Below are positions 1 through 64,000 of a stretch of DNA of 64,000 bases, in pieces. The translations under genes were made by a program, and so were the position numbers. Position 1 is the first letter of the stretch. Each line of letters starts with the position of its first letter. The notes under the pieces are model-generated. The model was not told the DNA's origin and did not search any database. It was given only the letters and a program-made list of their open reading frames with translations. Origin of the DNA: Achromobacter deleyi (GTDB lineage: Bacteria; Pseudomonadota; Gammaproteobacteria; Burkholderiales; Burkholderiaceae_B); the NCBI RefSeq assembly GCF_016127315.1, contig NZ_CP065997.1, positions 2,542,001 through 2,606,000 of the forward strand, written 5' to 3'.

Positions 1-457
1 GGTTGTAGCCCTGGAAGCCGTCGGCGTAGCCCTTGACGGCGAACGGCACCGCGCCGGCGATGTTCACGGCGAAGGCGGTGGGGCCGGTGGAGAAGCCGCC
101 CACGTGCAGGCGGCCCGAGCGCATGGCCTCGATCTCGGCGGCGTTGCTCTGCACCTGGTAGAACACCACGCGCTTGCCGGTGCATTCCGACAGGTGCTTG
201 GTGAACGGCTTGAAGATGTCTTCATACACCGCCGGGTCTTCCACCGGGGTGTAGGTGAACACCAGCGTAGACGGCGTCTTGAGCTTGGCCGGATCGGTGG
301 GCGTGTCGGCCACCAGGTCCTTGTTGGCGTCGCAGTACATCTGGTCCAGGTCGCCCCGGTTCGGGCAGGTGTCGGCGGCGTGGGCTGTGGATGCCCCGAA
401 CGCTCCGAACGCGAGCGCGGCCAGCGAGGCCGCTTGCAGGTGACGCAATGCGCGCAT
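1..457 (-). CDS. phnD: Phosphate/phosphonate-type ABC transporter substrate-binding protein, 3' end outside window
   Basis: Periplasmic binding protein of the PhnD family, which captures phosphonate, phosphite or phosphate for an ABC importer. About 152 codons are visible. A signal peptide occupies roughly residues 1-27 and ends in AHA before ADTCPNRGD. The segment with TLVFTYTPVEDPAVYEDIFK and the following lines up with the usual start of the mature PhnD fold, and SGRLHVGGFSTGPTAFA resembles the ligand-loop region of the family. The ATG at 457 has an AGGAGA ribosome site about 7 bases upstream. The gene follows the IclR gene on the same strand after 211 bases, so it may have its own promoter. 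The permease and ATPase partners would lie to the left of the window and cannot be checked. Confidence 0.8.
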   Translation of the reverse strand, partial: MRALRHLQAASLAALAFGAFGASTAHAADTCPNRGDLDQMYCDANKDLVADTPTDPAKLKTPSTLVFTYTPVEDPAVYEDIFKPFTKHLSECTGKRVVFYQVQSNAAEIEAMRSGRLHVGGFSTGPTAFAVNIAGAVPFAVKGYADGFQGYN

Positions 458-561
458 CGTATGTCTCCTCTTATAGGTCTGAATATGACTGGTAACTGAA
501 TTCAAACATACAAGCGGGGGGCCGACACTTGGGAAAGTCCCTGCCTTTTTTTTCGGGTTTT

Positions 562-590
562 GTTCGTTTTGTTCGCTTCAGGTTCGTTTT
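562..590. repeat. Three tandem GTTCG(T/C)TTT-type repeats upstream of phnD
   Basis: GTTCGTTTT at 562-570, GTTCGCTTC at 571-579 and GTTCGTTTT at 582-590 stand in tandem between the IclR gene and phnD, followed by GCGCGAAC. The position, upstream of phnD and downstream of a regulator gene, fits a binding site for a dimeric regulator such as the adjacent IclR protein. That link is inference; the repeats themselves are plain. Confidence 0.4.
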
Positions 591-668
591 TGCGCGAACG
601 GCGCGAGGGCCCCGTGGACGGATCGGCGGATCCGCCCGCAGGGCTCGCGGGTCAGGCGGGAGGCAGGG

Positions 669-1484
669 TCAGGCGCGGTAGCCCAGCTTGCGCGAGATTT
701 CCTGCGCGCAGGCCAGCAGGGGGCGGGCGATGGCGCCGTCCCAGGACACGTCGAACAGGCCGGTGGGGCCCAGGCTGGTCAGCCCCAGCACGATGTTGCC
801 GGTGTTGTCGAACACCGGCACCGACAGGGCGTCGACGCCGGGCAGCGGGTTGCCCAGGGCGCGCGCCATGCCGTGCACGCGGATGTCGGCCAGCTGCGCC
901 TCGATGTTGGCGCGGCTGGCCTTGCGCGGCGGCGGCACGCTGGCGATGACGGCGGTGTCGCCTTCCTCGCGGGCAATGTAGTGCTCGCTGACCTTGGGCG
1001 GCAGCCAGGCCGCGAACACCAGGCCGGTGGCGGTGTGCAGCATGGACATCACGGTGCCCTTGCGCATGTTCACGTGCACCGGGTAGCTGGCCTCGGTCAT
1101 GTGGATCATGGTGGGGCCGTGCGAGCCCAGCACCGCGATCCCCAGGGTGTGGCCGATCTCGGATTGCAGCTTGGCGATCTCGGGCATGGCGATGCGCACC
1201 GGATCCAGCCGCTGCAGGCTGACCAGTCCCATCTGCAGGGCGAACGGCCCCAGCTCGTACTGGCCGGTGATGCTGTCCTGCTGCACCAGGCCGACGCGGA
1301 TGAAGCTGACCAGGTAGGGGTGGGCCTTGGCCGAGGTCATGCCGGCGCCGGCGGCCAGGTCGCGCAGCGTCAACGGCTTGGCGGCGTCGACCAGCGCGGC
1401 CAGCAGCGGCACGCCGACTTCGATGGACTGGATGCTGCGGCGGCCGTCGTTGGCGGCGGGGGCGGAAGGTTTGGCGGTGGCCAC
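669..1484 (-). CDS. IclR-family transcriptional regulator
   Basis: 271 residues, the usual length for IclR proteins. An N-terminal winged helix-turn-helix (about residues 15-80, with LTLRDLAAGAGMTSAKAHPY as the recognition region) is followed by an effector-binding domain (about 95-265) containing GVDALSVPVFDNTGNIVLGL, typical of the family. The start is GTG at 1484, ten bases after the stop of the HAD phosphatase gene, with GAGG about nine bases upstream. The two genes are therefore probably co-transcribed. It may regulate phnD downstream, but the ligand is not evident. The family call is firm, the target is not known. Confidence 0.88.
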   Translation of the reverse strand: MATAKPSAPAANDGRRSIQSIEVGVPLLAALVDAAKPLTLRDLAAGAGMTSAKAHPYLVSFIRVGLVQQDSITGQYELGPFALQMGLVSLQRLDPVRIAMPEIAKLQSEIGHTLGIAVLGSHGPTMIHMTEASYPVHVNMRKGTVMSMLHTATGLVFAAWLPPKVSEHYIAREEGDTAVIASVPPPRKASRANIEAQLADIRVHGMARALGNPLPGVDALSVPVFDNTGNIVLGLTSLGPTGLFDVSWDGAIARPLLACAQEISRKLGYRA

Positions 1485-1494
1485 GGTGCGAGCC

Positions 1495-2301
1495 TCAGGT
1501 AGTGACGGCGCGGGCGGCCAGCAGGCGGTCGGCCATCTCGGTGAAGCCGGCGCCGCCGTGGAACGCGGCCACGTAGGCGGGGCGATGCGTCAGACGGTGC
1601 AGCTGCGACTGGATGTTGGCCACGCCGACCGAGACCGGGAAGTAGGCGAACATGGGCTCGTCGTTGGGCGAGTCGCCGATGAACAGGGTGCTGTCGAGCG
1701 CGCCGGCCACGTCCATGCCGAATTCGCGCTGGAACAGGGTGCGCGTCATGGTCAGCTTGTCGTAGTCGCCGAACCAGCCATTGACGTGGATCGAGCTGAC
1801 CTTGGCCTGGGCGCCGGCGTCTTCGAAGATGCGCACGATGCGGCCGATGTCGGCCTCGGGCAGGGGCGGCACGTCCTCGCAGAAGTCGATGGCCAGGTCG
1901 GCCACGCGGTAGTCCTGGTCGCTGGCGACGGCGGCGCCGGGCACCTCGGCCAGCACCCGGTCGCGGATGGCGTCCAGCTGCTTGCGGCTGGCCTGGCGCG
2001 AGGCCGCGTCGGTCCAGTAGTGCGTGACCATGCGGCGCGCCTGGCGGTCGTAGGCGTAGTAGAACGCGCCGTTCTCGCCGACCACCGCGCGCACCGGCCA
2101 CATGCGGGCGATGTGGTCGCACCAGCCGGCCGGGCGGCCGGTGATCGGCACCACCTGGATGCCGGCCTGTTCCAGGCGTTCCAGGGCGGCGTAGGCGTCG
2201 GCCGGCAGCCGGCCTTCGGTGGTCAGGGTGTCGTCGATGTCGGTGAGCACGACGCGGATCCCCGCCGCGACGGTCGAAGGCATGGCCGCAAGGGCTTGCA
2301 T
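1495..2301 (-). CDS. HAD-IIB (Cof-like) sugar-phosphatase family hydrolase
   Basis: 268-residue cytosolic phosphohydrolase. Motif I is DIDDTLT near residue 21 (nucleophile and acid/base aspartates), motif II is the threonine in ITGRP, the motif III lysine lies in DYDKLTM, and motif IV is GDSPNDEPM. A cap domain sits between motifs II and III, as in Cof, sucrose-phosphate phosphatase and mannosyl-3-phosphoglycerate phosphatase relatives. The ATG at 2301 is preceded by AAGGAA at good spacing; an internal ATG at 2283 is less well placed. The gene is followed after ten bases by the IclR gene. The substrate cannot be deduced. Confidence 0.82.
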   Translation of the reverse strand: MQALAAMPSTVAAGIRVVLTDIDDTLTTEGRLPADAYAALERLEQAGIQVVPITGRPAGWCDHIARMWPVRAVVGENGAFYYAYDRQARRMVTHYWTDAASRQASRKQLDAIRDRVLAEVPGAAVASDQDYRVADLAIDFCEDVPPLPEADIGRIVRIFEDAGAQAKVSSIHVNGWFGDYDKLTMTRTLFQREFGMDVAGALDSTLFIGDSPNDEPMFAYFPVSVGVANIQSQLHRLTHRPAYVAAFHGGAGFTEMADRLLAARAVTT

Positions 2302-2448
2302 GGCGTTTTTCCTTGGTTTTATGGGGTGTTCTCCGGCCGAAAGTTTAACCGGACGGCCCTGTTTGGGCGGGGGCGGCGCGGCCCGGTAGGGGATATGGCG
2401 CCAGGGGCGGTAAAATCCGGGCTTTCCCGCCTGGTTTGCGTGCCCGCC

Positions 2449-3624
2449 ATGTCCGTCCAGTTGTCCCCGTTGCCCGGCTCCGAGCCGGAATCCTTCGATA
2501 TCGCCTCGGTCGCCGAGATCATCGCCGAGCTGCGCGCCGGCCGCATCGTCATCCTGGTTGACGAGGAAGACCGTGAAAATGAAGGCGACCTCGTCATGGC
2601 CGCCGAATTCGTCACGCCCGAAGCCATCAACTTCATGGTCACCCACGGCCGCGGCCTGGTGTGCCTGACCCTGACCGAAGAGCGCTGCCGCCAGCTGGAC
2701 CTGCCCCTGATGGCGGCCCGCAACGGCACGCGATACGGCACCAATTTCACCCAGTCGATCGAGGCCGCCGAAGGCGTCGAGACCGGCATTTCGGCCGCCG
2801 ACCGCGCCCGCACCATCCAGGTGGCGGTGGCGCGCGACGCCAAGCCGTCCGACCTGGTCCAGCCCGGCCATATCTTCCCGGTACGCGCCGTGCCCGGCGG
2901 CGTGCTGGTGCGCGCCGGCCACACCGAGGCCGGCTGCGACCTGACCGCCATGGCCGGCCTGACCCCGGCCGCCGTGATCTGCGAGATCCTCAAGCCGGAC
3001 GGCACCATGGCGCGCCTGCCCGACCTGGTCGAATTCGCCCGCGAACACGGCCTGAAGATCGGCACCATCGCCGACCTGATCCAATACCGCAGCGAGCACG
3101 AATCCATCGTCAAGCGCGTCGGCAAGCGCAGCATGCAGACCGCCTGGGGCACGTTCGAGGCCGTGGCCTACGAAGACGCGGCCACCGGCTCGGCCCACCT
3201 GGCGCTGGTGCATGGTACCGTGACGCCTGACGTCGAGACCCTGGTGCGCGTGCACGAGCCGGCCTCGGTGCTGGACGTGCTGGATACCGGCGCCAGCCCG
3301 CACAGCTGGGGCGTGGCGCAGGCCCTGCAGACCATTTCGCAGGCGCCGGCCGGCGTGCTGGTGCTGATGAACTGCCAGTCCTCCACCGAACACCTGTTCG
3401 CGCAGATCGCCGGCTGGAACGACCCCAAGGCCAATGCCAACCCCGCCAACGCCGACCGTTTCGGCCTGCGCACCTACGGCATCGGCGCCCAGATCCTGCG
3501 CGACCTGAACGTGGGCCAGATGAGGCTGCTGGCCCGGCCGCGCAAGATGCCCAGCATGGCGGGCTTCTCGCTCACCATTACGGGTTACGATTGCGACCCT
3601 CTGAACACTCCCGCAACACACTGA
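2449..3624 (+). CDS. ribB: 3,4-dihydroxy-2-butanone 4-phosphate synthase with degenerate GTP cyclohydrolase II domain (RibBX type)
   Basis: 391 residues. Residues about 15-215 form the RibB domain, which converts ribulose 5-phosphate to 3,4-dihydroxy-2-butanone 4-phosphate plus formate for riboflavin synthesis; [16 protein letters not shown] carries the acidic metal/substrate residues and [14 protein letters not shown] the conserved His-Thr-Glu segment. The C-terminal half aligns with GTP cyclohydrolase II, but the zinc cysteines of the SRCDCG region are absent, so that half should be catalytically dead. This is the RibBX arrangement known from Proteobacteria. ATG 2449 is chosen because family homology begins there. 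ribH follows after ten bases. No FMN riboswitch was found in the 147-base leader. Confidence 0.92.
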
Positions 3625-3634
3625 AGGCCGACAC

Positions 3635-4165
3635 ATGAACCCTTACATCCTTACCCCCGACCTGAACGGCGAAGGGCTGCACATCGGCATCGTACGCGCC
3701 CGCTTCAACGAAGAGATCGGCCAGGCCGAGCTCGAAGCGTGCCTGAAGGAACTGGCCGAACTCGGCGTGGACGAGCGCGACGTGATGGTCGCCACCGTGC
3801 CCGGCGCCCTGGAACTGGGCGTGGCCCTGTCGCACATGGCCGAGACGTTCGAGTTCGACGCCCTGATCGCGCTGGGCGCGGTCATCCGCGGCGAGACCTA
3901 TCACTTTGAAGTGGTCAGCAATGAAATGGCCACTGCTATCACCCGCATCTCCCTCGAGACCGGCATCCCGGTCGCCAACGGCGTGCTGACCGTGGACACC
4001 GACGAGCAGGCGCAAGCCCGCGCCGCCGGCAAGGGCCGCGACTGCGCGCAGGTGGCCGTTGAAATGGCCAACCTGGTGGCGGCCCTGGAGCCCGAGGAAG
4101 AAGACGAAGACGACGAAGACGAGGACGAAGATTTTGACGACGAAGAAGACGACGACCAGCGCTGA
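3635..4165 (+). CDS. ribH: 6,7-dimethyl-8-ribityllumazine synthase with long acidic tail
   Basis: 176 residues; condenses 5-amino-6-ribitylaminouracil with dihydroxybutanone phosphate, the penultimate step of riboflavin synthesis, in the cytosol. Family features include [15 protein letters not shown] (substrate loop), [12 protein letters not shown], and [17 protein letters not shown] with the catalytic histidine. The core ends near residue 150, after which about 25 residues are almost all Glu and Asp. This tail is far more acidic than in most lumazine synthases. It follows ribBX by ten bases and overlaps the start of nusB by about 32 bases. Confidence 0.95.
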
Positions 4166-4625
4166 TAGCGCGGCGCAAGCCCGCGCCAACGCCCGCAGCG
4201 CGCGCCGCCGTGCGCGCGAATTCGCGCTGCAGGGCGTGTACGCGTGGCTGCTGCGCGGTGGCGAAGGCACGCAGGACGCCGGCGAGATCGACGCCCACCT
4301 GCGCGACACCGAGGAATTCTCCGAGGCCGACGCGCAATGGTTCAAGACCTTGCTGCATGGCGTCCTGCGCGAGGCGCCCGCGCTGCGCGAGCGTTTCACG
4401 CCCTACGTCGACCGCCCGCTGGCCGAGCTGTCGCCGGTCGAGCATGGCATCCTGCTGATCGGCAGCTTCGAACTGATCCATCATGTCGAAGTGCCGTACA
4501 AGGTCGCCATCAACGAAGCCGTGGAACTGGCCAAGTCGTTCGGCGGCACCGATGGCTTCAAGTTCGTCAACGGCGTGCTCGACAAGCTGGCTGCGGACGT
4601 GCGGGCGCACGAGATCAAAAAATAG
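4134..4625 (+). CDS. nusB: Transcription antitermination protein NusB
   Basis: About 163 residues; binds boxA RNA with NusE in antitermination complexes. Residues about 18-160 show the NusB fold: [20 protein letters not shown] at the N-terminus, then [18 protein letters not shown] and [20 protein letters not shown], with [10 protein letters not shown] near the end. There is no ATG at the expected place. The best start is TTG at 4134, with GAGGA about eight bases upstream, inside the coding sequence of the acidic RibH tail. The same purine-rich DNA thus encodes Glu/Asp in RibH and Lys/Thr in NusB. A further TTG at 4059 would add 25 unlikely residues. Translational coupling to ribH is likely. 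Confidence 0.88.
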
Positions 4626-4626
4626 G

Positions 4627-4669
4627 CCCCCCCCCCCCGAAGCGCTGCGCGCTTCCCCCCCAAGGGGGC
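4627..4669. repeat. REP-like palindromic element with a 12-base C tract
   Basis: Immediately after nusB a run of twelve C (4627-4638) leads into GAAGCGC-TGC-GCGCTTC (4639-4655), a perfect 7-bp inverted repeat, then CCCCCC-AA-GGGGG (to 4668), which can form a second stem. C-run/GAAGCGC/GCGCTTC/C-run/GGGGG elements of this build recur between genes in betaproteobacterial genomes. Here it could act as nusB 3' processing or termination structure. Its dispersed nature is from general knowledge; only one copy was noticed in this window. Confidence 0.6.
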
Positions 4670-4747
4670 GCCGCTGCGGACCGGCGGAGCCCGGATCCGC
4701 GCGGCCCGGGTCTGGAGGGCCTATTTCATTTGGGGAGCCCATTTTTT

Positions 4748-4791
4748 GGGGTGAGCTTCCTGGGGCAAGCTTCCTATTGGGGTGAGCTTTC
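4748..4791. repeat. Three imperfect 13-bp repeats in the nusB-thiL spacer
   Basis: GGGGTGAGCTTCC (4748-4760), GGGGCAAGCTTCC (4762-4774) and GGGGTGAGCTTTC (4779-4791) lie in direct orientation, separated by one and four bases. A related GGGGAGCCC occurs just before them. They are noncoding and lie between the REP-like element and the thiL start. No function is evident; they may be decayed satellite copies or a protein-binding array. Confidence 0.5.
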
Positions 4792-4878
4792 CCTCGTTCC
4801 TTTGGCGATTCTCCCTTTGGAGCGGGGCTCCTGTTTGGGAGTCAATTCCGGCGCATGGCGCCGGACTGCGGAGTTGTC

Positions 4879-5844
4879 GTGGCGTCCGAATTCGATCTGA
4901 TCGCGCGCTATTTCACGCGCTCCGCCCCGGCGGGCCTGCTGGGCGTGGGGGACGACTGCGCGTTGTTTCCCGTGCCGCCCGGCGAGCAGGTGGCCACCAG
5001 CACCGATCTGCTGCTGGAAGGCCGGCATTTCTTTCCCGATGTCGATCCGAAGGCGCTGGGGCACAAGGCCCTGGCGGTGAACCTGTCGGACCTGGCCGCC
5101 ATGGGCGCGCGGCCCATCGGTTGCGTGCTGGGGCTGGCGTTGCCGCGGCTGGACGAGCCATGGCTGGCGGCGTTTGCCGACGGGTTTCATGCGCTGGCGG
5201 CGGTCCATGGCTGCCCGCTGATCGGCGGCGACACTACCCGCAGCGCCCATGACCTGGCCATCAGCGTGACCGTGTTCGGCGCCGTGCCGGCGGGCGCCGC
5301 GCTGCGCCGCGACGGCGCGCGCACGGGCGACGACATCTGGGTGTCCGGCGAACTGGGCGCGGCCGACGTGGCCTACCGCCTGCTCGACGGGCAGTACCCG
5401 GCCGACGCGGCGAGGCTGGCCGCGACCCGCGGCGCGCTGGAATGGCCCGCGCCGCAGGTGGCGCTGGGCCTGGCGCTGCGTGGCATCGCGCACGCCGCCA
5501 TCGATATTTCCGACGGGCTGTTGCAGGACCTGGGCCACATCCTGGCGGCCAGCCGGGTGGGCGCGTCGCTGCATGAAGACCGCATGCCCGTGGCGGCCGC
5601 GCTGGCCGGCATGCCCGCCGAGCAGGTGCGCCGCGCCGTGCTGGGCGGCGGCGACGTCTATCAGCTTTGCTTCACCGCGCCGGCCGACCGCCGCGACGCC
5701 GTGCGGGCCGCCGCGCAGGCGGTGGGCGCGCGCGTGACCCAGGTGGGCAGCGTCGTGGCGCAGTCGGGATTGGCGGTGCTGGACGCCGCGGGGCAGCCGC
5801 TGGCCCGCTTGCCTGCCGGCTTCGACCATTTTCCCGCGGCCTGA
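4879..5844 (+). CDS. thiL: Thiamine-monophosphate kinase
   Basis: About 321 residues; phosphorylates thiamine monophosphate to thiamine diphosphate using ATP. Family signatures in order: SEFDLIARYF at the start, GVGDDCALF (metal/ATP Asp pair), STDLLLEGRHFF, HKALAVNLSDLAAMGARP, GGDTTRS, and DISDGLLQDLGH. GTG at 4879 is preferred over ATG at 4855 because the canonical beginning (M/V)ASEFDLI starts there and GCGGAG lies five bases upstream. The usual C-terminal GGEDYEL(L/C)F motif reads GGGDVYQLCF here, an unusual replacement of conserved acidic residues. The spacer from nusB is 253 bases of repeats, so thiL probably has its own promoter. Confidence 0.9.
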   Translation: MASEFDLIARYFTRSAPAGLLGVGDDCALFPVPPGEQVATSTDLLLEGRHFFPDVDPKALGHKALAVNLSDLAAMGARPIGCVLGLALPRLDEPWLAAFADGFHALAAVHGCPLIGGDTTRSAHDLAISVTVFGAVPAGAALRRDGARTGDDIWVSGELGAADVAYRLLDGQYPADAARLAATRGALEWPAPQVALGLALRGIAHAAIDISDGLLQDLGHILAASRVGASLHEDRMPVAAALAGMPAEQVRRAVLGGGDVYQLCFTAPADRRDAVRAAAQAVGARVTQVGSVVAQSGLAVLDAAGQPLARLPAGFDHFPAA

Positions 5845-5853
5845 GCGGCCGCC

Positions 5854-5879
5854 GGTTTGGCGGCGAGCGCCGCCAAACC
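5854..5879 (+). terminator. Perfect 11-bp stem-loop after thiL
   Basis: GGTTTGGCGGC and GCCGCCAAACC are perfectly complementary around a GAGC loop, ten bases after the thiL stop. No U-tract follows, so this is a transcript-end or RNA-stabilising hairpin rather than a textbook intrinsic terminator. Confidence 0.55.
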
Positions 5880-5950
5880 CTGCCACAATCGCTGCCATAC
5901 GCGCCGCCAACAACAGCGCCATTCCCCCAGCCATCACCGGGCCCTCATCC

Positions 5951-6487
5951 ATGCCGTCCTCTTCCCCCCATTCCCCGTCGATGCGCGAACGCTCGCGCGC
6001 GGTCTATCCCTCGCTGTCCTGGGTCTGCCGCGATCCCGGCCGGCTGATCGCCTTCGGCCTGGGCAGCGGCCTGATCCGGCCCGCCTCGGGCACCTGGGGC
6101 ACGCTGCTGGCCTGGATCATCTGGGTCGCGGCCGCGCCGGCCGCCTCCGACCTGGCCATCGGCATCTTCCTGGCGCTGGCCTTCCTGTACGGCTGCTGGG
6201 CCTGCGACCGCGTCGGCCGCGAACTCCAGCAGCCCGATCATGTCGGAATGGTGTGGGACGAGATGGTGGCGTTCTGGCTGGTGCTGTGGCTGACGCCGGC
6301 CGGCTGGCTGTCGCAGACGCTGGCGTTCGTGCTGTTCCGCGCGTTCGACATCGTCAAGCCGCCGCCCATCAAGTTCTTCGATGCCCGCCTGAAAGGCGGT
6401 TTCGGGGTAATGTGGGACGATATCGTCGCGGCCGGATACGCCTTGCTGATCATGGCGCTGGCCGTGCGCACAGGAGTCTTGGGATGA
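5951..6487 (+). CDS. pgpA: Phosphatidylglycerophosphatase A
   Basis: 178-residue inner-membrane enzyme that dephosphorylates phosphatidylglycerophosphate to phosphatidylglycerol. Family features: GLGSGLIRPASGTWGTLLAW near residues 36-55, a hydrophobic segment about 62-82, the acidic HVGMVWDEMVAFW motif, then AFDIVKPPPIKFFDARLKGG with the conserved Phe-Asp and Lys-Pro-Pro residues, and a final transmembrane helix. The first 20 residues are a polar extension; ATG at 5987 is also possible. It overlaps cinA by four bases (ATGA), so the two are translationally coupled. Confidence 0.93.
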   Translation: MPSSSPHSPSMRERSRAVYPSLSWVCRDPGRLIAFGLGSGLIRPASGTWGTLLAWIIWVAAAPAASDLAIGIFLALAFLYGCWACDRVGRELQQPDHVGMVWDEMVAFWLVLWLTPAGWLSQTLAFVLFRAFDIVKPPPIKFFDARLKGGFGVMWDDIVAAGYALLIMALAVRTGVLG

Positions 6488-7050
6488 ACCAGCAACAGGA
6501 AAGCACGCGGTCCAATCTGTCGGCCGAACAACTGGCGCAAGCCACCGCCTATGGCCTGGCCGAACGGCTGGGCGACACGCTGCGGCGCCAGGGCCTGATC
6601 CTGGGCACGGCCGAGTCGTGCACCGGCGGCCTGCTGGCCGGCGCCGTCACCGCGGTGCCCGGTTCCAGCGAATGGTTCGACCGTGGTTTCATCACCTACA
6701 GCAACGACGCCAAGGTGGCCGAGCTGGACGTGTCGCCGGATGCCTTGCATCACTTCGGCGCGGTCAGCGAGCCGGTGGCGCTGGAAATGGCCAACGGCGT
6801 GCTGCTGGCGTCGCCGGCGGCGCAGGTGGCGGTGTCCACCACCGGCATCGCCGGCCCCGGCGGCGCCACGCCGGGCAAGCCGGTGGGCATGGTGTGCTTC
6901 GGCTTCGCGCAGCGAGTCGGCGACGGCATCAGCAGCCGCGCCGTCACCCACGTGTTCAGCGGCGACCGCGCGCAGGTGCGCAACGCCTCGGTCGAATTCG
7001 CGTTGCGCGGCTTGCTTGAACTGCTGGGAGCGCCGGTCAACCGGCGTTGA
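6484..7050 (+). CDS. CinA C-terminal domain protein, nicotinamide-nucleotide amidase
   Basis: 188 residues corresponding to the CinA C-terminal (PncC) domain alone, which deamidates NMN to nicotinic acid mononucleotide. Visible motifs are GTAESCTGGLLAGAVTAVPG (active-site serine region), FITYSNDAKVAEL, SEPVALEMANG and TTGIAGPGGATPGKPVG. No N-terminal molybdopterin-like domain is present, as is common in Proteobacteria. ATG at 6484 overlaps the pgpA stop. The gene converges on pyrF, with a strong hairpin between them. Confidence 0.9.
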   Translation: MNQQQESTRSNLSAEQLAQATAYGLAERLGDTLRRQGLILGTAESCTGGLLAGAVTAVPGSSEWFDRGFITYSNDAKVAELDVSPDALHHFGAVSEPVALEMANGVLLASPAAQVAVSTTGIAGPGGATPGKPVGMVCFGFAQRVGDGISSRAVTHVFSGDRAQVRNASVEFALRGLLELLGAPVNRR

Positions 7051-7088
7051 GACGGCCGCGCGCGATGGCGCGGTCGGGAAACACACAG

Positions 7089-7110
7089 GCGGGGGCCGGG
7101 CGGCCCCCGC
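7089..7110. terminator. GC-rich hairpin between convergent cinA-like gene and pyrF
   Basis: GCGGGGGCC and GGCCCCCGC form a perfect 9-bp stem around GGGC in the 69-base gap between the two stops. It could serve both strands; neither side has a clear U-tract. Confidence 0.55.
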
Positions 7111-7119
7111 AAGCGCGGG

Positions 7120-7938
7120 TCAGCGCACCGCGTTGATGGCGTCGCGCAGGCCGCGCGCGGCCGTGCCGGCGGCTTCGCGCCAGTCGTCGCCGCCGCTGGC
7201 GTAGATGATGGCGCGCGACGAGTTGATCATCATGCCGTTGCGCGCGGCGTTGGCGCCGGCGTTGACGGTGGCGGTGATGTCGCCGCCCTGGGCGCCGATG
7301 CCGGGCACCAGCAGCGGCACCGCGTCGCCGATGCGCTGGCGCACCGCGGCCAGCTCGTTCGGGAAGGTCGCGCCCACCACCAGGCCGCATTGGCCGTTGG
7401 CATTCCACTTGTCGGCCACCAGCCCCGCCACGTGCAGGTACAGGGGCTCGCCGTTATCCATCTTGAGGAACTGCAGGTCCGAACCGCCCGGGTTGGAGGT
7501 GCGGCACAGCACGATCACGCCGCGGTCGCGCCACGCCAGGTAGGGCTCGACCGAGTCCAGGCCCATGTAGGGGCTGACCGTCAGCGCGTGCGCCTGGTAG
7601 CGCTCGTAGGCTTCGCGGGCGTAGTTCTCGGCGGTGGAGCCGATGTCGCCGCGCTTGGCGTCCAGCACGATGGGCAGGTCGGGGTGCTTGTCGCGGATGT
7701 GCTGGCAAAGCGCTTCGAGCTGCTCTTCGGCGCGGTGCGCGGCGAAGTAGGCGATCTGCGGCTTGAAGCTGCAGGCGTACGGCGCGGTGGCGTCGACGAT
7801 GTCGCGGCAGAACTGGAAGATCGCGTCCGGCTTGTCCTGCAGTTCGCGCGGGAAGCGCTGCGGGTCGGGATCGAGCCCGACTTGCAGGAGCGAGTTGCTG
7901 GTGGTCCAGGCGTGTTCGAGTCTTTGGAGGAAATTCAT
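7120..7938 (-). CDS. pyrF: Orotidine 5'-phosphate decarboxylase (group 2)
   Basis: 272 residues; last step of UMP synthesis. This is the longer group 2 form found in betaproteobacteria and mycobacteria. [11 protein letters not shown] (residues about 20-30), [12 protein letters not shown], then the catalytic [19 protein letters not shown] with Asp-Lys-Asp residues, and [14 protein letters not shown]-terminal [12 protein letters not shown] binds the phosphate. ATG 7938 gives the expected length. It is separated by seven bases from the NADH dehydrogenase gene on the same strand and is probably co-transcribed with it. Confidence 0.95.
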
Positions 7939-7945
7939 GGGGAGT

Positions 7946-9265
7946 TCAGTGCAGTTTGACCCGGGGGCGCGTGCGCCGCATGAGCAGGCGCGCCAGGGCC
8001 AGGGAGGCGGTGCGTGAGATGCCCAGCACCGCTTTGTGGTGCATCAGGTGCAGGCTCATGTACATCAGGCGCGCCAGTGTACCGCTTACGAACAGTCCCC
8101 GTCCGGCCAGCTTGCCCATCAGGCTGCCCACGCCGGCGTCCTGGCCCAGCGAGACCAGCGAGCCGTGGTCCTCGTAGACGTAGGGGGCGGTGGGCTCGGC
8201 CGCGCGGCGCAGGCGCGCGGTGAGCTTCTTGCACAGGTAGTCGGCCTGCTGGTGCGCGGCCTGGGCGCGCGCCGGCACGGTGCGGCCTTCGCGCCAGGGC
8301 GCGGCGCAGCAGTCGCCCAGCGCCAGGATGTGCGGGTCGGCGGTTTCGAGCCGTTCATTGACCTCGAGCTGGCCCAGCTTGTTCAGCGGCAGGTCCAGCT
8401 CGGCCAGCAGGGCCGGGCCCTTGATGCCGGCGGCCCACATGCACAGGCGCGCCGGGAATTCGCGGCCGTCGGCGGTCTTGACCGAATCGGCGGTGACTTC
8501 CGAGACCCGGCAGGCGGTTTCGACGCGGATGCCGAGTTCGGTGAGCCGCGCGGTGGCGGCGGCGGAGATCTTTTCGGGCAGCGCCGACAGGATGCGCGGC
8601 GCGCCCTCGACCAGCGTGATCGCCAGGTCGCGCTCGGCGCGGAAGTTCGGCAGGCCGTAGGCGCTGACGACGTGGCTGGCCTCGGTCAGCTCGACCGCCA
8701 GTTCGACGCCGGTGGCGCCGCCGCCGACGATCACCAGGTCCAGCCGCGCGGACGGATCGCGCACCTTGGCCTGGTCGACCAGCGCCATGGCCTTGAGCAT
8801 GGTCAGGCGGAACTGCTCGGCGTTCTCGGTGGTGTCGAGCGTGACGGCGTGCTCGGCCGCGCCCGGGGTGTTGAAGAAGTTGGAGGTGCTGCCCAGCGCC
8901 AGCACCAGCGTGTCGTAGGCCAGTTCGCGGCGCGGCAGCACTTCCTGGCCTTGCGCGTCGGCCACGGCGTCCACGGTGACCTGGCGGCGTTCGCGGTCGA
9001 CGCCGACCAGCTGGCCCTGCGCGAAGGAAAAGCCGTTCAGGTGCGCCAGCATCAGGTAGGACAGGCCTTCCTGGTGGATGTCCAGCGTGCCGGCCGCCGC
9101 TTCATGCAGCGACGGCTTCCAGATGTGGAACGGGCGGCTGTCGACCAGGGTGACATGCTGGCGGCCGTGGATGCGGCCGAGCTTGGCGGCCAGTTCAAGG
9201 CCGCCGGCACCCCCGCCGACGATGACGATACGTTCCGAGGTGGCTGGCGTCGAATTGGGCATCAT
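7946..9265 (-). CDS. ndh: Type II NADH dehydrogenase / FAD-dependent NAD(P) oxidoreductase
   Basis: 439 residues; single-subunit flavoprotein passing electrons from NADH to quinone without proton pumping, bound to the inner face of the membrane. [18 protein letters not shown] (residues about 13-30) is the FAD-binding dinucleotide fold; [19 protein letters not shown] (about 165-183) is the NADH-binding fold; [11 protein letters not shown] (about 310-320) is the conserved FAD region. The C-terminal 80 residues end in an amphipathic, arginine-rich segment suited to membrane attachment. Two consecutive ATGs occur at 9265 and 9262. pyrF follows after seven bases. Confidence 0.88.
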
Positions 9266-9317
9266 GGCTCCCAGTATAGAGGCGCGGGCCCCTGGACGGG
9301 CAAGCCTGCGCCGGGAT

Positions 9318-9716
9318 TCAGTGCATCACGAAGCGGCTGACCGCCACGCCGACCCAGACCGCCACGGTGAACAGCAGCAGCAGCATGACGGCGGCGCTGC
9401 CCAGGTCCTTGGCCCGGCCCAGCAGCGGATGGGTGTCCACCGACAGCGCGTCGGCCAGCGCCTCGACCGCCGAGTTCAGCAGTTCCACCGCCAGCACCAG
9501 CACCACGGTGCCGATCAGGAAGAAGACCTCGACCGTGGTGCGGCCCAGGAAGAACGCGGCCGGGATCAGCAGCACGGCCAGCGCCAGTTCCTGGCGGAAG
9601 GCCGCCTCGTACTTGATGGCGGCCTGCAGGCCCTGCAGCGAGTAGCGCAGCGCGTTCAGGATGCGGCGCAGGCCGCCGGTGCTTTTGTAGGGCGAGTGGT
9701 GCGGATCGGTCGACAT
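9318..9716 (-). CDS. dgkA: Diacylglycerol kinase
   Basis: 132-residue integral inner-membrane kinase that turns diacylglycerol into phosphatidic acid for lipid recycling. An amphipathic N-terminus (GLRRILNALRYSLQGLQAAI) precedes AAFRQELALAV, then three transmembrane helices at about 45-65, 68-88 and 105-127. The catalytic/metal motif VELLNSAVEALAD and the K in LLGRAKDLGSAAVM match DgkA. Last gene of a same-strand group; the start at 9716 faces the polyol dehydrogenase gene across 252 bases in which no further gene was seen. Confidence 0.95.
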   Translation of the reverse strand: MSTDPHHSPYKSTGGLRRILNALRYSLQGLQAAIKYEAAFRQELALAVLLIPAAFFLGRTTVEVFFLIGTVVLVLAVELLNSAVEALADALSVDTHPLLGRAKDLGSAAVMLLLLFTVAVWVGVAVSRFVMH

Positions 9717-9968
9717 GGGGAGCGTAATAAGGCCGGGTGTGGCGGCTTTTTAACAGATATGGATTGCCGGCGTGACGCGATGCACGACGGGCGGGCCGGC
9801 AGGGCATCGTCTTGGTAACGTCGAGTTACGTTTTGCCTTCGTCACGCCCATGCGATACCCTTGCGACGCGCGGCTGCGCGACGGGGCCATCGACCCTGCC
9901 CGCCGCGTGCAATTTCCCTACCAACGCGCCTATCTGCAGGCCACGCGGCAGACGCATGACGGCGCTCT

Positions 9969-11612
9969 ATGGCACGGCAATCCATGCTCGAACGCTTGAA
10001 TACGGAGTCCTTGGCGCGTCTTCCCGCAGACGTGGAAAAACCCGGCTACGACCGCAGCCGGCTCACGCCGGGCATCGTGCACCTGGGGCTGGGCGCCTTT
10101 CACCGCGCGCACCAGGCGGTGGCGACGGACATCGCCATGGCCGCCAGCCAGGACCTGAGCTGGGGCATCCTGGGCGTATCGTTGCGCAGTCCCGCCACCC
10201 GCGACGCGCTGGCGCCGCAGGACGGCCTCTATACGCTGGCGCTGCGCGACCAGGGCGCCGACGGCCAGCCGCGCGAGCAACTGCGCGTGGTGGGCGCGGT
10301 GCAGCGCGTGATGGTGGCCGAGGAAGATCCTAACGCCGTGCTCGAGCGCATCGCCTATCCGCAGACGCGCATCGTCAGCCTGACCATCACCGAGAAGGGC
10401 TATTGCCACGAGCCGGCCAGCGGCCACCTGCGATGGGACGACCCCGACATCCTGCACGACCTGGAGAACCCGATCCGCCCGCGCAGCGCCATCGGCCTGC
10501 TGGTCTACGGCCTGGCGCTGCGGCGCGAACGCGGCCTGCCGGCGCTGACGCTGCTGTCCTGCGACAACCTGCAGGCCAACGGCGATACCCTGCGCAGCCT
10601 GGTGCTGGCCTTCGCGCTGCGGCTGGACGTGGCGTTGACCGGCTGGATCGACGCCCACTGCACCTTTCCCAATTCCATGGTCGACCGCATCGTGCCGGCC
10701 ACCCGCGACGACGACCGCGCGCGCATCACGCAGCGGCTGGGCATGGAAGACACCTGGCCGGTGGTCGGCGAGCCCTACCTGAACTGGGTGATCGAGGACA
10801 AGTTCGCGGCCGGCCGTCCCGCCTGGGAAGCGGCGGGCGTGACCTTCGTGGCCAACGCCGCGCCCTACGAACGCCTGAAGCTGCGCATGGTCAACGGTCC
10901 TCATTCGGCGCTGGCCTACCTGGGGGCGCTGCTGGGCATCGAGACCATCCGCGAAGCCGCGATCCTGCCGGCGCTGCGCGAGTATCTCGATGACATGATG
11001 CGCCACGAGATCGCGCCGACGCTCAAGGGCATCCCGGACTCGGGGCTGGAAGGCTATCGCCAGCGCTTCCTGGCGCGCGTGGACAACCCGGCGCTGCCGC
11101 AGCCGACGCGGCAGGTCGCGATGGACGGCTCGCAAAAATTGCCGCAGCGGCTCTTGGCCACCATCCGCGACCGCCTGCGCGGCGGTGACGATATCCGCCG
11201 CCTGGCGCTGGCGGTGGCGGCCTGGCTGCACTATCTGCGTGGCGAGGACGAGAACGGCGCCAGCCATGAGATCCAGGATCCGCTGGCCAGGCCGCTGGCC
11301 AGGCTGGTGGCGCGCGCCGACGTCGCGGCGCGGGCGGCGGCGCCCAAGCAGGCCGCGTATCGCCGCGCGCTGGTGCTGGCCGGTTTTCGGCCGGTGTTCG
11401 GCGACCTTGGCGAGAAGCCGGTGTTCGTGGCCGCGCTGGCCGCGCAGCTGGAGACCCTGCGCGAACACGGCGTGCTGCATGCGCTGGAAGCCGTGGCGCG
11501 CGAACCCGAGACCATCGCCCCGTCAGACAGCCTGGCGCTGGCCGACGCCATGGATGCGGCTGACGCCGATGCGGCGGCGCAGCCGCGGGAAGCGGCGGGC
11601 GTCGGCATGTGA
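9969..11612 (+). CDS. Mannitol/polyol dehydrogenase family protein
   Basis: About 547 residues; NAD-dependent long-chain polyol or uronate dehydrogenase (mannitol 2-dehydrogenase, arabinitol dehydrogenase or fructuronate reductase type). The Rossmann start IVHLGLGAFHRAHQAV (about residues 37-52), SLTITEKGY, SCDNLQANGD, and catalytic KLRMVNGPHSALAYLG (Lys and His) are all present. The C-terminal 30 residues are Ala/Asp-rich and outside the conserved domain. ATG 9969 gives the longest frame; ATG 9984 (MLERLNTE) is equally plausible since neither has a good ribosome site. No transporter or kinase gene accompanies it, so the substrate is open. Confidence 0.87.
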   Translation: MARQSMLERLNTESLARLPADVEKPGYDRSRLTPGIVHLGLGAFHRAHQAVATDIAMAASQDLSWGILGVSLRSPATRDALAPQDGLYTLALRDQGADGQPREQLRVVGAVQRVMVAEEDPNAVLERIAYPQTRIVSLTITEKGYCHEPASGHLRWDDPDILHDLENPIRPRSAIGLLVYGLALRRERGLPALTLLSCDNLQANGDTLRSLVLAFALRLDVALTGWIDAHCTFPNSMVDRIVPATRDDDRARITQRLGMEDTWPVVGEPYLNWVIEDKFAAGRPAWEAAGVTFVANAAPYERLKLRMVNGPHSALAYLGALLGIETIREAAILPALREYLDDMMRHEIAPTLKGIPDSGLEGYRQRFLARVDNPALPQPTRQVAMDGSQKLPQRLLATIRDRLRGGDDIRRLALAVAAWLHYLRGEDENGASHEIQDPLARPLARLVARADVAARAAAPKQAAYRRALVLAGFRPVFGDLGEKPVFVAALAAQLETLREHGVLHALEAVAREPETIAPSDSLALADAMDAADADAAAQPREAAGVGM

Positions 11613-11642
11613 TCCCACGGCGCGCCGCCGGCGGCCGCCGCG

Positions 11643-12349
<707 letters not shown>

Positions 12350-12353
<4 letters not shown>

Positions 12354-13129
12354 GCGGGGGCTCCCTGCGCGCGGCGGCCGGCGTGGCCGCGCTCGCTGCC
12401 CAGATAGCATTCGCGCACCTGCGGATCATTGCGGATCTGGTCGGCGTCGCCGCAGGCCAGCGCGCGGCCATACACCAGCACCGTGATGCGGTCGGACAGC
12501 GCGAACACCGCCTGCATGTCGTGCTCCACCAGCAGGATGGTGTACTGCCCGCGCAGCCGCTGCAGCAGCCGCGTCATGGCCTCGGATTCGTGCTGGCTCA
12601 TGCCGGCCATGGGTTCGTCCAGCAGCAGCAGGCTCGGCTCGCAGGCCAGCACCATGGCCAGTTCCAGCTGCCGCAGCTCGCCATGCGCCAGCGCGGCGGC
12701 TGGGGTGTCGGCGCGGCCGTCGAGTCCGGCCAGCGCCAGCGCGTCGCGCGCCGGTTCGCGCAGCGCGGGGGTGGACAGCATCGGCCGCCAGAAGCGGAAG
12801 CTGTGGCCGCGCCGCGCCTGCACCGCCATGGCCACGTTCTCCAGCGCGGTGAACGGCTTGAATACCGACGTGATCTGGTACGAGCGCGCCAGCCCGCGGC
12901 GCACGCGCCGCTCGACCGGCAGCCGCGTCACGTCCTCGCCATCGAGCAGCACGCGGCCGCCGTCGGGCCGCAGCTCGCCGCTCAACTGGCCGATCAGCGT
13001 GGTTTTGCCCGCGCCGTTGGGGCCGATCACGGCATGCAGTTCGCCCGGCCGGATGTCCAGCGACAGGTCGTCGGTGACGGTCAGGCCGCCGTAGCGCTTG
13101 ACCAGGTGTTCGACGCGCAGCGCGCTCAT
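12350..13129 (-). CDS. livG: Branched-chain-type ABC transporter ATPase (LivG)
   Basis: 259 residues. Walker A GPNGAGKTTLIGQLSGEL near residue 35, Q-loop region ARSYQITSVFKPFTALEN, a short signature AHGELRQLELAMVLA (less canonical LSGGQ replaced by LAHGE, common in LivG), and Walker B LLLLDEPMAGMS. The C-terminal extension after the helical domain is typical of LivG. ATG 13129 overlaps the livM stop by four bases; the reading frame open upstream is livM sequence in another frame. Confidence 0.9.
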
Positions 13130-14112
13130 CGTGGTTCTCCGGTGGGATGGGGCAGGGTGCGGGCGGCGCGCAGGCGTATCGGCGCGTCCGACAGGCCGCC
13201 ATAGAGGCCGCGGCGCGACACTAGCACCACGCCCACGATCAGCAGGCCCATCACCAGCATCCAGTGGTCGGTCAGCAGCTTCAGGCCTTCCTCCAGCAAC
13301 AGGAAGGCCAACGCGCCGGCCACCGGGCCGACGACCGTGCCCAGCCCGCCCAGCGCCACCATCACGATCAGTTCGCCGGAGGTGGTCCAGGCCAGGTACG
13401 AGGGCGACACATACAGCGTCAGGTTGGCCAGCAGCACGCCGGCCACGCCGCACACCATGGCCGACAGCACATAGGCCGCCAGGCGGTAGCGCAGCGTCGC
13501 GAAGCCCAGCGCGCGCATGCGCCGCTCGTTGGCCTGGCAGCCGCGCAGGGCCATGCCGAACGGCGCGTGCACCAGCCGGTGCAGCGCGGCCAGCGCCAGC
13601 AGCAGCACGCCGAACGCGGTGTAGTACAGCGCCAGCGGCGTATCGAGCCGGAACAGGCCGAAGTCGCTGCCGGCGAACAGCGACATGCCGTCATCGCCGC
13701 CGAAGCCCTCCAGCCCCGTGGCCAGGAAATAGAACATCTGCGCGAACGCCAGCGTGATCATGATGAAGGCGATGCCGGACGTGCGCATCGCCACGTAGCC
13801 GCTGACCAGGCCGACCACGGCGCAGGCGCCCAGCGCGGCCAGCAGGTGCAGCCAGCCGTTCTCGATGCCGTAGTGGTTCAGCACGCCAACCGCGTAGGCG
13901 CCCAGGCCCAGGTACAGCGCGTGGCCGAAGCTGACCATGCCGCCGTAGCCCAGCAGCAGGTTCAGCGCCAGCGCGGCGATGCCGTACACCAGCACCCGGC
14001 CGAACAGCGCCAGCAGGAACGGTTCGCCCTGCCATTGCGCATACAGCGGCACCAGCGCCAGGAGCAGCAACAGCGCGCCGGCGGCGAGCGTGCGGGGAGA
14101 GAGTCGAAGCAT
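13126..14112 (-). CDS. livM: Branched-chain-type ABC transporter permease (LivM)
   Basis: 328-residue inner-membrane permease with about nine hydrophobic helices. Family signature GYGGMVSFGHALYLGLGAYA near residues 55-75 and the cytoplasmic coupling loop GMALRGCQANERRMRALGF near 190-210. The start at 14112 lies 19 bases after livH. It pairs with LivH to form the membrane channel of the importer. Confidence 0.92.
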   Translation of the reverse strand: MLRLSPRTLAAGALLLLLALVPLYAQWQGEPFLLALFGRVLVYGIAALALNLLLGYGGMVSFGHALYLGLGAYAVGVLNHYGIENGWLHLLAALGACAVVGLVSGYVAMRTSGIAFIMITLAFAQMFYFLATGLEGFGGDDGMSLFAGSDFGLFRLDTPLALYYTAFGVLLLALAALHRLVHAPFGMALRGCQANERRMRALGFATLRYRLAAYVLSAMVCGVAGVLLANLTLYVSPSYLAWTTSGELIVMVALGGLGTVVGPVAGALAFLLLEEGLKLLTDHWMLVMGLLIVGVVLVSRRGLYGGLSDAPIRLRAARTLPHPTGEPR

Positions 14113-14131
14113 GTCGTGGCCTCCTTGGGCG

Positions 14132-15052
14132 CTATCCGTGCCGCACGGGAAACAGGCCCTGCGGCCGCAGCGCCAGCACCAGCGCCATGACGATGTAGAT
14201 CAGCATCGAGGCGATCGCCGGCCCCGCCGCGTTGGCGGCGGCCGGCGGCAGCGCGGCGCGCAGCAAGGCGGGCAGCAGCGCCCGCCCCAGCGTGTCGACC
14301 AGCCCCACCATCAGCGCCGCCAGGAAGGCGCCGCGCACCGAGCCGATGCCGCCGATGACGATCACCACCAGCGTCAGGATCAGGATCGGCTCGCCCATGC
14401 CGGTCTGCGCCGACAGGATCGGCCCGGCCATCAACCCGGCCACGCCCGCCAGCACCGCGCCCAGCACGAACAGCAGCGTGTTCAGGCGCGCGATGTTCAC
14501 GCCCAGCGCGCCCACCATCATGCGGTCGGTGGAGCCGGCGCGGATCAGCATGCCCAGCCGCGTGCGGTGGATCAGCACGTAGCAGCCCGCCGCCACCGCC
14601 AGCCCCGCCACGATGATGAGGAAACGGTACAGCGGATAGGTGACGCCCAGCAGGTCGATGGTGCCCGACAGCCACGACGGCAGGCCCATGCTGATGGGCG
14701 CCGGGCCCCAGATGATGCGCGTCAGTTCGTTGAAGAACAGGATGAAGCCGAAGGTGGCGAGCACCTGGTCCAGGTGCTCGCGCGGATACAGCCGCGCCAG
14801 CGCGATGCGGTCCAGCAGCAGTCCCAGCAGCGCCATGCCGGCCACCACCGCGGCGGCGGCCAGCAGGAACGAGCCGCTGTGGCGGAACACGGTGGCCGCG
14901 ATGAACGCGCCCATCATGTACAGCGAGCCGTGCGCCAGGTTGATGAAGTTCATGATGCCGAACACCAGCGTCAGGCCGGCGGCCAGCAGGAAAAGCAGGA
15001 TACCCAGCTGCAGGCCGTTCAGGGCCTGCACCAGGAGCAATGTCGCGGACAT
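14132..15052 (-). CDS. livH: Branched-chain-type ABC transporter permease (LivH)
   Basis: 306 residues, highly hydrophobic. N-terminal LVFGIMNFINLAHGSLYMMG (about 29-48) is the LivH signature, and the coupling segment LGMLIRAGSTDRMMVGALG is near 175-195. It follows the binding-protein gene by 35 bases on the minus strand. Confidence 0.92.
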   Translation of the reverse strand: MSATLLLVQALNGLQLGILLFLLAAGLTLVFGIMNFINLAHGSLYMMGAFIAATVFRHSGSFLLAAAAVVAGMALLGLLLDRIALARLYPREHLDQVLATFGFILFFNELTRIIWGPAPISMGLPSWLSGTIDLLGVTYPLYRFLIIVAGLAVAAGCYVLIHRTRLGMLIRAGSTDRMMVGALGVNIARLNTLLFVLGAVLAGVAGLMAGPILSAQTGMGEPILILTLVVIVIGGIGSVRGAFLAALMVGLVDTLGRALLPALLRAALPPAAANAAGPAIASMLIYIVMALVLALRPQGLFPVRHG

Positions 15053-15087
15053 GGCGCCTTACCTCGTTCTTGCCCGGCAGGCCGGCG

Positions 15088-16263
15088 TCATTTCATGGCG
15101 CACTGGGCGGCGTACTGATCCGAGACCTTGGACAGGTCGGCGAAGATCGGGCCCTTGTTGACGAAGCCGACCTTGCCGTCCGCGCCCGCCGCCACGTCGG
15201 CGCGGAAGAAGCCGGCCGCCGGGAAGTGGTTGGGCTGGTAGCGGAATTCGCCGCGCACCGACTGGAAATCGGCCGCCTCCAGCGCCTTGCGCAAGGCTTC
15301 CTTGTCGTCGGTCTTGCCGCCGGTGCGCTTGAGCGCCGAGCCGATCAGCTGCGCCGCGTCCCAGGACTGGGCCGCGTAGCTGGAGGGCTCGCGGCCGTAC
15401 TTCTGGCGGAAGGCGGCGGCGAAGGCCTTGTTGGCGGCGTTGTCCAGGTCCGGCGAATACGGCACGTTGGTGACCGCGCCCAGCGCATCCTTCTGCAGCG
15501 CGGGCAGCGTGGCGCCGTCGATGGTGTCCACCGACAGCAGCGGGATCTTGTCGAACAGGCCGGCCTGGCGGTACTGCTTGATGAAGTTCACGCCCATGCC
15601 GCCGGGAAAGAACACATAGGCGGCATCGGGCTTGGCGTCGGCCAGGGCCGCCAGCTCGACCGAGTAGTCGGGCTGGTTGACCTGGGTGAAGACCTCGTTG
15701 ACCACCTCGCCCTTGAAGAAGCGCTTGAAGCCGGCCATGGCGTCCTTGCCGGCCTGGTAGTTGGGCGCCAGCAGGTAGACCTTCCTGAAGCCCATCTGGT
15801 TTGCCATCTCGCCGCTGCCTTCGTGGCGCTGGGTGTTGTTCCACGAGGTCGAGAAGAAGAACGGCGAACAGTCCTTGCCGGCCAGGTTGGTGGGGCCGGC
15901 GTTCGAGCCCACCAGGAACACGCCGGCGCCCGTCACCGGCCGCGCCACGGCCAGCATCACGTTGGAATACACCACGCCGGTGATGATCGGCACCTTGTCG
16001 CTCTGCACCAGCTTGCGCGCGGCCTGCACGCCGACCTCGGGCTTGAACTGGTCGTCTTCCTTGATGACCTGCACCGGCACGCCGCCCAGCTTGCCGCCGC
16101 CCTGTTCGACGGCCAGCATGAAGCCGTCGAGCTGGTCCTGCCCGAGCACCGAGCCGGGGCCGGTCAGCGTGGTCAGCAGGCCGATCTTGACGTCGGCCCA
16201 GGCGGCGGCGCCGGGCGCCAGTCCCATAGCCGCGGCGGCGGCCAGCAGATAGATGCGTTTCAT
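15088..16263 (-). CDS. livK: Branched-chain-type ABC transporter substrate-binding protein
   Basis: 391-residue periplasmic protein. The signal peptide runs from MKRIYLLAAAAAMG to a cleavage site after AAAWA (about residue 22), followed by DVKIGLLTTLTGPGSVLGQD, the common start of mature HAAT binding proteins. ATG 16263 is set by this signal peptide. Fifty bases separate it from nbaD upstream. The internal segment FFSTSWNNTQRHEG replaces the usual ligand Ser/Thr region. Genomic context suggests an aromatic carboxylate ligand such as anthranilate or a hydroxyanthranilate, which is inference. Confidence 0.88.
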   Translation of the reverse strand: MKRIYLLAAAAAMGLAPGAAAWADVKIGLLTTLTGPGSVLGQDQLDGFMLAVEQGGGKLGGVPVQVIKEDDQFKPEVGVQAARKLVQSDKVPIITGVVYSNVMLAVARPVTGAGVFLVGSNAGPTNLAGKDCSPFFFSTSWNNTQRHEGSGEMANQMGFRKVYLLAPNYQAGKDAMAGFKRFFKGEVVNEVFTQVNQPDYSVELAALADAKPDAAYVFFPGGMGVNFIKQYRQAGLFDKIPLLSVDTIDGATLPALQKDALGAVTNVPYSPDLDNAANKAFAAAFRQKYGREPSSYAAQSWDAAQLIGSALKRTGGKTDDKEALRKALEAADFQSVRGEFRYQPNHFPAAGFFRADVAAGADGKVGFVNKGPIFADLSKVSDQYAAQCAMK

Positions 16264-16313
16264 GGTGATTCCCCTTGCGTTGCCGTGTCTCACGGTCATG
16301 GTTGGCGGGTGCT

Positions 16314-17315
16314 TCAACGGCCCAGCCCGAAAAAGGTCTGCGTGTTGCCCGACAGGATCTTCTGCTGCACGGCGGGCAGCAGCTCGGAGTTCGAGACCAG
16401 TTGGCCGACCTCCTGCTCGCCCAGCGGATAGGGATAGTCGGAGCCCAGCAGCACGCGGTCCTCGCCCATCACGTCGATCAACAGGCGCAGCGAGCGCGGA
16501 TCGAACACGGCGCTGTCGACGTAGAAGCGGTCGGTGTACGACGAGGGCAGCCGCGGACAGTCCTGGCGCACGATGTCGCGGTGGCGCCAGGCGTTGTCCA
16601 CGCGCCCCAGCAGGAAGGCGAAGCTGCCGCCGCCATGGGCGAAGCAGAGCTTGAGGCTGCGCGGGATGCGCTCGAACGCGCCGGACAGGATCAGCGACAG
16701 GATGCCCAGCTGCGTCTCGGCCGGCATGGCGACCAGCCATGGCAGCATCCAGCGCTTCATGCGGCCGTCGGTCATCATGTCCCACGGGTGCACCAGCACC
16801 GGGATGTCGTGTTCGGCGCAATGCACCAGGAACTGCACCAGCGTGTCGTCGTCCAGGTCGCGCGGGCCGACGTGGTTGCCGATCTGCACGCCCAGGTGGC
16901 CGGCGGCGCGGGCGCGCGAGGCCTCGCGGCAGGCCAGGTCCAGATCCTGTAGCGGCACCTGCGCCAGGGCCTTGAGGCGGTCGGGCGCGAACGCGCAGTG
17001 CTCCAGCGCCAGGTCGTTCATGCGCGCGGCCCAATCGGCCGCGGCCTGCGCCGGATAGGTGTAGCCGAACATCACCGGCGTGGCGCACAGGATCTGCAGG
17101 TCGACGCCGTGGCGGTCCATCTGTGCGACGCGCAGGGCCGGGTCCCACAGGGTGGCGTCGACGGGGCGGAACGGACGGTCACCGGCCATGATCTGGCCGG
17201 TCGAGCCATCGCCGTCGCGCCGCAGCCAGGGCGCATCGACCGGGTCCAGCGCCGCCGCTTCCTGCCGCGTGATGGGCGGGAAGAAGTGCGCGTGCATATC
17301 GATTTTCAAGGTCAT
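16314..17315 (-). CDS. nbaD: 2-amino-3-carboxymuconate-6-semialdehyde decarboxylase
   Basis: 333 residues, amidohydrolase fold. Decarboxylates 2-amino-3-carboxymuconate semialdehyde to 2-aminomuconate semialdehyde in the meta-cleavage pathway of 3-hydroxyanthranilate. Zinc ligands are His in DMHAHFFP near residues 8-10, His in [20 protein letters not shown] (about 174) and Asp in [12 protein letters not shown] near residue 292. [17 protein letters not shown] (about 225-241) is strongly typical of ACMSD. It lies 27 bases after nbaC, whose product makes the substrate, which supports the call. Confidence 0.92.
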
Positions 17316-17342
17316 AAAAGGACGGATGACAGGTTGGGGGCG

Positions 17343-18029
<687 letters not shown>

Positions 18030-18040
18030 GATGCGCCGGA

Positions 18041-19015
18041 TCAGGCGTCCTGAGGACCCGGCGCGCGCTGCGCCGCGATCTGCTTGAGGTAGTCGACCAG
18101 GCGCAGGCAGGCGGGCGTCAGCGGCCGGTCGGCGCGGATCGAATAGCCGACGTCGCCGAACGCGCCGAAGGCGTCGGTGGGCAGGCGCGTCAGCACGCCC
18201 ATGGCCAGGAACTGGGCCGCGGCGTCATAGGGCATCAGCGCCAGCGCATCGCTGTGCATCAGGATGCCGATATTGGTCAGCAGCGACAGCGACTCGACGT
18301 GGCGCGTGGGCAGCCGCACGCCGGCATCGAAGAAGCTGCGCTCGATCGAGGCGCGCAGCGGCGAGGTGGGCGCGGGCAGGATCCAGATGTGGTCGGCCAG
18401 CTCGGCCAGCGTCACGCGAGCGGCCCCGGCCAGTGGATGGCGCGCGCCGGCCACCAGGCACAGGTCTTCGCGATACAGCTTGTGGTGGTCGACGGCGACG
18501 CCCGAGATCGACGCCATGTCGGCGCCCGGCAGGCGGCCCACCACGATGTCGACGTCGCCGGTGGCCAGCGCCGGCAGCAGCTGCGCCGACGGCCCTTCGC
18601 GCACCGTGACCTGGATGCCGGGGTGGTCGGTCATCAGCCGCGCGATGGCCTCGGGCAGCAGCTTGGCCGAGGCCGCGATCAGCGTGCCCACCACCACGTG
18701 GCCGCTGGCGCCGCCCAGCACCGCGTCGATGTCGTCGGCCATGTAGCGGATCTCGGCCATCATGGCGTGCACGCGGCGGCCCAGCACCAGCGCCAGCTCG
18801 GTCGGCGTGACGCCGCGGTTGGAGCGCTCGAACAGCGTCGCGCCGAAGAAGGCCTCCAGGTCGTGGATGGCCTTGGTGACGGTGGGCTGGGTCAGGTGCA
18901 TTTCGCTGGCGGCGCGCGACAGCGAACGGCGCGCCAGCACGCGCTCGAAGATCTGCAGCTGGTGCAGCTTCAGTTTGTGGCTGAGCGCGTTGGGCGTGAT
19001 GCGGAAGTTCGACAT
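18041..19015 (-). CDS. LysR-family transcriptional regulator of the nba locus
   Basis: 324 residues. Winged HTH at about residues 10-70 (LHQLQIFERVLARRSLSRAA and LTQPTVTKAIHDLEA), then a substrate-binding LysR domain from about 95. ATG 19015 begins at family homology; a longer frame back to a TTG overlapping the nbaF stop would add 33 atypical residues. It sits inside the catabolic operon between nbaF and nbaC and is likely its activator, perhaps responding to a pathway aromatic acid. That role is inferred from position. Confidence 0.85.
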   Translation of the reverse strand: MSNFRITPNALSHKLKLHQLQIFERVLARRSLSRAASEMHLTQPTVTKAIHDLEAFFGATLFERSNRGVTPTELALVLGRRVHAMMAEIRYMADDIDAVLGGASGHVVVGTLIAASAKLLPEAIARLMTDHPGIQVTVREGPSAQLLPALATGDVDIVVGRLPGADMASISGVAVDHHKLYREDLCLVAGARHPLAGAARVTLAELADHIWILPAPTSPLRASIERSFFDAGVRLPTRHVESLSLLTNIGILMHSDALALMPYDAAAQFLAMGVLTRLPTDAFGAFGDVGYSIRADRPLTPACLRLVDYLKQIAAQRAPGPQDA

Positions 19016-19110
19016 GCGCGCGGCCGTCCCGGCGCGGCGGCCGGGGCGGCGATCCTGTTCCGAAGGAAAAGCCGGAAGGCGGTCTGGCGCCATGGCCGCG
19101 CGGGTGTCGG

Positions 19111-19542
19111 TCAACGCGCCAGCGGCTTGTAGGCGACCGCCTTGATCTCAATCAGCAATTGCGGGTGCGGCAGCTGATGCACCGCCACGGTGGTGCGTGC
19201 CGGCCCATCGGCGTCGAAGAACTCGCCGTAGACCTGATTGTAGCCACCGAAGTCGTTCATGTTGACCAGGAAAGTACTGATCTCGACCACGTCCGCCAGG
19301 CCCGCGCCGGCGCTGGCCAGGATGTCGCGGATGTTCTCGATCACCGCGCGCGTCTGCACGCGGATGTCGAGCGTGGTGGTGCCCATCGCGTCGACCTCGG
19401 CGCCGGCGATGCGGTTGTCCGGCAGGCGCGAGCTGGTGCCCGAGACGAACAGGAAGTCGCCGGCGCGCTTGATGTGGGGATACTTGCCACGCGGGGTGGC
19501 CTTGCCGGCGACGACGGTGGCGCTGACGGAAGCTTGGGTCAT
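19111..19542 (-). CDS. nbaF: 2-aminomuconate deaminase, RidA/YjgF family
   Basis: 143 residues of the YjgF/YER057c/UK114 fold. Segments [38 protein letters not shown] and [20 protein letters not shown] are typical of the 2-aminomuconate deaminase branch. It hydrolyses 2-aminomuconate to 4-oxalocrotonate plus ammonia. Immediate neighbours nbaE, nbaC and nbaD supply and lead to its substrate, which raises the call above generic RidA. Start ATG 19542; 26 bases separate it from nbaE. Confidence 0.88.
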
Positions 19543-19568
19543 GGCGGTGTCCTTGGAGGCGCTGTGGC

Positions 19569-21026
19569 TCACAGCTTGATGCAGACGTTGGTGGGTTCGG
19601 TATAGAAATGCAGCGAATGGCGGCCGCCCTCGCGGCCGATGCCGGACAGGCCGCTGCCGCCGAACGGCGTGCGCAGGTCGCGCAGGAACCAGCAATTGAC
19701 CCACGCCAGCCCCACCTTCATCGCCTGCGCGACGCGGTGGCCGCGGGTCAGGTCCTGCGTCCAGACGGCGGCGGCCAGGCCGTAGCGGGTGTCGTTGGCC
19801 AGGCGGATGGCCTCTTCCTCGGTGTCGAACGGCGCCACGTGGCAGACCGGGCCGAACACTTCTTCCTTGATGCAGCGGGCGCTCTCGGGCAGGCCGGTCC
19901 AGATGGTCGGCTGCACGTAGGCGCCGGCGTCGCGCGCATCGCCGAACACCGGCACGCCGCCGCCGCTGACCACGGTGGCGCCTTCCTCGCGCGCCAGGGC
20001 GAAATACGACAGCACCTTTTCGCGGTGCTCGCGCGACACCAGCGGCCCCATGCCGGTGTCCGGATCATCCGGCCAGCCGATGCGCAGCGCCCGCGCGCGC
20101 TCGGCCAGCGCGGCGACGAAGCGGTCGTAGATCGGGCGTTGCACGTACACGCGTTCGGTGCACAGGCAGACCTGGCCGCAGTTGGCGAACACCGAGCGCG
20201 CGGTGCCGTCGACCGCCGCCTCGAAGTCGGCGTCGGCGAACACCAGCGCCGCGTTCTTGCCGCCCAGTTCGAACGACACCGGCTTCACGCCCGGCGCCAC
20301 GGCGCGCATGATGGCAGCGCCGGTGGCCGACTCGCCGGTGAAGGTGATGCCGTCGATGTCCGGATGCGAGGTGATGAACTCGCCCGCGGACCCCGGTCCG
20401 AAACCGTGGGTCAGGTTCAGCACGCCGGGCGGCAGCCCGGTCTCGTGCGCGACCTCGGCCAGCAGCGTGGCCGTGGACGGCGTGACTTCCGACGGCTTCA
20501 TGATGACGGTGTTGCCGAACGCCAGCGCCGGCGCCACTTTCCAGGTCAGCAGCAGCAGCGGCAGGTTCCACGGCGAGATCACGCCGACCACGCCCAGCGG
20601 CTTGCGGTAGGCGTAGTTCAGCGCCTGGCGACCGTCGGGCGTGTCGGTCATGTAGCTTTCCATGTCCAGCGTGCGCGCCAGTTCGGCGAAAGCGCGGAAA
20701 TTGGCGGCGCCGCGCGGAATGTCGATCTGGCTGGCCCAGGAGACCGGCTTGCCGGTGTCGCCGATCTCGGCCTGCAGGAAATCATCGAAGCGGCGGTTGA
20801 TGCCGTCGGCCAGCGCCAGCAGGTGGTCGGTGCGCTGCGCCACCGGCAGTGCGGCCCATGCCGGCAGGGCGTGGCGCGCGGCGGCGACGGCGCGGTCGAC
20901 CTGCTCGCGGCTGGCTTCGTGGGCCTGGGCGATCAACGTGTGATCCACCGGACTGTGTTTGTCGAACGTGGACGCGCCGTCTTCGAAGCGGCCGTCGATG
21001 TAGTTGCGCAGCTGGCGGATCATCAT
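19569..21026 (-). CDS. nbaE: 2-aminomuconic 6-semialdehyde dehydrogenase
   Basis: 485 residues, aldehyde dehydrogenase superfamily. Oxidises 2-aminomuconate semialdehyde with NAD. Conserved parts: [20 protein letters not shown] (about 150-170), [10 protein letters not shown] (cofactor), TFTGESATG, catalytic Glu in [10 protein letters not shown] (about 260), catalytic Cys in [14 protein letters not shown] (about 294), [10 protein letters not shown]. Two adjacent ATGs (21026 and 21023) are possible; the first is given. First gene of the minus-strand nba/liv locus, preceded by a large palindromic element. Confidence 0.91.
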
Positions 21027-21032
21027 GGCCTG

Positions 21033-21076
21033 TTTTCCAATGTCAATTAAGTACGTATACGTACCATATTGGAAAA
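21033..21076 (-). promoter_or_regulatory. Palindromic operator upstream of nbaE
   Basis: GTACGTATACGTAC at 21051-21064 is a perfect 14-bp palindrome. It lies between a second inverted repeat, TTTTCCAAT (21033-21041) and ATTGGAAAA (21068-21076), whose centre is offset by three bases. The whole element lies within 50 bases of the nbaE start codon in a short AT-rich gap, so a bound protein would overlap the promoter. The binding protein is unknown; the LysR gene in the locus, or a GntR- or MarR-type protein elsewhere, are candidates. Confidence 0.75.
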
Positions 21077-21156
21077 TAGTAGGCAGCGGCTGGCGGCAAG
21101 TCAATGGGGGGAAGCGATGGGCCGGCCCGCGGGCCGGCCTCGGGGATGGCGCCGGA

Positions 21157-23541
21157 TTACCACCGATAGCTCAGCGTGCCGTACACCTGGCGTTCCTGGC
21201 CCCAATAGCACGACGTCGTGCTGCCGCAACTGGCCACATAGCGGCGGTCGAACAGGTTGGTGGCGGACAGCGCAATGGCCAGGCCCTTGAGCGACGGATC
21301 CAGCGCACCCAGGTCGTAGGCCAGGCGTGCGTCCACCAGCGTCACGGGCTTCATGGCCAGGGTGTTGTTGGCATCGCCGTAGGTGCTGCCGCGATAACGC
21401 ACGCCCAGGCCGGCGCTCAGGCCCTGGGCGATGCCGCCAAAGCGGTGGTCGGTCCACAGCGCGGCCTGGTGGCGTGGCAGGTTCTGCAGGGCGTTGCCCT
21501 CGGTGTTGACGCCCATGGCATCCGGCGTGTTGCGCGTGACTTCGCCCTGGCTATAGCCATAGGAGGCGATCACGCTCCAGCCGCCGCCCAGTTCCGCCTT
21601 GCCTTCCAGCTCCAGGCCGCGCACGCGCGCTTCGCCCGTCTGCACGCTGAAGGCGGGGTTGGTCGGATCGGTGGCGATCACGTTCTTCTGCGTCAGCTGG
21701 AACACGGACAGGGTGATCAAGGCCTTCTGGCCGGGCGGCTCGTACTTGATGCCCGCTTCGTATTGCTCGCCCTTGGTTGGCTTGAACGGCGTGCCGGAGC
21801 GGGTCGCGCCGATGGCGGGGTCGAATGACGTTGAATAACTGACATAGGGCGCCAGCCCATTGCGCGCCAGGTAGACCACGCCGGCCCGTCCGGTCCAGGC
21901 GGTGTCGTCCTGGCTGTTGGCCGCATCGCTGCCGAAATTGATGCCCTGCTTGCGATTCCAGGCGCGGTCGTGGCGCACGCCGCCGGTGAAGGCCCACTGG
22001 CCCGCGCGGATCTGGTCCTGCAGGTAATAGCCGATCTGCGTGGCGCGGGTGCGGGTGTCGGTGTATTCGGCAATGTCCTGCGGCCGTTGGCCATAGACGG
22101 GGCGATACAGGTCCAGCGGACCCAGCGACCCCATGTAGAAGCGGTAGCCGTTGTTGGTGCGGCGCAGGTCCAGCCCGGCCAGCACCGTGTGCGACAGCGG
22201 TCCGGTGTCGAACTCGGCCTGCGCCTGGTTGTCGACGCTGAAGGCGTAGACCTGTTCACGCCAGCCGACGTAGCTGCGGTCGACCAGCCGCTTGTCGGCA
22301 TCGAGGAAGCCATTCAGGAAGCTGTTGCGGGCGCTGAAGTCGATCTCGGCGTAGCGCAGGTTCTGGCTGACCTTCCAGGTCGAGTCCAGGCGGTGGTCCA
22401 GGCGATAGCCGACCGAGCGTTGTTCCACGTCCCAGCGATCGACACCCGGCTCGCCCGGAAAGCGCGAACGCTTCAGGCCGCCATTCGGGTTGTCGTACAG
22501 CGTGCCCTCGGCCGGCAGGAAGTAGCCGGTCCAGCCGTCGACGCGGTCGCGCTGGTATTGCAGCCGCAGGGTGAAGCTGGTGTCGGCGTTCGGCGCCCAG
22601 GTGAAGGCCGGGGCGAAGTAGCGATTGGTTTCGGACACGTGATCGAGCGAGGCGTCGGCATCGCGATACAACCCGGTCAGCCGGTAGCGCAGCGTCGCCG
22701 CCTCGTTCAGCGGACCGCCCAGGTCGAAGGCGCCTTGCTTGTGGCCGTTGTTGCCGCCTTCGAGCTGGATCTCGCCCTGGCGCGCATCGGGCGGCGCCTT
22801 GGTGACGTAGTTGACCAGGCCGCCCGGCGTATTCTGGCCATACAGCACCGAGGCCGGTCCCTTGAGCACTTCGATGCGCTCGGCGCCGTAGGGGTTGAGC
22901 CGGGGAATCACGTATTCGCCGGTGGCGGTGCGCAGGCCGTCCTGATAGGTGGCGTAGTTGGCGTTGAAGCCGCGCAGCTGGATCACGTCGAAGCGCACGT
23001 CATAGCCCGCCCAGGCGGCATTGACGCCGGGCGTGTAGGCCAGGGCCTCGGCGGTGCTGCGCACCGGCCGGCGGTCCATCTCGGCGCGGCTGATGACATT
23101 GATGGTCTGCGGGGTTTCCAGCAGCGCGGCATCGGTCTTGGAGCCGGAAGCGCTGCGGGTGGCGACCAGCCCGTCCGCCGGCCCGAACGCGGATTCGCGC
23201 AGGCCTGGCACCGTGATCGGCGTCAGTTCCACCGCGTCCGGCGCCGGCGTGCGGAAGACCTGCAACCGGCCTTCGGCGTTGCGGCGCGCCGACAGCCCGG
23301 TGCCGTGCAGCAGGCCGGACAGATCCGCATCGGTCCCTGTCGGCGCCGGCAGGCCGGGGCTGCGCAGCCCGCGCGTCAGCGCGGCATCGTAGGAAATCAC
23401 CAGGCCATGGCGCTGGGCATACGCGCCCAGCGCGTCGTCCAGCGGTCCGGCCGGAATCGGCGCCTCGCCGGCGGCGTGGGCCACCGTCTGCAGCAACAGG
23501 GTCAGGCCGGCCAGGGTCCGGCGCAATCGTCTCGGGTACAT
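21157..23541 (-). CDS. TonB-dependent siderophore receptor with STN signalling domain
   Basis: 794-residue outer-membrane transporter. Signal peptide 1-24 (LTLLLQTVAHA), then an STN domain (about 28-98, PAGPLDDALGAYAQRHGLVI) used for surface signalling to an anti-sigma factor. Plug domain about 130-240 with ETPQTINVISRAEMDRRPV and VLKGPASVLYGQNTPGGLVN, and a 22-strand barrel to the C-terminal aromatic residue in LSYRW. It lies downstream of an ECF sigma/FecR pair on the same strand, giving a FecIRA-type unit that should respond to and import one ferric siderophore or heme-like ligand. The ligand cannot be told from sequence. Confidence 0.92.
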   Translation of the reverse strand: MYPRRLRRTLAGLTLLLQTVAHAAGEAPIPAGPLDDALGAYAQRHGLVISYDAALTRGLRSPGLPAPTGTDADLSGLLHGTGLSARRNAEGRLQVFRTPAPDAVELTPITVPGLRESAFGPADGLVATRSASGSKTDAALLETPQTINVISRAEMDRRPVRSTAEALAYTPGVNAAWAGYDVRFDVIQLRGFNANYATYQDGLRTATGEYVIPRLNPYGAERIEVLKGPASVLYGQNTPGGLVNYVTKAPPDARQGEIQLEGGNNGHKQGAFDLGGPLNEAATLRYRLTGLYRDADASLDHVSETNRYFAPAFTWAPNADTSFTLRLQYQRDRVDGWTGYFLPAEGTLYDNPNGGLKRSRFPGEPGVDRWDVEQRSVGYRLDHRLDSTWKVSQNLRYAEIDFSARNSFLNGFLDADKRLVDRSYVGWREQVYAFSVDNQAQAEFDTGPLSHTVLAGLDLRRTNNGYRFYMGSLGPLDLYRPVYGQRPQDIAEYTDTRTRATQIGYYLQDQIRAGQWAFTGGVRHDRAWNRKQGINFGSDAANSQDDTAWTGRAGVVYLARNGLAPYVSYSTSFDPAIGATRSGTPFKPTKGEQYEAGIKYEPPGQKALITLSVFQLTQKNVIATDPTNPAFSVQTGEARVRGLELEGKAELGGGWSVIASYGYSQGEVTRNTPDAMGVNTEGNALQNLPRHQAALWTDHRFGGIAQGLSAGLGVRYRGSTYGDANNTLAMKPVTLVDARLAYDLGALDPSLKGLAIALSATNLFDRRYVASCGSTTSCYWGQERQVYGTLSYRW

Positions 23542-23650
23542 CGCAATGCTCCATGCGGTTGTGCATGGAAGAGATGACGTGCCAGGCGTCCAAAGGGGAA
23601 AGGGCGGTTACAACTTTTCCTGGGCTGCCGCTATCCGGGTGTCGCCGGCG

Positions 23651-24646
23651 CTAGCGGCGTTCGACTCGCTGCAGCCAGGGACCGTAGTGGCGCACGCGGA
23701 TGGGCAGGTTTTCCTGGAGCGAGGCCAGCGCGGCGTCGCCGTCCAGCGGCAGCACCGCCGACACCCGCAAGTCGGCCAGCGCCTGCGCGTCATACAGCAG
23801 CAGGCCACGGCGATGGCGCGCCAGTTCATCGAGCACCTGGGGCAACGGCGTGTCACTGACCGACAGGCGGCCCTGGGTCCAGCCCTCGGCATCGCGCGGG
23901 GCGGTCCGCGGCGGGCCGACCGAGTCGGGGCGGATATCCAGCGTCTGGCCGGCCGCGGCATCCTGGCAGGCAGCGCCCGGGCGCGCAGGACACGCCTTGA
24001 CGCGCGATTCGGTCACCGTCACGCGGGTGGCGTCGGGCAGCAGGCGGACGATGTAGCGCGTGCCCAGCGCCGTGGCGCTGCCATCGCGGGTGTCGACGAC
24101 GAAGGGCCGGCCGGCCTGGCCCGGCGCCACTTCGGCCAGGATCTCGCCCTGCCGCAGCACGATGCGGCGTTCCTGCGCGGTGTAGACGATGTCGACCGCG
24201 CTGTCGGTGTTGAGCGTCAGGCGGCTGCCGTCGCTCAGTTCGATGGTGCGGTGTTCGCCCACGCCGCTGCGCAGGTCGGCGGTCAGCCACGGCAGTTGGG
24301 CGTGCAGCGCCCACCAGAGCGGCGCCAGCGCGGCCAGGGCAAGCGCCGCCGTTCGCACGGCCGCGCCGCGACGCTTGCGGCGCCGGCCGCGGGTTTCTTG
24401 CAGCATGGCGCTCAAGCGGTGCCCCGGCGCCTGCTGGGCCGGGGCCGCCAGCAGCCCCCACAGCGCCTGCATGCGCTGCCAGGCGCGTTCGTGATCGGGA
24501 TGGGCGCTGCGCCATTGCTCGAACGCGCGCGCTTCTTCCGCGCTGGGGGCGCCGTCCATCACGCTGTGCCAATGCGCCGCCTGCTCCAGCGCGGCGCGTG
24601 GCAGCGTCGCCTCGCCGGACGGGCCGGCGGCATCGTCAAACAGCAT
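23651..24646 (-). CDS. fecR: FecR-family anti-sigma/sigma regulator
   Basis: About 331 residues. N-terminal cytosolic DUF4880-like part (AAHWHSVMDGAPSAEEARAF, WRSAHPDHERAWQRMQALW), a transmembrane helix near residues 95-115 (ALALAALAPLWWAL), then a periplasmic FecR domain (LRQGEILAEVAPGQAGRPF, ATALGTRYIVRL). It transfers the signal from the receptor STN domain to the ECF sigma factor. ATG 24646 overlaps the sigma stop by eleven bases; an ATG at 24682 is the alternative. About 110 bases separate it from the receptor gene. Confidence 0.88.
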   Translation of the reverse strand: MLFDDAAGPSGEATLPRAALEQAAHWHSVMDGAPSAEEARAFEQWRSAHPDHERAWQRMQALWGLLAAPAQQAPGHRLSAMLQETRGRRRKRRGAAVRTAALALAALAPLWWALHAQLPWLTADLRSGVGEHRTIELSDGSRLTLNTDSAVDIVYTAQERRIVLRQGEILAEVAPGQAGRPFVVDTRDGSATALGTRYIVRLLPDATRVTVTESRVKACPARPGAACQDAAAGQTLDIRPDSVGPPRTAPRDAEGWTQGRLSVSDTPLPQVLDELARHRRGLLLYDAQALADLRVSAVLPLDGDAALASLQENLPIRVRHYGPWLQRVERR

Positions 24647-25169
24647 GGGCGCGGTCCGCGGCCGATTCGGCCAACGCGTCATGGCAGGCCAGCAAGGCCT
24701 GCGCGATATACAGCTTGACCGAGCGTTCCGACACCCGCAAGACCTGCGCGATGTCGTGTTGCGGCATGCCGTCGTACAGGCTCATGAGAAAAGCCTGCGC
24801 GGCTTTGTGTGGCAGGCGATCGATGGCCTGGCTGACCGCCGCCAGCGCCTGCACGGCCATGGCGACCTGCTCGGCGGAGGCCTCCGCGCGCAGCGCGTGC
24901 TGCTCGGCGTGCAGCGCCAGATAGGCCTGCTCGATATCCTGCCGGCGCCGTTCGTCGATCACCAGCCGGTTGGCCGTGGTGGCGAGCAGGGCGCGCGGCT
25001 GGTCCGCGGTTTCCAGGCCGCCATGCCGCAGCAGGCGCAGGAAGGCGTCGTGCGCGATGTCCTCGGCGTGGAATCGGCATTTCAGCTTGCGCAGCAGCCA
25101 GGCGCGCAGCCAGCCGTGATGCGCCGCGTAAAGATTCTGGAAGGCCGGCAGGACGTTCGGTCCGGACAT
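24636..25169 (-). CDS. fecI: ECF-family RNA polymerase sigma factor, FecI type
   Basis: About 177 residues. Region 2: FHAEDIAHDAFLRLLRHG and RALLATTANRLVIDERRRQD; region 4: LPHKAAQAFLMSLYDGMPQH and VLRVSERSVKLYIAQALLAC. These are typical of iron-starvation sigma factors. ATG 25169 fits family length; a start at 25235 would place a candidate Fur site inside the gene. Followed by overlapping fecR and then the receptor gene, which it should transcribe. Confidence 0.88.
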   Translation of the reverse strand: MSGPNVLPAFQNLYAAHHGWLRAWLLRKLKCRFHAEDIAHDAFLRLLRHGGLETADQPRALLATTANRLVIDERRRQDIEQAYLALHAEQHALRAEASAEQVAMAVQALAAVSQAIDRLPHKAAQAFLMSLYDGMPQHDIAQVLRVSERSVKLYIAQALLACHDALAESAADRAHAV

Positions 25170-25183
25170 GGTGGAAAAAATCA

Positions 25184-25202
25184 GGAATTGAGAAGCGTTA
25201 TC
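25184..25202 (-). promoter_or_regulatory. Candidate Fur box upstream of the ECF sigma gene
   Basis: On the minus strand GATAACGCTTCTCAATTCC matches about 12 of 19 positions of the Fur consensus (GATAATGATAATCATTATC), with the left half best conserved. It ends 15 bases before the ATG at 25169. Iron control is expected for a FecI-type sigma gene; the match by itself is modest. Confidence 0.4.
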
Positions 25203-25289
25203 AGCTTGAGGATTGTACGCGGCTTCGCCGTCCATGCCACCCCGAGGGTTCCCGGCCTACAATCGCCAGGCTGATTCACTGGATCCCAG

Positions 25290-25775
25290 ATGACCTCTTC
25301 CGCCCGATCCGTCCGCCCGGCCAGCGCCCGGGCCCTGCAGCAATTCGACCTGACACAGGTGGCCTCGCACCTGCTGCGCCGCGCTCACTTCCGGGCCGAG
25401 GCGCTGTTCGCGCAGGCGTTTCCGGACGAGGACCTGACGCCGCGCCAGAAGGCCTTGCTGATCACGGTCCACCAGAACCCGGGCGCGACCCAGAGCCGTA
25501 TCGCCGAACTGATCGCGCTGGACCGCAATTCCTTCGCCGAAATGATCGCCCGCATGACCGCCAAGGGCTATGTGCGGCGCACCCGCTCGGCCGAGGACGG
25601 CCGCGCCTATGCGCTGGAGATCACCGACGAGGGCATGGCGCTGCTGGCGCGGGTGCTGCCGCGTGATGCGCAGGTGGAGGCGCAGGTGCTGGCGCCGATC
25701 CCGGAGGAACTGCGGCCGGTGTTCCTGCAATGCCTGAGATTGATGGCGGGGCTGGAGCCGCCGGCGGGGACGTGA
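25290..25775 (+). CDS. MarR-family transcriptional regulator
   Basis: 161 residues. A winged helix core runs from about 45 to 130: LTPRQKALLITVHQNPGATQ, then the recognition helix SRIAELIALDRNSFAEMIAR and the wing VRRTRSAEDGRAYALEIT, the classic MarR D-x-R-(A/S) wing. It is divergent from the sigma gene (about 120 bases) and has no co-transcribed partner. The ligand and targets are not evident. Confidence 0.9.
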   Translation: MTSSARSVRPASARALQQFDLTQVASHLLRRAHFRAEALFAQAFPDEDLTPRQKALLITVHQNPGATQSRIAELIALDRNSFAEMIARMTAKGYVRRTRSAEDGRAYALEITDEGMALLARVLPRDAQVEAQVLAPIPEELRPVFLQCLRLMAGLEPPAGT

Positions 25776-25833
25776 ACGGCGCCGCCGCACCGCGCTCCCG
25801 CGGCATCGGGCCGTAACGCGGCCGTGCGTCGCC

Positions 25834-26793
25834 TCAGGGCGCGTCGGACGGCGGTGGCGGCGCGGTGTTTGCCGGCGCCGGGGTGGGCGATGATGCCGCC
25901 GTCGCGTGCTTGTCGTTGGCCGCGCGGCCGAAGCGCAGCGCGAACTGCCGCGTGAACACCGCGCCGAAAAAGAAGATCTGCGCCGAGTAATAGATCCACA
26001 GCAGCAGCGCGATCAGGGAGCCCGCCGCGCCGTAGGCCGACACCGCCGCGCCCCGGCTCAGGTACACGCCGATGCCCCACTTGCCCACCAGGAACAGCGC
26101 CGCCGTGACGATGGCGCCGGGGATCACGTCGCGCCAGGAGATCCGCGCGCTCGGCAGCAGCTTGAAGATCACCGCGAACAGCGCCACCACCACCGAGAAC
26201 GAAAACAGGCTTGAGGCCCAGTCGGCCGCCGTGGCGAAGGCCGACGCCGTCCACAGGTCGCCGTAGTACTTGCGCGCCGCGCCCAGGCCCGCGTTCACCG
26301 TCAGTGAAATCAGCAGGAACAGCGCCAGCACCAGCACCAGGCCGAATGACAGCATGCGGCTGCGAACCATGCCCTGGATGCCGCCCTTCTGGTTGCCGGA
26401 CACTTCCCACAGGTCGTCCAGGCTGGCCTTGAGCTCGGCGAAGGCCGTGGTGGCGCTGAAGATCAGCACGAAGATCGAGATCAGCGCCGCGATCCAGCCG
26501 CCGCCGGATTCATGGGCGCTGGCCAGCACCGTCTGGATCACCTCGGCGCCGCGCTCGCCGGTCAGGTCGCGCAGCGACGCGAACAGCTCCGAGCGCACCG
26601 CGTCCTCGCCGAAGAAGGCGCCGGCCACGGCGATCACCAGGATCAGCATGGGCGCCAGCGAAAACACCATGTACAACGCCAGCGCCGCGCCCTTGCTGGA
26701 GGCGCGATGGGTCGACCACTGGTTGGCGGAATCCATCAGCAGCCCGCCGATCTCCGACGGACGCAGGACACGCAGGCTGTTGGGAAGGCGCAT
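25834..26793 (-). CDS. YihY/BrkB-family inner-membrane protein
   Basis: 319 residues with about six hydrophobic helices. SKGAALALYMVFSLAPMLIL near residues 32-52 and WRDVIPGAIVTAALFLVGKW near 215-235 are family signatures. LLLWIYYSAQIFFFGAVFTR near 265-285 precedes a Pro/Ala/Thr-rich cytosolic tail. The family is annotated variously as BrkB, once linked to serum resistance in Bordetella, or as UPF0761; the molecular role is unclear. The MarR gene converges on it 58 bases away. Confidence 0.88.
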   Translation of the reverse strand: MRLPNSLRVLRPSEIGGLLMDSANQWSTHRASSKGAALALYMVFSLAPMLILVIAVAGAFFGEDAVRSELFASLRDLTGERGAEVIQTVLASAHESGGGWIAALISIFVLIFSATTAFAELKASLDDLWEVSGNQKGGIQGMVRSRMLSFGLVLVLALFLLISLTVNAGLGAARKYYGDLWTASAFATAADWASSLFSFSVVVALFAVIFKLLPSARISWRDVIPGAIVTAALFLVGKWGIGVYLSRGAAVSAYGAAGSLIALLLWIYYSAQIFFFGAVFTRQFALRFGRAANDKHATAASSPTPAPANTAPPPPSDAP

Positions 26794-26902
26794 GGGTCTG
26801 GGCTCGGGCTAGGGAGCCTTCATTGTAGGGACGCATGCGCCGGCGCGAAACCATGAACTTGTTGGCAAACGTTCCGGGGCCCGGCGCGATGGCCGGGTCC
26901 AC

Positions 26903-26937
26903 AAAAAGAAAAACCCCCGGGGCGAAGGTCCGGGGGT
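26903..26937 (-). terminator. Rho-independent terminator of groEL
   Basis: On the minus strand ACCCCCGG pairs with CCGGGGGT around a nine-base loop and is followed by TTTTCTTTTT. It lies 60 bases after the groEL stop. A second stem-loop, CCCCGGC-CGAA-GCCGGGG, stands at 26956-26973 between it and the gene. Confidence 0.85.
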
Positions 26938-26996
26938 CTTTCGGGGTACTGCGTTCCCCGGCCGAAGCCGGGGAGGCCATGCAAGGGAAGCGGGAC

Positions 26997-28640
<1,644 letters not shown>

Positions 28641-28674
28641 TTAGCTTCCTTCGAAAATTCGTTTGAGGCAGGGT

Positions 28675-28962
28675 TTACTGGACCACGGCGAGGATTTCGT
28701 CCTCGCGGATGACGAGCAGTTCTTCGCCGTCAACCTTGACCGACTGGCCGGCGTACTTGCCGAACAGAACCTTGTCGCCAGCCTTCAGGTCGACCGGCAG
28801 GATCTTGCCGTCTTCGGTCTTCTTGCCGGGGCCGACGGCCACGACTTCACCCTGGTCGGGCTTTTCAGCGGCGCTGTCGGGGATGACGATGCCCGACGCA
28901 GTCTTGCGCTCGTTTTCGAGGCGTTTGACGATCACGCGATCGCCCAGGGGACGCAAGGCCAT
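28675..28962 (-). CDS. groES: Co-chaperonin GroES (Hsp10)
   Basis: 95 residues; heptameric lid of Gro[22 protein letters not shown] at the start, [20 protein letters not shown] (mobile loop), and [20 protein letters not shown] near the end. First gene of the groESL operon, 57 bases downstream of a CIRCE operator. Confidence 0.98.
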
Positions 28963-29019
28963 GAGGAACTCCTGTTACTAAAGAAGAAAGTGAATGATCG
29001 GTTAGGCCCGGGAGGACTG

Positions 29020-29046
29020 TTAGCACTCACCGGTGTCGAGTGCTAA
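29020..29046 (-). promoter_or_regulatory. CIRCE operator of groESL
   Basis: TTAGCACTC, nine bases, GAGTGCTAA: a perfect match to the CIRCE inverted repeat bound by HrcA. It begins at the -10 box and covers the expected transcription start, so HrcA would block initiation of groESL. Confidence 0.97.
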
Positions 29047-29073
29047 TTATAGGGATGATGTCGCGAGGTTCAA
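29046..29073 (-). promoter_or_regulatory. groESL promoter, sigma-70 with overlapping heat-shock-like elements
   Basis: On the minus strand TTGAAC (29068-29073), 16 bases, TATAAT (29046-29051). The same bases read CTTGAAC-13-CCCTATAA, close to the sigma-32 pattern CTTGAAA/CCCCATNT. The last base of the -10 box is the first of CIRCE. Dual control by HrcA and sigma-32 is a reasonable inference. Confidence 0.75.
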
Positions 29074-29190
29074 GGGGGGGAGGGGGGCTGTTACATATGG
29101 CGGAGCCGTGTGGTGGGTGAGTGGTGCGTCCCTTTTTATTTGCCGCCTTGCGGTCGCCGGTGTCGAAAATCATCCAACGCGGGATTTACG

Positions 29191-29631
29191 TCACTCAACA
29201 CATAAGCCCTGATCGCGATACTCACCCGGTGCCCCCAGCGCGGCGCAGAACTTGTGGTTTTCGCCGGAATAGGCGTGTTTGGCGCGGATGGTCAGCGTGG
29301 CGCCGGCCAACCTGACCTTCTTTGGATCGCAGGACCAGAAGCCGCTGGAGATTTCGTTGTACGCCGCCCTGGCGACGAGGCGGGGCGGTTGTTCGGGCTG
29401 CTTCTTTCCGGATGTCGTCGTGGCCAACCACTCGATCCAGACACGGCAGCTCACGTGCTCGAAGCCCACGTTCTCGAGGATCACCCGGTAGGAGCCCTGC
29501 CCGTCGCGGGAATGCCAACTTCCGCCAGTCAGCGTCCCCAGGAGCTCCGCTTGATCCGCGTCAGTCTCCGCGACGGAGGGAGCCGCCACCAGGAACGAAA
29601 GGCTGAGCAACGCTGACGCAAGAATTTTCAT
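29191..29631 (-). CDS. Small secreted protein of unknown function
   Basis: 146 residues. A clear signal peptide covers 1-20 (MKILASALLSLSFLVAAPSV-A). The mature part has four cysteines: one in HVSCRVWIEWL, one in FWSCDPKKV, one in HKFCAALG and one near the end (GLCVE), which could form two disulfides in the periplasm. No family was recognised; its composition suggests a small beta-rich fold. It starts 118 bases downstream of the TonB-receptor remnant and lies in a low-quality, scarred region; it could itself be intact cargo of a former island. The frame open upstream of the ATG is the receptor remnant and is not part of this gene. Confidence 0.65.
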   Translation of the reverse strand: MKILASALLSLSFLVAAPSVAETDADQAELLGTLTGGSWHSRDGQGSYRVILENVGFEHVSCRVWIEWLATTTSGKKQPEQPPRLVARAAYNEISSGFWSCDPKKVRLAGATLTIRAKHAYSGENHKFCAALGAPGEYRDQGLCVE

Positions 29632-29748
29632 GGTTCGGATTGCCTGTCGGGATTCGGCGTGAAAGGAGTGATGGACGGCGCTCGGCGGCGTTTTATGGAC
29701 GGGATGGCAAGCATAACCGGCAGGTATCGCAGCAGGTCGCATCCGAGG

Positions 29749-30172
29749 TCGAAGCGCGGCGAGGATTTCTGGCCGCCGCTCGCCATACCCGCAGTTATAC
29801 GAATCGCAGTTGCGTCCCACATAGATCTTGTCCGCCAGGTTCCGCGCATTCAATGCCAGGCTCCAGTGCTGGAAGTCATAGCCCAGCATGGCGTCGAACA
29901 GGGTGTAGGCCGGCACCTTGGCGGGGGCGGAACTATTGGCGCCGTCGGTCGCGCCTACGAAGCGCACGCCCATGCCCACCTTGATGCCGTTGGCAAAGCG
30001 GTAGTCGCCCCAGGCCGAGGCCTGGTTGCGCGGAGTGGCGGTGAGTTGGGTGCCGATCTTGTCGGGGTTGGCGTTCTTGGTCACGCGGGCGTCGGGCGTC
30101 CACGTATAGGACAGCAGCAGTCGCGGGTGCCGGGCGGCTGGTAACGCAGGCCGACCTCGTATTGGCGTAGTT
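29749..30172 (-). pseudogene. C-terminal remnant of a TonB-dependent siderophore receptor
   Basis: Only the last barrel strands remain. QYEVGLRYQPPGTR (about 30126-30164) is followed, after a one-base frameshift near 30122, by LLLSYTWTPDARVTKNANPD, then GTQLTATPRNQASAWGDYRF and LNARNLADKIYVGRNCDSYN; these are C-terminal receptor sequences. Homology fades at GERRPEILAALR (29749), where the expected terminal aromatic residue is lost. The N-terminal plug and most of the barrel are absent. It runs directly into an autotransporter start at its upstream side. Confidence 0.85.
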
Positions 30173-30414
30173 GGGCAACAGCTGATTGGCGGGCGTGCCG
30201 CAGGCCACCGTCACACCGGAGACGGTGCAGTCCGCCATGGCGGCGGGCCCCCAAGCGGCCAGCCCCAGGGCCGCGGCCATCGCGTGCAAGCGCCACCGCA
30301 CCGGCGCGTAAACCGCCGTGGGCGCCGCCCCGCCGCGCGGTTGGGCCGCCAGCTCCGACACGGGCTGCCACATGCGCCTAGCGCGTTCCATACCAGGCGG
30401 TACACGGGCTTCAA
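30160..30414 (-). pseudogene. Frameshifted N-terminal remnant of an ESPR-type autotransporter
   Basis: Begins at a TTG (30414) with a near-ideal GGAGGAG ribosome site six bases upstream. KPVYRLVWNALG is the extended signal peptide region (ESPR) of type V secreted proteins. A one-base deletion near 30370 shifts the frame; WQPVSELAAQPRGG and the hydrophobic signal AMAAALGLAAWGPAAMA continue in the next frame. ADCTVSGVTVACGTPANQLL, then PNYANT, matches the mature start of Bordetella/Achromobacter autotransporters. It stops at about 30160, where receptor sequence begins. TATAGT with TTGTAA 18 bases upstream, near 30510-30540, is a possible surviving promoter. Confidence 0.8.
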
Positions 30415-30726
30415 GGCCTACTCCTCCAGGATTAGCGGTGATCGCTGCGGGGCGTCCGCGACGCGGAACGGCCAAGGACGGCGACAGCCGGGCGCGGACG
30501 ATTTCCGGCCGGGGCGCGACTATACCGCTGCGCAACTTTTTATTACAAAAATAGAATGGAAGAAGGGCCGATGTTTATCCAGCTTGCGTTACTCAAGGCG
30601 TATGCCTGGGTTGTCGCCTGTCACGGGTTCAAGGAATACCGGAGCCAAAAGTTGCACAACCTCCCGACAAACGGGAGAATCGGCCGCTGGTCCCCCCTAT
30701 CGGTGGCCGCAGACTATTCAGGAGTG

Positions 30727-31182
30727 ATGGACGTGCGCAACCCCGTTCTTGCGGCAATACCGGCCGGCATCATGGAAGGCTGGCGCCGGCAACGCGCTCA
30801 AGGCAGACACACGATCCTGCATGCCGTCATCTGCGCGGTCCTCGCCAGCGTTCCTTTCCTGCCGGTCGAAACCGCCCATGCCGTCGGCTTCGACTGCAAG
30901 GCCGCGAAAACCCATGTCGAACATCTGATCTGCGCCGACCCAGCGCTGTCCAGGCTGGACGATCAGACGAAGGCGCTTTACGACAGGATTCAGGCCGAAA
31001 CCGCTGGCCGTGACGGCGAAACCGGTGAATGGCGCGATCCTGTGGCGAAAGAGCAGACGCAATGGCGCACCACCGTGCGCGACCGTTGCACAGACGCCGC
31101 CTGCCTGAAATCCGCTTACGAGGACCGTATCGCCGCCATGAAAAAGAACTGGGCAGAGGCGCTGGGACCCGCGGGCGAGTAA
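30727..31182 (+). CDS. Lysozyme-inhibitor LprI-like (DUF1311) protein
   Basis: 151 residues. A long N-region precedes a hydrophobic signal (HAVICAVLASVPFL) ending in ETAHA, followed by FDCKAAKTHVEHLICADPAL, then LSRLDDQTKALYDRI: the DUF1311/LprI repeat with paired cysteines. A second Cys pair lies in RCTDAACLKSAYEDRI. The mature protein should be periplasmic. Related LprI proteins inhibit lysozyme, but the domain occurs in many proteins of unknown role. Possible starts are ATG 30727, GTG 30724 and ATG 30772; the signal peptide is complete in each. The roughly 310 bases upstream hold only a small stem-loop (CTCCCG/CGGGAG at 30661-30677). Confidence 0.72.
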   Translation: MDVRNPVLAAIPAGIMEGWRRQRAQGRHTILHAVICAVLASVPFLPVETAHAVGFDCKAAKTHVEHLICADPALSRLDDQTKALYDRIQAETAGRDGETGEWRDPVAKEQTQWRTTVRDRCTDAACLKSAYEDRIAAMKKNWAEALGPAGE

Positions 31183-31322
31183 TACGCGAAGCCCTGCTCT
31201 GCGAATGCCTGTCATAGCGCTCAACTCCTTGGCATCTGAATCGCTGTTCCCCCTGGCTCTGAAAAAGGAAAGAGGCCTGGGCTTGGAGTATTGGCCACTT
31301 GGTTTCCGCCCCTCTTTTGATA

Positions 31323-32639
31323 TCAGCAGTCTTCGCGCTGCAAAGCCTGTTTCAAGCAGCTAAAAATCTGCTCGATCTGCTCAGTGTTGATGATCAAGGG
31401 TGGCGAAATAACGATCATGTCGCCAGAGGCACGCACCAGCACGCCATTGTTGAAGCAATACCGCGCCACATCTGCTCCTCGGCTGCCGGTCGCCCCAGGG
31501 CGCGGCGCCAGATCCACCGCGCACAACAAGCCTATGCTGCGAACGTCAGTGACATGAGGCAACCCCTTGAGCGCCAGCGCGCTCGACTGCCAGAAGGGGC
31601 TGATCTCCTGCACCATGGAATTGATGCCCAGTTCCTCATGCAGTTGCAGCGTCGCCAGGCCAGCAGCGCAGGCCAGCGGATGAGCCGAATAGGTGTAGCC
31701 GTGCATCAATTCGACCACCTGCGGAGGACCAGCCATGAAGGCGTCATACACACCACCACTGACGATGACACCACCCATGGGCACGGCACCATTGGTCAAG
31801 CCCTTGGCCACCGTCATCAAGTCGGGCGTGACGCCAAAGACCTGTGAGGCGAAGTTGCCGCCAACTCGCCCGAAGCCGGTGATCACCTCGTCGAAAATGA
31901 GGAGCACACCGTGCTGGGTGCACAGTTCGCGCAGGCGCTGAAGATAACCAACCGGCGGCGGATATACGCCGCCCGAACCGGTGACCGGTTCGACGATGAC
32001 GGCGGCAACCGTGCTCGGATCCTGGATGTCCAGCAGCAAGGAAAGTGCTTCGGCATAGTTTGCCCCTTGCTCGGGGTTGCCAGCGCTGAATCGCATGCTG
32101 GCGTCATAGGGCAATGGCAAATGACTGACCTCACCAAGGAGCGGGCCGAAGTCGCGCTTTTGGCGGCCGATGCCGGAGACGGACAGGCCGCCAAAGCCCA
32201 TGCCGTGATAGCCCTTGGCCCTGCCAATCAGTTTAGTGCGCCGGCTGTCGCCACGGGCCTGATGATAGGCACGCGCAATCTTCAGGGCCGTGTCGACCGC
32301 CTCGGAGCCCGAGTTCGTGAAGAACACCTTGTCCATGCCCCCCGGGGCTAGCGCGATCAAGGCATCCGACATTGCCTGAGCCGCCGGGTGGCTCATCTTG
32401 AACGAGGACACGAAGTCCAGGCGGGCGGCGGCCTGCTGAATCGCCTGCACAATGCTGGCCTGACCGTGGCCGGCGTTGACGCACCACAGACCCGCCATGG
32501 CGTCCAGAATCAGCTGACCGTCGGTCGTGCGGTAATACATGCCCTCGGCGCTATCGAACATCATCGGCTGTTGTTGAAACTGCCGCATGGGAGTGAATGG
32601 GGCCCAGAAGGCATCGGAAACGGAACTGGCGTCGGTCAT
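31323..32639 (-). CDS. Class III omega-aminotransferase
   Basis: 438 residues, PLP enzyme of the beta-alanine/putrescine:pyruvate aminotransferase group. FTNSGSEAVDTALKIARAYH (phosphate site), YHGMGFGGLSVSG, DEVITGFGRVGGNF (Asp binding the PLP ring) and TVAKGLTNGAVPMGGV with the PLP lysine are present. It is the last gene of a minus-strand series behind a peptide/opine-type ABC importer (33 bases after the ATPase gene), which suggests it deaminates an imported amine or amino acid. The exact substrate is not evident. Confidence 0.88.
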   Translation of the reverse strand: MTDASSVSDAFWAPFTPMRQFQQQPMMFDSAEGMYYRTTDGQLILDAMAGLWCVNAGHGQASIVQAIQQAAARLDFVSSFKMSHPAAQAMSDALIALAPGGMDKVFFTNSGSEAVDTALKIARAYHQARGDSRRTKLIGRAKGYHGMGFGGLSVSGIGRQKRDFGPLLGEVSHLPLPYDASMRFSAGNPEQGANYAEALSLLLDIQDPSTVAAVIVEPVTGSGGVYPPPVGYLQRLRELCTQHGVLLIFDEVITGFGRVGGNFASQVFGVTPDLMTVAKGLTNGAVPMGGVIVSGGVYDAFMAGPPQVVELMHGYTYSAHPLACAAGLATLQLHEELGINSMVQEISPFWQSSALALKGLPHVTDVRSIGLLCAVDLAPRPGATGSRGADVARYCFNNGVLVRASGDMIVISPPLIINTEQIEQIFSCLKQALQREDC

Positions 32640-32672
32640 GGGATCTCCTTGGTTTCTGAATCGGCGGCGGGC

Positions 32673-34304
32673 TCAGTGTTCAGCTGAGCGGATGCGGTAG
32701 CCACCATTGGCGAGTTTTTCCAGCGGGCTGGCAGCGGCCAGCAATTTACGTGTGTAGGGGTGCTGCGGACCGTCAAACAACACGTCGCGGCTAGCGATTT
32801 CGACTATTTTTCCTTGGCTCATGACGGCGACTCGATGCGCGATCCGTTCAACGGCTGCCAAATCGTGCGAGATGAACAGGCAGGCGAAGCCATATTGCTT
32901 TTGCAAGCGCTCGAACAGATCCAGAATCTGCTTCTGAATGGTCATGTCCAAGGCGGAGATGGGCTCATCGGCGATCACCATCCTTGGCCGCCTCACCAGC
33001 GCTCGGCCAATGGCCACACGTTGACGCTGGCCGCCTGAAAGTTGATGCGGGAAGCGCTCGCTGAATGACGAATTGAGGCCAACATCGTTCAGCGTCTCCG
33101 CCACCCGTGAGCGGCGTTGCGACTCGTTCAGATCATCACTATGCCGCAACGGTTCGATCAGGATCTGCCCGATGCGCATGCGCGGATCCAGCGAAGAATA
33201 CGGATCCTGGAAGATCATCTGACATTGCAGCCGGGTGCTGCGATTGACAGACTTGAGCAAATCCACGCCCTGGAACTCAATGCTCCCAGCGCAGGGCTTG
33301 ACCAGCCCGGCCACTGCGCGGCCCAGCGTGGTCTTGCCGGAGCCGCTACCGCCCACCAGCGCCAACGTTTCGCCCGGCGCGATGCTGAGGTCTACCCCGT
33401 GCACCACGCGATAGGCATCGCTACGCCTCCAGAAGCCGCGTTGTCCGGGATACTCGATGCATACGCCTTTGACTTCGAGCAACGGGGCCTTGGACTCGGG
33501 CAAAGGAGGCAGTACGCCGCGGCGCGGCAACGATTCGAGCAACTGACGGGTGTATTCGGCGCGGGGAGCCAACAGGATGGAATCAGTCGGCCCCTGCTCG
33601 ACAGCCTGCCCATTGCGCATGACCACCACTCTGTTGGCATAGCGCGCCACCAGCGAAAGATCATGGCTAATGAAAAGCACGGCCGTGCCCTGCTCGCGCG
33701 TCAACTCCAGCATCAGTTCGATGACATCGAGTTGTGCCAGGCAGTCCAGCGCCGTGGTCGGTTCATCGGCAATCAGCAAGGCCGGACGAAGCAGCATGAC
33801 CGCAGCCAGCATGATGCGTTGGCGCATGCCGCCCGAAAACTCATGCGGATAAGCTGCCAGGCAGCGCACCGGGTCTTTGATGCCAATGCGCTCCAGCATG
33901 GTCAGGCAGCGCTGACGTATCGCGCCCGCGCTGAGTTCGGTATGCAGCTTGAGCGCTTCGCTCATCTGCCGGCCTATGGTCAAGGCGGGATTGAGCGAGA
34001 CCATTGGCTCTTGAAACACCATGCCGATCTCGGCCCCGCGCACTCGGCGCAGGGCTTTGGCATTCTGCGTGTCCAACAACTGGCCTTTGAAACGGATCTT
34101 GCCGCCAGACAACTGCATGGGCGCTGGCAATAGGCCGATCACGGCACGGGCAGCCATTGTCTTGCCGCTACCCGACTCACCCACCAGCGCCAGGATCTCG
34201 CCCGCCGCAAGTTCAAAACTTACATCATTGACGGCCAGCGGGCCATCATGGCCGGCTCGAATCCTGAGGTTTTCAACGGCCAACAGTGGCGCTTTCTCGG
34301 TCAT
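32673..34304 (-). CDS. Peptide/opine-type ABC transporter ATPase, two fused nucleotide-binding domains
   Basis: 543 residues combining the DppD and DppF subunits in one chain. First domain: GESGSGKTMAARAVIGLLPA, FSGGMRQRIMLAAVML and LLIADEPTTALD. Second domain: GGSGSGKTTLGRAVAGL near residue 330, LSGGQRQRVAIGRALV and MVIADEPISALD. ATG 34304 is two bases after the upstream permease stop; a longer open frame upstream is permease sequence in another frame. It powers the DppB/C-type permeases encoded just upstream. Confidence 0.92.
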   Translation of the reverse strand: MTEKAPLLAVENLRIRAGHDGPLAVNDVSFELAAGEILALVGESGSGKTMAARAVIGLLPAPMQLSGGKIRFKGQLLDTQNAKALRRVRGAEIGMVFQEPMVSLNPALTIGRQMSEALKLHTELSAGAIRQRCLTMLERIGIKDPVRCLAAYPHEFSGGMRQRIMLAAVMLLRPALLIADEPTTALDCLAQLDVIELMLELTREQGTAVLFISHDLSLVARYANRVVVMRNGQAVEQGPTDSILLAPRAEYTRQLLESLPRRGVLPPLPESKAPLLEVKGVCIEYPGQRGFWRRSDAYRVVHGVDLSIAPGETLALVGGSGSGKTTLGRAVAGLVKPCAGSIEFQGVDLLKSVNRSTRLQCQMIFQDPYSSLDPRMRIGQILIEPLRHSDDLNESQRRSRVAETLNDVGLNSSFSERFPHQLSGGQRQRVAIGRALVRRPRMVIADEPISALDMTIQKQILDLFERLQKQYGFACLFISHDLAAVERIAHRVAVMSQGKIVEIASRDVLFDGPQHPYTRKLLAAASPLEKLANGGYRIRSAEH

Positions 34305-34306
34305 GC

Positions 34307-35164
34307 TCAACTCCTCATGCGCGGATCGAGGCGATCGCGCAATGCATCGCCAAACAGATTGATGCCTAACAAGGCCAGGCTGATCAGCACCCCGGGGAAC
34401 ACGCCCAGCCAGGCGGCCGAGGCGACGTAAGGACGGCTGGCCGCCAACATGCTGCCCCAGGTCGCGGCGGGCGGCGGCACGCCCAGGCCCAGAAAGCTCA
34501 AAGCGCTTTCGGACAGGAGCGCCCAGCCAAACATGCTGGTCGCCAGCACGCACACCGGTGCCAGACAGTTGGGCGCGATGTGTCGGAACATGGTGTACAG
34601 CTCAGAATTGCCGATGACTCGCGATGCCTCGATGAACTCGCGTTCGCGCAGCGACAGTACGCTGCCGCGCACGACACGCACCACCGACGGGGTGTAGGCC
34701 ATGCCCAGCGCCAGCACGATGCTGTACTTGCTGGCGCCCAAGACGGCCATGATGCCCAAGGCCAGCAGAATGCCCGGAAAGGCCAACAAGGCATCGTTGA
34801 ACATCATCAAGATTCGGTCGGTCCAGCCGCGCAGATAGCCAGCCAGCATGCCTATCATCGTGCCGCAGACCAGAGCCACCGCCACCGACAGGAGGCTGAT
34901 CCACAAGCTGGTGGAAGCACCGATGATGAGACGGCTCAAGACATCGCGGCCGAACTCGTCGGTACCAAGCCAGTGCGGCGCGCTCGGCGCCTGCAGCCGC
35001 GCGCTTAGCTCAAGTTTCAGCGGGTCATACGGCGTCCAGACGAGACCCAGCAGAGCCAGCAAGACCAGACTAAGCAAGAGGCCGCCGCCGATCACGGCGT
35101 TAAGTGGCAGCGGATTGCGCCGCTGCGCAGGCGCCGCCGGAAGAGAGATGGCGTTGCCAGTCAT
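34307..35164 (-). CDS. Peptide/opine-type ABC transporter permease (DppC-like)
   Basis: 285 residues, about six helices. N-terminal cytosolic part, then HWLGTDEFGRDVLSRLIIGA near residues 68-88, the DppC/OppC signature, and EFIEASRVIGNSELYTMFRH near 176-195, the EAA coupling loop. Its ATG overlaps the DppB-like stop by four bases. Confidence 0.92.
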   Translation of the reverse strand: MTGNAISLPAAPAQRRNPLPLNAVIGGGLLLSLVLLALLGLVWTPYDPLKLELSARLQAPSAPHWLGTDEFGRDVLSRLIIGASTSLWISLLSVAVALVCGTMIGMLAGYLRGWTDRILMMFNDALLAFPGILLALGIMAVLGASKYSIVLALGMAYTPSVVRVVRGSVLSLREREFIEASRVIGNSELYTMFRHIAPNCLAPVCVLATSMFGWALLSESALSFLGLGVPPPAATWGSMLAASRPYVASAAWLGVFPGVLISLALLGINLFGDALRDRLDPRMRS

Positions 35165-36102
35165 AGCTTTACCCTGGGATCAAAAATTGGATACAGCAGG
35201 TCGACGATCAAGTTCACCACGACGTAGATACTGGTGATCAACAAAAGACAACCCTGCAAGACAGGATAGTCACGCGAGAAAATCGAATCCACCATCAGCC
35301 TGCCTATGCCAGGCAGCGTGAAGACAGTTTCCAGCACGGCGATACCGCCCAGCAGATTGCCCAGAATCAGGCCTACCAGCGTCCAGGTCGGCGCAAAGGC
35401 ATTGCGCAAGGCATGGCCCCACAGCACCGCCGTCTCCGACAGCCCCTTGGCGCGAGCATGAGCGATGTACTCGAGGCGCAAGACCTCGATGGTGCTGGCG
35501 CGCGCCATGCGTGCGATCGAGCCGAACTCCACCAGCGTCAGCGTCACGACCGGCAATACCAGATAGCTCAGCCCGCGCAAGGGATCGGCGCTGACGCTCA
35601 CATAGCCGACGATGGGCAACCAGCCCAATTTCATGCCGAAGAAGTAAAGCAGCAGCAAGCCCAGCCAGAAGGCCGGAATCGACAGCAGCAAGGTGGCGCT
35701 GGCAACCAGACCCAGGTCCATCAGGCTGTTCTGCTTCCAGGCGGCGTAGAGGCCGACCGGCACAGCCAGCAGCACGGCGAAGCCGACCGAGATCAGGACG
35801 ATGACAGCGCTGACGCTGAAGCGCTCAATCAGCAGATCCAGAACCGGCTGGCTACTGCTGATAGACAGGCCGAAATCACCGCCTAACACGGCTCGGATCC
35901 AGATCAGGTATTGGGTCAGAATCGAGTGATCCAGACCCAGGGTCTTGCGCATCTCGGCCAGGCTGCTCGTGTCCGCCATATCCCCCAGCATCAACAAGGC
36001 GGGATCGCCGGGGATTAAGCGGATCAGGCCGAACACCATGATCGAGATCAGCAGCAGAGTGGGCAGCGCCATGCCCAGGCGCTGAACGAAGAATTTCAAC
36101 AT
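35161..36102 (-). CDS. Peptide/opine-type ABC transporter permease (DppB-like)
   Basis: 313 residues, six helices. MLKFFVQRLGMALPTLLLIS at the N-terminus, LIRLIPGDPA near 27-36, and IAHARAKGLSETAVLWGHAL (coupling loop) near 213-232 mark it as DppB type. It begins seven bases after the binding-protein gene. Confidence 0.92.
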   Translation of the reverse strand: MLKFFVQRLGMALPTLLLISIMVFGLIRLIPGDPALLMLGDMADTSSLAEMRKTLGLDHSILTQYLIWIRAVLGGDFGLSISSSQPVLDLLIERFSVSAVIVLISVGFAVLLAVPVGLYAAWKQNSLMDLGLVASATLLLSIPAFWLGLLLLYFFGMKLGWLPIVGYVSVSADPLRGLSYLVLPVVTLTLVEFGSIARMARASTIEVLRLEYIAHARAKGLSETAVLWGHALRNAFAPTWTLVGLILGNLLGGIAVLETVFTLPGIGRLMVDSIFSRDYPVLQGCLLLITSIYVVVNLIVDLLYPIFDPRVKL

Positions 36103-36109
36103 GACTGGC

Positions 36110-37687
36110 CTACTTCGCGGTCACCGCCAAAGACACGCCCCAGAGGCGTGGCTTGGAAATTGGCCAGGTTCGATAGCCCTGTATGTCGTCACGGAAGGCG
36201 CCGATGGCGGTGCCGTTGTAGATGATGACCATGGGCACATCCTGAATTAGCTTTCGGTGCAACTGGTCAAACAGCGCTTGACGCTTGGCCGGTTCGGATT
36301 CCTGCATGGTCTGCTGCAGGATGCCGATGGCGTCTTCGTTGTCCCAGACTTTGCGGGTTTCCTTGGACTTGTCGCCTAGCACCTGCTCAAAGCTCAAGGC
36401 TGGATCGAAACGCGGCGAGTACGAGAACGACATCATTTGATAGTTGCCGCTCTGGTAGCGTTCCAGCTGCGTGCCCCATTCCAGCGTCTCCATTTGGATA
36501 TTGATGCCTGCGGCTGCCAGCATGGCCTGACTGAGGATGCCCATGTCGAACATCTGCGGATAGCGCTTGTTGACGATCATCTTGATCGGCTGGCCGCGAT
36601 AGCCGGCAGCGCTCAGCAAGGCACGCGCTTCGACCAGATCGGTGGTGTAGCCTTTGGCGGTCGCCGCGTCGTAATAGGTACTGCTGCTGGGTACGGCCGA
36701 GTTATTGACCTTGGACAGGCCATTGGACAGCGTGGCTACCATCTGGCTGTAATCCAGCGACAGGGCAATGGCGCGGCGAATGCGCACATCTTTCAGCAAG
36801 GGGTCGCGGGTCTGGAGCAGCAGGCCGTTGATGGACATGGCAGGGCTGACCTGAATGGTCAGCCCTTTGGCGTGCTGCAAGTCAGCCGCGTCGGTTGCCG
36901 TGACGTCAGGAAGCAGATCGACACCGCGCGCCATCAATGCAGCTTTGGCCGTGGCGTTATCGGGGATTACGACAAAGCGCAGCTGGTCTACCAGTGCCTG
37001 CTTATTGCCTGTATAACCGTCCGGCTTGGCCTCGGCGCGAGCGGAATACTCGGCAAAACGCTGCAGATCGATATATTGACCGCGTTTCCATTCGCCCAGC
37101 TTGAAGGGCCCTGTACCCACCGGCACACGCCATGCGCCCTCGGGCGTCAGCGAATCCGGGTGCAGAATGCCGGTGCCACCGCAATCGGTTCGGGCCATGG
37201 TGGCCAAGAACAGCGCATTGGGCTGCTCCAGCTGGAAGACCACGGTCATCGGGTCCGGGCTACTGATGTCCTGCACCTTGAGCAAGCCCCGGCCATCGAA
37301 ATCGGGTAGGCAGCGCCATTGCGTTTTGGGGTCCAGGTAACGGCGCCAGGTCCATAGAACCTCGGCGGCGGTCAGCGGCGCTCCATTATGAAAATGCACG
37401 CCCTCGCGCAATTTAAAGCGGTAGATGCGTCCATCGTCGGATACCGTGACCGACTCGGCCAGCATGGGGCCTACGGTGGCGTCCTCGCGGTAGGCCACCA
37501 GGCCTTCCACCATATGCATGAGGACGGCGTCGGTATTCTCGTCGCGGTTGACGCCGGGGTCAGTGCTGCGGATGTCACCGCTGATGCCGACCTGGATGCG
37601 TGACGGCTCGGCGGCGTGAGCGCCGGCGGTCGCAAAGGCCAAGGCTAGCGCAGCGTAGCTCAGGGCTGCCTTTACAGAGTTGCGCAT
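36110..37687 (-). CDS. Peptide/opine-type ABC transporter substrate-binding protein
   Basis: 525-residue family-5 periplasmic binding protein. Signal peptide 1-27 ends in AGAHA; mature start AEPSRIQVGISGDIRSTDPG. YRFKLREGVHFHNGAPLTAA is the family signature. The ribosome site AAGGAGGAATACCTC before ATG 37687 is near ideal. It comes 72 bases after the esterase gene. The ligand is unknown; the adjacent aminotransferase suggests an amino compound, and the esterase a conjugated form. Confidence 0.91.
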   Translation of the reverse strand: MRNSVKAALSYAALALAFATAGAHAAEPSRIQVGISGDIRSTDPGVNRDENTDAVLMHMVEGLVAYREDATVGPMLAESVTVSDDGRIYRFKLREGVHFHNGAPLTAAEVLWTWRRYLDPKTQWRCLPDFDGRGLLKVQDISSPDPMTVVFQLEQPNALFLATMARTDCGGTGILHPDSLTPEGAWRVPVGTGPFKLGEWKRGQYIDLQRFAEYSARAEAKPDGYTGNKQALVDQLRFVVIPDNATAKAALMARGVDLLPDVTATDAADLQHAKGLTIQVSPAMSINGLLLQTRDPLLKDVRIRRAIALSLDYSQMVATLSNGLSKVNNSAVPSSSTYYDAATAKGYTTDLVEARALLSAAGYRGQPIKMIVNKRYPQMFDMGILSQAMLAAAGINIQMETLEWGTQLERYQSGNYQMMSFSYSPRFDPALSFEQVLGDKSKETRKVWDNEDAIGILQQTMQESEPAKRQALFDQLHRKLIQDVPMVIIYNGTAIGAFRDDIQGYRTWPISKPRLWGVSLAVTAK

Positions 37688-37759
37688 GAGGTATTCCTCC
37701 TTGAATGGAATGGGCGGCATGGACGGATGAGGCCTTGCCGCTTGTGCTTATTGCTGCAC

Positions 37760-38629
37760 TTAGGTGGCCCGCCGCTGGCGCAACACTGCCGCGAAGAACT
37801 TCTGCGCGGCGGGCATGACTTTGATGCCCATATGTGGAACGTTGGGAATTTGGTCCAGCTTGACATTCACGCCAGCTGCTTCAAAGCTGGCGCGCAGCCG
37901 TTCCAGGCGCTCGGGCCGGGTTTGGCCGGCGTCGTTGGCGCCTTCCATGTAATGCTTGCCGCCGGGGCGATGGGTAATCTCCCAGGTTTCGAGATCGGCG
38001 GCGCCCACCGCCATATGGATGGGTACCTGGCGCAAAGCGTCCAGGTTCAGGGCTTTGCCAAAACGCGCGTCCATATCGGCCACCCCCACCCACCATTTGC
38101 GCCCGGTGTCCAGCAGCGTGACCGAGCCCGGCGCGCCTATCGACGCGGCCCACAGCCGTTCGGGATGCAGGTAGCAGAATCGGTGGGTGAACTGGCCGCC
38201 GCCGGAGTAGCCGAAGAGCGCAAATTTGTCGAAGTTGCGGCCATACTTCTTGCCGACGTCAGCAACCATGTCCAGCAGAATCTGGTCGTAGCGAATATCG
38301 CCTTCGAGAATCTGTTTGTAGCCGTCGCCGTTGCCGTCCCCCTGCACGCCGACCGGAAACAGCGGAGCCAGAATGACACAATCGTTCCAGCGGCCAAATT
38401 CGGAGAAGTTGTTGCGATAGGTCTCCATCGCACGATTCGAGCCATGGACCACCACCACCAGATCCACCGGACACGCCGTATTTTCGATGGACTCCGGCAC
38501 GTAGAGGCAATAGGCAAATCGCTTGTCGCCCGCATGGGAATAGACAGTCGTCGGACCTTGATCGTAGAGACGCCGCGCAGTTTGGCGCGCCAGCAGATCA
38601 GCCTGGGAATCGTGAGTAGCGGTGCTCAT
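37760..38629 (-). CDS. Alpha/beta hydrolase, esterase/depolymerase-like
   Basis: 289 residues, no signal peptide. The oxyanion region VDLVVVVHGSNR, nucleophile motif FGYSGGG (Ser near residue 142), acid region GAADLETWE and the terminal histidine in VPHMGIKVMPA give a complete triad. The layout resembles poly(3-hydroxybutyrate) depolymerase-like and feruloyl-esterase-like proteins. First gene of the minus-strand importer operon, facing a LysR gene; it may release the importable or metabolisable substrate. The specific function is not known. Confidence 0.78.
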   Translation of the reverse strand: MSTATHDSQADLLARQTARRLYDQGPTTVYSHAGDKRFAYCLYVPESIENTACPVDLVVVVHGSNRAMETYRNNFSEFGRWNDCVILAPLFPVGVQGDGNGDGYKQILEGDIRYDQILLDMVADVGKKYGRNFDKFALFGYSGGGQFTHRFCYLHPERLWAASIGAPGSVTLLDTGRKWWVGVADMDARFGKALNLDALRQVPIHMAVGAADLETWEITHRPGGKHYMEGANDAGQTRPERLERLRASFEAAGVNVKLDQIPNVPHMGIKVMPAAQKFFAAVLRQRRAT

Positions 38630-38745
38630 GGTCTAAACCACTTAATGAGAAAGATCCGCAGTATCCGCCAGCGCCAAACAAAAGAAAATATAATTTATTT
38701 TTAATTGGGGTAAAGTAAATTTTTATCCAAGAAATTCAATGCAAC
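38630..38745. promoter_or_regulatory. AT-rich divergent promoter region between esterase operon and LysR gene
   Basis: This 116-base gap contrasts strongly with its surroundings: the stretch from 38680 to 38735 is mostly A and T, with AATT-(seven bases)-AATT at about 38690-38704. Divergent placement of a LysR gene and its likely target operon makes this the expected shared operator. No exact T-N11-A box is claimed. Confidence 0.5.
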
Positions 38746-39621
38746 ATGAGTAGCATTCGTTTTTTAAGAACATTTATTGCCGTCGCCGAGCAAGGCAGCT
38801 TTGCTGCCGCCGCCGATCGGGTTGCACTGACTAGCGCCGCGGTTGGTCAGCAGATGCGTGCGCTGGAGGATGAAATGGGCCGTCCTCTGTTCGAGCGTAG
38901 CCATAGACAGACCGGTTTGAGCCGGGAAGGTCAGCTGCTATTGCCGCGGGCTAAACGTCTGGTAGCCGATTACGAAGCCATGCTGGAAGATCCTGAACGC
39001 GATTTGCGCATGGAGGGCGAGGTCACGGTTGGCGGTATCATTTCTGCCATGGGCTTGCTGGCCAATTGCCTGGTGCAGTTGAAGGCCGTTCATCCTCTGG
39101 TGTCGGTCACACTGACCAGTGCCCGCTCGGATGAATTAGCGCCGCTGCTACTGGCTGGCGAACTGGATGCCGCCGTGGTGGTGGAATCCCCTCGGCAAAA
39201 CTTCAAAGGCCTGAGCAGTTCACGGCTGTATGACGAACCCCTGATCTTGCTGGCCAGCGCCGAAGCCCAGTCCAGAACACCAGGCATCCGCGAGTTGCTG
39301 GCGACCCAGCCATATATCCGCTATGACCGCAATACGGCAACTGGCGCCAGAGCCGACCGAGTATTGCGCCGCTTGCGAGTCAAGCCTCAAGAAATACTGG
39401 AGCTCAACTCGATACTGGGCATTGCCGCTCTGGTGCGCCAGCAAGTGGGTGTCAGCCTGGTACCCCTGCTGCAACACGTCTATTGGGATCAGGATCCGGC
39501 CTTAGCGGTGTTACCGCTGCCGGGTCCGCAAGAATTCCGTAGCATTAGCATCGTTGAGCAAGGTCGCAAGCGTCATCTGACCAGCGAGATCAGTAAATTT
39601 CTGCGGGCGGCGCTGACATGA
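38746..39621 (+). CDS. LysR-family transcriptional regulator
   Basis: 291 residues. HTH at 2-60 (IRFLRTFIAVAEQGSFAAAA, DRVALTSAAVGQQMRALEDE) and a periplasmic-binding-like effector domain (GEVTVGGIISAMGLLANCLV onwards). ATG 38746 fits the family start. It is divergent from the esterase/importer operon, the usual arrangement for an activator of that operon. The following 170 bases to the convergent ABC exporter hold no gene that I can support. Confidence 0.9.
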   Translation: MSSIRFLRTFIAVAEQGSFAAAADRVALTSAAVGQQMRALEDEMGRPLFERSHRQTGLSREGQLLLPRAKRLVADYEAMLEDPERDLRMEGEVTVGGIISAMGLLANCLVQLKAVHPLVSVTLTSARSDELAPLLLAGELDAAVVVESPRQNFKGLSSSRLYDEPLILLASAEAQSRTPGIRELLATQPYIRYDRNTATGARADRVLRRLRVKPQEILELNSILGIAALVRQQVGVSLVPLLQHVYWDQDPALAVLPLPGPQEFRSISIVEQGRKRHLTSEISKFLRAALT

Positions 39622-39791
39622 ATCGCCGATCCGGCCTTCAGCGAAATAGGCTGGCCGGCGTCTGATGTATCCGCTCGATCAACGTTCTCTGATCCGCTGG
39701 CTTTCCATGCCGCCGCTGTTACCAAGGCGCAGACCCGCATAGCCTCGACGACGTGAATCATGTCCTGGCGGTCACGCCCCTTTGATATGAG

Positions 39792-41588
39792 CTACGAAGA
39801 AGAGCGAACCAGCTCAGCATAGACGCCGCGCTGCGCCAGCAGTTCTTCATGGGTGCCACGCTCCACGATCCGCCCGGATTGCAGCACTATGATCAGGTCG
39901 GCGTGGCGAACGGTGGATAGCCGATGCGCGATTGTGATGATAGTGCGGTCCTTCGAAAGGGTGTTCAAGGCTTCGGTCAGGGCCCGCTCGGTGCGAGTAT
40001 CGAGCGAACTGGTGGCTTCATCGAGCAACAGCACTGGGGGATTGCGCAGTATGGTGCGGGCCAGCGCCAAGCGCTGTTTCTCTCCGCCTGAGAAACGGTG
40101 TCCACGTTCTCCAACCAATGTGTCGTAGCCGTGTGGCAACCTGCGTACTGCGGCATCGAGTTGTGCTGCCTGGGCCGCCGCCACCAGTTCCTCGTCGGTT
40201 GCCTCCGCTTTGGCAAAGCGCAGGTTGTCGGCCACCGAGGCGTCCAAGAGGTACGGTTCCTGCGAGACCACGCCGAGCATTTCGGACAACGATTGGAAAC
40301 TGAGATCTCGGACGTCGATTCCGTCATAGCGGATCGAGCCGTCATCGACGTCGTATAGGCGAGCCAGCAAGTGGCCGAGTGTACTCTTGCCCGATCCGGT
40401 AGCACCGACGATAGCGACGTGGCTGCCAGCGGGGATGTCGAAGCTGATCTCCTCCAGGACGGGAGGGCTGCGCTTGTCGTAGCGGAAGGTGACGTTGTCG
40501 ACCTGCACCCGGCCACGCATGGATTCGCGAACCAGCTCCACTGCGGCCGCTCGTTCTTTGATTTCGATCGGCGTGTCCAGGTACTCGAAGATGCGGGCGA
40601 ACAACGCGCGGGTTGTGCGTACATCGCGTCCAAGCTGCAACAGTTGCTCGAAAGGCCACAGCAGCTGTTCCTGCAGGGCGATCAGGGCGACCAGAGTGCC
40701 GATGGTCAGTGGCGTGCTGCCGCTTATCAGCACCCCCCCGAGAAGCAAGGTCAGCGCGGGCAGGATCGAGAGCGTCAGGCCGATCAACGCCCACTGCCAT
40801 TCGCCTGCGGTCCGGGAGCGCACTTCCAGCGCGGCGACGTCTCGCGAAGTGCGCGAGAAGCTGTGGATCAATAGGCCGCTTCGGCGCAGAGTGCGGGCCA
40901 GGATGATGCCGGAGAGCGAGAGAGATTCCTGGATCGCCGACGAAAGGTCCGCCTGCCTGGCTTGCTGCGCGTAGATAATGGCCTCTCGCTGCCGGGCGAC
41001 TCGTTGGCTGATCATGACCGTCAATGGTACGACCAGCAACGAGAAGAGCGCCAACCGCCAGTCAAGCAGACACATGGCGATGGTCGTCATGAGCACCGTG
41101 CTGAGGCTGCGCGCCAGCTCGTTCCCCGCGTCGGTAACCAGCGACTGCAGTCCGCCGATGTCATTGGCGATGCGCGACTGGATTTCACCGGTGCGGGTGC
41201 CGGTGAAAAATCTCAGGGAAAGGGACTGTAAATGCGCGTATACCCGCACGCGCAGGTCATGCAGAATGGCTTGCCCGATTCGTGCCGACAGAATCGTCTG
41301 CAAGGCGCCGATCGCAGCGCCCACTATAGCCACCGCGATCATTCCGCTGACGAGCCAGAGCAGCATGACCAGGTTTGCATGGGGCAATGCTTCGTCGATA
41401 ACGGCACGCAGCATGAATGGCGAGGCCATGCTGGTCAACGAGCCTAGCAGAAGCAACACCACAACCAGTAGGATTCGTCGGCGATAAGGTGTGAACAAGG
41501 TGAACACACGCGCAAGCGAAACGTGCCTGACGGCTAGGTCTTCGTAGCACTCTGGGTCATTCCCGGGACGTTCATTCCGTGTTTGCAT
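39792..41588 (-). CDS. ABC exporter, fused transmembrane and ATPase domains (MsbA-like)
   Basis: 598 residues. Residues about 25-320 are a type I exporter membrane domain with six helices; about 345-590 are the ATPase with Walker A GATGSGKSTLGHLLARLYD, signature FSGGEKQRLALARTILR and Walker B VLLLDEATSSLD. It should work as a homodimer exporting a lipid, peptide or drug. It is divergent from the aminotransferase operon (247-base gap), so may belong to the same biosynthesis/export locus. GC and codon use are lower than in the core genes. Confidence 0.9.
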   Translation of the reverse strand: MQTRNERPGNDPECYEDLAVRHVSLARVFTLFTPYRRRILLVVVLLLLGSLTSMASPFMLRAVIDEALPHANLVMLLWLVSGMIAVAIVGAAIGALQTILSARIGQAILHDLRVRVYAHLQSLSLRFFTGTRTGEIQSRIANDIGGLQSLVTDAGNELARSLSTVLMTTIAMCLLDWRLALFSLLVVPLTVMISQRVARQREAIIYAQQARQADLSSAIQESLSLSGIILARTLRRSGLLIHSFSRTSRDVAALEVRSRTAGEWQWALIGLTLSILPALTLLLGGVLISGSTPLTIGTLVALIALQEQLLWPFEQLLQLGRDVRTTRALFARIFEYLDTPIEIKERAAAVELVRESMRGRVQVDNVTFRYDKRSPPVLEEISFDIPAGSHVAIVGATGSGKSTLGHLLARLYDVDDGSIRYDGIDVRDLSFQSLSEMLGVVSQEPYLLDASVADNLRFAKAEATDEELVAAAQAAQLDAAVRRLPHGYDTLVGERGHRFSGGEKQRLALARTILRNPPVLLLDEATSSLDTRTERALTEALNTLSKDRTIITIAHRLSTVRHADLIIVLQSGRIVERGTHEELLAQRGVYAELVRSSS

Positions 41589-41835
41589 CTCACGCTACCT
41601 ACGGGCGTTGACCGGATTCGTCCGCGAGCGGCACCTCGGATCGCCCAAAGCTCTGATTCTCGCAATCCTTTATAGAGATTCGTTCCCGCTGCTATGGACA
41701 CTGTGTGGAGATAGAGGGGGGGCTAGCAACAGCGACGTGCGGATGCGGGCTTCCATCCTATGTCCACAATTGCGCAACGATGTATCCACCTCGGCCACGC
41801 AAACTCTCCGCACCCATTACGGAGATTCCGCGTCC

Positions 41836-43212
41836 ATGTCCATCGACACCGCCAGCCTGCTGGCAGATGAAGCCCGTTATTGCTCTTTCGGCGATACGGT
41901 CCACTACGTAAACCCGCCCAAGATATTCGCCGGCTGCGAAGGCAGTTACATGTTCGACGAATCGGGTACGCCGTATCTGGATCTGCAGATGTGGTACTCG
42001 GCAGTCAACTTTGGTTATCGAAACGCCCGTCTTGAAGACGCCATGCGGCGTCAACTCGAAACGTTGCCCCAGGTCGCCAGCCAGTACCTGCATCCGACCA
42101 AGATCGAATTGGCCCGTGTCATCGCTCAAGACGCCGAAAAGAAGTGGGGCCGCGCCGGGCGCGTGCACTTCAACGTCGGCGGGGCTCAAGCCATCGAAGA
42201 TTCGCTCAAGATTGTGCGCAACGCCAGCCAGGGAAAGAGTTTGATGTTTGCCTTCGAGGGCGGCTATCACGGTCGTACGTTGGGCGCGTCGAGCATCACG
42301 TCCAGCTATCGCTATCGACGCCGCTATGGGCATTTCGGCGATCGGGCGCAGTTCATTCCGTTTCCGTATCCGTTTCGTCGCCCCAAGGGCATGACCGCTG
42401 AAGAGTACGCGGACTCGATCGTCAGGGAGTTCGCCCGAAAGTTCGAGAACGAGTATCACGCGGTCTGGGACCCGAAAGCCGCGCAGTGCGAGTATGCCGC
42501 CTTCTACATTGAGCCGATTCAGGGCACGGGCGGGTATGTGATTCCACCCGCCAATTTCTTCACCGGCCTCAAGCACGTGTTGGATCAGCACGGCATTCTG
42601 CTCGTGGTCGACGAGATTCAAATGGGCTTCTGGCGCACGGGAACGCTGTGGTCCGTGGAGAACTTCGGTATCAAGCCGGACGTGCTGGTGTTCGCTAAAG
42701 CGCTGACCAATGGCCTGAATCCGCTTTCCGGCCTGTGGGCGCGGGAGGAACTTATCAATCCAGAGGTGTTTCCCCCCGGTTCTACGCATTCGACTTTCGC
42801 CTCCAATCCCTTGGGGACGGCCATTGGCCTGGAAGTCATGAAGATGACGCATGAGGTCGACTTCGGGCGCCGAGTAAGAGATTCTGGTGCCTACTTCCTG
42901 GAAGGCCTGCGCGATCTGCAAAGGCGCCATCGAGAAATCGGCGACGTTGATGGTCTAGGGCTTGCGTTGCGCGCTGAAATATGCACGGAAGACGGCTATA
43001 CGCCCAACAAGGCCCTGCTGGATCGCATGGTCGACATCGGCTTGGCAGGGGACCTGGACTACCAGGGACGCAAGCGTGGTCTGGTGCTTGATGTGGGCGG
43101 CTACTACAAGAACGTGATCACGTTCGCGCCATCCTTGATGATAAGCCGTTCGGAAATAGACGAGGCACTGGCCCTGCTCGACCAGCTGATCGCGCGCGCC
43201 AGGCGAACCTGA
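41836..43212 (+). CDS. Class III aminotransferase of an unrecognised biosynthetic locus
   Basis: 458 residues, PLP-dependent. FNVGGAQAIEDSLKIV (about 113-127), EGGYHGRTLGA near 141-151, VVDEIQMGFWRTG near 257-269 and PLP lysine 288 in VFAKALTNGLNPLSG. ATG 41836 begins where class III homology begins; the open frame upstream has no support. It is the first gene of a three-gene operon: its TGA overlaps the next ATG (TGATG). The family includes ornithine, diaminobutyrate and putrescine aminotransferases; the substrate is undetermined. The 247-base leader contains a possible TATAGA -10 near 41672. Confidence 0.87.
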   Translation: MSIDTASLLADEARYCSFGDTVHYVNPPKIFAGCEGSYMFDESGTPYLDLQMWYSAVNFGYRNARLEDAMRRQLETLPQVASQYLHPTKIELARVIAQDAEKKWGRAGRVHFNVGGAQAIEDSLKIVRNASQGKSLMFAFEGGYHGRTLGASSITSSYRYRRRYGHFGDRAQFIPFPYPFRRPKGMTAEEYADSIVREFARKFENEYHAVWDPKAAQCEYAAFYIEPIQGTGGYVIPPANFFTGLKHVLDQHGILLVVDEIQMGFWRTGTLWSVENFGIKPDVLVFAKALTNGLNPLSGLWAREELINPEVFPPGSTHSTFASNPLGTAIGLEVMKMTHEVDFGRRVRDSGAYFLEGLRDLQRRHREIGDVDGLGLALRAEICTEDGYTPNKALLDRMVDIGLAGDLDYQGRKRGLVLDVGGYYKNVITFAPSLMISRSEIDEALALLDQLIARARRT

Positions 43213-44273
43213 TGCCCGCAAGCCGTGTTCTGCGGAACTCGCTCGAACCCAACGCCCTTGTCGAGTGCTTCGTAAAGCATCCTCCGGAGGGCTTCGAGAT
43301 CCTGCAGGAGTCTCCCTTGCTGGCGTTTGTCGCGCCGTTCGATCTGCTGACAACGGCGGACGATGCCCTCAAGGAGCGAGTGCGAGGTCTGCCCGGCTAC
43401 GCGCGGTGGTCGCGATGGCTCACCCTGCGCGCGAATTTCATTGGCACGACGGTGAGCGAGTACGCCTTGATTCCGGTCGATGCGGATCCGGCGGCCATGG
43501 TGCGAGCGCTAGGCCAGGGGCCTGGGCGGCGCCGCGGACTGACCATCATCAAAGACCTGCCGCACCACTCTCCGTTGCTTGGTGAGGCAGAGAACGCGAA
43601 CGCGGACGCTTTTGCGCAGGCCTGCGAGGAGCAGGGATGGGTGGTGGTCGAGGGCCAGGCGCTGGCGTACGTTCCCATTGATTTCTCTGATAGCGGCGCC
43701 TATGTGGAGCGCCTGCCCAAATCCGCGCGCCGGTACTTGACGCGAAAGCTGCGTGCCAGGGATCGGGTCACGGTCGAGAAGATTGTCACGGGAGCGGCAT
43801 TTTCGGACGATGCGCGAATCGATAGTTACTACGCCTTGTACGAAGAGGTCTACGCCCAGAGCAGCATCCACTTCGACCGTCTGACGCGCCCTTTTCTTGC
43901 GGCCTTGCTACGCGATGAAGCCGCTCAAGGGATCGTCTTTGAGTACCGTCACTCCGACACCGGCGACCTGCTGGGATGGAACCTCTGTTTTGACGACGGT
44001 ACGCGCCTGGTGGACAAGTATATCGGCTTGTCCTACCCCGGCTCGCGCCAGGTGAATCTGTACTTCATAAGCTGGATGGTCAACCTGGAATACGCCTTGC
44101 AACGAGGGCTGACCCACTACGTCGCAGGCTGGACCGACCCTGGTGTCAAGGCGATGCTGGGCGCGAAGTTCACGGCGACGCGCCACGCCGTGTACGTGCG
44201 CAATCCAGTGCTCCGCATGCTGGCGCGCAGCTTCCGTAAACACTTCACGGCGGATAAGCAATGGTTGCCTTAG
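43212..44273 (+). CDS. FemAB/BioF2-type GNAT acyltransferase
   Basis: 353 residues, cytosolic. The C-terminal half is a GNAT fold as in peptidoglycan-bridge FemAB and BioF2-like acetyltransferases: SARRYLTRKLRARDRVTVEK near 175-195, YYALYEEVYAQSSIHF, LLGWNLCFDDGTRLVDKYIG and YVAGWTDPGVKAMLGAKFT. The family moves an acyl or aminoacyl group onto an amine. The start overlaps the aminotransferase stop by one base and its end overlaps the next gene by 13 bases, so the three should be made in step. The donor and acceptor are unknown. Confidence 0.75.
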   Translation: MPASRVLRNSLEPNALVECFVKHPPEGFEILQESPLLAFVAPFDLLTTADDALKERVRGLPGYARWSRWLTLRANFIGTTVSEYALIPVDADPAAMVRALGQGPGRRRGLTIIKDLPHHSPLLGEAENANADAFAQACEEQGWVVVEGQALAYVPIDFSDSGAYVERLPKSARRYLTRKLRARDRVTVEKIVTGAAFSDDARIDSYYALYEEVYAQSSIHFDRLTRPFLAALLRDEAAQGIVFEYRHSDTGDLLGWNLCFDDGTRLVDKYIGLSYPGSRQVNLYFISWMVNLEYALQRGLTHYVAGWTDPGVKAMLGAKFTATRHAVYVRNPVLRMLARSFRKHFTADKQWLP

Positions 44274-45178
44274 AAGAAGCGTTCCACGCCGCAAGCCGCC
44301 CGGTGGTATTCGACACGGATGGCTCAGTCGGAGCGCTTCCCGCCGAAATCAGATTGATACTGAACGATGATTGGCGTGAAGCCATCCGCTATGGCTGTCG
44401 GCGCGACGTCTTGAGGGCATGCATGCGAAATCTGGAAAGCCGCATGCCGGCCGCGGGCGATCACGGCACCGTCTTTCTTGGCAGCGGTGATTTTCATCAT
44501 CTGAGCTTGCCGTTGGTCGAGCGTTGCGCACGGCTGCAGACGCACGCTGGCCTGCGCGTGGTTGTCCTGGACAATCATCCAGACAACATGCGGTTCCCTT
44601 GGGGAGTCCATTGCGGTTCCTGGGTTCATCATGTGGCTCGTATCCCTGAAGTGGCCCAGGTGCATATCATCGGCATCACGTCCGGCGATCTGGGGTTCGC
44701 ACACGCGTGGGAACACAAGCTAGGCTCCCTGCTGGCCGGAAAGATCTCTTACTGGAGCACCGGTGTTGACACGCGGTGGGCGCGATGGCTTGGACTTCAG
44801 GCACATTTCCATAGCTTTCCAGACCGGGAAAGCCTGATCCTGGCAGCCAGCGCGGCGCTGCGGGCCGAGCGTCGGCCTACTTATTGCAGTATCGACAAGG
44901 ACGTGTTGTCACAGGACGAGGTGCACACGAACTGGGACCAGGGCGTGCTCCGCCGTGCCGATGTGGCGGCTATCGTCAACGCGCTGCAGGGGTGCGTGGT
45001 TGGCAGCGACGTCACGGGTGACGTTTCCGTTTGGCGCTACCGCACCGCCTGGAAGCGTTGGCTGAGCGCGGCAGATGGGCAGGAGACTGCCCATCTGGTT
45101 GAGCATTTGCTGCCATGGCAGGCTCGCCAGAATGCCTTCAATTGGCAAATTCTTCGTATGCTCAACGCGGCGCGCTAA
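44261..45178 (+). CDS. Ureohydrolase (arginase/agmatinase)-like protein
   Basis: 305 residues. The three metal-binding motifs of ureohydrolases are recognisable though divergent: GSGDFHH (74-80, for GGDHS), DNHPDN (104-109, for DAHxD) and SIDKDVL (210-216, for SxDxDxxDP). Every metal-ligand position appears to keep Asp or His. Typical arginase substrate-loop sequence is not seen, so it may hydrolyse another guanidino or amidino compound. Last gene of the plus-strand operon, ending 12 bases from the convergent minus-strand operon. Confidence 0.72.
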   Translation: MVALEEAFHAASRPVVFDTDGSVGALPAEIRLILNDDWREAIRYGCRRDVLRACMRNLESRMPAAGDHGTVFLGSGDFHHLSLPLVERCARLQTHAGLRVVVLDNHPDNMRFPWGVHCGSWVHHVARIPEVAQVHIIGITSGDLGFAHAWEHKLGSLLAGKISYWSTGVDTRWARWLGLQAHFHSFPDRESLILAASAALRAERRPTYCSIDKDVLSQDEVHTNWDQGVLRRADVAAIVNALQGCVVGSDVTGDVSVWRYRTAWKRWLSAADGQETAHLVEHLLPWQARQNAFNWQILRMLNAAR

Positions 45179-45190
45179 ACGGCATCGTGT

Positions 45191-45583
45191 TCATTTTCGC
45201 CGTGGCTTCGAGGTCGAAGATGACTCGCTAAGGGCGAGGCATCCTATGCCAGCCAAGATCAACACGGTTCCGGCGACCTGCGGCCAGCCGATGGTTTCGC
45301 CAAAAAAGTAGGCCGACGCCAGCAGTACCGCGACAATCTCCAGGTACGATGCGGCGAAAGCGGGGCCAATGGGAGCATGCCTGAGCAAAACCATCCAGGC
45401 AAAAAATGCTCCCGCGTACCCGATAAAGGCGCCGTAGATCCAAGGCTGCCCGAATACCCGGCCCATCCAGGCCCACGACATCTCGAGCGGAAGCGCCTGC
45501 TCGCCCGCCAACTTGAAGCTCAGTTGCGCGAGGGTGTCGAACGACATCAATACCAGGAATCCGATCAAATAAAACCGCCGCAT
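45191..45583 (-). CDS. Small DMT/EamA-type membrane protein (second of a pair)
   Basis: 130 residues, four hydrophobic helices (about 5-22, 45-65, 72-92, 98-118) and a basic C-terminus. LRHAPIGPAFAASYLEIVAV and GETIGWPQVAGTVLILAGIG resemble single EamA/SMR repeats as in ArnE/ArnF or SMR pumps. It starts six bases after a similar gene, suggesting a heterodimeric flippase or transporter. Last gene of the eight-gene minus-strand operon. Confidence 0.75.
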   Translation of the reverse strand: MRRFYLIGFLVLMSFDTLAQLSFKLAGEQALPLEMSWAWMGRVFGQPWIYGAFIGYAGAFFAWMVLLRHAPIGPAFAASYLEIVAVLLASAYFFGETIGWPQVAGTVLILAGIGCLALSESSSTSKPRRK

Positions 45584-45589
45584 CGTTTC

Positions 45590-45961
45590 CTATCCTTTCA
45601 GGCCCACGACGGCCACGCCAATCGAAACCAATAAGATCCCCATTACCCGCAACGGCGTCAGGCGTTCCCCGAACACGATGCGACCGAGCAACATCACAAT
45701 CACGATACTGATCGATCCCAGCAGCACGCCGTCGGAGAGCGGTACCAGGGAAATGAATGCGAGCCAGAGCACGAACTCCATGGCATAGCAGACGAAGCCG
45801 ATCCATATCCAGGGCCTTCTTGCCATTCTCCGCCACCGATTCCCGCCTTCCCCCAGGTGTGGGTCGACCGCCGCAGCTTTGAATACGAGTTGTCCGATGC
45901 TGTCGAACAAGAGATTGAGAATCCACAGCATCATCACCAAGGGCGACATCGAGTCATTCAT
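45590..45961 (-). CDS. Small DMT/EamA-type membrane protein (first of a pair)
   Basis: 123 residues, four helices; FVLWLAFISLVPLSDGVLLG and GERLTPLRVMGILLVSIGVA match the EamA/SMR C-terminal pattern. The N-terminal helix has WILNLLFDSIGQLVFKAAAV, paralleled by FDTLAQLSFKLAG in its partner, so the two are probably paralogues. ATG 45961 overlaps the upstream hydrolase stop by eight bases. Confidence 0.75.
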   Translation of the reverse strand: MNDSMSPLVMMLWILNLLFDSIGQLVFKAAAVDPHLGEGGNRWRRMARRPWIWIGFVCYAMEFVLWLAFISLVPLSDGVLLGSISIVIVMLLGRIVFGERLTPLRVMGILLVSIGVAVVGLKG

Positions 45962-46898
45962 TCCGCTGGTTCCTGTCGGTTGAAGGTCGATCCGAGAGCT
46001 CGGCAATGAATGCGGCCACGCTGGTGATGACGGTCCGGCGCTCCTTGTCGATCGTGATCATGTGATAGCTGTCTTCAAGCAGCTGCAGACGTACGGAAGC
46101 ATTCTTTGCTCGTCGCACTATCTGCAGCGCGTTCGACACTGAAGCGATATCGTCGTGTCGGGCATGCATGACCAGGCAAGGCGCGCGCAGCGCTTTCATG
46201 TAACGCAATACCGACGACGCCAGCTTGCGCATTTCCACCACCGACCACCAGGGATTACCCGGCAATCCGGATGCGCGGCTATTTCCCTCGCGCATACTGG
46301 CAACGACCCGGGCGCGCAGTGCTTCGTCCTTGATTCCGTAGGGGGGCTGTTCCAGGAAGACGCGACCGCGACCGATGCCGAGCCCTCGAAATAGCGGCAG
46401 AAGGAAAGACAGTCTGGTGTAGTAGGGCATGCTCCAGCCATCATGGCGAAATGCGGGCGACAGTGCCAAGACACCGGCGACGTGGAATGGGCGCTCTTGT
46501 GCCAAGGCTAGCGCCAACAGCGCGCCCATCGACAGCCCGCCGACGAAGAGGCGATCGACCCGGCTGGCCAGGATGTCGGCGCCACGACGCACGCAGGCGA
46601 GCCAGTCCAGCCACGTCGTGGCGACCAGGTCTTCCTGTGTGCCGCAGTGCCCTGCGAGCTGTACCGCGAATACGCTATAGCCGAGAAGATGCAAGCCGCG
46701 CGCCAGTACGCGCATCTCGTTGGGGGTACCGGTCAAGCCATGGATGAGAAGCACCCCGGTACGGGCCCGGCTTCCTCGTCCTTCAAGAAAATACTCATTC
46801 CCAAGGGTTGGGACGTGGGGATGCTCATCTCGTGGGAAGTTTGCCCGCTTGCCAAGCGGCGGTGGGGCGGCGTTCGCGACGAAAGTGGGAAGGATCAC
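45954..46898 (-). CDS. Alpha/beta hydrolase, carboxylesterase/monoacylglycerol-lipase-like
   Basis: About 314 residues. VLLIHGLTGTPNEMRVLARG (oxyanion hole), VGGLSMGALLALALA (nucleophile Ser), HARHDDIASV (acid) and EDSYHMITIDKER (His) resemble Est30/Est1E carboxylesterases. GTG 46898 overlaps the HAD stop (GTGA) with AAAGGTGG upstream and is preferred to longer readings, which merely run through the HAD gene in another frame. No signal peptide was seen. Coupling to exporter genes suggests a tailoring or release step for the exported product. Confidence 0.8.
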   Translation of the reverse strand: MILPTFVANAAPPPLGKRANFPRDEHPHVPTLGNEYFLEGRGSRARTGVLLIHGLTGTPNEMRVLARGLHLLGYSVFAVQLAGHCGTQEDLVATTWLDWLACVRRGADILASRVDRLFVGGLSMGALLALALAQERPFHVAGVLALSPAFRHDGWSMPYYTRLSFLLPLFRGLGIGRGRVFLEQPPYGIKDEALRARVVASMREGNSRASGLPGNPWWSVVEMRKLASSVLRYMKALRAPCLVMHARHDDIASVSNALQIVRRAKNASVRLQLLEDSYHMITIDKERRTVITSVAAFIAELSDRPSTDRNQRNE

Positions 46899-47578
46899 GC
46901 CAACCACCTTTCTTCCCGGCGAATCGGAAGAGAGGAAAGGCGTAACAGGGCCTCGTCGAAGTCGAGAAAGGGGGCGTGGGGAATCTCGTTGCCGCGGCAG
47001 TATTCCAACAGCCTGGACTTGGCAAGCACGTAGTCGGCATTGGCGGAGACACAGTAATCCGAGGTTCCGTCGCCCACATAAAGGACGCGCTTGCCTGCCT
47101 TCCGGTGGTCGTTCAATTGCCCGCACTTGCAATTTGCGCTGGCGCAACCCGCTTGCGCCCACGGCGTTTCCAATTTCCAACACCGGAGCCCGGCAGGTAA
47201 AAGCTGGTTGGCCACGATAGGAATCTGTCCTAGGCCTTCCCGGGAAAGTACCGTGGAAATAGCGTGATCCAGCCCGTCGCTGACCACGCGCACTTCCATG
47301 CCCAGCTGAAAAGCATGCTGTACGAAGCGGTGAAACCCCGGGTCTATGGTGATCTGGTTCAGGCTGCTCTGAAGCTCCAGAGCGCTCATGTCCAGAAGGG
47401 CCACCTGCCGCCTCATGCACTCTCGAGAGCCGATTTCCCCTCGCTGCCATGCTTCTTCCAGCGCTTCCCACCCGGGACGACCATAGCGTACGAGAAGTGT
47501 GTCGGTAACGTCCTGATGGCTGATGGTGCCGTCAAAGTCGCAAAGGATCGTCCAATTGGAAAAAAAGGTCTCATTCAT
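46895..47578 (-). CDS. MtnX-like HAD-IB phosphatase
   Basis: 227 residues. Motif I WTILCDFDGTISHQD (Asp nucleophile), motif II VVSDGLD, motif III lysine near HRKAGKRVLYV, motif IV GDGTSDYCVS. The layout matches MtnX-like and phosphoserine-phosphatase-like HAD-IB enzymes. AGCASANCKCGQ contributes a Cys cluster (three Cys in eight residues) that is unusual and might bind metal. The start overlaps the adaptor-gene stop by eight bases. The substrate is unknown; no methionine-salvage genes are near, so MtnX function is unlikely. Confidence 0.82.
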   Translation of the reverse strand: MNETFFSNWTILCDFDGTISHQDVTDTLLVRYGRPGWEALEEAWQRGEIGSRECMRRQVALLDMSALELQSSLNQITIDPGFHRFVQHAFQLGMEVRVVSDGLDHAISTVLSREGLGQIPIVANQLLPAGLRCWKLETPWAQAGCASANCKCGQLNDHRKAGKRVLYVGDGTSDYCVSANADYVLAKSRLLEYCRGNEIPHAPFLDFDEALLRLSSLPIRREERWLA

Positions 47579-48485
47579 GAAATTTCACTATTACGTTTTG
47601 CCCAACGAGCGCGGGGATCGGACCGTCGAATTCCAGGATGCACTCGACCACGGGGGCAGGGGCGCGTTGCGTGTCCTGTTGTTGAAGGCCATTTCTATAG
47701 ATGGGGTTGATGCGGACTAGCCGCGCTGGCGGCCATGGGGATGCGTTTGCCGAGGGATCCTGGTCCGACGCCACGGTTGCCAGCATGCCCGGGCGCACCG
47801 AGGTGACGTACGTGGCATTGAGCTCCGCGCGCACAATGAGCGGGCGGCGCGGAAGGAGGGTCAAGGCAGCATCACCGGGTTTCAGATGGGAGCCGACCTG
47901 AGTGGAGACCTCCACCACGAACCCTTCCGCGGGCGCGCGCAGCGCCAGCTGTGTCACCGCGGCCTCGGCTTGCTTCAGGCGGGTTTCGGCCACCTCCGAT
48001 TCGGCACGCGCCACTGCGGCGTCGGACTTTGCCTCGGCCAATCTTTGCTGCGCTTCATCGGCCAACTGAGGCGAGGCCGCGCCTGAGCGTGCCGCTTCGC
48101 CGTAGCGCCCAGCAGCCCGCCGCAGCTCGGGCAGGCGCCGCTCGCTAGCCTCCAGCTTGGCGCGAGCCAGTTTCAATTCGGACTTCGCCAAGGATGCCGC
48201 CGCGGAGACCTGCTCACTTTCCATCTTCAGCAGCACCTGGCCGCGCTCGACGCGAATGCCCTCGCGCGCGTCCATGGCGATGACTGATCCTGCAATTGTC
48301 GGCGCCAGCACAATCAGCCCACCTTCGACCTCGACTTTTCCGCGCGCGACCGCGACGGGGCGCGGGCCCTGGCTTTCGGTGCGTTGCGTGGAAGCGTCCG
48401 CCGTGTCGCGCTCCGAGCAGGCGCAGAGCGCCAGGGTGCATGCGATCACTAAAATGTGCCAGCGCGCGATGGCTGAACCCCTCAT
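47571..48485 (-). CDS. HlyD/DevB-type membrane fusion lipoprotein
   Basis: 304 residues. Lipoprotein signal ending LALCAC-SE (lipobox Cys near 22), beta-barrel/lipoyl regions (VEGGLIVLAPTIAGSVIAMD), then a coiled-coil hairpin from about 90 to 185 rich in Ala, Glu and Lys, and a return lipoyl half (LRAPAEGFVVEVSTQVGSHL). It bridges the inner-membrane ABC exporter and outer-membrane channel. It overlaps the ATPase gene by four bases. DevB-like adaptors accompany DevC/DevA proteins, as here. Confidence 0.86.
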   Translation of the reverse strand: MRGSAIARWHILVIACTLALCACSERDTADASTQRTESQGPRPVAVARGKVEVEGGLIVLAPTIAGSVIAMDAREGIRVERGQVLLKMESEQVSAAASLAKSELKLARAKLEASERRLPELRRAAGRYGEAARSGAASPQLADEAQQRLAEAKSDAAVARAESEVAETRLKQAEAAVTQLALRAPAEGFVVEVSTQVGSHLKPGDAALTLLPRRPLIVRAELNATYVTSVRPGMLATVASDQDPSANASPWPPARLVRINPIYRNGLQQQDTQRAPAPVVECILEFDGPIPALVGQNVIVKFHE

Positions 48486-49249
48486 TCCTCTACTCCTCGA
48501 TGATCTGGCATATTGCGTGTATCGCTGCGTATGCTCCCGTCTTCCATGTAGATGACACGATCGGCATGTTTCACCAGGCGCGGGTCATGGCTGACGCACA
48601 GTACGGTGGCCCCGCGCTTGCACGCGAAGCGGCGCATGATGTCGACCACGCGCTGCCCGTTTTCGGCGTCCAGCGAACTGGTCGGCTCGTCCGCGAACAG
48701 CAGGTCTGGCGCTTTGGCGATCGCACGGGCAATGGCCACCCGCTGCTTTTCCCCGCCGGAGAGCTGGGCGGGCCGCAAATGGGAGCGATGTGACAGCTGG
48801 ACCTCGTCCAGCGCATGCCTGGCAAGCGCGAGGCTGTCGGCGTTGCGGACTCCCAGATAGCCGAGCGGCAGTTGCACTTGCTCCAGCGCCGTGAGCGCCG
48901 GAAACAGATTGAACCCTTGAAACACGAACCCCGTGTGTCTCAGCCGGAAAGCCTCTTGCGCCTTGCGGCTCATGCTGCCAACGTCATGCCCGAGCGCCCG
49001 TGTATGGCCGCTATCTGGACGCTGAAGGCCGGAAAGCAAGGAAAGCAGGGTGCTTTTCCCGCATCCCGACGGACCTGAAATCAAAGTCAGTTCGCCGGGG
49101 TACACGTCCAACGACAGCCCTTGCAACACCGGTGCGTGTACCCCGCCCGAAGAAAAGGACTTCACGAGTCCGACCGCTTCCAGGCTAGGGGTGGCGACAG
49201 CATTGGCCGAGGGGCTATGCCGGCTGGGGTGTGACATATCCGAGTCCAT
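48482..49249 (-). CDS. ABC exporter ATPase, DevA/MacB-like
   Basis: 255 residues. Walker A SGPSGCGKSTLLSLLSGL near residue 63, FVFQGFNLFPALTALEQ, signature LSGGEKQRVAIARAIA, Walker B LLFADEPTSSLDAENG. This is the MacB/LolD/DevA type that works with FtsX-like permeases. The ATG at 49249 shares a base with the permease stop (TGATG); ATG 49237 is an alternative. The first 25 residues are polar and not conserved. Confidence 0.9.
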   Translation of the reverse strand: MDSDMSHPSRHSPSANAVATPSLEAVGLVKSFSSGGVHAPVLQGLSLDVYPGELTLISGPSGCGKSTLLSLLSGLQRPDSGHTRALGHDVGSMSRKAQEAFRLRHTGFVFQGFNLFPALTALEQVQLPLGYLGVRNADSLALARHALDEVQLSHRSHLRPAQLSGGEKQRVAIARAIAKAPDLLFADEPTSSLDAENGQRVVDIMRRFACKRGATVLCVSHDPRLVKHADRVIYMEDGSIRSDTRNMPDHRGVEE

Positions 49250-50385
49250 CAACGAAGCAACAAGGATGGGTCGGTGCGGAACAGGGCGCGAATGGCCATC
49301 AGGCTGGAAAGCAATGCCATCAACCCAATCATGACAATACAGGCCAGGGCCGCCGTCGGTGTCATGGCGACCGGGACGTGATAGGCTGCCGCGGCCGCCA
49401 ACAGAAGCGCGCTTGCGATAGCCGCAATCAGTAAGCCCAAGCCCCCTACCAGGCAAGCTTGTTCGATCACTACCCGGGAAAGCGCGTAGCGGCTGGCACC
49501 AAGGGCGTTGAGCGTGGCGTACTCGCGTGCCGATGCCGCTACGACAGCCGAGAACGATTGACTGGTGATCACGACACCGACGATGCAGACAATGAGCGCC
49601 ATGAACATTACAGCCGTCCCCGCGCCCGTATCCAGCAGCCAATAGCGCTGGGAGCGTTGCGCGAACTCCCGCGCCGTCCAAACCTGGAGTGGCCCGAAAC
49701 TCGAACCGACCTTGGCCAGTCTCGCATACGCCGCCTGGATACGACTGGAGTCGGCAAGGCGCGCAACGTAATAGGTTTTTCCTTGATTGGCCTGCTGCGG
49801 CGCAATGGCGGTTGCGGTTTCCAGCGACGCCAATACGTTCACCCCGCCCAGGCCGCGCAGGCCAGGCAGCGTGGCGACAACACGCACCGCGTAGCGATTG
49901 ATCCAGGCCCGCCCACCCACGCTCACACCCAGCGAATCGAGGTCTGCGCTGTCTACGATGACCGCGCCTGGCTCGCGCAGGCGTGCTCGGAGTTCCGGGG
50001 GAAGTAGCCTGGAGAAGAGCATCGCCTCGCGATCAGTCGAAATGCCGGATAAATACACGGATACGCTGCCCAATCCGGGAGACTCGGGGGTCCAATCGCC
50101 ATCGACCCATTGATAGGGCTCAACCGCCACGACGTCCGGGTCCATGCGTAACCACACCTCGGCATCCGCGCTTACAGAACGGCCGAAATTGACGCTCTGT
50201 GTGCCTGGATAGCCCGCCCAGATATGTCCCGAAGACTCCCGGACGTACAGGGCCGCCGTGCCGAATATTCCCAGTACCAAAGCTGCCTGGGTTGCCAGCA
50301 TCAAGCCGGTGAACCCCACGGATAGCACCACCGGCACGAAGCGTTTCCATTCGTGTATCAGTGTCTTGCGCGCCAGGGCGATCAT
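49249..50385 (-). CDS. ABC exporter permease, DevC/FtsX type
   Basis: 378 residues. One helix at about 20-42, a periplasmic MacB-like domain to about 255, then three helices (about 262-285, 310-335, 345-365). AASAREYATLNALGASRYAL near 285-305 is the FtsX-family cytosolic coupling segment. With the DevA-like ATPase and DevB-like adaptor it makes a tripartite exporter such as cyanobacterial DevBCA, which exports glycolipids. The cargo here is unknown. ATG 50385 overlaps the outer-membrane-factor stop. Confidence 0.87.
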   Translation of the reverse strand: MIALARKTLIHEWKRFVPVVLSVGFTGLMLATQAALVLGIFGTAALYVRESSGHIWAGYPGTQSVNFGRSVSADAEVWLRMDPDVVAVEPYQWVDGDWTPESPGLGSVSVYLSGISTDREAMLFSRLLPPELRARLREPGAVIVDSADLDSLGVSVGGRAWINRYAVRVVATLPGLRGLGGVNVLASLETATAIAPQQANQGKTYYVARLADSSRIQAAYARLAKVGSSFGPLQVWTAREFAQRSQRYWLLDTGAGTAVMFMALIVCIVGVVITSQSFSAVVAASAREYATLNALGASRYALSRVVIEQACLVGGLGLLIAAIASALLLAAAAAYHVPVAMTPTAALACIVMIGLMALLSSLMAIRALFRTDPSLLLR

Positions 50386-51776
50386 GGATTCGCTTCCCCG
50401 CCGTCGTCGAGCGGTGCGCCGCCCAACGCCTTGTATAGCGCGACGAACGCCAATGTTCTGGAGCCCCGCGCCAGTTCGGTCTTTGCCCGCGCTTCGAGAA
50501 AGGAACGCTTTTCCGCCAGCGTCTCGAAGTCGCTCGACAAGCCGAGCGCGGCCAGTTGGCGCTGTGCAGCGACGCGTCGAGCCTGCGCTTGGCCGGCTTC
50601 CTCCAGCGCCTGGACCCGCTCACGCAGTCGCTCAAGCGAAGACAATGCTTCTTCGACTTCGGATACTCCGGTCAGTACGGCCTGTTGGTATCCCAGTAAC
50701 GCCGCATCGATCCCACGCTCGCTGGCTACGACCTGGGCCCGTCGCACCCCCCAATCCCATAGCGGAATATCGATCGTTGGTCCCACTGACGGCACGAAGT
50801 TGCTGTTGGAGCGGCGATTCTGGGTGACGTTGTAGGAATATAGGATCGAGCCTCCCAGGCTTAGCCGCGGGTACATCGCCGCGCGGGCGATCCCCAGACT
50901 CGCGGCCGCCCGCAGCACTTCAGCCTCGGCTTCGCCAATATCTGGCCGGGTTCTAAGGAGATCAGCCGGAATGTCATGTAGAGCGAAAGACGTTAGCGTG
51001 CCTGGTTGCACGGCTTCGTACCACGCCGGGTCGGGACCGCTTCGGCCGAGCAGTAGCGCCAGCGCCCGCGCAGCACGGTCCGCCGTCAGGCGCATGGCGG
51101 CGAGTTCTGACTGCGTTTGCCAACGTTGCAGGCTGGCGGCATCCACCTCTTTTTGACTTCCGAGATGGGCGTTCAACCTGGTCAGGGTGAAACGTTCGGC
51201 TTTCGAGTCGATGGCTTGTATCTGACGCAGGATCTCTATCTGTCCATTCGCCACACCCAGATCGAGATAATTGCGCACCACTGCGGCGACGAGCGATACG
51301 CGCAGGCCTTGTTGGCGCGCCTCGGCCCGCTCCAAATCCGCCTGGGCCAGAATCCGTCCGCTCTCCGCGGCGCCGAACAGGCCCAATTCCCACGCCATGT
51401 CGAGGCCGACGTTGAAGTATGAATCCCGTGCGGCGGCATCCTTGGCTGGATGAGCACCTGCCGTAAGCCAGGGAAGGAATCGCGCATTCGCTCGGCCGGC
51501 AAGCTGACGTTCCGCTTCCAGCAGGCGGGCGGACTGAGCAAGGTCCAAATTGTGATGCAAGGCTTCTTCGACCAATCTGTTCAATCGGGAGTCGTCCAGC
51601 GCTTTCCACCAGGACCGCAAATCCACGGGCCGTCCTGCCGGCTCCGCCGGCTCCGACCAGGCGCTGGGCACCTGGCCGGGCATTTTCGGTACCGAAACGG
51701 CAGTGCAGCCGAGTTGCGTGGCAATGGCTAGCAGCGTGATAAAGCGGATCCTGGATAGAGCGGACGGGCTTGTCAT
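50382..51776 (-). CDS. Outer membrane factor (NodT/OprM-type efflux lipoprotein)
   Basis: 464 residues. Signal region ends near TQLGC-TAVSVP, a likely though non-ideal lipobox. Two OEP repeats follow: SWWKALDDSRLNRLVEEALH, NLDLAQSARLLEAERQLAG and later DIPADLLRTRPDIGEAEAEV, IARAAMYPRLSLGGS. ATG 51776 is set by the signal peptide. First gene of the eight-gene operon, 143 bases downstream of a response-regulator gene. It should form the channel for the DevBCA-like exporter. Confidence 0.9.
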   Translation of the reverse strand: MTSPSALSRIRFITLLAIATQLGCTAVSVPKMPGQVPSAWSEPAEPAGRPVDLRSWWKALDDSRLNRLVEEALHHNLDLAQSARLLEAERQLAGRANARFLPWLTAGAHPAKDAAARDSYFNVGLDMAWELGLFGAAESGRILAQADLERAEARQQGLRVSLVAAVVRNYLDLGVANGQIEILRQIQAIDSKAERFTLTRLNAHLGSQKEVDAASLQRWQTQSELAAMRLTADRAARALALLLGRSGPDPAWYEAVQPGTLTSFALHDIPADLLRTRPDIGEAEAEVLRAAASLGIARAAMYPRLSLGGSILYSYNVTQNRRSNSNFVPSVGPTIDIPLWDWGVRRAQVVASERGIDAALLGYQQAVLTGVSEVEEALSSLERLRERVQALEEAGQAQARRVAAQRQLAALGLSSDFETLAEKRSFLEARAKTELARGSRTLAFVALYKALGGAPLDDGGEANP

Positions 51777-51919
51777 GGGAAAATCGCGTGGCAGAAATCC
51801 ACCCGTGTCGATTGAATGGCCAATGCAAGGATCATCGTTGCCTGACGTTGCGCAGGCATGCGGTTTGTATGGAGAACTGATGGACGTGGAGTTTGGGGGG
51901 GGGAGATCGCCCGTTATTC

Positions 51920-52669
51920 CTATACGGGTTGCGGCATGCGCCGGTCGCTGGTGGCAAGGCTTGGCACAAATACGTAACCTTGTCCCCAGACTGTCTTGAT
52001 ACAAGAGGGGCCGGGATTTTTCCCGTTCAGCTTGCTGCGTAACTTGCACACGCATACATCGATCCTGGTCTTGCTGCCGATGTGCCTGGAGCGGGAGTCA
52101 CCCCGCGTCAGCCTTGTCAGCTCCTCTCGCGACAGGACTTTCCCCGCATGATTGGCCAATACCCACAAGATCTCGAACTCCGCCGTGGTGAGTGGCACGG
52201 TTGTGCCGTCGCCCCATATCGCCGAGCGGGTGCGGCGGTCGATGGTAAGCGCTCCGAGTACCAACTTGTCGCGTCGGATTTCCGCCGTGATCTGCCGGCG
52301 CAGCAGCGCGCGAATTCGTGCCAGCAATACCCGTGGCTGTACCGATTTGACGACATAATCATCTGCACCGGACTCCAGGGCCTGGATGTGGCTGCGACTG
52401 TCGCTGGCGGCGCTCAGCACCAGGATCGGAACCTCCGATGTAGCTCTGAGATCTTTGCATACTTGCAAGCCGTCGTAGTCAGGAAGCTGTAAATCGATAA
52501 TCGCTATCGCCGGACTGTGGTGTTCGAAGGCCCGCGTTGCATGCTCTCCTCGGTATGTCTGGGCAACCTCGAATCCGTGCAGGCTGAGGAACCGCGCGAC
52601 CAGGTTCGACATTTTCGGATCCTTTTCAATCAGCAGAACCTTTGTCGATTGAGCGGAGGCGAGGGACAT
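51920..52669 (-). CDS. OmpR/RstA-type response regulator without its own kinase gene
   Basis: 249 residues. The receiver has acidic residues EKDP (about 15-18), phospho-acceptor Asp59 in IIDLQLPDYDG, and the K in GADDYVVKSVQP. The C-terminal winged HTH (VPLTTAEFEILWVLANHAGK; IDVCVCKLRSKLNGKNPGPS) is of OmpR type. It lies directly upstream of the exporter operon and downstream of the kinase gene (246-base gap with no gene). It may be a second partner of that kinase or an orphan regulator of the export operon. Confidence 0.87.
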   Translation of the reverse strand: MSLASAQSTKVLLIEKDPKMSNLVARFLSLHGFEVAQTYRGEHATRAFEHHSPAIAIIDLQLPDYDGLQVCKDLRATSEVPILVLSAASDSRSHIQALESGADDYVVKSVQPRVLLARIRALLRRQITAEIRRDKLVLGALTIDRRTRSAIWGDGTTVPLTTAEFEILWVLANHAGKVLSREELTRLTRGDSRSRHIGSKTRIDVCVCKLRSKLNGKNPGPSCIKTVWGQGYVFVPSLATSDRRMPQPV

Positions 52670-52915
52670 AGTCAGTTCCTTTGGTCGAGAGATGTTCGCG
52701 ACCGCGGCAAAATTGCCGGATAGGGAAAGTATGTCGAGAGCATGACCCACGCACGTGGTGGTTCAGTGCATGCTTTGCGGAGGTTTGATGTAGTGGATCG
52801 TCAAATACGCGTTTCGCATCTGGTTCGACGGAACTCGTCTTGCCCGAAGGAGAGGCGTCCGAGCCAGGCAGGCGCGGGACGATGCCGCCGGTTTGATGGA
52901 GGCCCGAGCGTAGCG

Positions 52916-54016
52916 CTACGAGTCCGCCGTCTTGTCGCTAGCCGACAGTGCGATGGGCCAGCGTAGTTCGAAGCAAGAACCGCCGGCCGCGGACGGGTGG
53001 CACGACGCACGACCTCCGTGCGCCTGGGCGATGGCTGCGGCTACGGCCAGGCCCAACCCGCTTCCGCCACTACTACCGGTGTCCTTGCCGTCAGTCCGCT
53101 GCAGGCGTCGAAATGCGGTAAATACCTGCGAAGCAAACTCCTTCGGGATGCCGGGGCCTTCATCTTCAACCTGCAAGATGCTCCATTCATCCTCCAGCCG
53201 AGTCCGGATAGTGACCACGCCGGGCACCGCATGCCGGCGCACATTCTCAAGCAGCGCGAGCAGCGCTTGGCGGATGCGCACTGGGTCGCATAGTACGGCT
53301 CCCGCTTGCAGATCGAGTTCTGGGCGATGGCCCGATGCCTGCAGGGCATGCGTGCAGAAATCAACCACTGAGGCCACCTCGATGGAAAGATCGGTCTCTT
53401 GGATGTGCAAATCGAGATGCCCGTTTTCGGCCAGGCTGACCGCGCGCAGGTCTTCGATCAGTCGCGATAGGCCCTCAACCTGTGCCAACAGGCTGCGGAA
53501 CAGAGATTCTTCGGGATAGAAAACGCCTTCCGCCAACCCTTGCAGGCGCCCGCGCAGAATCGTTACTGGCGTGCGCAATTCGTGGGCAATTGCCGCATTC
53601 CAGAAAGAGCGCTCGTGAGTCATGCGCTGCAATTGGCTGGCGAGCGCATTGAAGTCATCCGCCAGCGCGGACGCCTCTCCAAGTGAACGGTCGCCCGCAT
53701 CCGCGCGCGCGCTCAGATCGCCGTTGGCCACCAGACGGATGCTGTTGGCGAGCGAATTGAGTGGAACCAGGATGCGTCGCGCCAAATGAAGGGCGACAAC
53801 GGCGGCCAGCACTAATGCAACCACCGTGGTCAATATCATCCAGACCCACTCGACATCCGTCACCTCCCATTCAGACGTCTCTGTGATGGTCTCGGGCCAA
53901 TACTTGTCCGCGAGGTAAAACACGGCATAGGAGGTCAATATCAGGAACAGCACCACCCCAAACGCCAGGGCAACCATGCTCAGCACGATCTGGCGGCTCA
54001 GTCCGGCAGGTTTCAT
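52916..54016 (-). CDS. Sensor histidine kinase, AdeS/BaeS-like
   Basis: 366 residues. Two transmembrane helices (about 12-34 and 57-79) flank a short periplasmic loop; HAMP about 80-133; dimerisation/phospho-acceptor IAHELRTPVTILRG with His145; ATPase motifs LLENVRRHA (N box), VEDEGPGIP, FTAFRRL and GGSGLGLAVAAAIAQAHGG. It overlaps the AdeR-like regulator by four bases, so the two form an operon. The short loop suggests membrane-stress or small-compound sensing. Confidence 0.9.
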   Translation of the reverse strand: MKPAGLSRQIVLSMVALAFGVVLFLILTSYAVFYLADKYWPETITETSEWEVTDVEWVWMILTTVVALVLAAVVALHLARRILVPLNSLANSIRLVANGDLSARADAGDRSLGEASALADDFNALASQLQRMTHERSFWNAAIAHELRTPVTILRGRLQGLAEGVFYPEESLFRSLLAQVEGLSRLIEDLRAVSLAENGHLDLHIQETDLSIEVASVVDFCTHALQASGHRPELDLQAGAVLCDPVRIRQALLALLENVRRHAVPGVVTIRTRLEDEWSILQVEDEGPGIPKEFASQVFTAFRRLQRTDGKDTGSSGGSGLGLAVAAAIAQAHGGRASCHPSAAGGSCFELRWPIALSASDKTADS

Positions 54017-54747
54017 TCGGCGCCCAGCAGTTTGTAGCCAACACCGCGAATCCCGACCGGGATGCCCTCTATGCCGACATCCTCCAACTTCTTGCGAAGC
54101 TTGCTTATATGGCTGTCCACAGTGCGTTCCAGCGAGTCGCCTTCCGGCAGGCAGGACGCCAGCAATTCGGCCCGCGTGCAGACCTTTCTCGGCGCGCGCG
54201 CCAGATGTGTCAGGAGTCGGAATTCGGTGAGCGTCACGCTGACTATCTGGGGTTGCCCATCCACGCTGACGGTGACCACATGCTGGTCCAGGTCGATTTC
54301 AAAGGGAGAGACCCGCAGTATCCGGCCATTATCCGTGGGGCCAGCCATCGAGCGGCGCAGGACGGCCTGTGTGCGTGCGACAACCTCTGCCGGATTGAAC
54401 GGTTTGACCACATAATCATCAGCGCCAAAGCGCAGCCCCATCAACTTGTCGACGTCCTGATCCATGGCCGTCAGCATAATGACCGGGGTATTGCCTCGAT
54501 GGCGGATTTCGGCGAGCACTTTCCAGCCGTCCACTTTAGGCATTTGCACGTCAAGCAGTACAAGGTCCGGCTTCATCGCCAGGTGCATATCCAATGCCCG
54601 GCGGCCGTCAGCCGCATGGCAAGTTCGTAGCCCGGCGCGCTTCAGATAGGCCTGCAGGATGTCTGCGATCTCCAGCTCGTCTTCGGCGATGAGGATCAAG
54701 GCCTGGTGGTCTGCGTAACTACCAAGCGAGGAGGTATCGGTGGACAT
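54013..54747 (-). CDS. Response regulator, AdeR/BaeR-like
   Basis: 244 residues. Receiver: AEDELEIADILQAYLKRAGL, Asp66 in LLDVQMPKVDG, MLTAMDQDVDKLMGLRFGAD then DYVVKPFNPAEVVARTQAVL. DNA-binding: LERTVDSHISKLRKKLEDVG and IRGVGYKLLG. The run around VDKLMGLRFGADDYVVKPFN is strikingly like AdeR, the RND-efflux regulator of Acinetobacter. ATG 54747 fits the usual N-terminus. No intact RND pump is near, but an outer-membrane-factor remnant lies just upstream. Confidence 0.9.
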   Translation of the reverse strand: MSTDTSSLGSYADHQALILIAEDELEIADILQAYLKRAGLRTCHAADGRRALDMHLAMKPDLVLLDVQMPKVDGWKVLAEIRHRGNTPVIMLTAMDQDVDKLMGLRFGADDYVVKPFNPAEVVARTQAVLRRSMAGPTDNGRILRVSPFEIDLDQHVVTVSVDGQPQIVSVTLTEFRLLTHLARAPRKVCTRAELLASCLPEGDSLERTVDSHISKLRKKLEDVGIEGIPVGIRGVGYKLLGAE

Positions 54748-55132
54748 GACGGCAGTTGCGAGGGGTGGGGTTATCGATGCCGCCATCATATCTCCACACA
54801 ATACCGGCGTAAACGCCACCCCGAGCCTTCAGCATGCGGCCATGCTTGCGTGCAGATCGGCAGCGAAGGGCACGGACGGGAAGGAATCTCCAAATGATAT
54901 TTGCAGGTCTGTGCCGCGGTTCGAGTGCGTTCGAGATTGATTTTTTCGGGCGTGTCCGCGCACGGTCCGAAGCGGCGTTCGCCCGTTCCGGCGGGCGCAT
55001 CAGAATAGTGAATTGGAGGCATCCCAGGCGCGCAATGCGTTGCGATTTCTGGTCGGGACGGCGCTTCCGGCTGGAGGCCTCTGACGAGGCTGGGCAGCGG
55101 ACGACCCATGAAGAGCAGCCTCGCGTATCCCT
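54748..55132. other. Divergent intergenic region, mostly empty
   Basis: 385 bases between the AdeR-like gene (minus) and the MFS gene (plus). Apart from a short outer-membrane-factor-like stretch (54921-54989) I see no supported gene. Promoters for both flanking genes must lie here, but no convincing -35/-10 pair was identified. Confidence 0.5.
54921..54989 (+). pseudogene. Short remnant of an OprM/AdeK-type outer membrane factor
   Basis: SSAFEIDFFGRVRARSEAAF, then ARS, reads like the conserved FEIDFFGRVR(A/S)LSEAA core of RND outer membrane factors. Homology is lost on both sides within a few residues. Neighbouring an AdeRS-like system, it may mark a deleted efflux operon. The fragment is short, so confidence is moderate. 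Confidence 0.5.
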
Positions 55133-56404
55133 ATGACCGACCCGTTCGATAAGCCGGACACGGGAGGGGCGTTCCAGCATTTGTCATGGGGGCAAAGGGC
55201 GCGGGGGCGCCTGCGTGCCGGATGGGTGGCGAGTTGCCGGGCGTTGTCACGGCTTGGTACTTCAGTGACCCAGTTCGCCTTGTTGTGGTGGATCGCCGAC
55301 ACGACGGGGAGCGCGGCGGCAATCTCCGCTGCGGCGTTGGCCGCCCTGTTGCCACGAGCGTTGCTATTCCCGGTGAGCCGGGCGCTCATGCTCCGCCATG
55401 GCTTGCGGCTGCCGACCATCATTGGCAGTCTTGTCGTAGCGCTACTCGTGCCGTTGCTGATGTTGTTGATGTCCGGTGAGCGCATCGAGCTTTGGCATGC
55501 TTACGCAACGATGGCCTTGCTCAGCGCCTTGCAGGCGTTCCAGCGGTCGGCAGATGACGGTGACTTTTCGATTCTCGTGCCTGGCGGCTTGGTTGCGCGA
55601 GGCGCGAAGCGGGGTGATGCGGCACAGCGAGTCTCTCTGGTTGTCGCCGCTCCGCTTGGGGCATTTTTACTTCACATCCTGGCGCCCGGCCAGGTAATGG
55701 CGAGTGCCGTGTCGACGGCTTTGCTTGGCCTCGTACCCTTGGTGTGCTTTGACGGGAGGCGGAAGAGTTCCCATGCCGTTCGCGGCAAGGGGCCGTGGGA
55801 AGAATTCCGGAAGGACGCTAGTCTGAGTTGGCATACGCAGGGGCTGCGTCAGCTGTGCGTGATGCTCGGCGCGATGGCGCTGGTGACCACGGCCGCCTTC
55901 GCGTTGATGCCCTTGCTCGTCAAGGACCATTTTGGCGGCGGAGCGGGCCAGTTCGCCTGGTTGCAAGTGTTGACGGGCATGGGCATCGGGTTGGGTCGCC
56001 TGTTGATGGCGGCCATGGCTCCTCGGCGTTCCGTGCGGTGGGTCCTGGGTGGCTTTTCGGTTTGTTCGGTTTCAATTGTGCTTGCAGCGATGGCGCCGAG
56101 TGGCCTGTTCGGCGTGGCGGCCGCCTGGTGGGTGATGTGTGGAATTACTTTCGCGTTCGGGGTGACACCAGTGGCCGAGCTGCTGCGGGCGGCGACGCCG
56201 ATTCACCTGCGGAGGCGGGCGCTATCGGGGATCATGGCGATCGTTGCACTCGCTGCGCCGCTGGGCCTTGTCGTGGCAGGGGGCGTGGGGGAATGGCTGG
56301 GGATACGCGCGGTCTTCGTCATGATCGGTCTGGTAGGGCTGGGAACCTGCCTTGCCGGAGGGCTTTCCTCGTCCCTGGCAGCCCTCGATGAACAGGGAAC
56401 GTAG
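55133..56404 (+). CDS. MFS transporter, macrolide/drug-efflux-like
   Basis: 423 residues, about 12 helices. RLGTSVTQFALLWWIADTTG near 42-61 is typical of the MefA/enterobactin-exporter-like branch of MFS. The loop after helix 2 (RALMLRHGLRLP) takes the place of the usual motif A. A central cytosolic loop near 205-235 (RRKSSHAVRGKGPWEEFRKD) separates the halves. It is divergent from the AdeRS-like genes and could export a drug or a siderophore-like product. Substrate unknown. Confidence 0.85.
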   Translation: MTDPFDKPDTGGAFQHLSWGQRARGRLRAGWVASCRALSRLGTSVTQFALLWWIADTTGSAAAISAAALAALLPRALLFPVSRALMLRHGLRLPTIIGSLVVALLVPLLMLLMSGERIELWHAYATMALLSALQAFQRSADDGDFSILVPGGLVARGAKRGDAAQRVSLVVAAPLGAFLLHILAPGQVMASAVSTALLGLVPLVCFDGRRKSSHAVRGKGPWEEFRKDASLSWHTQGLRQLCVMLGAMALVTTAAFALMPLLVKDHFGGGAGQFAWLQVLTGMGIGLGRLLMAAMAPRRSVRWVLGGFSVCSVSIVLAAMAPSGLFGVAAAWWVMCGITFAFGVTPVAELLRAATPIHLRRRALSGIMAIVALAAPLGLVVAGGVGEWLGIRAVFVMIGLVGLGTCLAGGLSSSLAALDEQGT

Positions 56405-56499
56405 CGCAGGCCTTTCTAGTCGCCTCCATCCAATATCCATGATTCCCTGGAACAATCACGATGCAGGTGGAGCAAGCTTCCGGAATTTTCCTGGCTATC

Positions 56500-56770
56500 T
56501 TCAAGCTGGCCGTCCTTGCATGGGCAACTTGATCCGCAATGCAATGGATCACGCCGCACGCGCCACGCTGACTGTCAGCGCAATCGCAGGTGGAATTGAG
56601 TTGCGGGATACTGGCAAGGGCGTAAATCCGTCGACCTTGCCGTTTATTTTTGATCGCGGCTTTACCGCCAGGCAGCCGGATGGCCATGCTGGCGATAAGA
56701 CGACCTGGGGTTGGCTCCCGCTTCCTGGGCTTGCAGTGGAAACGGCCGGGTGCGGAGCTTGGGATTCATT
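56500..56770 (+). pseudogene. Histidine kinase ATPase-domain remnant
   Basis: MGNLIRNAMDHAARATLTVS, then GGIELRDTGKGVNPSTLPFIF with DRGF, correspond to the N box, G1 box and F box of a HATPase_c domain; the G2 region (GLGL) survives only in a neighbouring frame near 56700. No sensor, HAMP or phospho-acceptor part remains. The 382-base gap between the MFS and GNAT genes holds only this fragment. Confidence 0.7.
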
Positions 56771-56786
56771 CATCAAAGGAAAAGCA

Positions 56787-57344
56787 ATGGAGACGATTAC
56801 GTCAAGCCGCCTTGTCTTGAGGCCCTTCGCTCAGCGAGATGCCGCGGACTATTTCGAGTACATGCAGGAACCCGTTGCAAGCTGCTTCCTGTCGCTAACG
56901 CTCACGAACTTGAAGGATGCCGAGCACGAAGTCGCAAAGCGGAGCACCGACGAACAAAGCCTCGCGGTATGTTTGCGCTCCTCTGGCAAGCTCATCGGGG
57001 ATCTCTTTGCCGAGCCGGAGGGCGACACCTTCTCGGTGGGATGGAATTTCAATCCCGCTTTCGGGGGAAAGGGCTATGCGTTCGAAGGCGTGGCCGAGAT
57101 GTTCGCCCACCTTTTTACCGGGCGCGCGGCGCGTAGGTTGTATGCCTATGTGGAAGACACCAACCTTCGTTCTCGAAGACTGTGCGAACGACTCGGGATG
57201 CGTCAGGAGGGGGTCTTCCAGGAGTTCATATCTTTCAGGAACGATGAAAATGCCGTTCCGATCTACGAGAACACCATGCAGTTCGCCCTTCTCAGGCGCG
57301 AGTGGTTAGCCCGGGGCGGGAGCGCGCGCTCCGTGCCTCTTTAG
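56787..57344 (+). CDS. GNAT N-acetyltransferase, RimJ/RimL-like
   Basis: 185 residues. ITSSRLVLRPFAQRDAADYF at the start, GWNFNPAFGGKGYAFEGVAE (acetyl-CoA binding, Gly-rich) near 88-107, and VEDTNLRSRRLCERLGMRQE near 127-146 are typical of the Acetyltransf_3 group. The ATG at 56787 has AAAGGAAAAGC upstream. An in-frame reading continues upstream through the kinase remnant and is not part of the gene. The acceptor is unknown. Confidence 0.85.
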   Translation: METITSSRLVLRPFAQRDAADYFEYMQEPVASCFLSLTLTNLKDAEHEVAKRSTDEQSLAVCLRSSGKLIGDLFAEPEGDTFSVGWNFNPAFGGKGYAFEGVAEMFAHLFTGRAARRLYAYVEDTNLRSRRLCERLGMRQEGVFQEFISFRNDENAVPIYENTMQFALLRREWLARGGSARSVPL

Positions 57345-57424
57345 GTTCGGCCCGGGGAGGGGCCTTCGGAGGGCGCACGTCGGCATGGTGTCGTGTTCGC
57401 AGGCTCGGAGCGTCGCCGTGGTAG

Positions 57425-57963
57425 TCAGAACATGCGGGGTAGGACATCGCTGCGCGGGTCACGGTCGAGGAACCGACGCTTCAGGGCGCCTGCTACGTGC
57501 AGGGAAACCAGCCCGAGCAAGGTGTAGGCCAGCGTCTTGTGCAACCATTGGAAGACGATAAACCACTTGTCATTCTTTGGCAGGAGCTCCGGCAGATGAG
57601 CGCCGAAGAACGGGATGCCGTCGCTCATTGTGAACGTGCTCGACATCGAATAGCCCATCAGCGGCACCAGGACGAGCAATACGCGTAGGTGGCCCGATGC
57701 ACCAGTTTCGATAGCGCCTGCTCGTAGGCCGCAAGCGAGCGCGGCGGTTCGGGCAGGCGAGGCTGGCGCCAGCGGATGACGAGTTGCGCCAGGACGACCA
57801 GGAACGCCAGTACCCCGAAAGTCTTGTGCCAGGGGTAGTACAGCTCGAATTTCTCGGGAGCCTGGTCCTCCATTCCGGTCATATGCCAGCCAGCCCACAG
57901 CACGCCGAGTATCAACACGGCGCGCAGCCTCGGGATGAGCCTCGGGTTCTCGCTGGTGTGCAT
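57425..57963 (-). pseudogene. Cytochrome b561-family protein, frameshifted
   Basis: Di-heme membrane cytochrome b561 in two frames. The first part (from ATG 57963) has AVLILGVLWAGWHMTG, LYYPWHKTFGVLAFLVVLAQ and LSKLVHRATYA; after a one-base deletion near 57681 the second frame continues LLVLVPLMGYSMSSTFTMSD and FQWLHKTLAYTLLGLVSLHV. Joined, these give a full-length four-helix protein with heme histidines. The first frame stops at 57658. It is inactive unless the indel is a sequencing error. Confidence 0.85.
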
Positions 57964-57982
57964 GGGGACCAGCAGCGGCTTT

Positions 57983-58951
57983 TCAGTCGAGCGAGATGCC
58001 GGACTCTTGGGCCACACGCCGCCATTTTCCTTGTTCGGCCGCGAGCATGTCGTGGAACTGTCCGGCTGTACCCGGCGACACATCCACACCTCTTGCTATC
58101 AGCTTTTCCCGCACATCGGGCATATGCAACACGGAGTTCAAGGCGGCATTGAGCCGTTGTGCCACGTCGGGCGCCATGTTAGCGGGCGCGAATACTCCCA
58201 TCCAGCCTTCAGCGGCCAGGTCCTGAAAGCCCAGCTCTTGCAGGGTGGGCGTGTCCGGCAGGTCACGCAGTCGTGCAGGGGACGGCGTGGCTAGCGCGCG
58301 CAGCTTTCCCGATTTGATCTGGGGCAAAGCGACCGCCGCGGTTTCGAATGTGAAGTCGACTTCGTTCGCCAACAACGCGCTCATTGCCGGCGCGCTGCCT
58401 TGGTAAGGGATATGTGTCGCTTTGATCCCGGTGCGTGACAGGAACAACTCGCCGATCATGTGATTGGTTGATCCAATGCCGAAGGACGAAAAATTCAGGC
58501 GTTCGGGTTGCGCCTTGGCACGGTCGATCAGTGATTGCACGCTGGTGATGGGCGAGGCGGAGGGCACGACCAGGACAAAGCTGACGCTACCCACTTCGCC
58601 AATCGGCGTGAATTGTTCGAGCACGTCGTATGGTGCCGTCTTGCGGGTCACTGGGTTGATGATCAATTCGGCGCTGGTGCCAAAGAACAGCGTGTTGCCA
58701 TCGGGCGCCGCCCGCGCCACGTTCAATGCCCCCAACGTGCCCCCGGCGCCGCCGCGGTTCTCGACGATCGTGGGCTGGTGCAGAAGCGAGGGGAGTTTTT
58801 CCGCAATGATGCGGGCGGCCCCATCGGTGCCCCCGCCAGGAGGAAAGCCGACTACCAGACGTAGGGGGCCCGCGGGATTGCCGGCGGCGCCGGCCTGAGC
58901 CGCGCACAGCGCGCCCACGCACAAGAAGACCAAACGGAGCAGCATGCTCAT
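57983..58951 (-). CDS. Bug-family (tripartite tricarboxylate) substrate-binding protein
   Basis: 322 residues, periplasmic. Signal peptide 1-23 (LRLVFLCVGALCAAQAGA), mature GPLRLVVGFPPGGGTDGAAR and NRGGAGGTLGALNVARAAPD are Bug signatures; THIPYQGSAPAMSALLANEV is typical of the second lobe. ATG 58951 has GGAGAATCC upstream. Bug proteins are greatly expanded in Bordetella/Achromobacter and bind carboxylates; most, like this one, lack adjacent TctA/B membrane genes. It lies 56 bases downstream of the glutathione transferase gene. Confidence 0.92.
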   Translation of the reverse strand: MSMLLRLVFLCVGALCAAQAGAAGNPAGPLRLVVGFPPGGGTDGAARIIAEKLPSLLHQPTIVENRGGAGGTLGALNVARAAPDGNTLFFGTSAELIINPVTRKTAPYDVLEQFTPIGEVGSVSFVLVVPSASPITSVQSLIDRAKAQPERLNFSSFGIGSTNHMIGELFLSRTGIKATHIPYQGSAPAMSALLANEVDFTFETAAVALPQIKSGKLRALATPSPARLRDLPDTPTLQELGFQDLAAEGWMGVFAPANMAPDVAQRLNAALNSVLHMPDVREKLIARGVDVSPGTAGQFHDMLAAEQGKWRRVAQESGISLD

Positions 58952-59007
58952 GGAGGATTCTCCAACCGGAACGGTACGTTCCAAAAGGCAAAAGGGAAAC
59001 GATTGCG

Positions 59008-59643
59008 TTACGGCTGACCCGCGTGTTGGCGTACGCCTTCTTCCTGTGCGGCCTTTTCGGCGGCGCATACGCTGGCACGAGCGCCGACCCGTTGCAGGTA
59101 GCCTTCCAGATGGGACCATGCGGTTGTGTCGATATCGTGGGCGCGGGTCCACATGGCGATGGTGTAGCAATGGGCGTCCGCAATCGTGAAGTGGCGGCCC
59201 ATCAGGAAGTCCCGTTCCGCCAACTGATCGTTGAGCCATTGCAACCGGCCTTGCAGATACTGGCGGGCGATCAATTTGTACTCGGGCGGCGTGATGGCTT
59301 TGAACAAAGGCATGAAGCCGCCTTTGTGCAGATCCGCCGCGATGAAGCTCATCCACTCCATGATGCGGTAGCGAGTCAGCGACCCGGGCGGCGCGAACAA
59401 GGTCGTGCCGGGCTGTTGGTCGGCCAGGTATTGCATGATGACGGCTCCTTCGCTTAGGTACTGCCCGTCGGGCAATTGCAAGGTGGGCACTGTGCCCTTT
59501 GAGTTGACGAGCAGGTAGTCCGTCCCGTCGGCCAGCCGCTTGGTGCGCATGTTGACCCATTGCAGGTCCAATGCGATGCCGAGTTCGCGCGCGACGATGT
59601 CGACCGCCAGGGAGCAACCCCGTACCTCGTGATAGAACTTCAT
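59008..59643 (-). CDS. Glutathione S-transferase, beta-class-like
   Basis: 211 residues. Thioredoxin-like N-domain with RGCSLAVDIVARELGI (Cys10-Ser11, as in bacterial beta-class enzymes), the cis-Pro region KGTVPTLQLPDG, and SEGAVIMQYLAD. The helical C-domain has FLMGRHFTIADAHCYTIAMW. It conjugates or reduces electrophiles with glutathione. It heads a minus-strand pair with a Bug protein and has an AT-rich operator-like element about 90 bases upstream of its start. Confidence 0.9.
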   Translation of the reverse strand: MKFYHEVRGCSLAVDIVARELGIALDLQWVNMRTKRLADGTDYLLVNSKGTVPTLQLPDGQYLSEGAVIMQYLADQQPGTTLFAPPGSLTRYRIMEWMSFIAADLHKGGFMPLFKAITPPEYKLIARQYLQGRLQWLNDQLAERDFLMGRHFTIADAHCYTIAMWTRAHDIDTTAWSHLEGYLQRVGARASVCAAEKAAQEEGVRQHAGQP

Positions 59644-59729
59644 GTCAGTCTTCCCTGGTGATATGCCAAAACTGCAGCGAGAGGCTGACGGCCTGGCATC
59701 AGATTGAAACTTCGAAATATCGGAAAACA

Positions 59730-59772
59730 GTAGTACAAAAATAGAAAAATATCTAAATCAGTACTACAATTC
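59730..59772 (-). promoter_or_regulatory. Operator/promoter element A, divergent between GST and Asp-box genes
   Basis: GTAGTAC (59730-59736) and GTACTAC (59761-59767) form a 7-bp inverted repeat with a 24-base AT-rich centre. Read on the minus strand the element is TTGTAGTAC, then an AT-rich spacer, then TCTATTTTTGTAC, almost the same as element B at 63712-63755. It stands in a 300-base gap between divergent genes and probably contains the GST promoter and a regulator site. Confidence 0.7.
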
Positions 59773-59943
59773 TCCCGTGGCTCGAGGTTGTTTCCAACTA
59801 GGGGAAACACTTGCCCGGCCGATGGTCTGCCGTCGGCGGCTGCTTGAGCCATCAAAGGCCAGCCGGCCTTCGGACAGCGCCGGTGCCGAGGGCGGCCGTG
59901 CCCTGTCCGAGCACGTATTTCCTAAAAGGGGAAGGAGCACATC

Positions 59944-60996
59944 ATGCAAGGCACGATCTTGGTGGGGACTGCGGGGCAGGGCATATTGCGAAGCGCCGAC
60001 AGCGGCGCGAGCTGGCACCGGCTAGGTCTGAAAGAGGCGATTGAGTTTGATGGAGTCGTGCGCTGCCTGGCGGTAGACCCGTCCGACCCCGCCCGTGTGT
60101 TCGCGGGCGCGGATGCCGGTATCTGCCTGAGCACCGACGGCGGAGCGCACTTTCGGCGGCTGGAGTCTCCGGCCAATGGGCAGACCGTGTGGGCCCTGGC
60201 ACTGGACCCGAGCAACCCCGCGCTTGTCTACGCGGGTACAGGGGCACCGTCGCGCGCGCGCATGTTCCGTTCCGCCGATGGCGGCCAGACGTGGGATACG
60301 TTGCCGGTCGAGTTGCCGGAGTTCTGCGCCGGTGTGAATCGGCCGCGTATTCTGGCCATTGCCGTGGATCCCGCCAATGGCGAGGTCTGGTTCGGGGTCG
60401 AAGAGGGCGGCGCGTGGCGCAGCCGCGATCAGGGCGATTCCTGGCAGAGGGTTGACGAGGCCGCCAACGGAATCGTCAGTGGTGACATCCACGCCATCAG
60501 CGTTTTGCCGTCGCGCGGCAAGCTCCCGCGAACGCACCTGATCTGCACAGTCAATTCGGTCTACACCAACGTCGACAACGGCGAAGGCACCTGGCAAGGC
60601 GCCAGTTCGGCGGATCGCTTCGATGGCATGTACTACACCCGCACGATCCAGCCACTGCCTGACGGCGAGGACACCCTGTTGCTGGCGGTTGGCGATGGCA
60701 CGCCTGGCACGCGGACTCGGATATATCGCTCCGAAGACCGCGGCCGCACTTGGGCCAGCGCGATTTTGCATTCGCCGCCGAACTCGACCTTCTGGGCCTT
60801 CGGCGTGCATGCGGCCGATCCGTCGCTCGTGTTTGCCGGCACGAAGTATGGGCATCTGTTCCGGTCGATGGATGGCGGACGCAGCTGGTTCAAGGAGTGG
60901 CGTGATTTCAGTGAGATCACCTCGGTGGCGTGGACACCGTTCGTCGCGCCGATCAAGGCCCACCCCCAATCCCGGTTGCAGAGCCTGGCTACGTGA
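59944..60996 (+). CDS. Asp-box (BNR) repeat beta-propeller protein, sialidase-like
   Basis: 350 residues, no signal peptide. Six Asp-box motifs (S-x-D-x-G-x-x-W/F) recur at about 45-60 residue intervals: SADSGASW, STDGGAHF, SADGGQTW, SRDQGDSW, SEDRGRTW and SMDGGRSW. This predicts a six- or seven-bladed propeller as in sialidases and photosystem-assembly-like proteins. No sialidase arginine triad was identified, so glycosidase activity is not implied. An AAGGAG site precedes the ATG. First gene of a plus-strand operon. Confidence 0.82.
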   Translation: MQGTILVGTAGQGILRSADSGASWHRLGLKEAIEFDGVVRCLAVDPSDPARVFAGADAGICLSTDGGAHFRRLESPANGQTVWALALDPSNPALVYAGTGAPSRARMFRSADGGQTWDTLPVELPEFCAGVNRPRILAIAVDPANGEVWFGVEEGGAWRSRDQGDSWQRVDEAANGIVSGDIHAISVLPSRGKLPRTHLICTVNSVYTNVDNGEGTWQGASSADRFDGMYYTRTIQPLPDGEDTLLLAVGDGTPGTRTRIYRSEDRGRTWASAILHSPPNSTFWAFGVHAADPSLVFAGTKYGHLFRSMDGGRSWFKEWRDFSEITSVAWTPFVAPIKAHPQSRLQSLAT

Positions 60997-61079
60997 CCGC
61001 CGGATTGTCGTCGCGTCGGCCGCGCTCGTGAGGCGGCCCTCCCTATCCCATTCCATTTCCTGAACAAGAGACGGACCTT

Positions 61080-61682
61080 ATGAAGACCCATAATTTCAGC
61101 GCCTTCCATATCCGCAAGTGGTATCTGCAGATCGAGGATTCCCTGGCAGGAGAAACCGGCGCGCCCGCGGATGGCGAGCCATTGCGAAAGATCGTCATTG
61201 CCGCCTGCATCCACAATCCCTATGCTGGCCGCTATGTCCAGGACCTGTCCGCGTGGATCGACGCTTCGCCCGAACTGGGGCAAGAGTTTGGCCGCCGCAT
61301 CCGCGAGGCAGCTGCGGGAAGGGCGATCGAGAGCTATGGCAAAGCGTGCCTGGTAGGGATGGACGGAGAATATGAGCATGGCAATGCCCTGCTCACCAAT
61401 CCCGCGGCCAACCCTGTGCGGGATGGCCTGGGAGGCGCCAAATCCTGGGTGCCGTCCACCGGCAAGCGCGGCGCGCCCGGCACGGCCATCGATATTCCCC
61501 TGGCGCATAAGGACGCGCTCTATGTGCGGTCGCACTACGACACCGTCACGGCGCAATTCAACGATGGCCCGAACCGTGACGAAGTCGTGCTGGTCTGGGC
61601 GTTCGCAACACGGGGACGGCTGAACGCGCGCCTGGGCGGATTGCGCGCTTCCGAAGTGAAGGGGCTTGACGGCCTCTGCTGA
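61080..61682 (+). CDS. DUF1185 'amino acid synthesis' family protein
   Basis: 200 residues. RKIVIAACIHNPYAGRYVQD, GKACLVGMDGEYEHGNALLT and KRGAPGTAIDIPLAHKDALY are conserved in the DUF1185 family, whose members sit in catabolic clusters of betaproteobacteria. The biochemical role is unsettled. It is 83 bases after the propeller gene and 25 bases before a hydrolase gene. Confidence 0.82.
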   Translation: MKTHNFSAFHIRKWYLQIEDSLAGETGAPADGEPLRKIVIAACIHNPYAGRYVQDLSAWIDASPELGQEFGRRIREAAAGRAIESYGKACLVGMDGEYEHGNALLTNPAANPVRDGLGGAKSWVPSTGKRGAPGTAIDIPLAHKDALYVRSHYDTVTAQFNDGPNRDEVVLVWAFATRGRLNARLGGLRASEVKGLDGLC

Positions 61683-61707
61683 TCTGGCCAGATTCAAGGA
61701 GAGGTAT

Positions 61708-62565
61708 ATGAATCGTCGCGACTATTCGCTGACCGTATCCGGGCTGGGCCTTCATGTCGTTGAATGGGGCGAGGTCGACGGTTATCCCATTGTCATGCTC
61801 CATGGCATCCGAGGCTACGCCGAGACCTTTTCGCGCTTGGCGGCCGCATTGCAACCCGGGGTGCGGGTGATCGCCTTCGACCAACGTGGCCGAGGCGATT
61901 CCGATTGGGACCCCGGCTGGAATTACTATGTGGACGCCTATGTGGCGGACCTGGAGGGCGTCACCGGGGAACTGGGGCTGGGACGATTCGATTTGCTGGG
62001 GCATTCGCTGGGGGGCATCAACGCCATTGTGTACGCGGCGAGGCATCCGCAGCGGGTCCGCCAGTTGGTCATCGAAGACGCGGGACCGGGAGCTTTTGAA
62101 GTCAGCGCGGGGGCCTCGCGTATCTGCCAGGAACTTCAGACCACGCCGGAGCGGTTCGCGTCATGGGACGAGGCCTCGGCGTTCATGCGTGCGTTGCGCC
62201 CTTCTGTCAGCGACGCGGCGCGCCAGGAGCGTTTGGCCAGCATGCTCAAGCCGGCAGCGGAGGGGGGCTTTACCTGGCGCTACGATCATGCGGGCATTGC
62301 CGCAACCCGCTTGAACCCGGATCCCGCGCGGGTCGTAGACTTGGAGCCATATGTGCGGGCGATTGCGTGTGATACGTTGGTGGTACGCGGCGGGAGGACG
62401 GACTACTTGCAGCCCGACATGGTGCGGCGCATGTGTGACCTCAATCCGCGTCTTCAATGGGTCGAGATCCCGGATGCCGGCCATTATGTCCACGATGACC
62501 AGCCTGTCCTGTTTGCTGAAGCGGTGCGGGCATTCCTGAGCGGCCAGCGTGCCGCGGACGCCTGA
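61708..62565 (+). CDS. Alpha/beta hydrolase, MhpC-like
   Basis: 285 residues. PIVMLHGIRGYAETFSRLAA (oxyanion), FDQRGRGDSDW, nucleophile LLGHSLGGINAIVYA (Ser near 110), acid region RGGRTDYLQPDM and IPDAGHYVHDDQP (His). This is the pattern of carbon-carbon or ester hydrolases in aromatic catabolism. AAGGAGAGGT lies directly upstream of ATG 61708. The substrate is undetermined; linkage to Bug proteins and DUF1185 suggests breakdown of an organic acid ester or amide. Confidence 0.87.
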   Translation: MNRRDYSLTVSGLGLHVVEWGEVDGYPIVMLHGIRGYAETFSRLAAALQPGVRVIAFDQRGRGDSDWDPGWNYYVDAYVADLEGVTGELGLGRFDLLGHSLGGINAIVYAARHPQRVRQLVIEDAGPGAFEVSAGASRICQELQTTPERFASWDEASAFMRALRPSVSDAARQERLASMLKPAAEGGFTWRYDHAGIAATRLNPDPARVVDLEPYVRAIACDTLVVRGGRTDYLQPDMVRRMCDLNPRLQWVEIPDAGHYVHDDQPVLFAEAVRAFLSGQRAADA

Positions 62566-62646
62566 CGAGAGTGGCATGGCGGGAAAGGCCCGCCAGGATG
62601 CATCCAGGCCCCCGGCTTGCATGCCAGGGGCTGGACTACTCGTTCC

Positions 62647-63633
62647 CTATCCGGCCAGATCTGCCGCTTCCGTCGCCAGGACCTTTTGATAGATTGCGAT
62701 GGTGCTTTCCACTGCGGCCTGCAATCCTGTCGGCGAAGAGCCCACCCAGTCGTAGCCCTGTCCAATCATGCGTTGGCGAGCGGCGGCGTCTTTGCCCAGG
62801 TCTTCTGCCAGCCTCGCGACGCTACCGCAAATGGACGCGGGGACGCCCGCGGGTCCAAACAAGCCGAACCAACCGCTGAAGTCCAATTGCCGCACCTGCT
62901 GTTCCTCAAAGGTCCTGGCTTCGGGAAAAACTCGCGTGCGGGTCTCGCCCGTCACACCGAGGACGCGAACCTTGCCTTCGCGGACCAGGCTTTCAAGCGC
63001 GCTGCTGGTCAGGAATACCGCATCGATGTGGTCGCCCAGCAGATCGGTGAGCGCCTGCCCGGAACCTTTGTAGGGCACGTGGGACAACTTGGCTCCCGTC
63101 GACTGGGCCAGCAGCAGGCCATACAGATGCGCTGACGAGCCGGTGCCGAAGGTGCCGTACGTCAAAGCCTGCTGGCGGGCGTCGGCCAGGAATTCCTCCA
63201 GCGTTTTCCAACGCGACTTGCTGGCGACGGCCAGCACATTGGCGGTGGTTGCCAGCAAGGTGACGGGGCTGAACTCTTTGGTGATTTCGGCAGCGGCCGT
63301 CTTGGCGATGAGCGGCCCGAGCACATGCGTGCTGGATGTGCCTAGCAACAAGGTCGCACCGTCGGGCTTCTGGCGCGCGACATGGCGGGCGGCGATGGCG
63401 CCGTTGGCGCCCGGTTTGTTCTCCACCACGAAGGTGGTGCCGGGTGCGTGTGTCTGGGCGAAGTGGGCGAATTCGCGCGCGAGCTGATCGGCGCCTCCCC
63501 CCGGGGCGAAAGGCACCACCAGCGTAATCAGTGCGGGGAGTGGTTGGCCCTGGGCCTTGGCCAGCTTGGTTCGCCCCAGGGCCCCCGCCGCTATGAGGCC
63601 CAATAACCCTGTGGTGAAAGATCTGCGTTTCAT
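62647..63633 (-). CDS. Bug-family substrate-binding protein with Tat-like signal
   Basis: 328 residues. MKRRSFTTGLLGLIAAGALG resembles a twin-arginine signal, cleaved near KLAKA. Mature LPALITLVVPFAPGGGADQL, NKPGANGAIAARHVARQKPD and HVPYKGSGQALTDLLGDHID are Bug signatures. It converges on the hydrolase gene (81-base gap) and has element B just upstream, so it is likely controlled by the GntR-type regulator encoded next to it. Confidence 0.92.
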   Translation of the reverse strand: MKRRSFTTGLLGLIAAGALGRTKLAKAQGQPLPALITLVVPFAPGGGADQLAREFAHFAQTHAPGTTFVVENKPGANGAIAARHVARQKPDGATLLLGTSSTHVLGPLIAKTAAAEITKEFSPVTLLATTANVLAVASKSRWKTLEEFLADARQQALTYGTFGTGSSAHLYGLLLAQSTGAKLSHVPYKGSGQALTDLLGDHIDAVFLTSSALESLVREGKVRVLGVTGETRTRVFPEARTFEEQQVRQLDFSGWFGLFGPAGVPASICGSVARLAEDLGKDAAARQRMIGQGYDWVGSSPTGLQAAVESTIAIYQKVLATEAADLAG

Positions 63634-63711
63634 GACCGCCTGCTCCTGGGGTAAGGATCGGCCGCGGCAACGCCCGCCAGCCGTCCGAGAACGTGAGTGA
63701 CGGTCCAGATC

Positions 63712-63755
63712 GTACTACCAAAAATAGATAAAATTGATTTTGGTACTACAATTTA
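63712..63755 (-). promoter_or_regulatory. Operator/promoter element B, upstream of the Bug gene
   Basis: GTACTACCAAAAATAGA...TTTTGGTACTAC: CCAAAA and TTTTGG form an inverted repeat, flanked by two GTACTAC copies. On the minus strand TTGTAGTAC, an AT-rich spacer and TCTATTTTTGGTAC repeat element A with one base difference in spacing. It lies about 80-120 bases upstream of the Bug start and just after the GntR gene stop. Confidence 0.7.
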
Positions 63756-63766
63756 ATGGATAACAC

Positions 63767-64000
63767 CTAGTGCTGGCGGATCCGCAATACCTGTAGTGCC
63801 GTACGCGCGGCTTGACGGACGTGGTGCAGGGCGGCTTTGCCGGCGGCTGCTTCGTCACGGGCCTTGAGCGCATCGAAGATCTGGGTCAATTCATAGAGGG
63901 TTTCAGGTAACCGAGCGGGCGCTGATAAGGATGTCCGTCGCAACAGCACGATGCGGTTGTGCAGTTGGCGCAGCATGTTGCCCAGCAGGCGATTACCGCA
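63767..64000 (-). CDS. GntR-family (FCD) regulator, 5' part outside window
   Basis: 77 C-terminal codons are visible: CGNRLLGNMLRQLHNRIVLL, then LYELTQIFDALKARDEAAAG and HHVRQAARTALQVLR. This is the end of an FCD effector domain, with N-x-(L/M)-L-x-x-(L/M) and A-x-x-A-H-x(3)R-like elements. The DNA-binding half lies beyond the right edge. It is the probable regulator acting at elements A and B. Confidence 0.8.
   Translation of the reverse strand, partial: CGNRLLGNMLRQLHNRIVLLRRTSLSAPARLPETLYELTQIFDALKARDEAAAGKAALHHVRQAARTALQVLRIRQH

Follow-up and report, generated by a model that had tools for sequence, protein, structure and literature searches.

In cyanobacteria, DevBCA-TolC serves as a glycolipid exporter. 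Phosphorus-free, amine-bearing envelope lipids are made by the OlsBA/OlsF ornithine-lipid and other amide-linked aminolipid pathways with GNAT-fold transferases, according to sections of a review (PMC11631085) whose main text gave no hit in a word search for aminotransferase, arginase, flippase or transporter. Aminolipids and colistin tolerance are treated together for A. baumannii in an excerpt of PMC11828411, and in the C. jejuni capsule an aminotransferase, amide formation and a HAD phosphatase act in turn on serinol phosphate (PMC11800397, in part).

Here, a stretch of 64,000 nucleotides from Achromobacter deleyi (contig NZ_CP065997.1, positions 2,542,001 to 2,606,000; hereafter the window) was analysed, which harbours a set of about eleven genes that occurs as a group in numerous bacteria of soils and plants. 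No description of this set was found in the literature searched, a collection with few subscription journals and no bioRxiv preprints, in agreement with a preliminary description that had not recognised it as a described pathway. On balance, we favour the view that the genes of the locus make a lipid with an amine headgroup, i.e. an aminolipid in the wide sense, flip it and carry it outward, and include its regulators.

Gene content and recurrence of the locus

The genes are as follows, with coordinates counted within the window:

39792-41588, minus strand: MsbA-like gene (open frame)
41836..43212, plus strand: class III PLP enzyme of aminotransferase fold (AT; PF00202, 241.6 bits), core gene
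43212..44273, plus strand: FemAB/MprF-fold transferase of 353 residues (GNAT)
44261..45178, plus strand: arginase-fold metal hydrolase adjoining GNAT (ureo)
45191..45583, minus strand: EamA/DMT half 1, ArnE/ArnF-like (PF00892), putative flippase subunit
45590..45961, minus strand: EamA/DMT half 2, ArnE/ArnF-like (PF00892), putative flippase subunit
45954 to about 46907 (start uncertain), minus strand: alpha/beta hydrolase, esterase/lipase-like (PF12146, 76.7 bits), core gene
46895..47578, minus strand: MtnX-like HAD-IB phosphatase (HAD; TIGR01489, 86.2 bits, cut-off 81.55), core gene
47571..48485, minus strand: HlyD-type periplasmic adaptor (PF13437, PF16576), a lipoprotein by its LCAC signal
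48482..49249 (start 49249 or 49237), minus strand: DevA/LolD-like ABC ATPase (PF00005)
49249..50385, minus strand: FtsX-type ABC permease, DevC-like (PF02687)
50382..51776, minus strand: outer-membrane factor (OMF; TolC/OEP, PF02321), probable lipoprotein
51920..52690, minus strand: second OmpR-family response regulator (RR1; PF00072/PF00486), membership doubtful
52916..54016, minus strand: sensor histidine kinase of the associated two-component pair (PF00512/PF02518)
54013..54780 (start uncertain), minus strand: OmpR-family response regulator (RR2; PF00072/PF00486)

The AT frame ends at 43212, with the ATG at 41836 as its likely start; AT and GNAT overlap by 1 base, GNAT and ureo by 13 bases, and 12 bases separate ureo from the convergent EamA half 1. 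Gene order, strands, both overlaps and the convergent gap, as given in the preliminary description, all held in the open frames, and the protein families named there were confirmed by Pfam and NCBIfam. The kinase/regulator pair at 52916-54780, absent from that description, adjoins the locus and recurs with it.

AT, GNAT and ureo are neighbours in many genera, at 47-91 % protein identity, and since they recur side by side so widely, the locus is beyond chance. Among 80 named loci, 20 of them shorter than 20 kb and all counted with identity and coverage thresholds of our own choosing, GNAT and ureo were adjacent in 79 (median gap 30 bases), and eleven genes (AT, GNAT, ureo, the two EamA halves, hydrolase, HAD, HlyD, ATPase, permease and OMF) were co-located in 41. 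Non-pathogenic carriers of them all include Methyloversatilis universalis EHg5 (L085) and Variovorax boronicumulans (L039, L046 and L054). The adjacency of GNAT and ureo bears out the proposal that the genes form one system; homologues that are never neighbours, named beforehand as evidence against it, are not what the neighbourhood comparison showed. The MsbA-like exporter, in turn, had been counted as a part of the system and was dropped, because a copy of at least 45 % identity occurs in only 1/80 loci, i.e. at the same position in Brevundimonas (L090; 51 % identity).

Wherever ureo matched strongly, the genome also carried AT, both in a sample of 300 genomes of the order (9/9; AT in 13) and in one of 398 genomes of the phylum (16/16; AT in 25), with P values of 1.5e-14 and 1.5e-22 that take genomes as independent and leave descent uncorrected; G000, G133, G171 and G204 belong to both samples. 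Weak matches were removed before counting, i.e. for ureo 3 of 12 in the order sample (E values 2e-9, 7e-5 and 9e-5) and 1 of 17 in the phylum sample (G354, 7e-4), and for GNAT 13 of 22 (6e-20 or weaker). In the phylum sample, 9 of the 25 genomes with AT lack a ureo match. The two samples together contain 34 distinct genomes with AT, and 26 of these (all except G153, G661, G448, G524, G568, G665, G440 and G444) are represented in a set of 26 sampled loci; in 24 of the 26, HAD, AT and hydrolase form the innermost core. Four AT loci of this set show neither GNAT nor KS (L125, L204, L206 and L208), of which L125 begins at a contig edge and L208 shows AT with none of the other cluster genes. The loci do not fall neatly into one type with GNAT/ureo and another with KS/ACP, as L021, L022, L128 and an X. 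sacchari plasmid have both.

The gene set is co-inherited across alpha-, beta- and gammaproteobacteria, on chromosomes as well as on plasmids of rhizobia and agrobacteria, with AT on plasmids in 34 records, 17 of them predicted to be conjugative. Within the genus its distribution is patchy (2/43 genomes); the left flank is matched at 83-85 % over nearly its full length in 4 of the 42 other genomes, and the right flank is whole in none of the 42. A streamlined genome of 1.28 Mb harbours a version with the exporter and without GNAT and ureo.

Core enzymes and the GNAT/ureo pair

With PF00202 and the PLP lysine present, the latter in 94/94 homologues, AT falls within the class III aminotransferases. 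The Glu211-Arg398 gate of GABA-type, glutamate-dependent members of this class was not found in AT homologues: in an alignment to 1sf2 both positions of AT read Thr, which holds for 93/93 homologues (one further row being gapped) and 94/94 homologues, respectively, plus 7/7 more. The Thr/Thr pair would fit substrates, whether amine or carbonyl, that carry no alpha-carboxylate. Absence of the gate is no peculiarity of AT, since another class III enzyme encoded in the window has Ser and Val in place of the Glu/Arg pair. The other two core enzymes likewise appear catalytically intact, with the HAD Asp pair in all 78 (of 80) homologues covering it, the hydrolase Asp and His in all 80 homologues covering them, and a hydrolase nucleophile that is Ser in 74 of 81 homologues and Cys in the other 7.

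NCBIfam contained no family at all for GNAT or ureo, and the GNAT sequence profile had no significant relative in the PDB. Comparison of structure models (VIA-align) gave a tandem GNAT fold nearest to aminoacyl-tRNA-dependent transferases (FemXAB, MprF, Sbb17 class), with streptothricin synthases as the nearest solved folds. The earlier reading as a FemAB/BioF2 protein that acylates amines thus stands as to the FemAB/GNAT fold and becomes less likely as to the N-acyltransferase role, and because the model lies nearer to the aminoacyl-tRNA-dependent enzymes, the residue added by GNAT may be an amino acid and not a fatty acid.

The ureo model (VIA-align) has an alpha/beta arginase fold, its nearest solved fold being proclavaminate amidinohydrolase, and the binuclear-metal ligands (GGDH, DxHxD and DxD; H79/H80, D104, H106, D108, D212 and D214) are present in 106/106 homologues. 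At the ungapped place of the Glu that holds the guanidinium group in arginase, which we take to be Glu277 of arginase I, all 106 have Gly253, followed at position 254 by D in 56 and E in 50 (A in the distant L025), so that the arginase DxxE reads DxxG[D/E]. In hhalign, a one-residue gap would pair position 254 with the arginase Glu; since this profile comparison permits a shifted carboxylate, the Glu, at first taken as lost outright, may instead be displaced. The product may, as suggested earlier, be guanidine-derived: the arginase fold and metal ligands are intact, but no Glu of this role stands at the customary position.

Considering both folds, one may speculate that GNAT, as an MprF/FemX-type enzyme, uses arginyl-tRNA to attach arginine to the amine group of the lipid that AT, HAD and hydrolase produce, and that ureo then strips urea from the bound arginine to leave an ornithyl headgroup, which a tRNA could not deliver as such. 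We regard this ornithinylation as quite unlikely; if true, a lipid would be decorated from a tRNA and then deguanidinated in place, with flipping left to separate EamA halves. The GNAT/ureo pair is a possible source of new chemistry.

Lipid genes in relatives, transport and alternative products

In relatives, the core is accompanied by a changing set of lipid-chain genes, which points to an amine-headgroup lipid. KS was found in 10/26 and ACP in 8/26 sampled loci, all eight ACP loci also having KS, and a CFA synthase-like gene in 18/80 named loci. Among the plasmid loci opened (9 of the 34 records), four have a desaturase and three a CFA synthase, both lying inside the operon on rhizobial plasmids, and on the X. 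sacchari plasmid KS and ACP stand between AT and GNAT. Two relatives (L023 and L024) carry a fatty acid hydroxylase that is distantly like OlsE of the ornithine-lipid pathway, its sole NCBIfam match at 59 of 475 bits, far below the cut-off. These genes in relatives speak for the acylated product suggested earlier; the present cluster, in which no KS, ACP, CFA synthase, desaturase or hydroxylase was found, speaks against it.

Alternatively, the product might be a secreted small metabolite, i.e. an amine- or guanidine-derived antibiotic or signal leaving through a tripartite pump, with the lipid genes of relatives as unrelated neighbours. Tripartite ABC pumps export small molecules, the solved folds nearest to ureo and GNAT come from antibiotic pathways, and the patchy distribution and plasmid carriage of AT would suit such a product. 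However, no NRPS or PKS assembly line was found among the cluster proteins, the rhizobial operons contain a desaturase and a CFA synthase, and both the ArnE/F-like halves and MipA, which replaces the exporter in some loci, suggest an envelope task; the version in the streamlined genome would also be unusual for an antibiotic, making this explanation unlikely. Two further classes were rejected, i.e. a siderophore/NRPS cluster, by the lack of assembly-line (NRPS/PKS) domains among the cluster proteins in Pfam, and an anti-phage defence system, as PADLOC gave 0 families for 7/7 cluster proteins (a set outside which the exporter and regulators lie).

In both EamA halves, an Asp and a Lys of the first hydrophobic segment are invariant among homologues of at least 40 % identity (74/74 for half 1 and 71/71 for half 2, rows below 40 % having been dropped). 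ArnF is the best NCBIfam match of the halves, below cut-off, and the ArnE/ArnF cut-offs were not reached (27.7 and 25.9 against 99 bits, 21.5 against 92 bits). This likeness raises the question of a lipid A or surface-sugar modification parallel to Arn, in which a DegT enzyme would provide an amino sugar, GNAT and ureo would add and remove a protecting group, and the EamA pair would flip the carrier-linked sugar. A DegT gene in 55/80 related loci, the ArnE/F-like halves with a two-component pair, and the ArnT-like and DegT-family genes adjoining L022 are consistent with it. Nevertheless, DegT is lacking in the present window as well as in the same-genus locus L189 and in 8/9 plasmid loci opened, and its relocation within the genome was rejected, since only distant matches occur elsewhere (best E 3e-20). 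Moreover, no sugar-nucleotide enzyme or glycosyltransferase recurs among the families named, and HAD and class III AT are, to our knowledge, not Arn functions, so we consider such a modification very improbable. Polyamine or guanidine detoxification and efflux, with ureo hydrolysing a guanidine compound, AT and GNAT disposing of the amine and the EamA pair exporting it, is very improbable as well: the window has no Rfam match at gathering scores, whether to a guanidine riboswitch or to any other family, some AT genomes have no ureo match, and HAD, hydrolase, KS and ACP fit nowhere in it.

Returning to the aminolipid, the exporter was compared with DevBCA in an NCBIfam run on ten proteins, with permease and OMF outside that set. 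DevA was the best match of the ATPase (212 bits, cut-off 295.8), and the DevB model scored 42.1 bits against a cut-off of 129; because these scores lie below the family cut-offs, the earlier label 'DevBCA-like' is kept as a likeness and given up as family membership. OMF is co-located in 49/80 named loci, and exporter genes were detected near AT in no more than 4 to 5 of the 26 sampled loci, a count that is too low because part of the stretches stop short and exporters in divergent orientation escape it; the DevBCA-like part is therefore not universal.

A relative of the kinase lies near AT in 12/26 sampled loci and, by threshold, in 22/80 named loci, and RR2 relatives of at least 40 % identity occur in 27/80, both of the latter counts coming from loci many of which end at that place. 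For RR1, only matches of about 30-36 % were found elsewhere. A home-made EM search for a common regulator site upstream of AT and OMF returned only a GC-rich signal resembling coding bias, which the OMF upstreams did not confirm (18 % above the 95th percentile of shuffles).

Proposed pathway and comparison with described systems

Taken as an aminolipid locus, the genes can be placed in one scheme. AT would aminate a small carbonyl substrate, for which keto-phosphates like dihydroxyacetone phosphate are candidates; after coupling of the resulting amine to an acyl chain, HAD would take off the phosphate, while the alpha/beta hydrolase might trim or transfer an ester. In the present subtype, GNAT would add an activated residue to the headgroup and ureo would hydrolyse a C-N bond of that residue. 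The lipid, made in the cytosol, could be flipped over the inner membrane by the ArnE/ArnF-like EamA pair and moved outward by the lipoprotein HlyD, the FtsX-type ABC transporter and OMF, putatively under control of the kinase/regulator pair, the likely benefit being an altered surface charge or barrier. That an amine-bearing product is made and exported across the envelope, as proposed in the preliminary description, is thus probably correct. If the lipid reading is true, the locus represents a new way for the cell to make an amine-bearing lipid of the envelope, for which flippase, exporter and regulators are encoded alongside; it also supplies genes for lipids that may so far have been mere unnamed spots in lipid profiles, and offers a handle on the surface charge of soil and plant-associated bacteria.

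A parallel in logic only is offered by the C. jejuni serinol-phosphate route, which also combines an aminotransferase, an amide-forming enzyme and a HAD phosphatase (Cj1437, Cj1438 and Cj1435) but, in the part of the source concerned, gives a capsule amide (PMC11800397). In MprF, a membrane flippase domain is fused to the synthase, whereas GNAT is a lone protein of 353 residues with GNAT-type domains only, and flipping would here fall to the separate EamA halves. With the ureohydrolases (arginase, agmatinase, proclavaminate amidinohydrolase and guanidinase), ureo has the fold and all binuclear-metal ligands in common, at a sequence identity of 11-20 % in fold alignments. We know of no class III AT, HAD, arginase-fold enzyme or EamA pair in the OlsBA/OlsF aminolipid pathways, and OlsB-, OlsA- and OlsF-type matches were absent among the cluster proteins (Pfam; ten proteins in NCBIfam). 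The Arn pathway (ArnE/ArnF flippase, ArnB transaminase, PmrAB control) shares with the locus a small DMT pair, a transaminase and a two-component pair, but ArnT, ArnC and ArnA have no counterpart among the cluster proteins in Pfam. As to export, DevBCA-TolC of cyanobacteria and MacAB combine a HlyD adaptor, an FtsX-type permease, a LolD/DevA-like ATPase and a TolC-type OMF, which here, too, are encoded in one operon.

Gene content and flanking DNA

The open frames, strands and overlaps of the preliminary description are all present in the window sequence, and its gene names agree with Pfam and NCBIfam assignments. No NCBIfam match was obtained for either the FemAB/MprF-fold transferase (GNAT) or the arginase-fold ureohydrolase-like protein.

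Genes of the locus
41836-43212, plus strand: class III aminotransferase; frame open from 41608, ATG at 41836 the likely start
43212-44273, plus strand: GNAT
44261-45178, plus strand: ureohydrolase-like protein
51776 down to 45191, minus strand, in order: outer-membrane factor, permease, ATPase, HlyD lipoprotein, HAD phosphatase, alpha/beta hydrolase, two EamA/DMT halves
51920-52690: second OmpR-family regulator (RR1), between the outer-membrane factor gene and the kinase/regulator pair
52916-54016: sensor kinase, adjoining the cluster
54013-54780: response regulator (RR2), adjoining the cluster

Relatives of the sensor kinase and RR2 recur beside the cluster elsewhere; RR1 has weak counterparts in other loci and is probably not a cluster member. 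In the hydrolase, the nucleophile Ser is replaced by Cys in 7 of 81 homologues. Four further arginase-family genes (L001-L004, 180-307 bits) accompany the ureohydrolase gene's own copy in the genome carrying the locus, G000; the ureohydrolase itself does not appear in the arginase family search listing of that genome.

Within the genus, the ureohydrolase gene was found in 2 of 43 genomes, the second carrier (L189) having the same architecture and likewise lacking the DegT gene common in relatives. At about 27 kb the GC content of the window drops from around 0.69 to around 0.61, and it remains low up to 64 kb (0.58-0.64 in 2 kb steps). The locus thus has a patchy distribution and was probably acquired. 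A second class III aminotransferase gene lies beside a peptide-type ABC importer with a double ATPase, two permeases and a binding protein (31323-37720), and the segment 36110-39621 has counterparts of 83-85 % identity in 4 of the genus's 42 other genomes. A 297-aa frame at 29191-30084 matches no more than the final portion of a TonB-dependent receptor barrel and is perhaps a remnant.

Recurrence of the gene set and its core

The ureohydrolase has 1945 relatives in the protein database (the best 120 listed), and 402 were encoded in the named genomes scanned; the top 80 of these 402 defined the set of loci. In this set, by identity and coverage thresholds of our own choosing, the GNAT gene adjoins the ureohydrolase gene in 79 of 80 (median gap 30 bases), and all eleven structural genes occur in 41 of 80 (38 of 60 when only loci above 20 kb are counted), which bears out the earlier proposal, to be checked by neighbourhood searches with the ureohydrolase and GNAT proteins, that the genes form one system. 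By the same thresholds, the aminotransferase was present in 70 of the 80 loci, EamA-1 in 62, EamA-2 in 60, the hydrolase and the HAD phosphatase in 57 each, HlyD, permease and outer-membrane factor in 49 each, the ATPase in 46, RR2 in 27 and the kinase in 22. Carriers include Acidovorax, Paracidovorax, Variovorax, Xylophilus, Delftia, Comamonas, Paenalcaligenes, Pigmentiphaga, Luteibacter, Dyella, Rhodanobacter, Pseudomonas luteola, Brevundimonas and Salinisphaera.

Among 300 genomes of the order, strong ureohydrolase and GNAT matches occurred in the same 9, all of them among the 13 with the aminotransferase (E 1e-150 or better; P 1.5e-14, descent ignored). Likewise, in 398 genomes of the phylum, the 16 with a strong ureohydrolase match all fell within the 25 carrying the aminotransferase (P 1.5e-22, descent ignored). 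The ureohydrolase is thus nested within the range of the aminotransferase, and the GNAT/ureohydrolase pair seems to have been added to a wider aminotransferase core.

This core was surveyed in 26 stretches around the aminotransferase gene, covering 26 of the 34 aminotransferase-positive genomes of the two samples. HAD phosphatase and hydrolase both lay within about 10 kb of it in 24 of 26, the exceptions being L019, which stops at a contig edge, and L208, which shows neither. GNAT or a ketosynthase occurred in 22 of 26. Some loci have the ketosynthase without GNAT or ureohydrolase (L171, L172, L205, L209 and L210), others combine both kinds (L021, L022 and L128) or have GNAT without ureohydrolase (L169, L170 and L207); L204 and L206 have neither GNAT nor ketosynthase. 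L172 (933-13458), from a 1.28 Mb, GC-poor genome, is an exporter and two-component version without GNAT and ureohydrolase, its operon (HAD, aminotransferase, EamA, hydrolase, ketosynthase, EamA, a DUF2147 gene, outer-membrane factor, HlyD, ATPase, permease) being divergent from a regulator/kinase pair. The genome also encodes, outside this stretch, a weak GNAT relative; two sister genomes where no aminotransferase was found have it too, so it is probably unrelated.

In L022 (14711-17906), ArnT-like, EamA-like and DegT-family genes directly adjoin the two-component genes of the cluster. L025 (4439-10430) combines a ureohydrolase-like gene with a distant GNAT and a pair of EamA halves, next to mlaA and to genes for a squalene-hopene cyclase and a phosphorylase-family protein; aminotransferase and HAD phosphatase were not found in this stretch.

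A tBLASTn search placed the aminotransferase in 34 plasmid records, nine of which were opened; eight of the nine hold HAD, aminotransferase, hydrolase, GNAT, ureohydrolase and EamA genes. The rhizobial plasmid operon runs HAD, aminotransferase, arginase family, EamA, fatty acid desaturase, hydrolase, GNAT, EamA and cyclopropane (CFA) synthase, with MipA beyond it on the opposite strand. In two Agrobacterium plasmids this core lacks the desaturase and CFA synthase genes and precedes those for TolC, permease, ATPase and HlyD, and in X. sacchari ketosynthase and acyl carrier protein genes lie between aminotransferase and GNAT on the opposite strand. Five of the plasmid records are from Bartonella; the one opened (L181, 9950-15999) has aminotransferase, GNAT and a ureohydrolase relative beside an MBOAT O-acyltransferase gene.

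Nature of the product and parallels

The ketosynthase occurs in 10 and the acyl carrier protein in 8 of the 26 aminotransferase loci, every locus with the latter also having the former, and a CFA synthase-like gene in 18 of the 80 ureohydrolase loci. The sole NCBIfam match of a fatty acid hydroxylase in relatives is OlsE, far below the cut-off. Because the variable parts of the cluster are such lipid-chain enzymes, its product is probably a lipid, a reading drawn from the genes of relatives; none of the chain genes (ketosynthase, acyl carrier protein, CFA synthase, desaturase, hydroxylase) was found in the window's own cluster. No description of the gene set was found in the literature searched, most subscription journals lying outside its scope, so that it may be described elsewhere; in the main text of an aminolipid review (PMC11631085), a word search for aminotransferase, arginase, flippase and transporter found none.

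The near-invariable adjacency of GNAT and ureohydrolase in the loci retrieved with the latter would be explained if a tRNA-dependent GNAT attached arginine to the lipid and the ureohydrolase converted the attached arginine to ornithine. However, the guanidinium-holding glutamate of arginases may be displaced in the ureohydrolase, GNAT relatives occur without a ureohydrolase gene (L169, L170 and L207) and other genes separate the two in the rhizobial plasmid operons; we consider this conversion unlikely.

What the analysis shows is the gene set together with its co-inheritance, intact sites and modelled folds; the most likely mechanism, that of an aminolipid made in the cytosol and carried outward, is our inference. 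Aminotransferase and HAD phosphatase would turn a carbonyl phosphate into an amino alcohol or similar headgroup, the amine would be coupled to an acyl chain, and the hydrolase would act on an ester of the acylated amine. GNAT and ureohydrolase may then decorate the lipid, the EamA pair flip it, and the HlyD/ABC/outer-membrane factor set, or MipA, serve the outer membrane. The Campylobacter jejuni capsule pathway offers a precedent for an order in which dihydroxyacetone phosphate is transaminated, an amide then formed and the product dephosphorylated (PMC11800397). Ornithine and lysine lipids of Acinetobacter baumannii are reported to give tolerance of cationic peptides (PMC11828411); by likeness to these, the locus may confer a similar tolerance.
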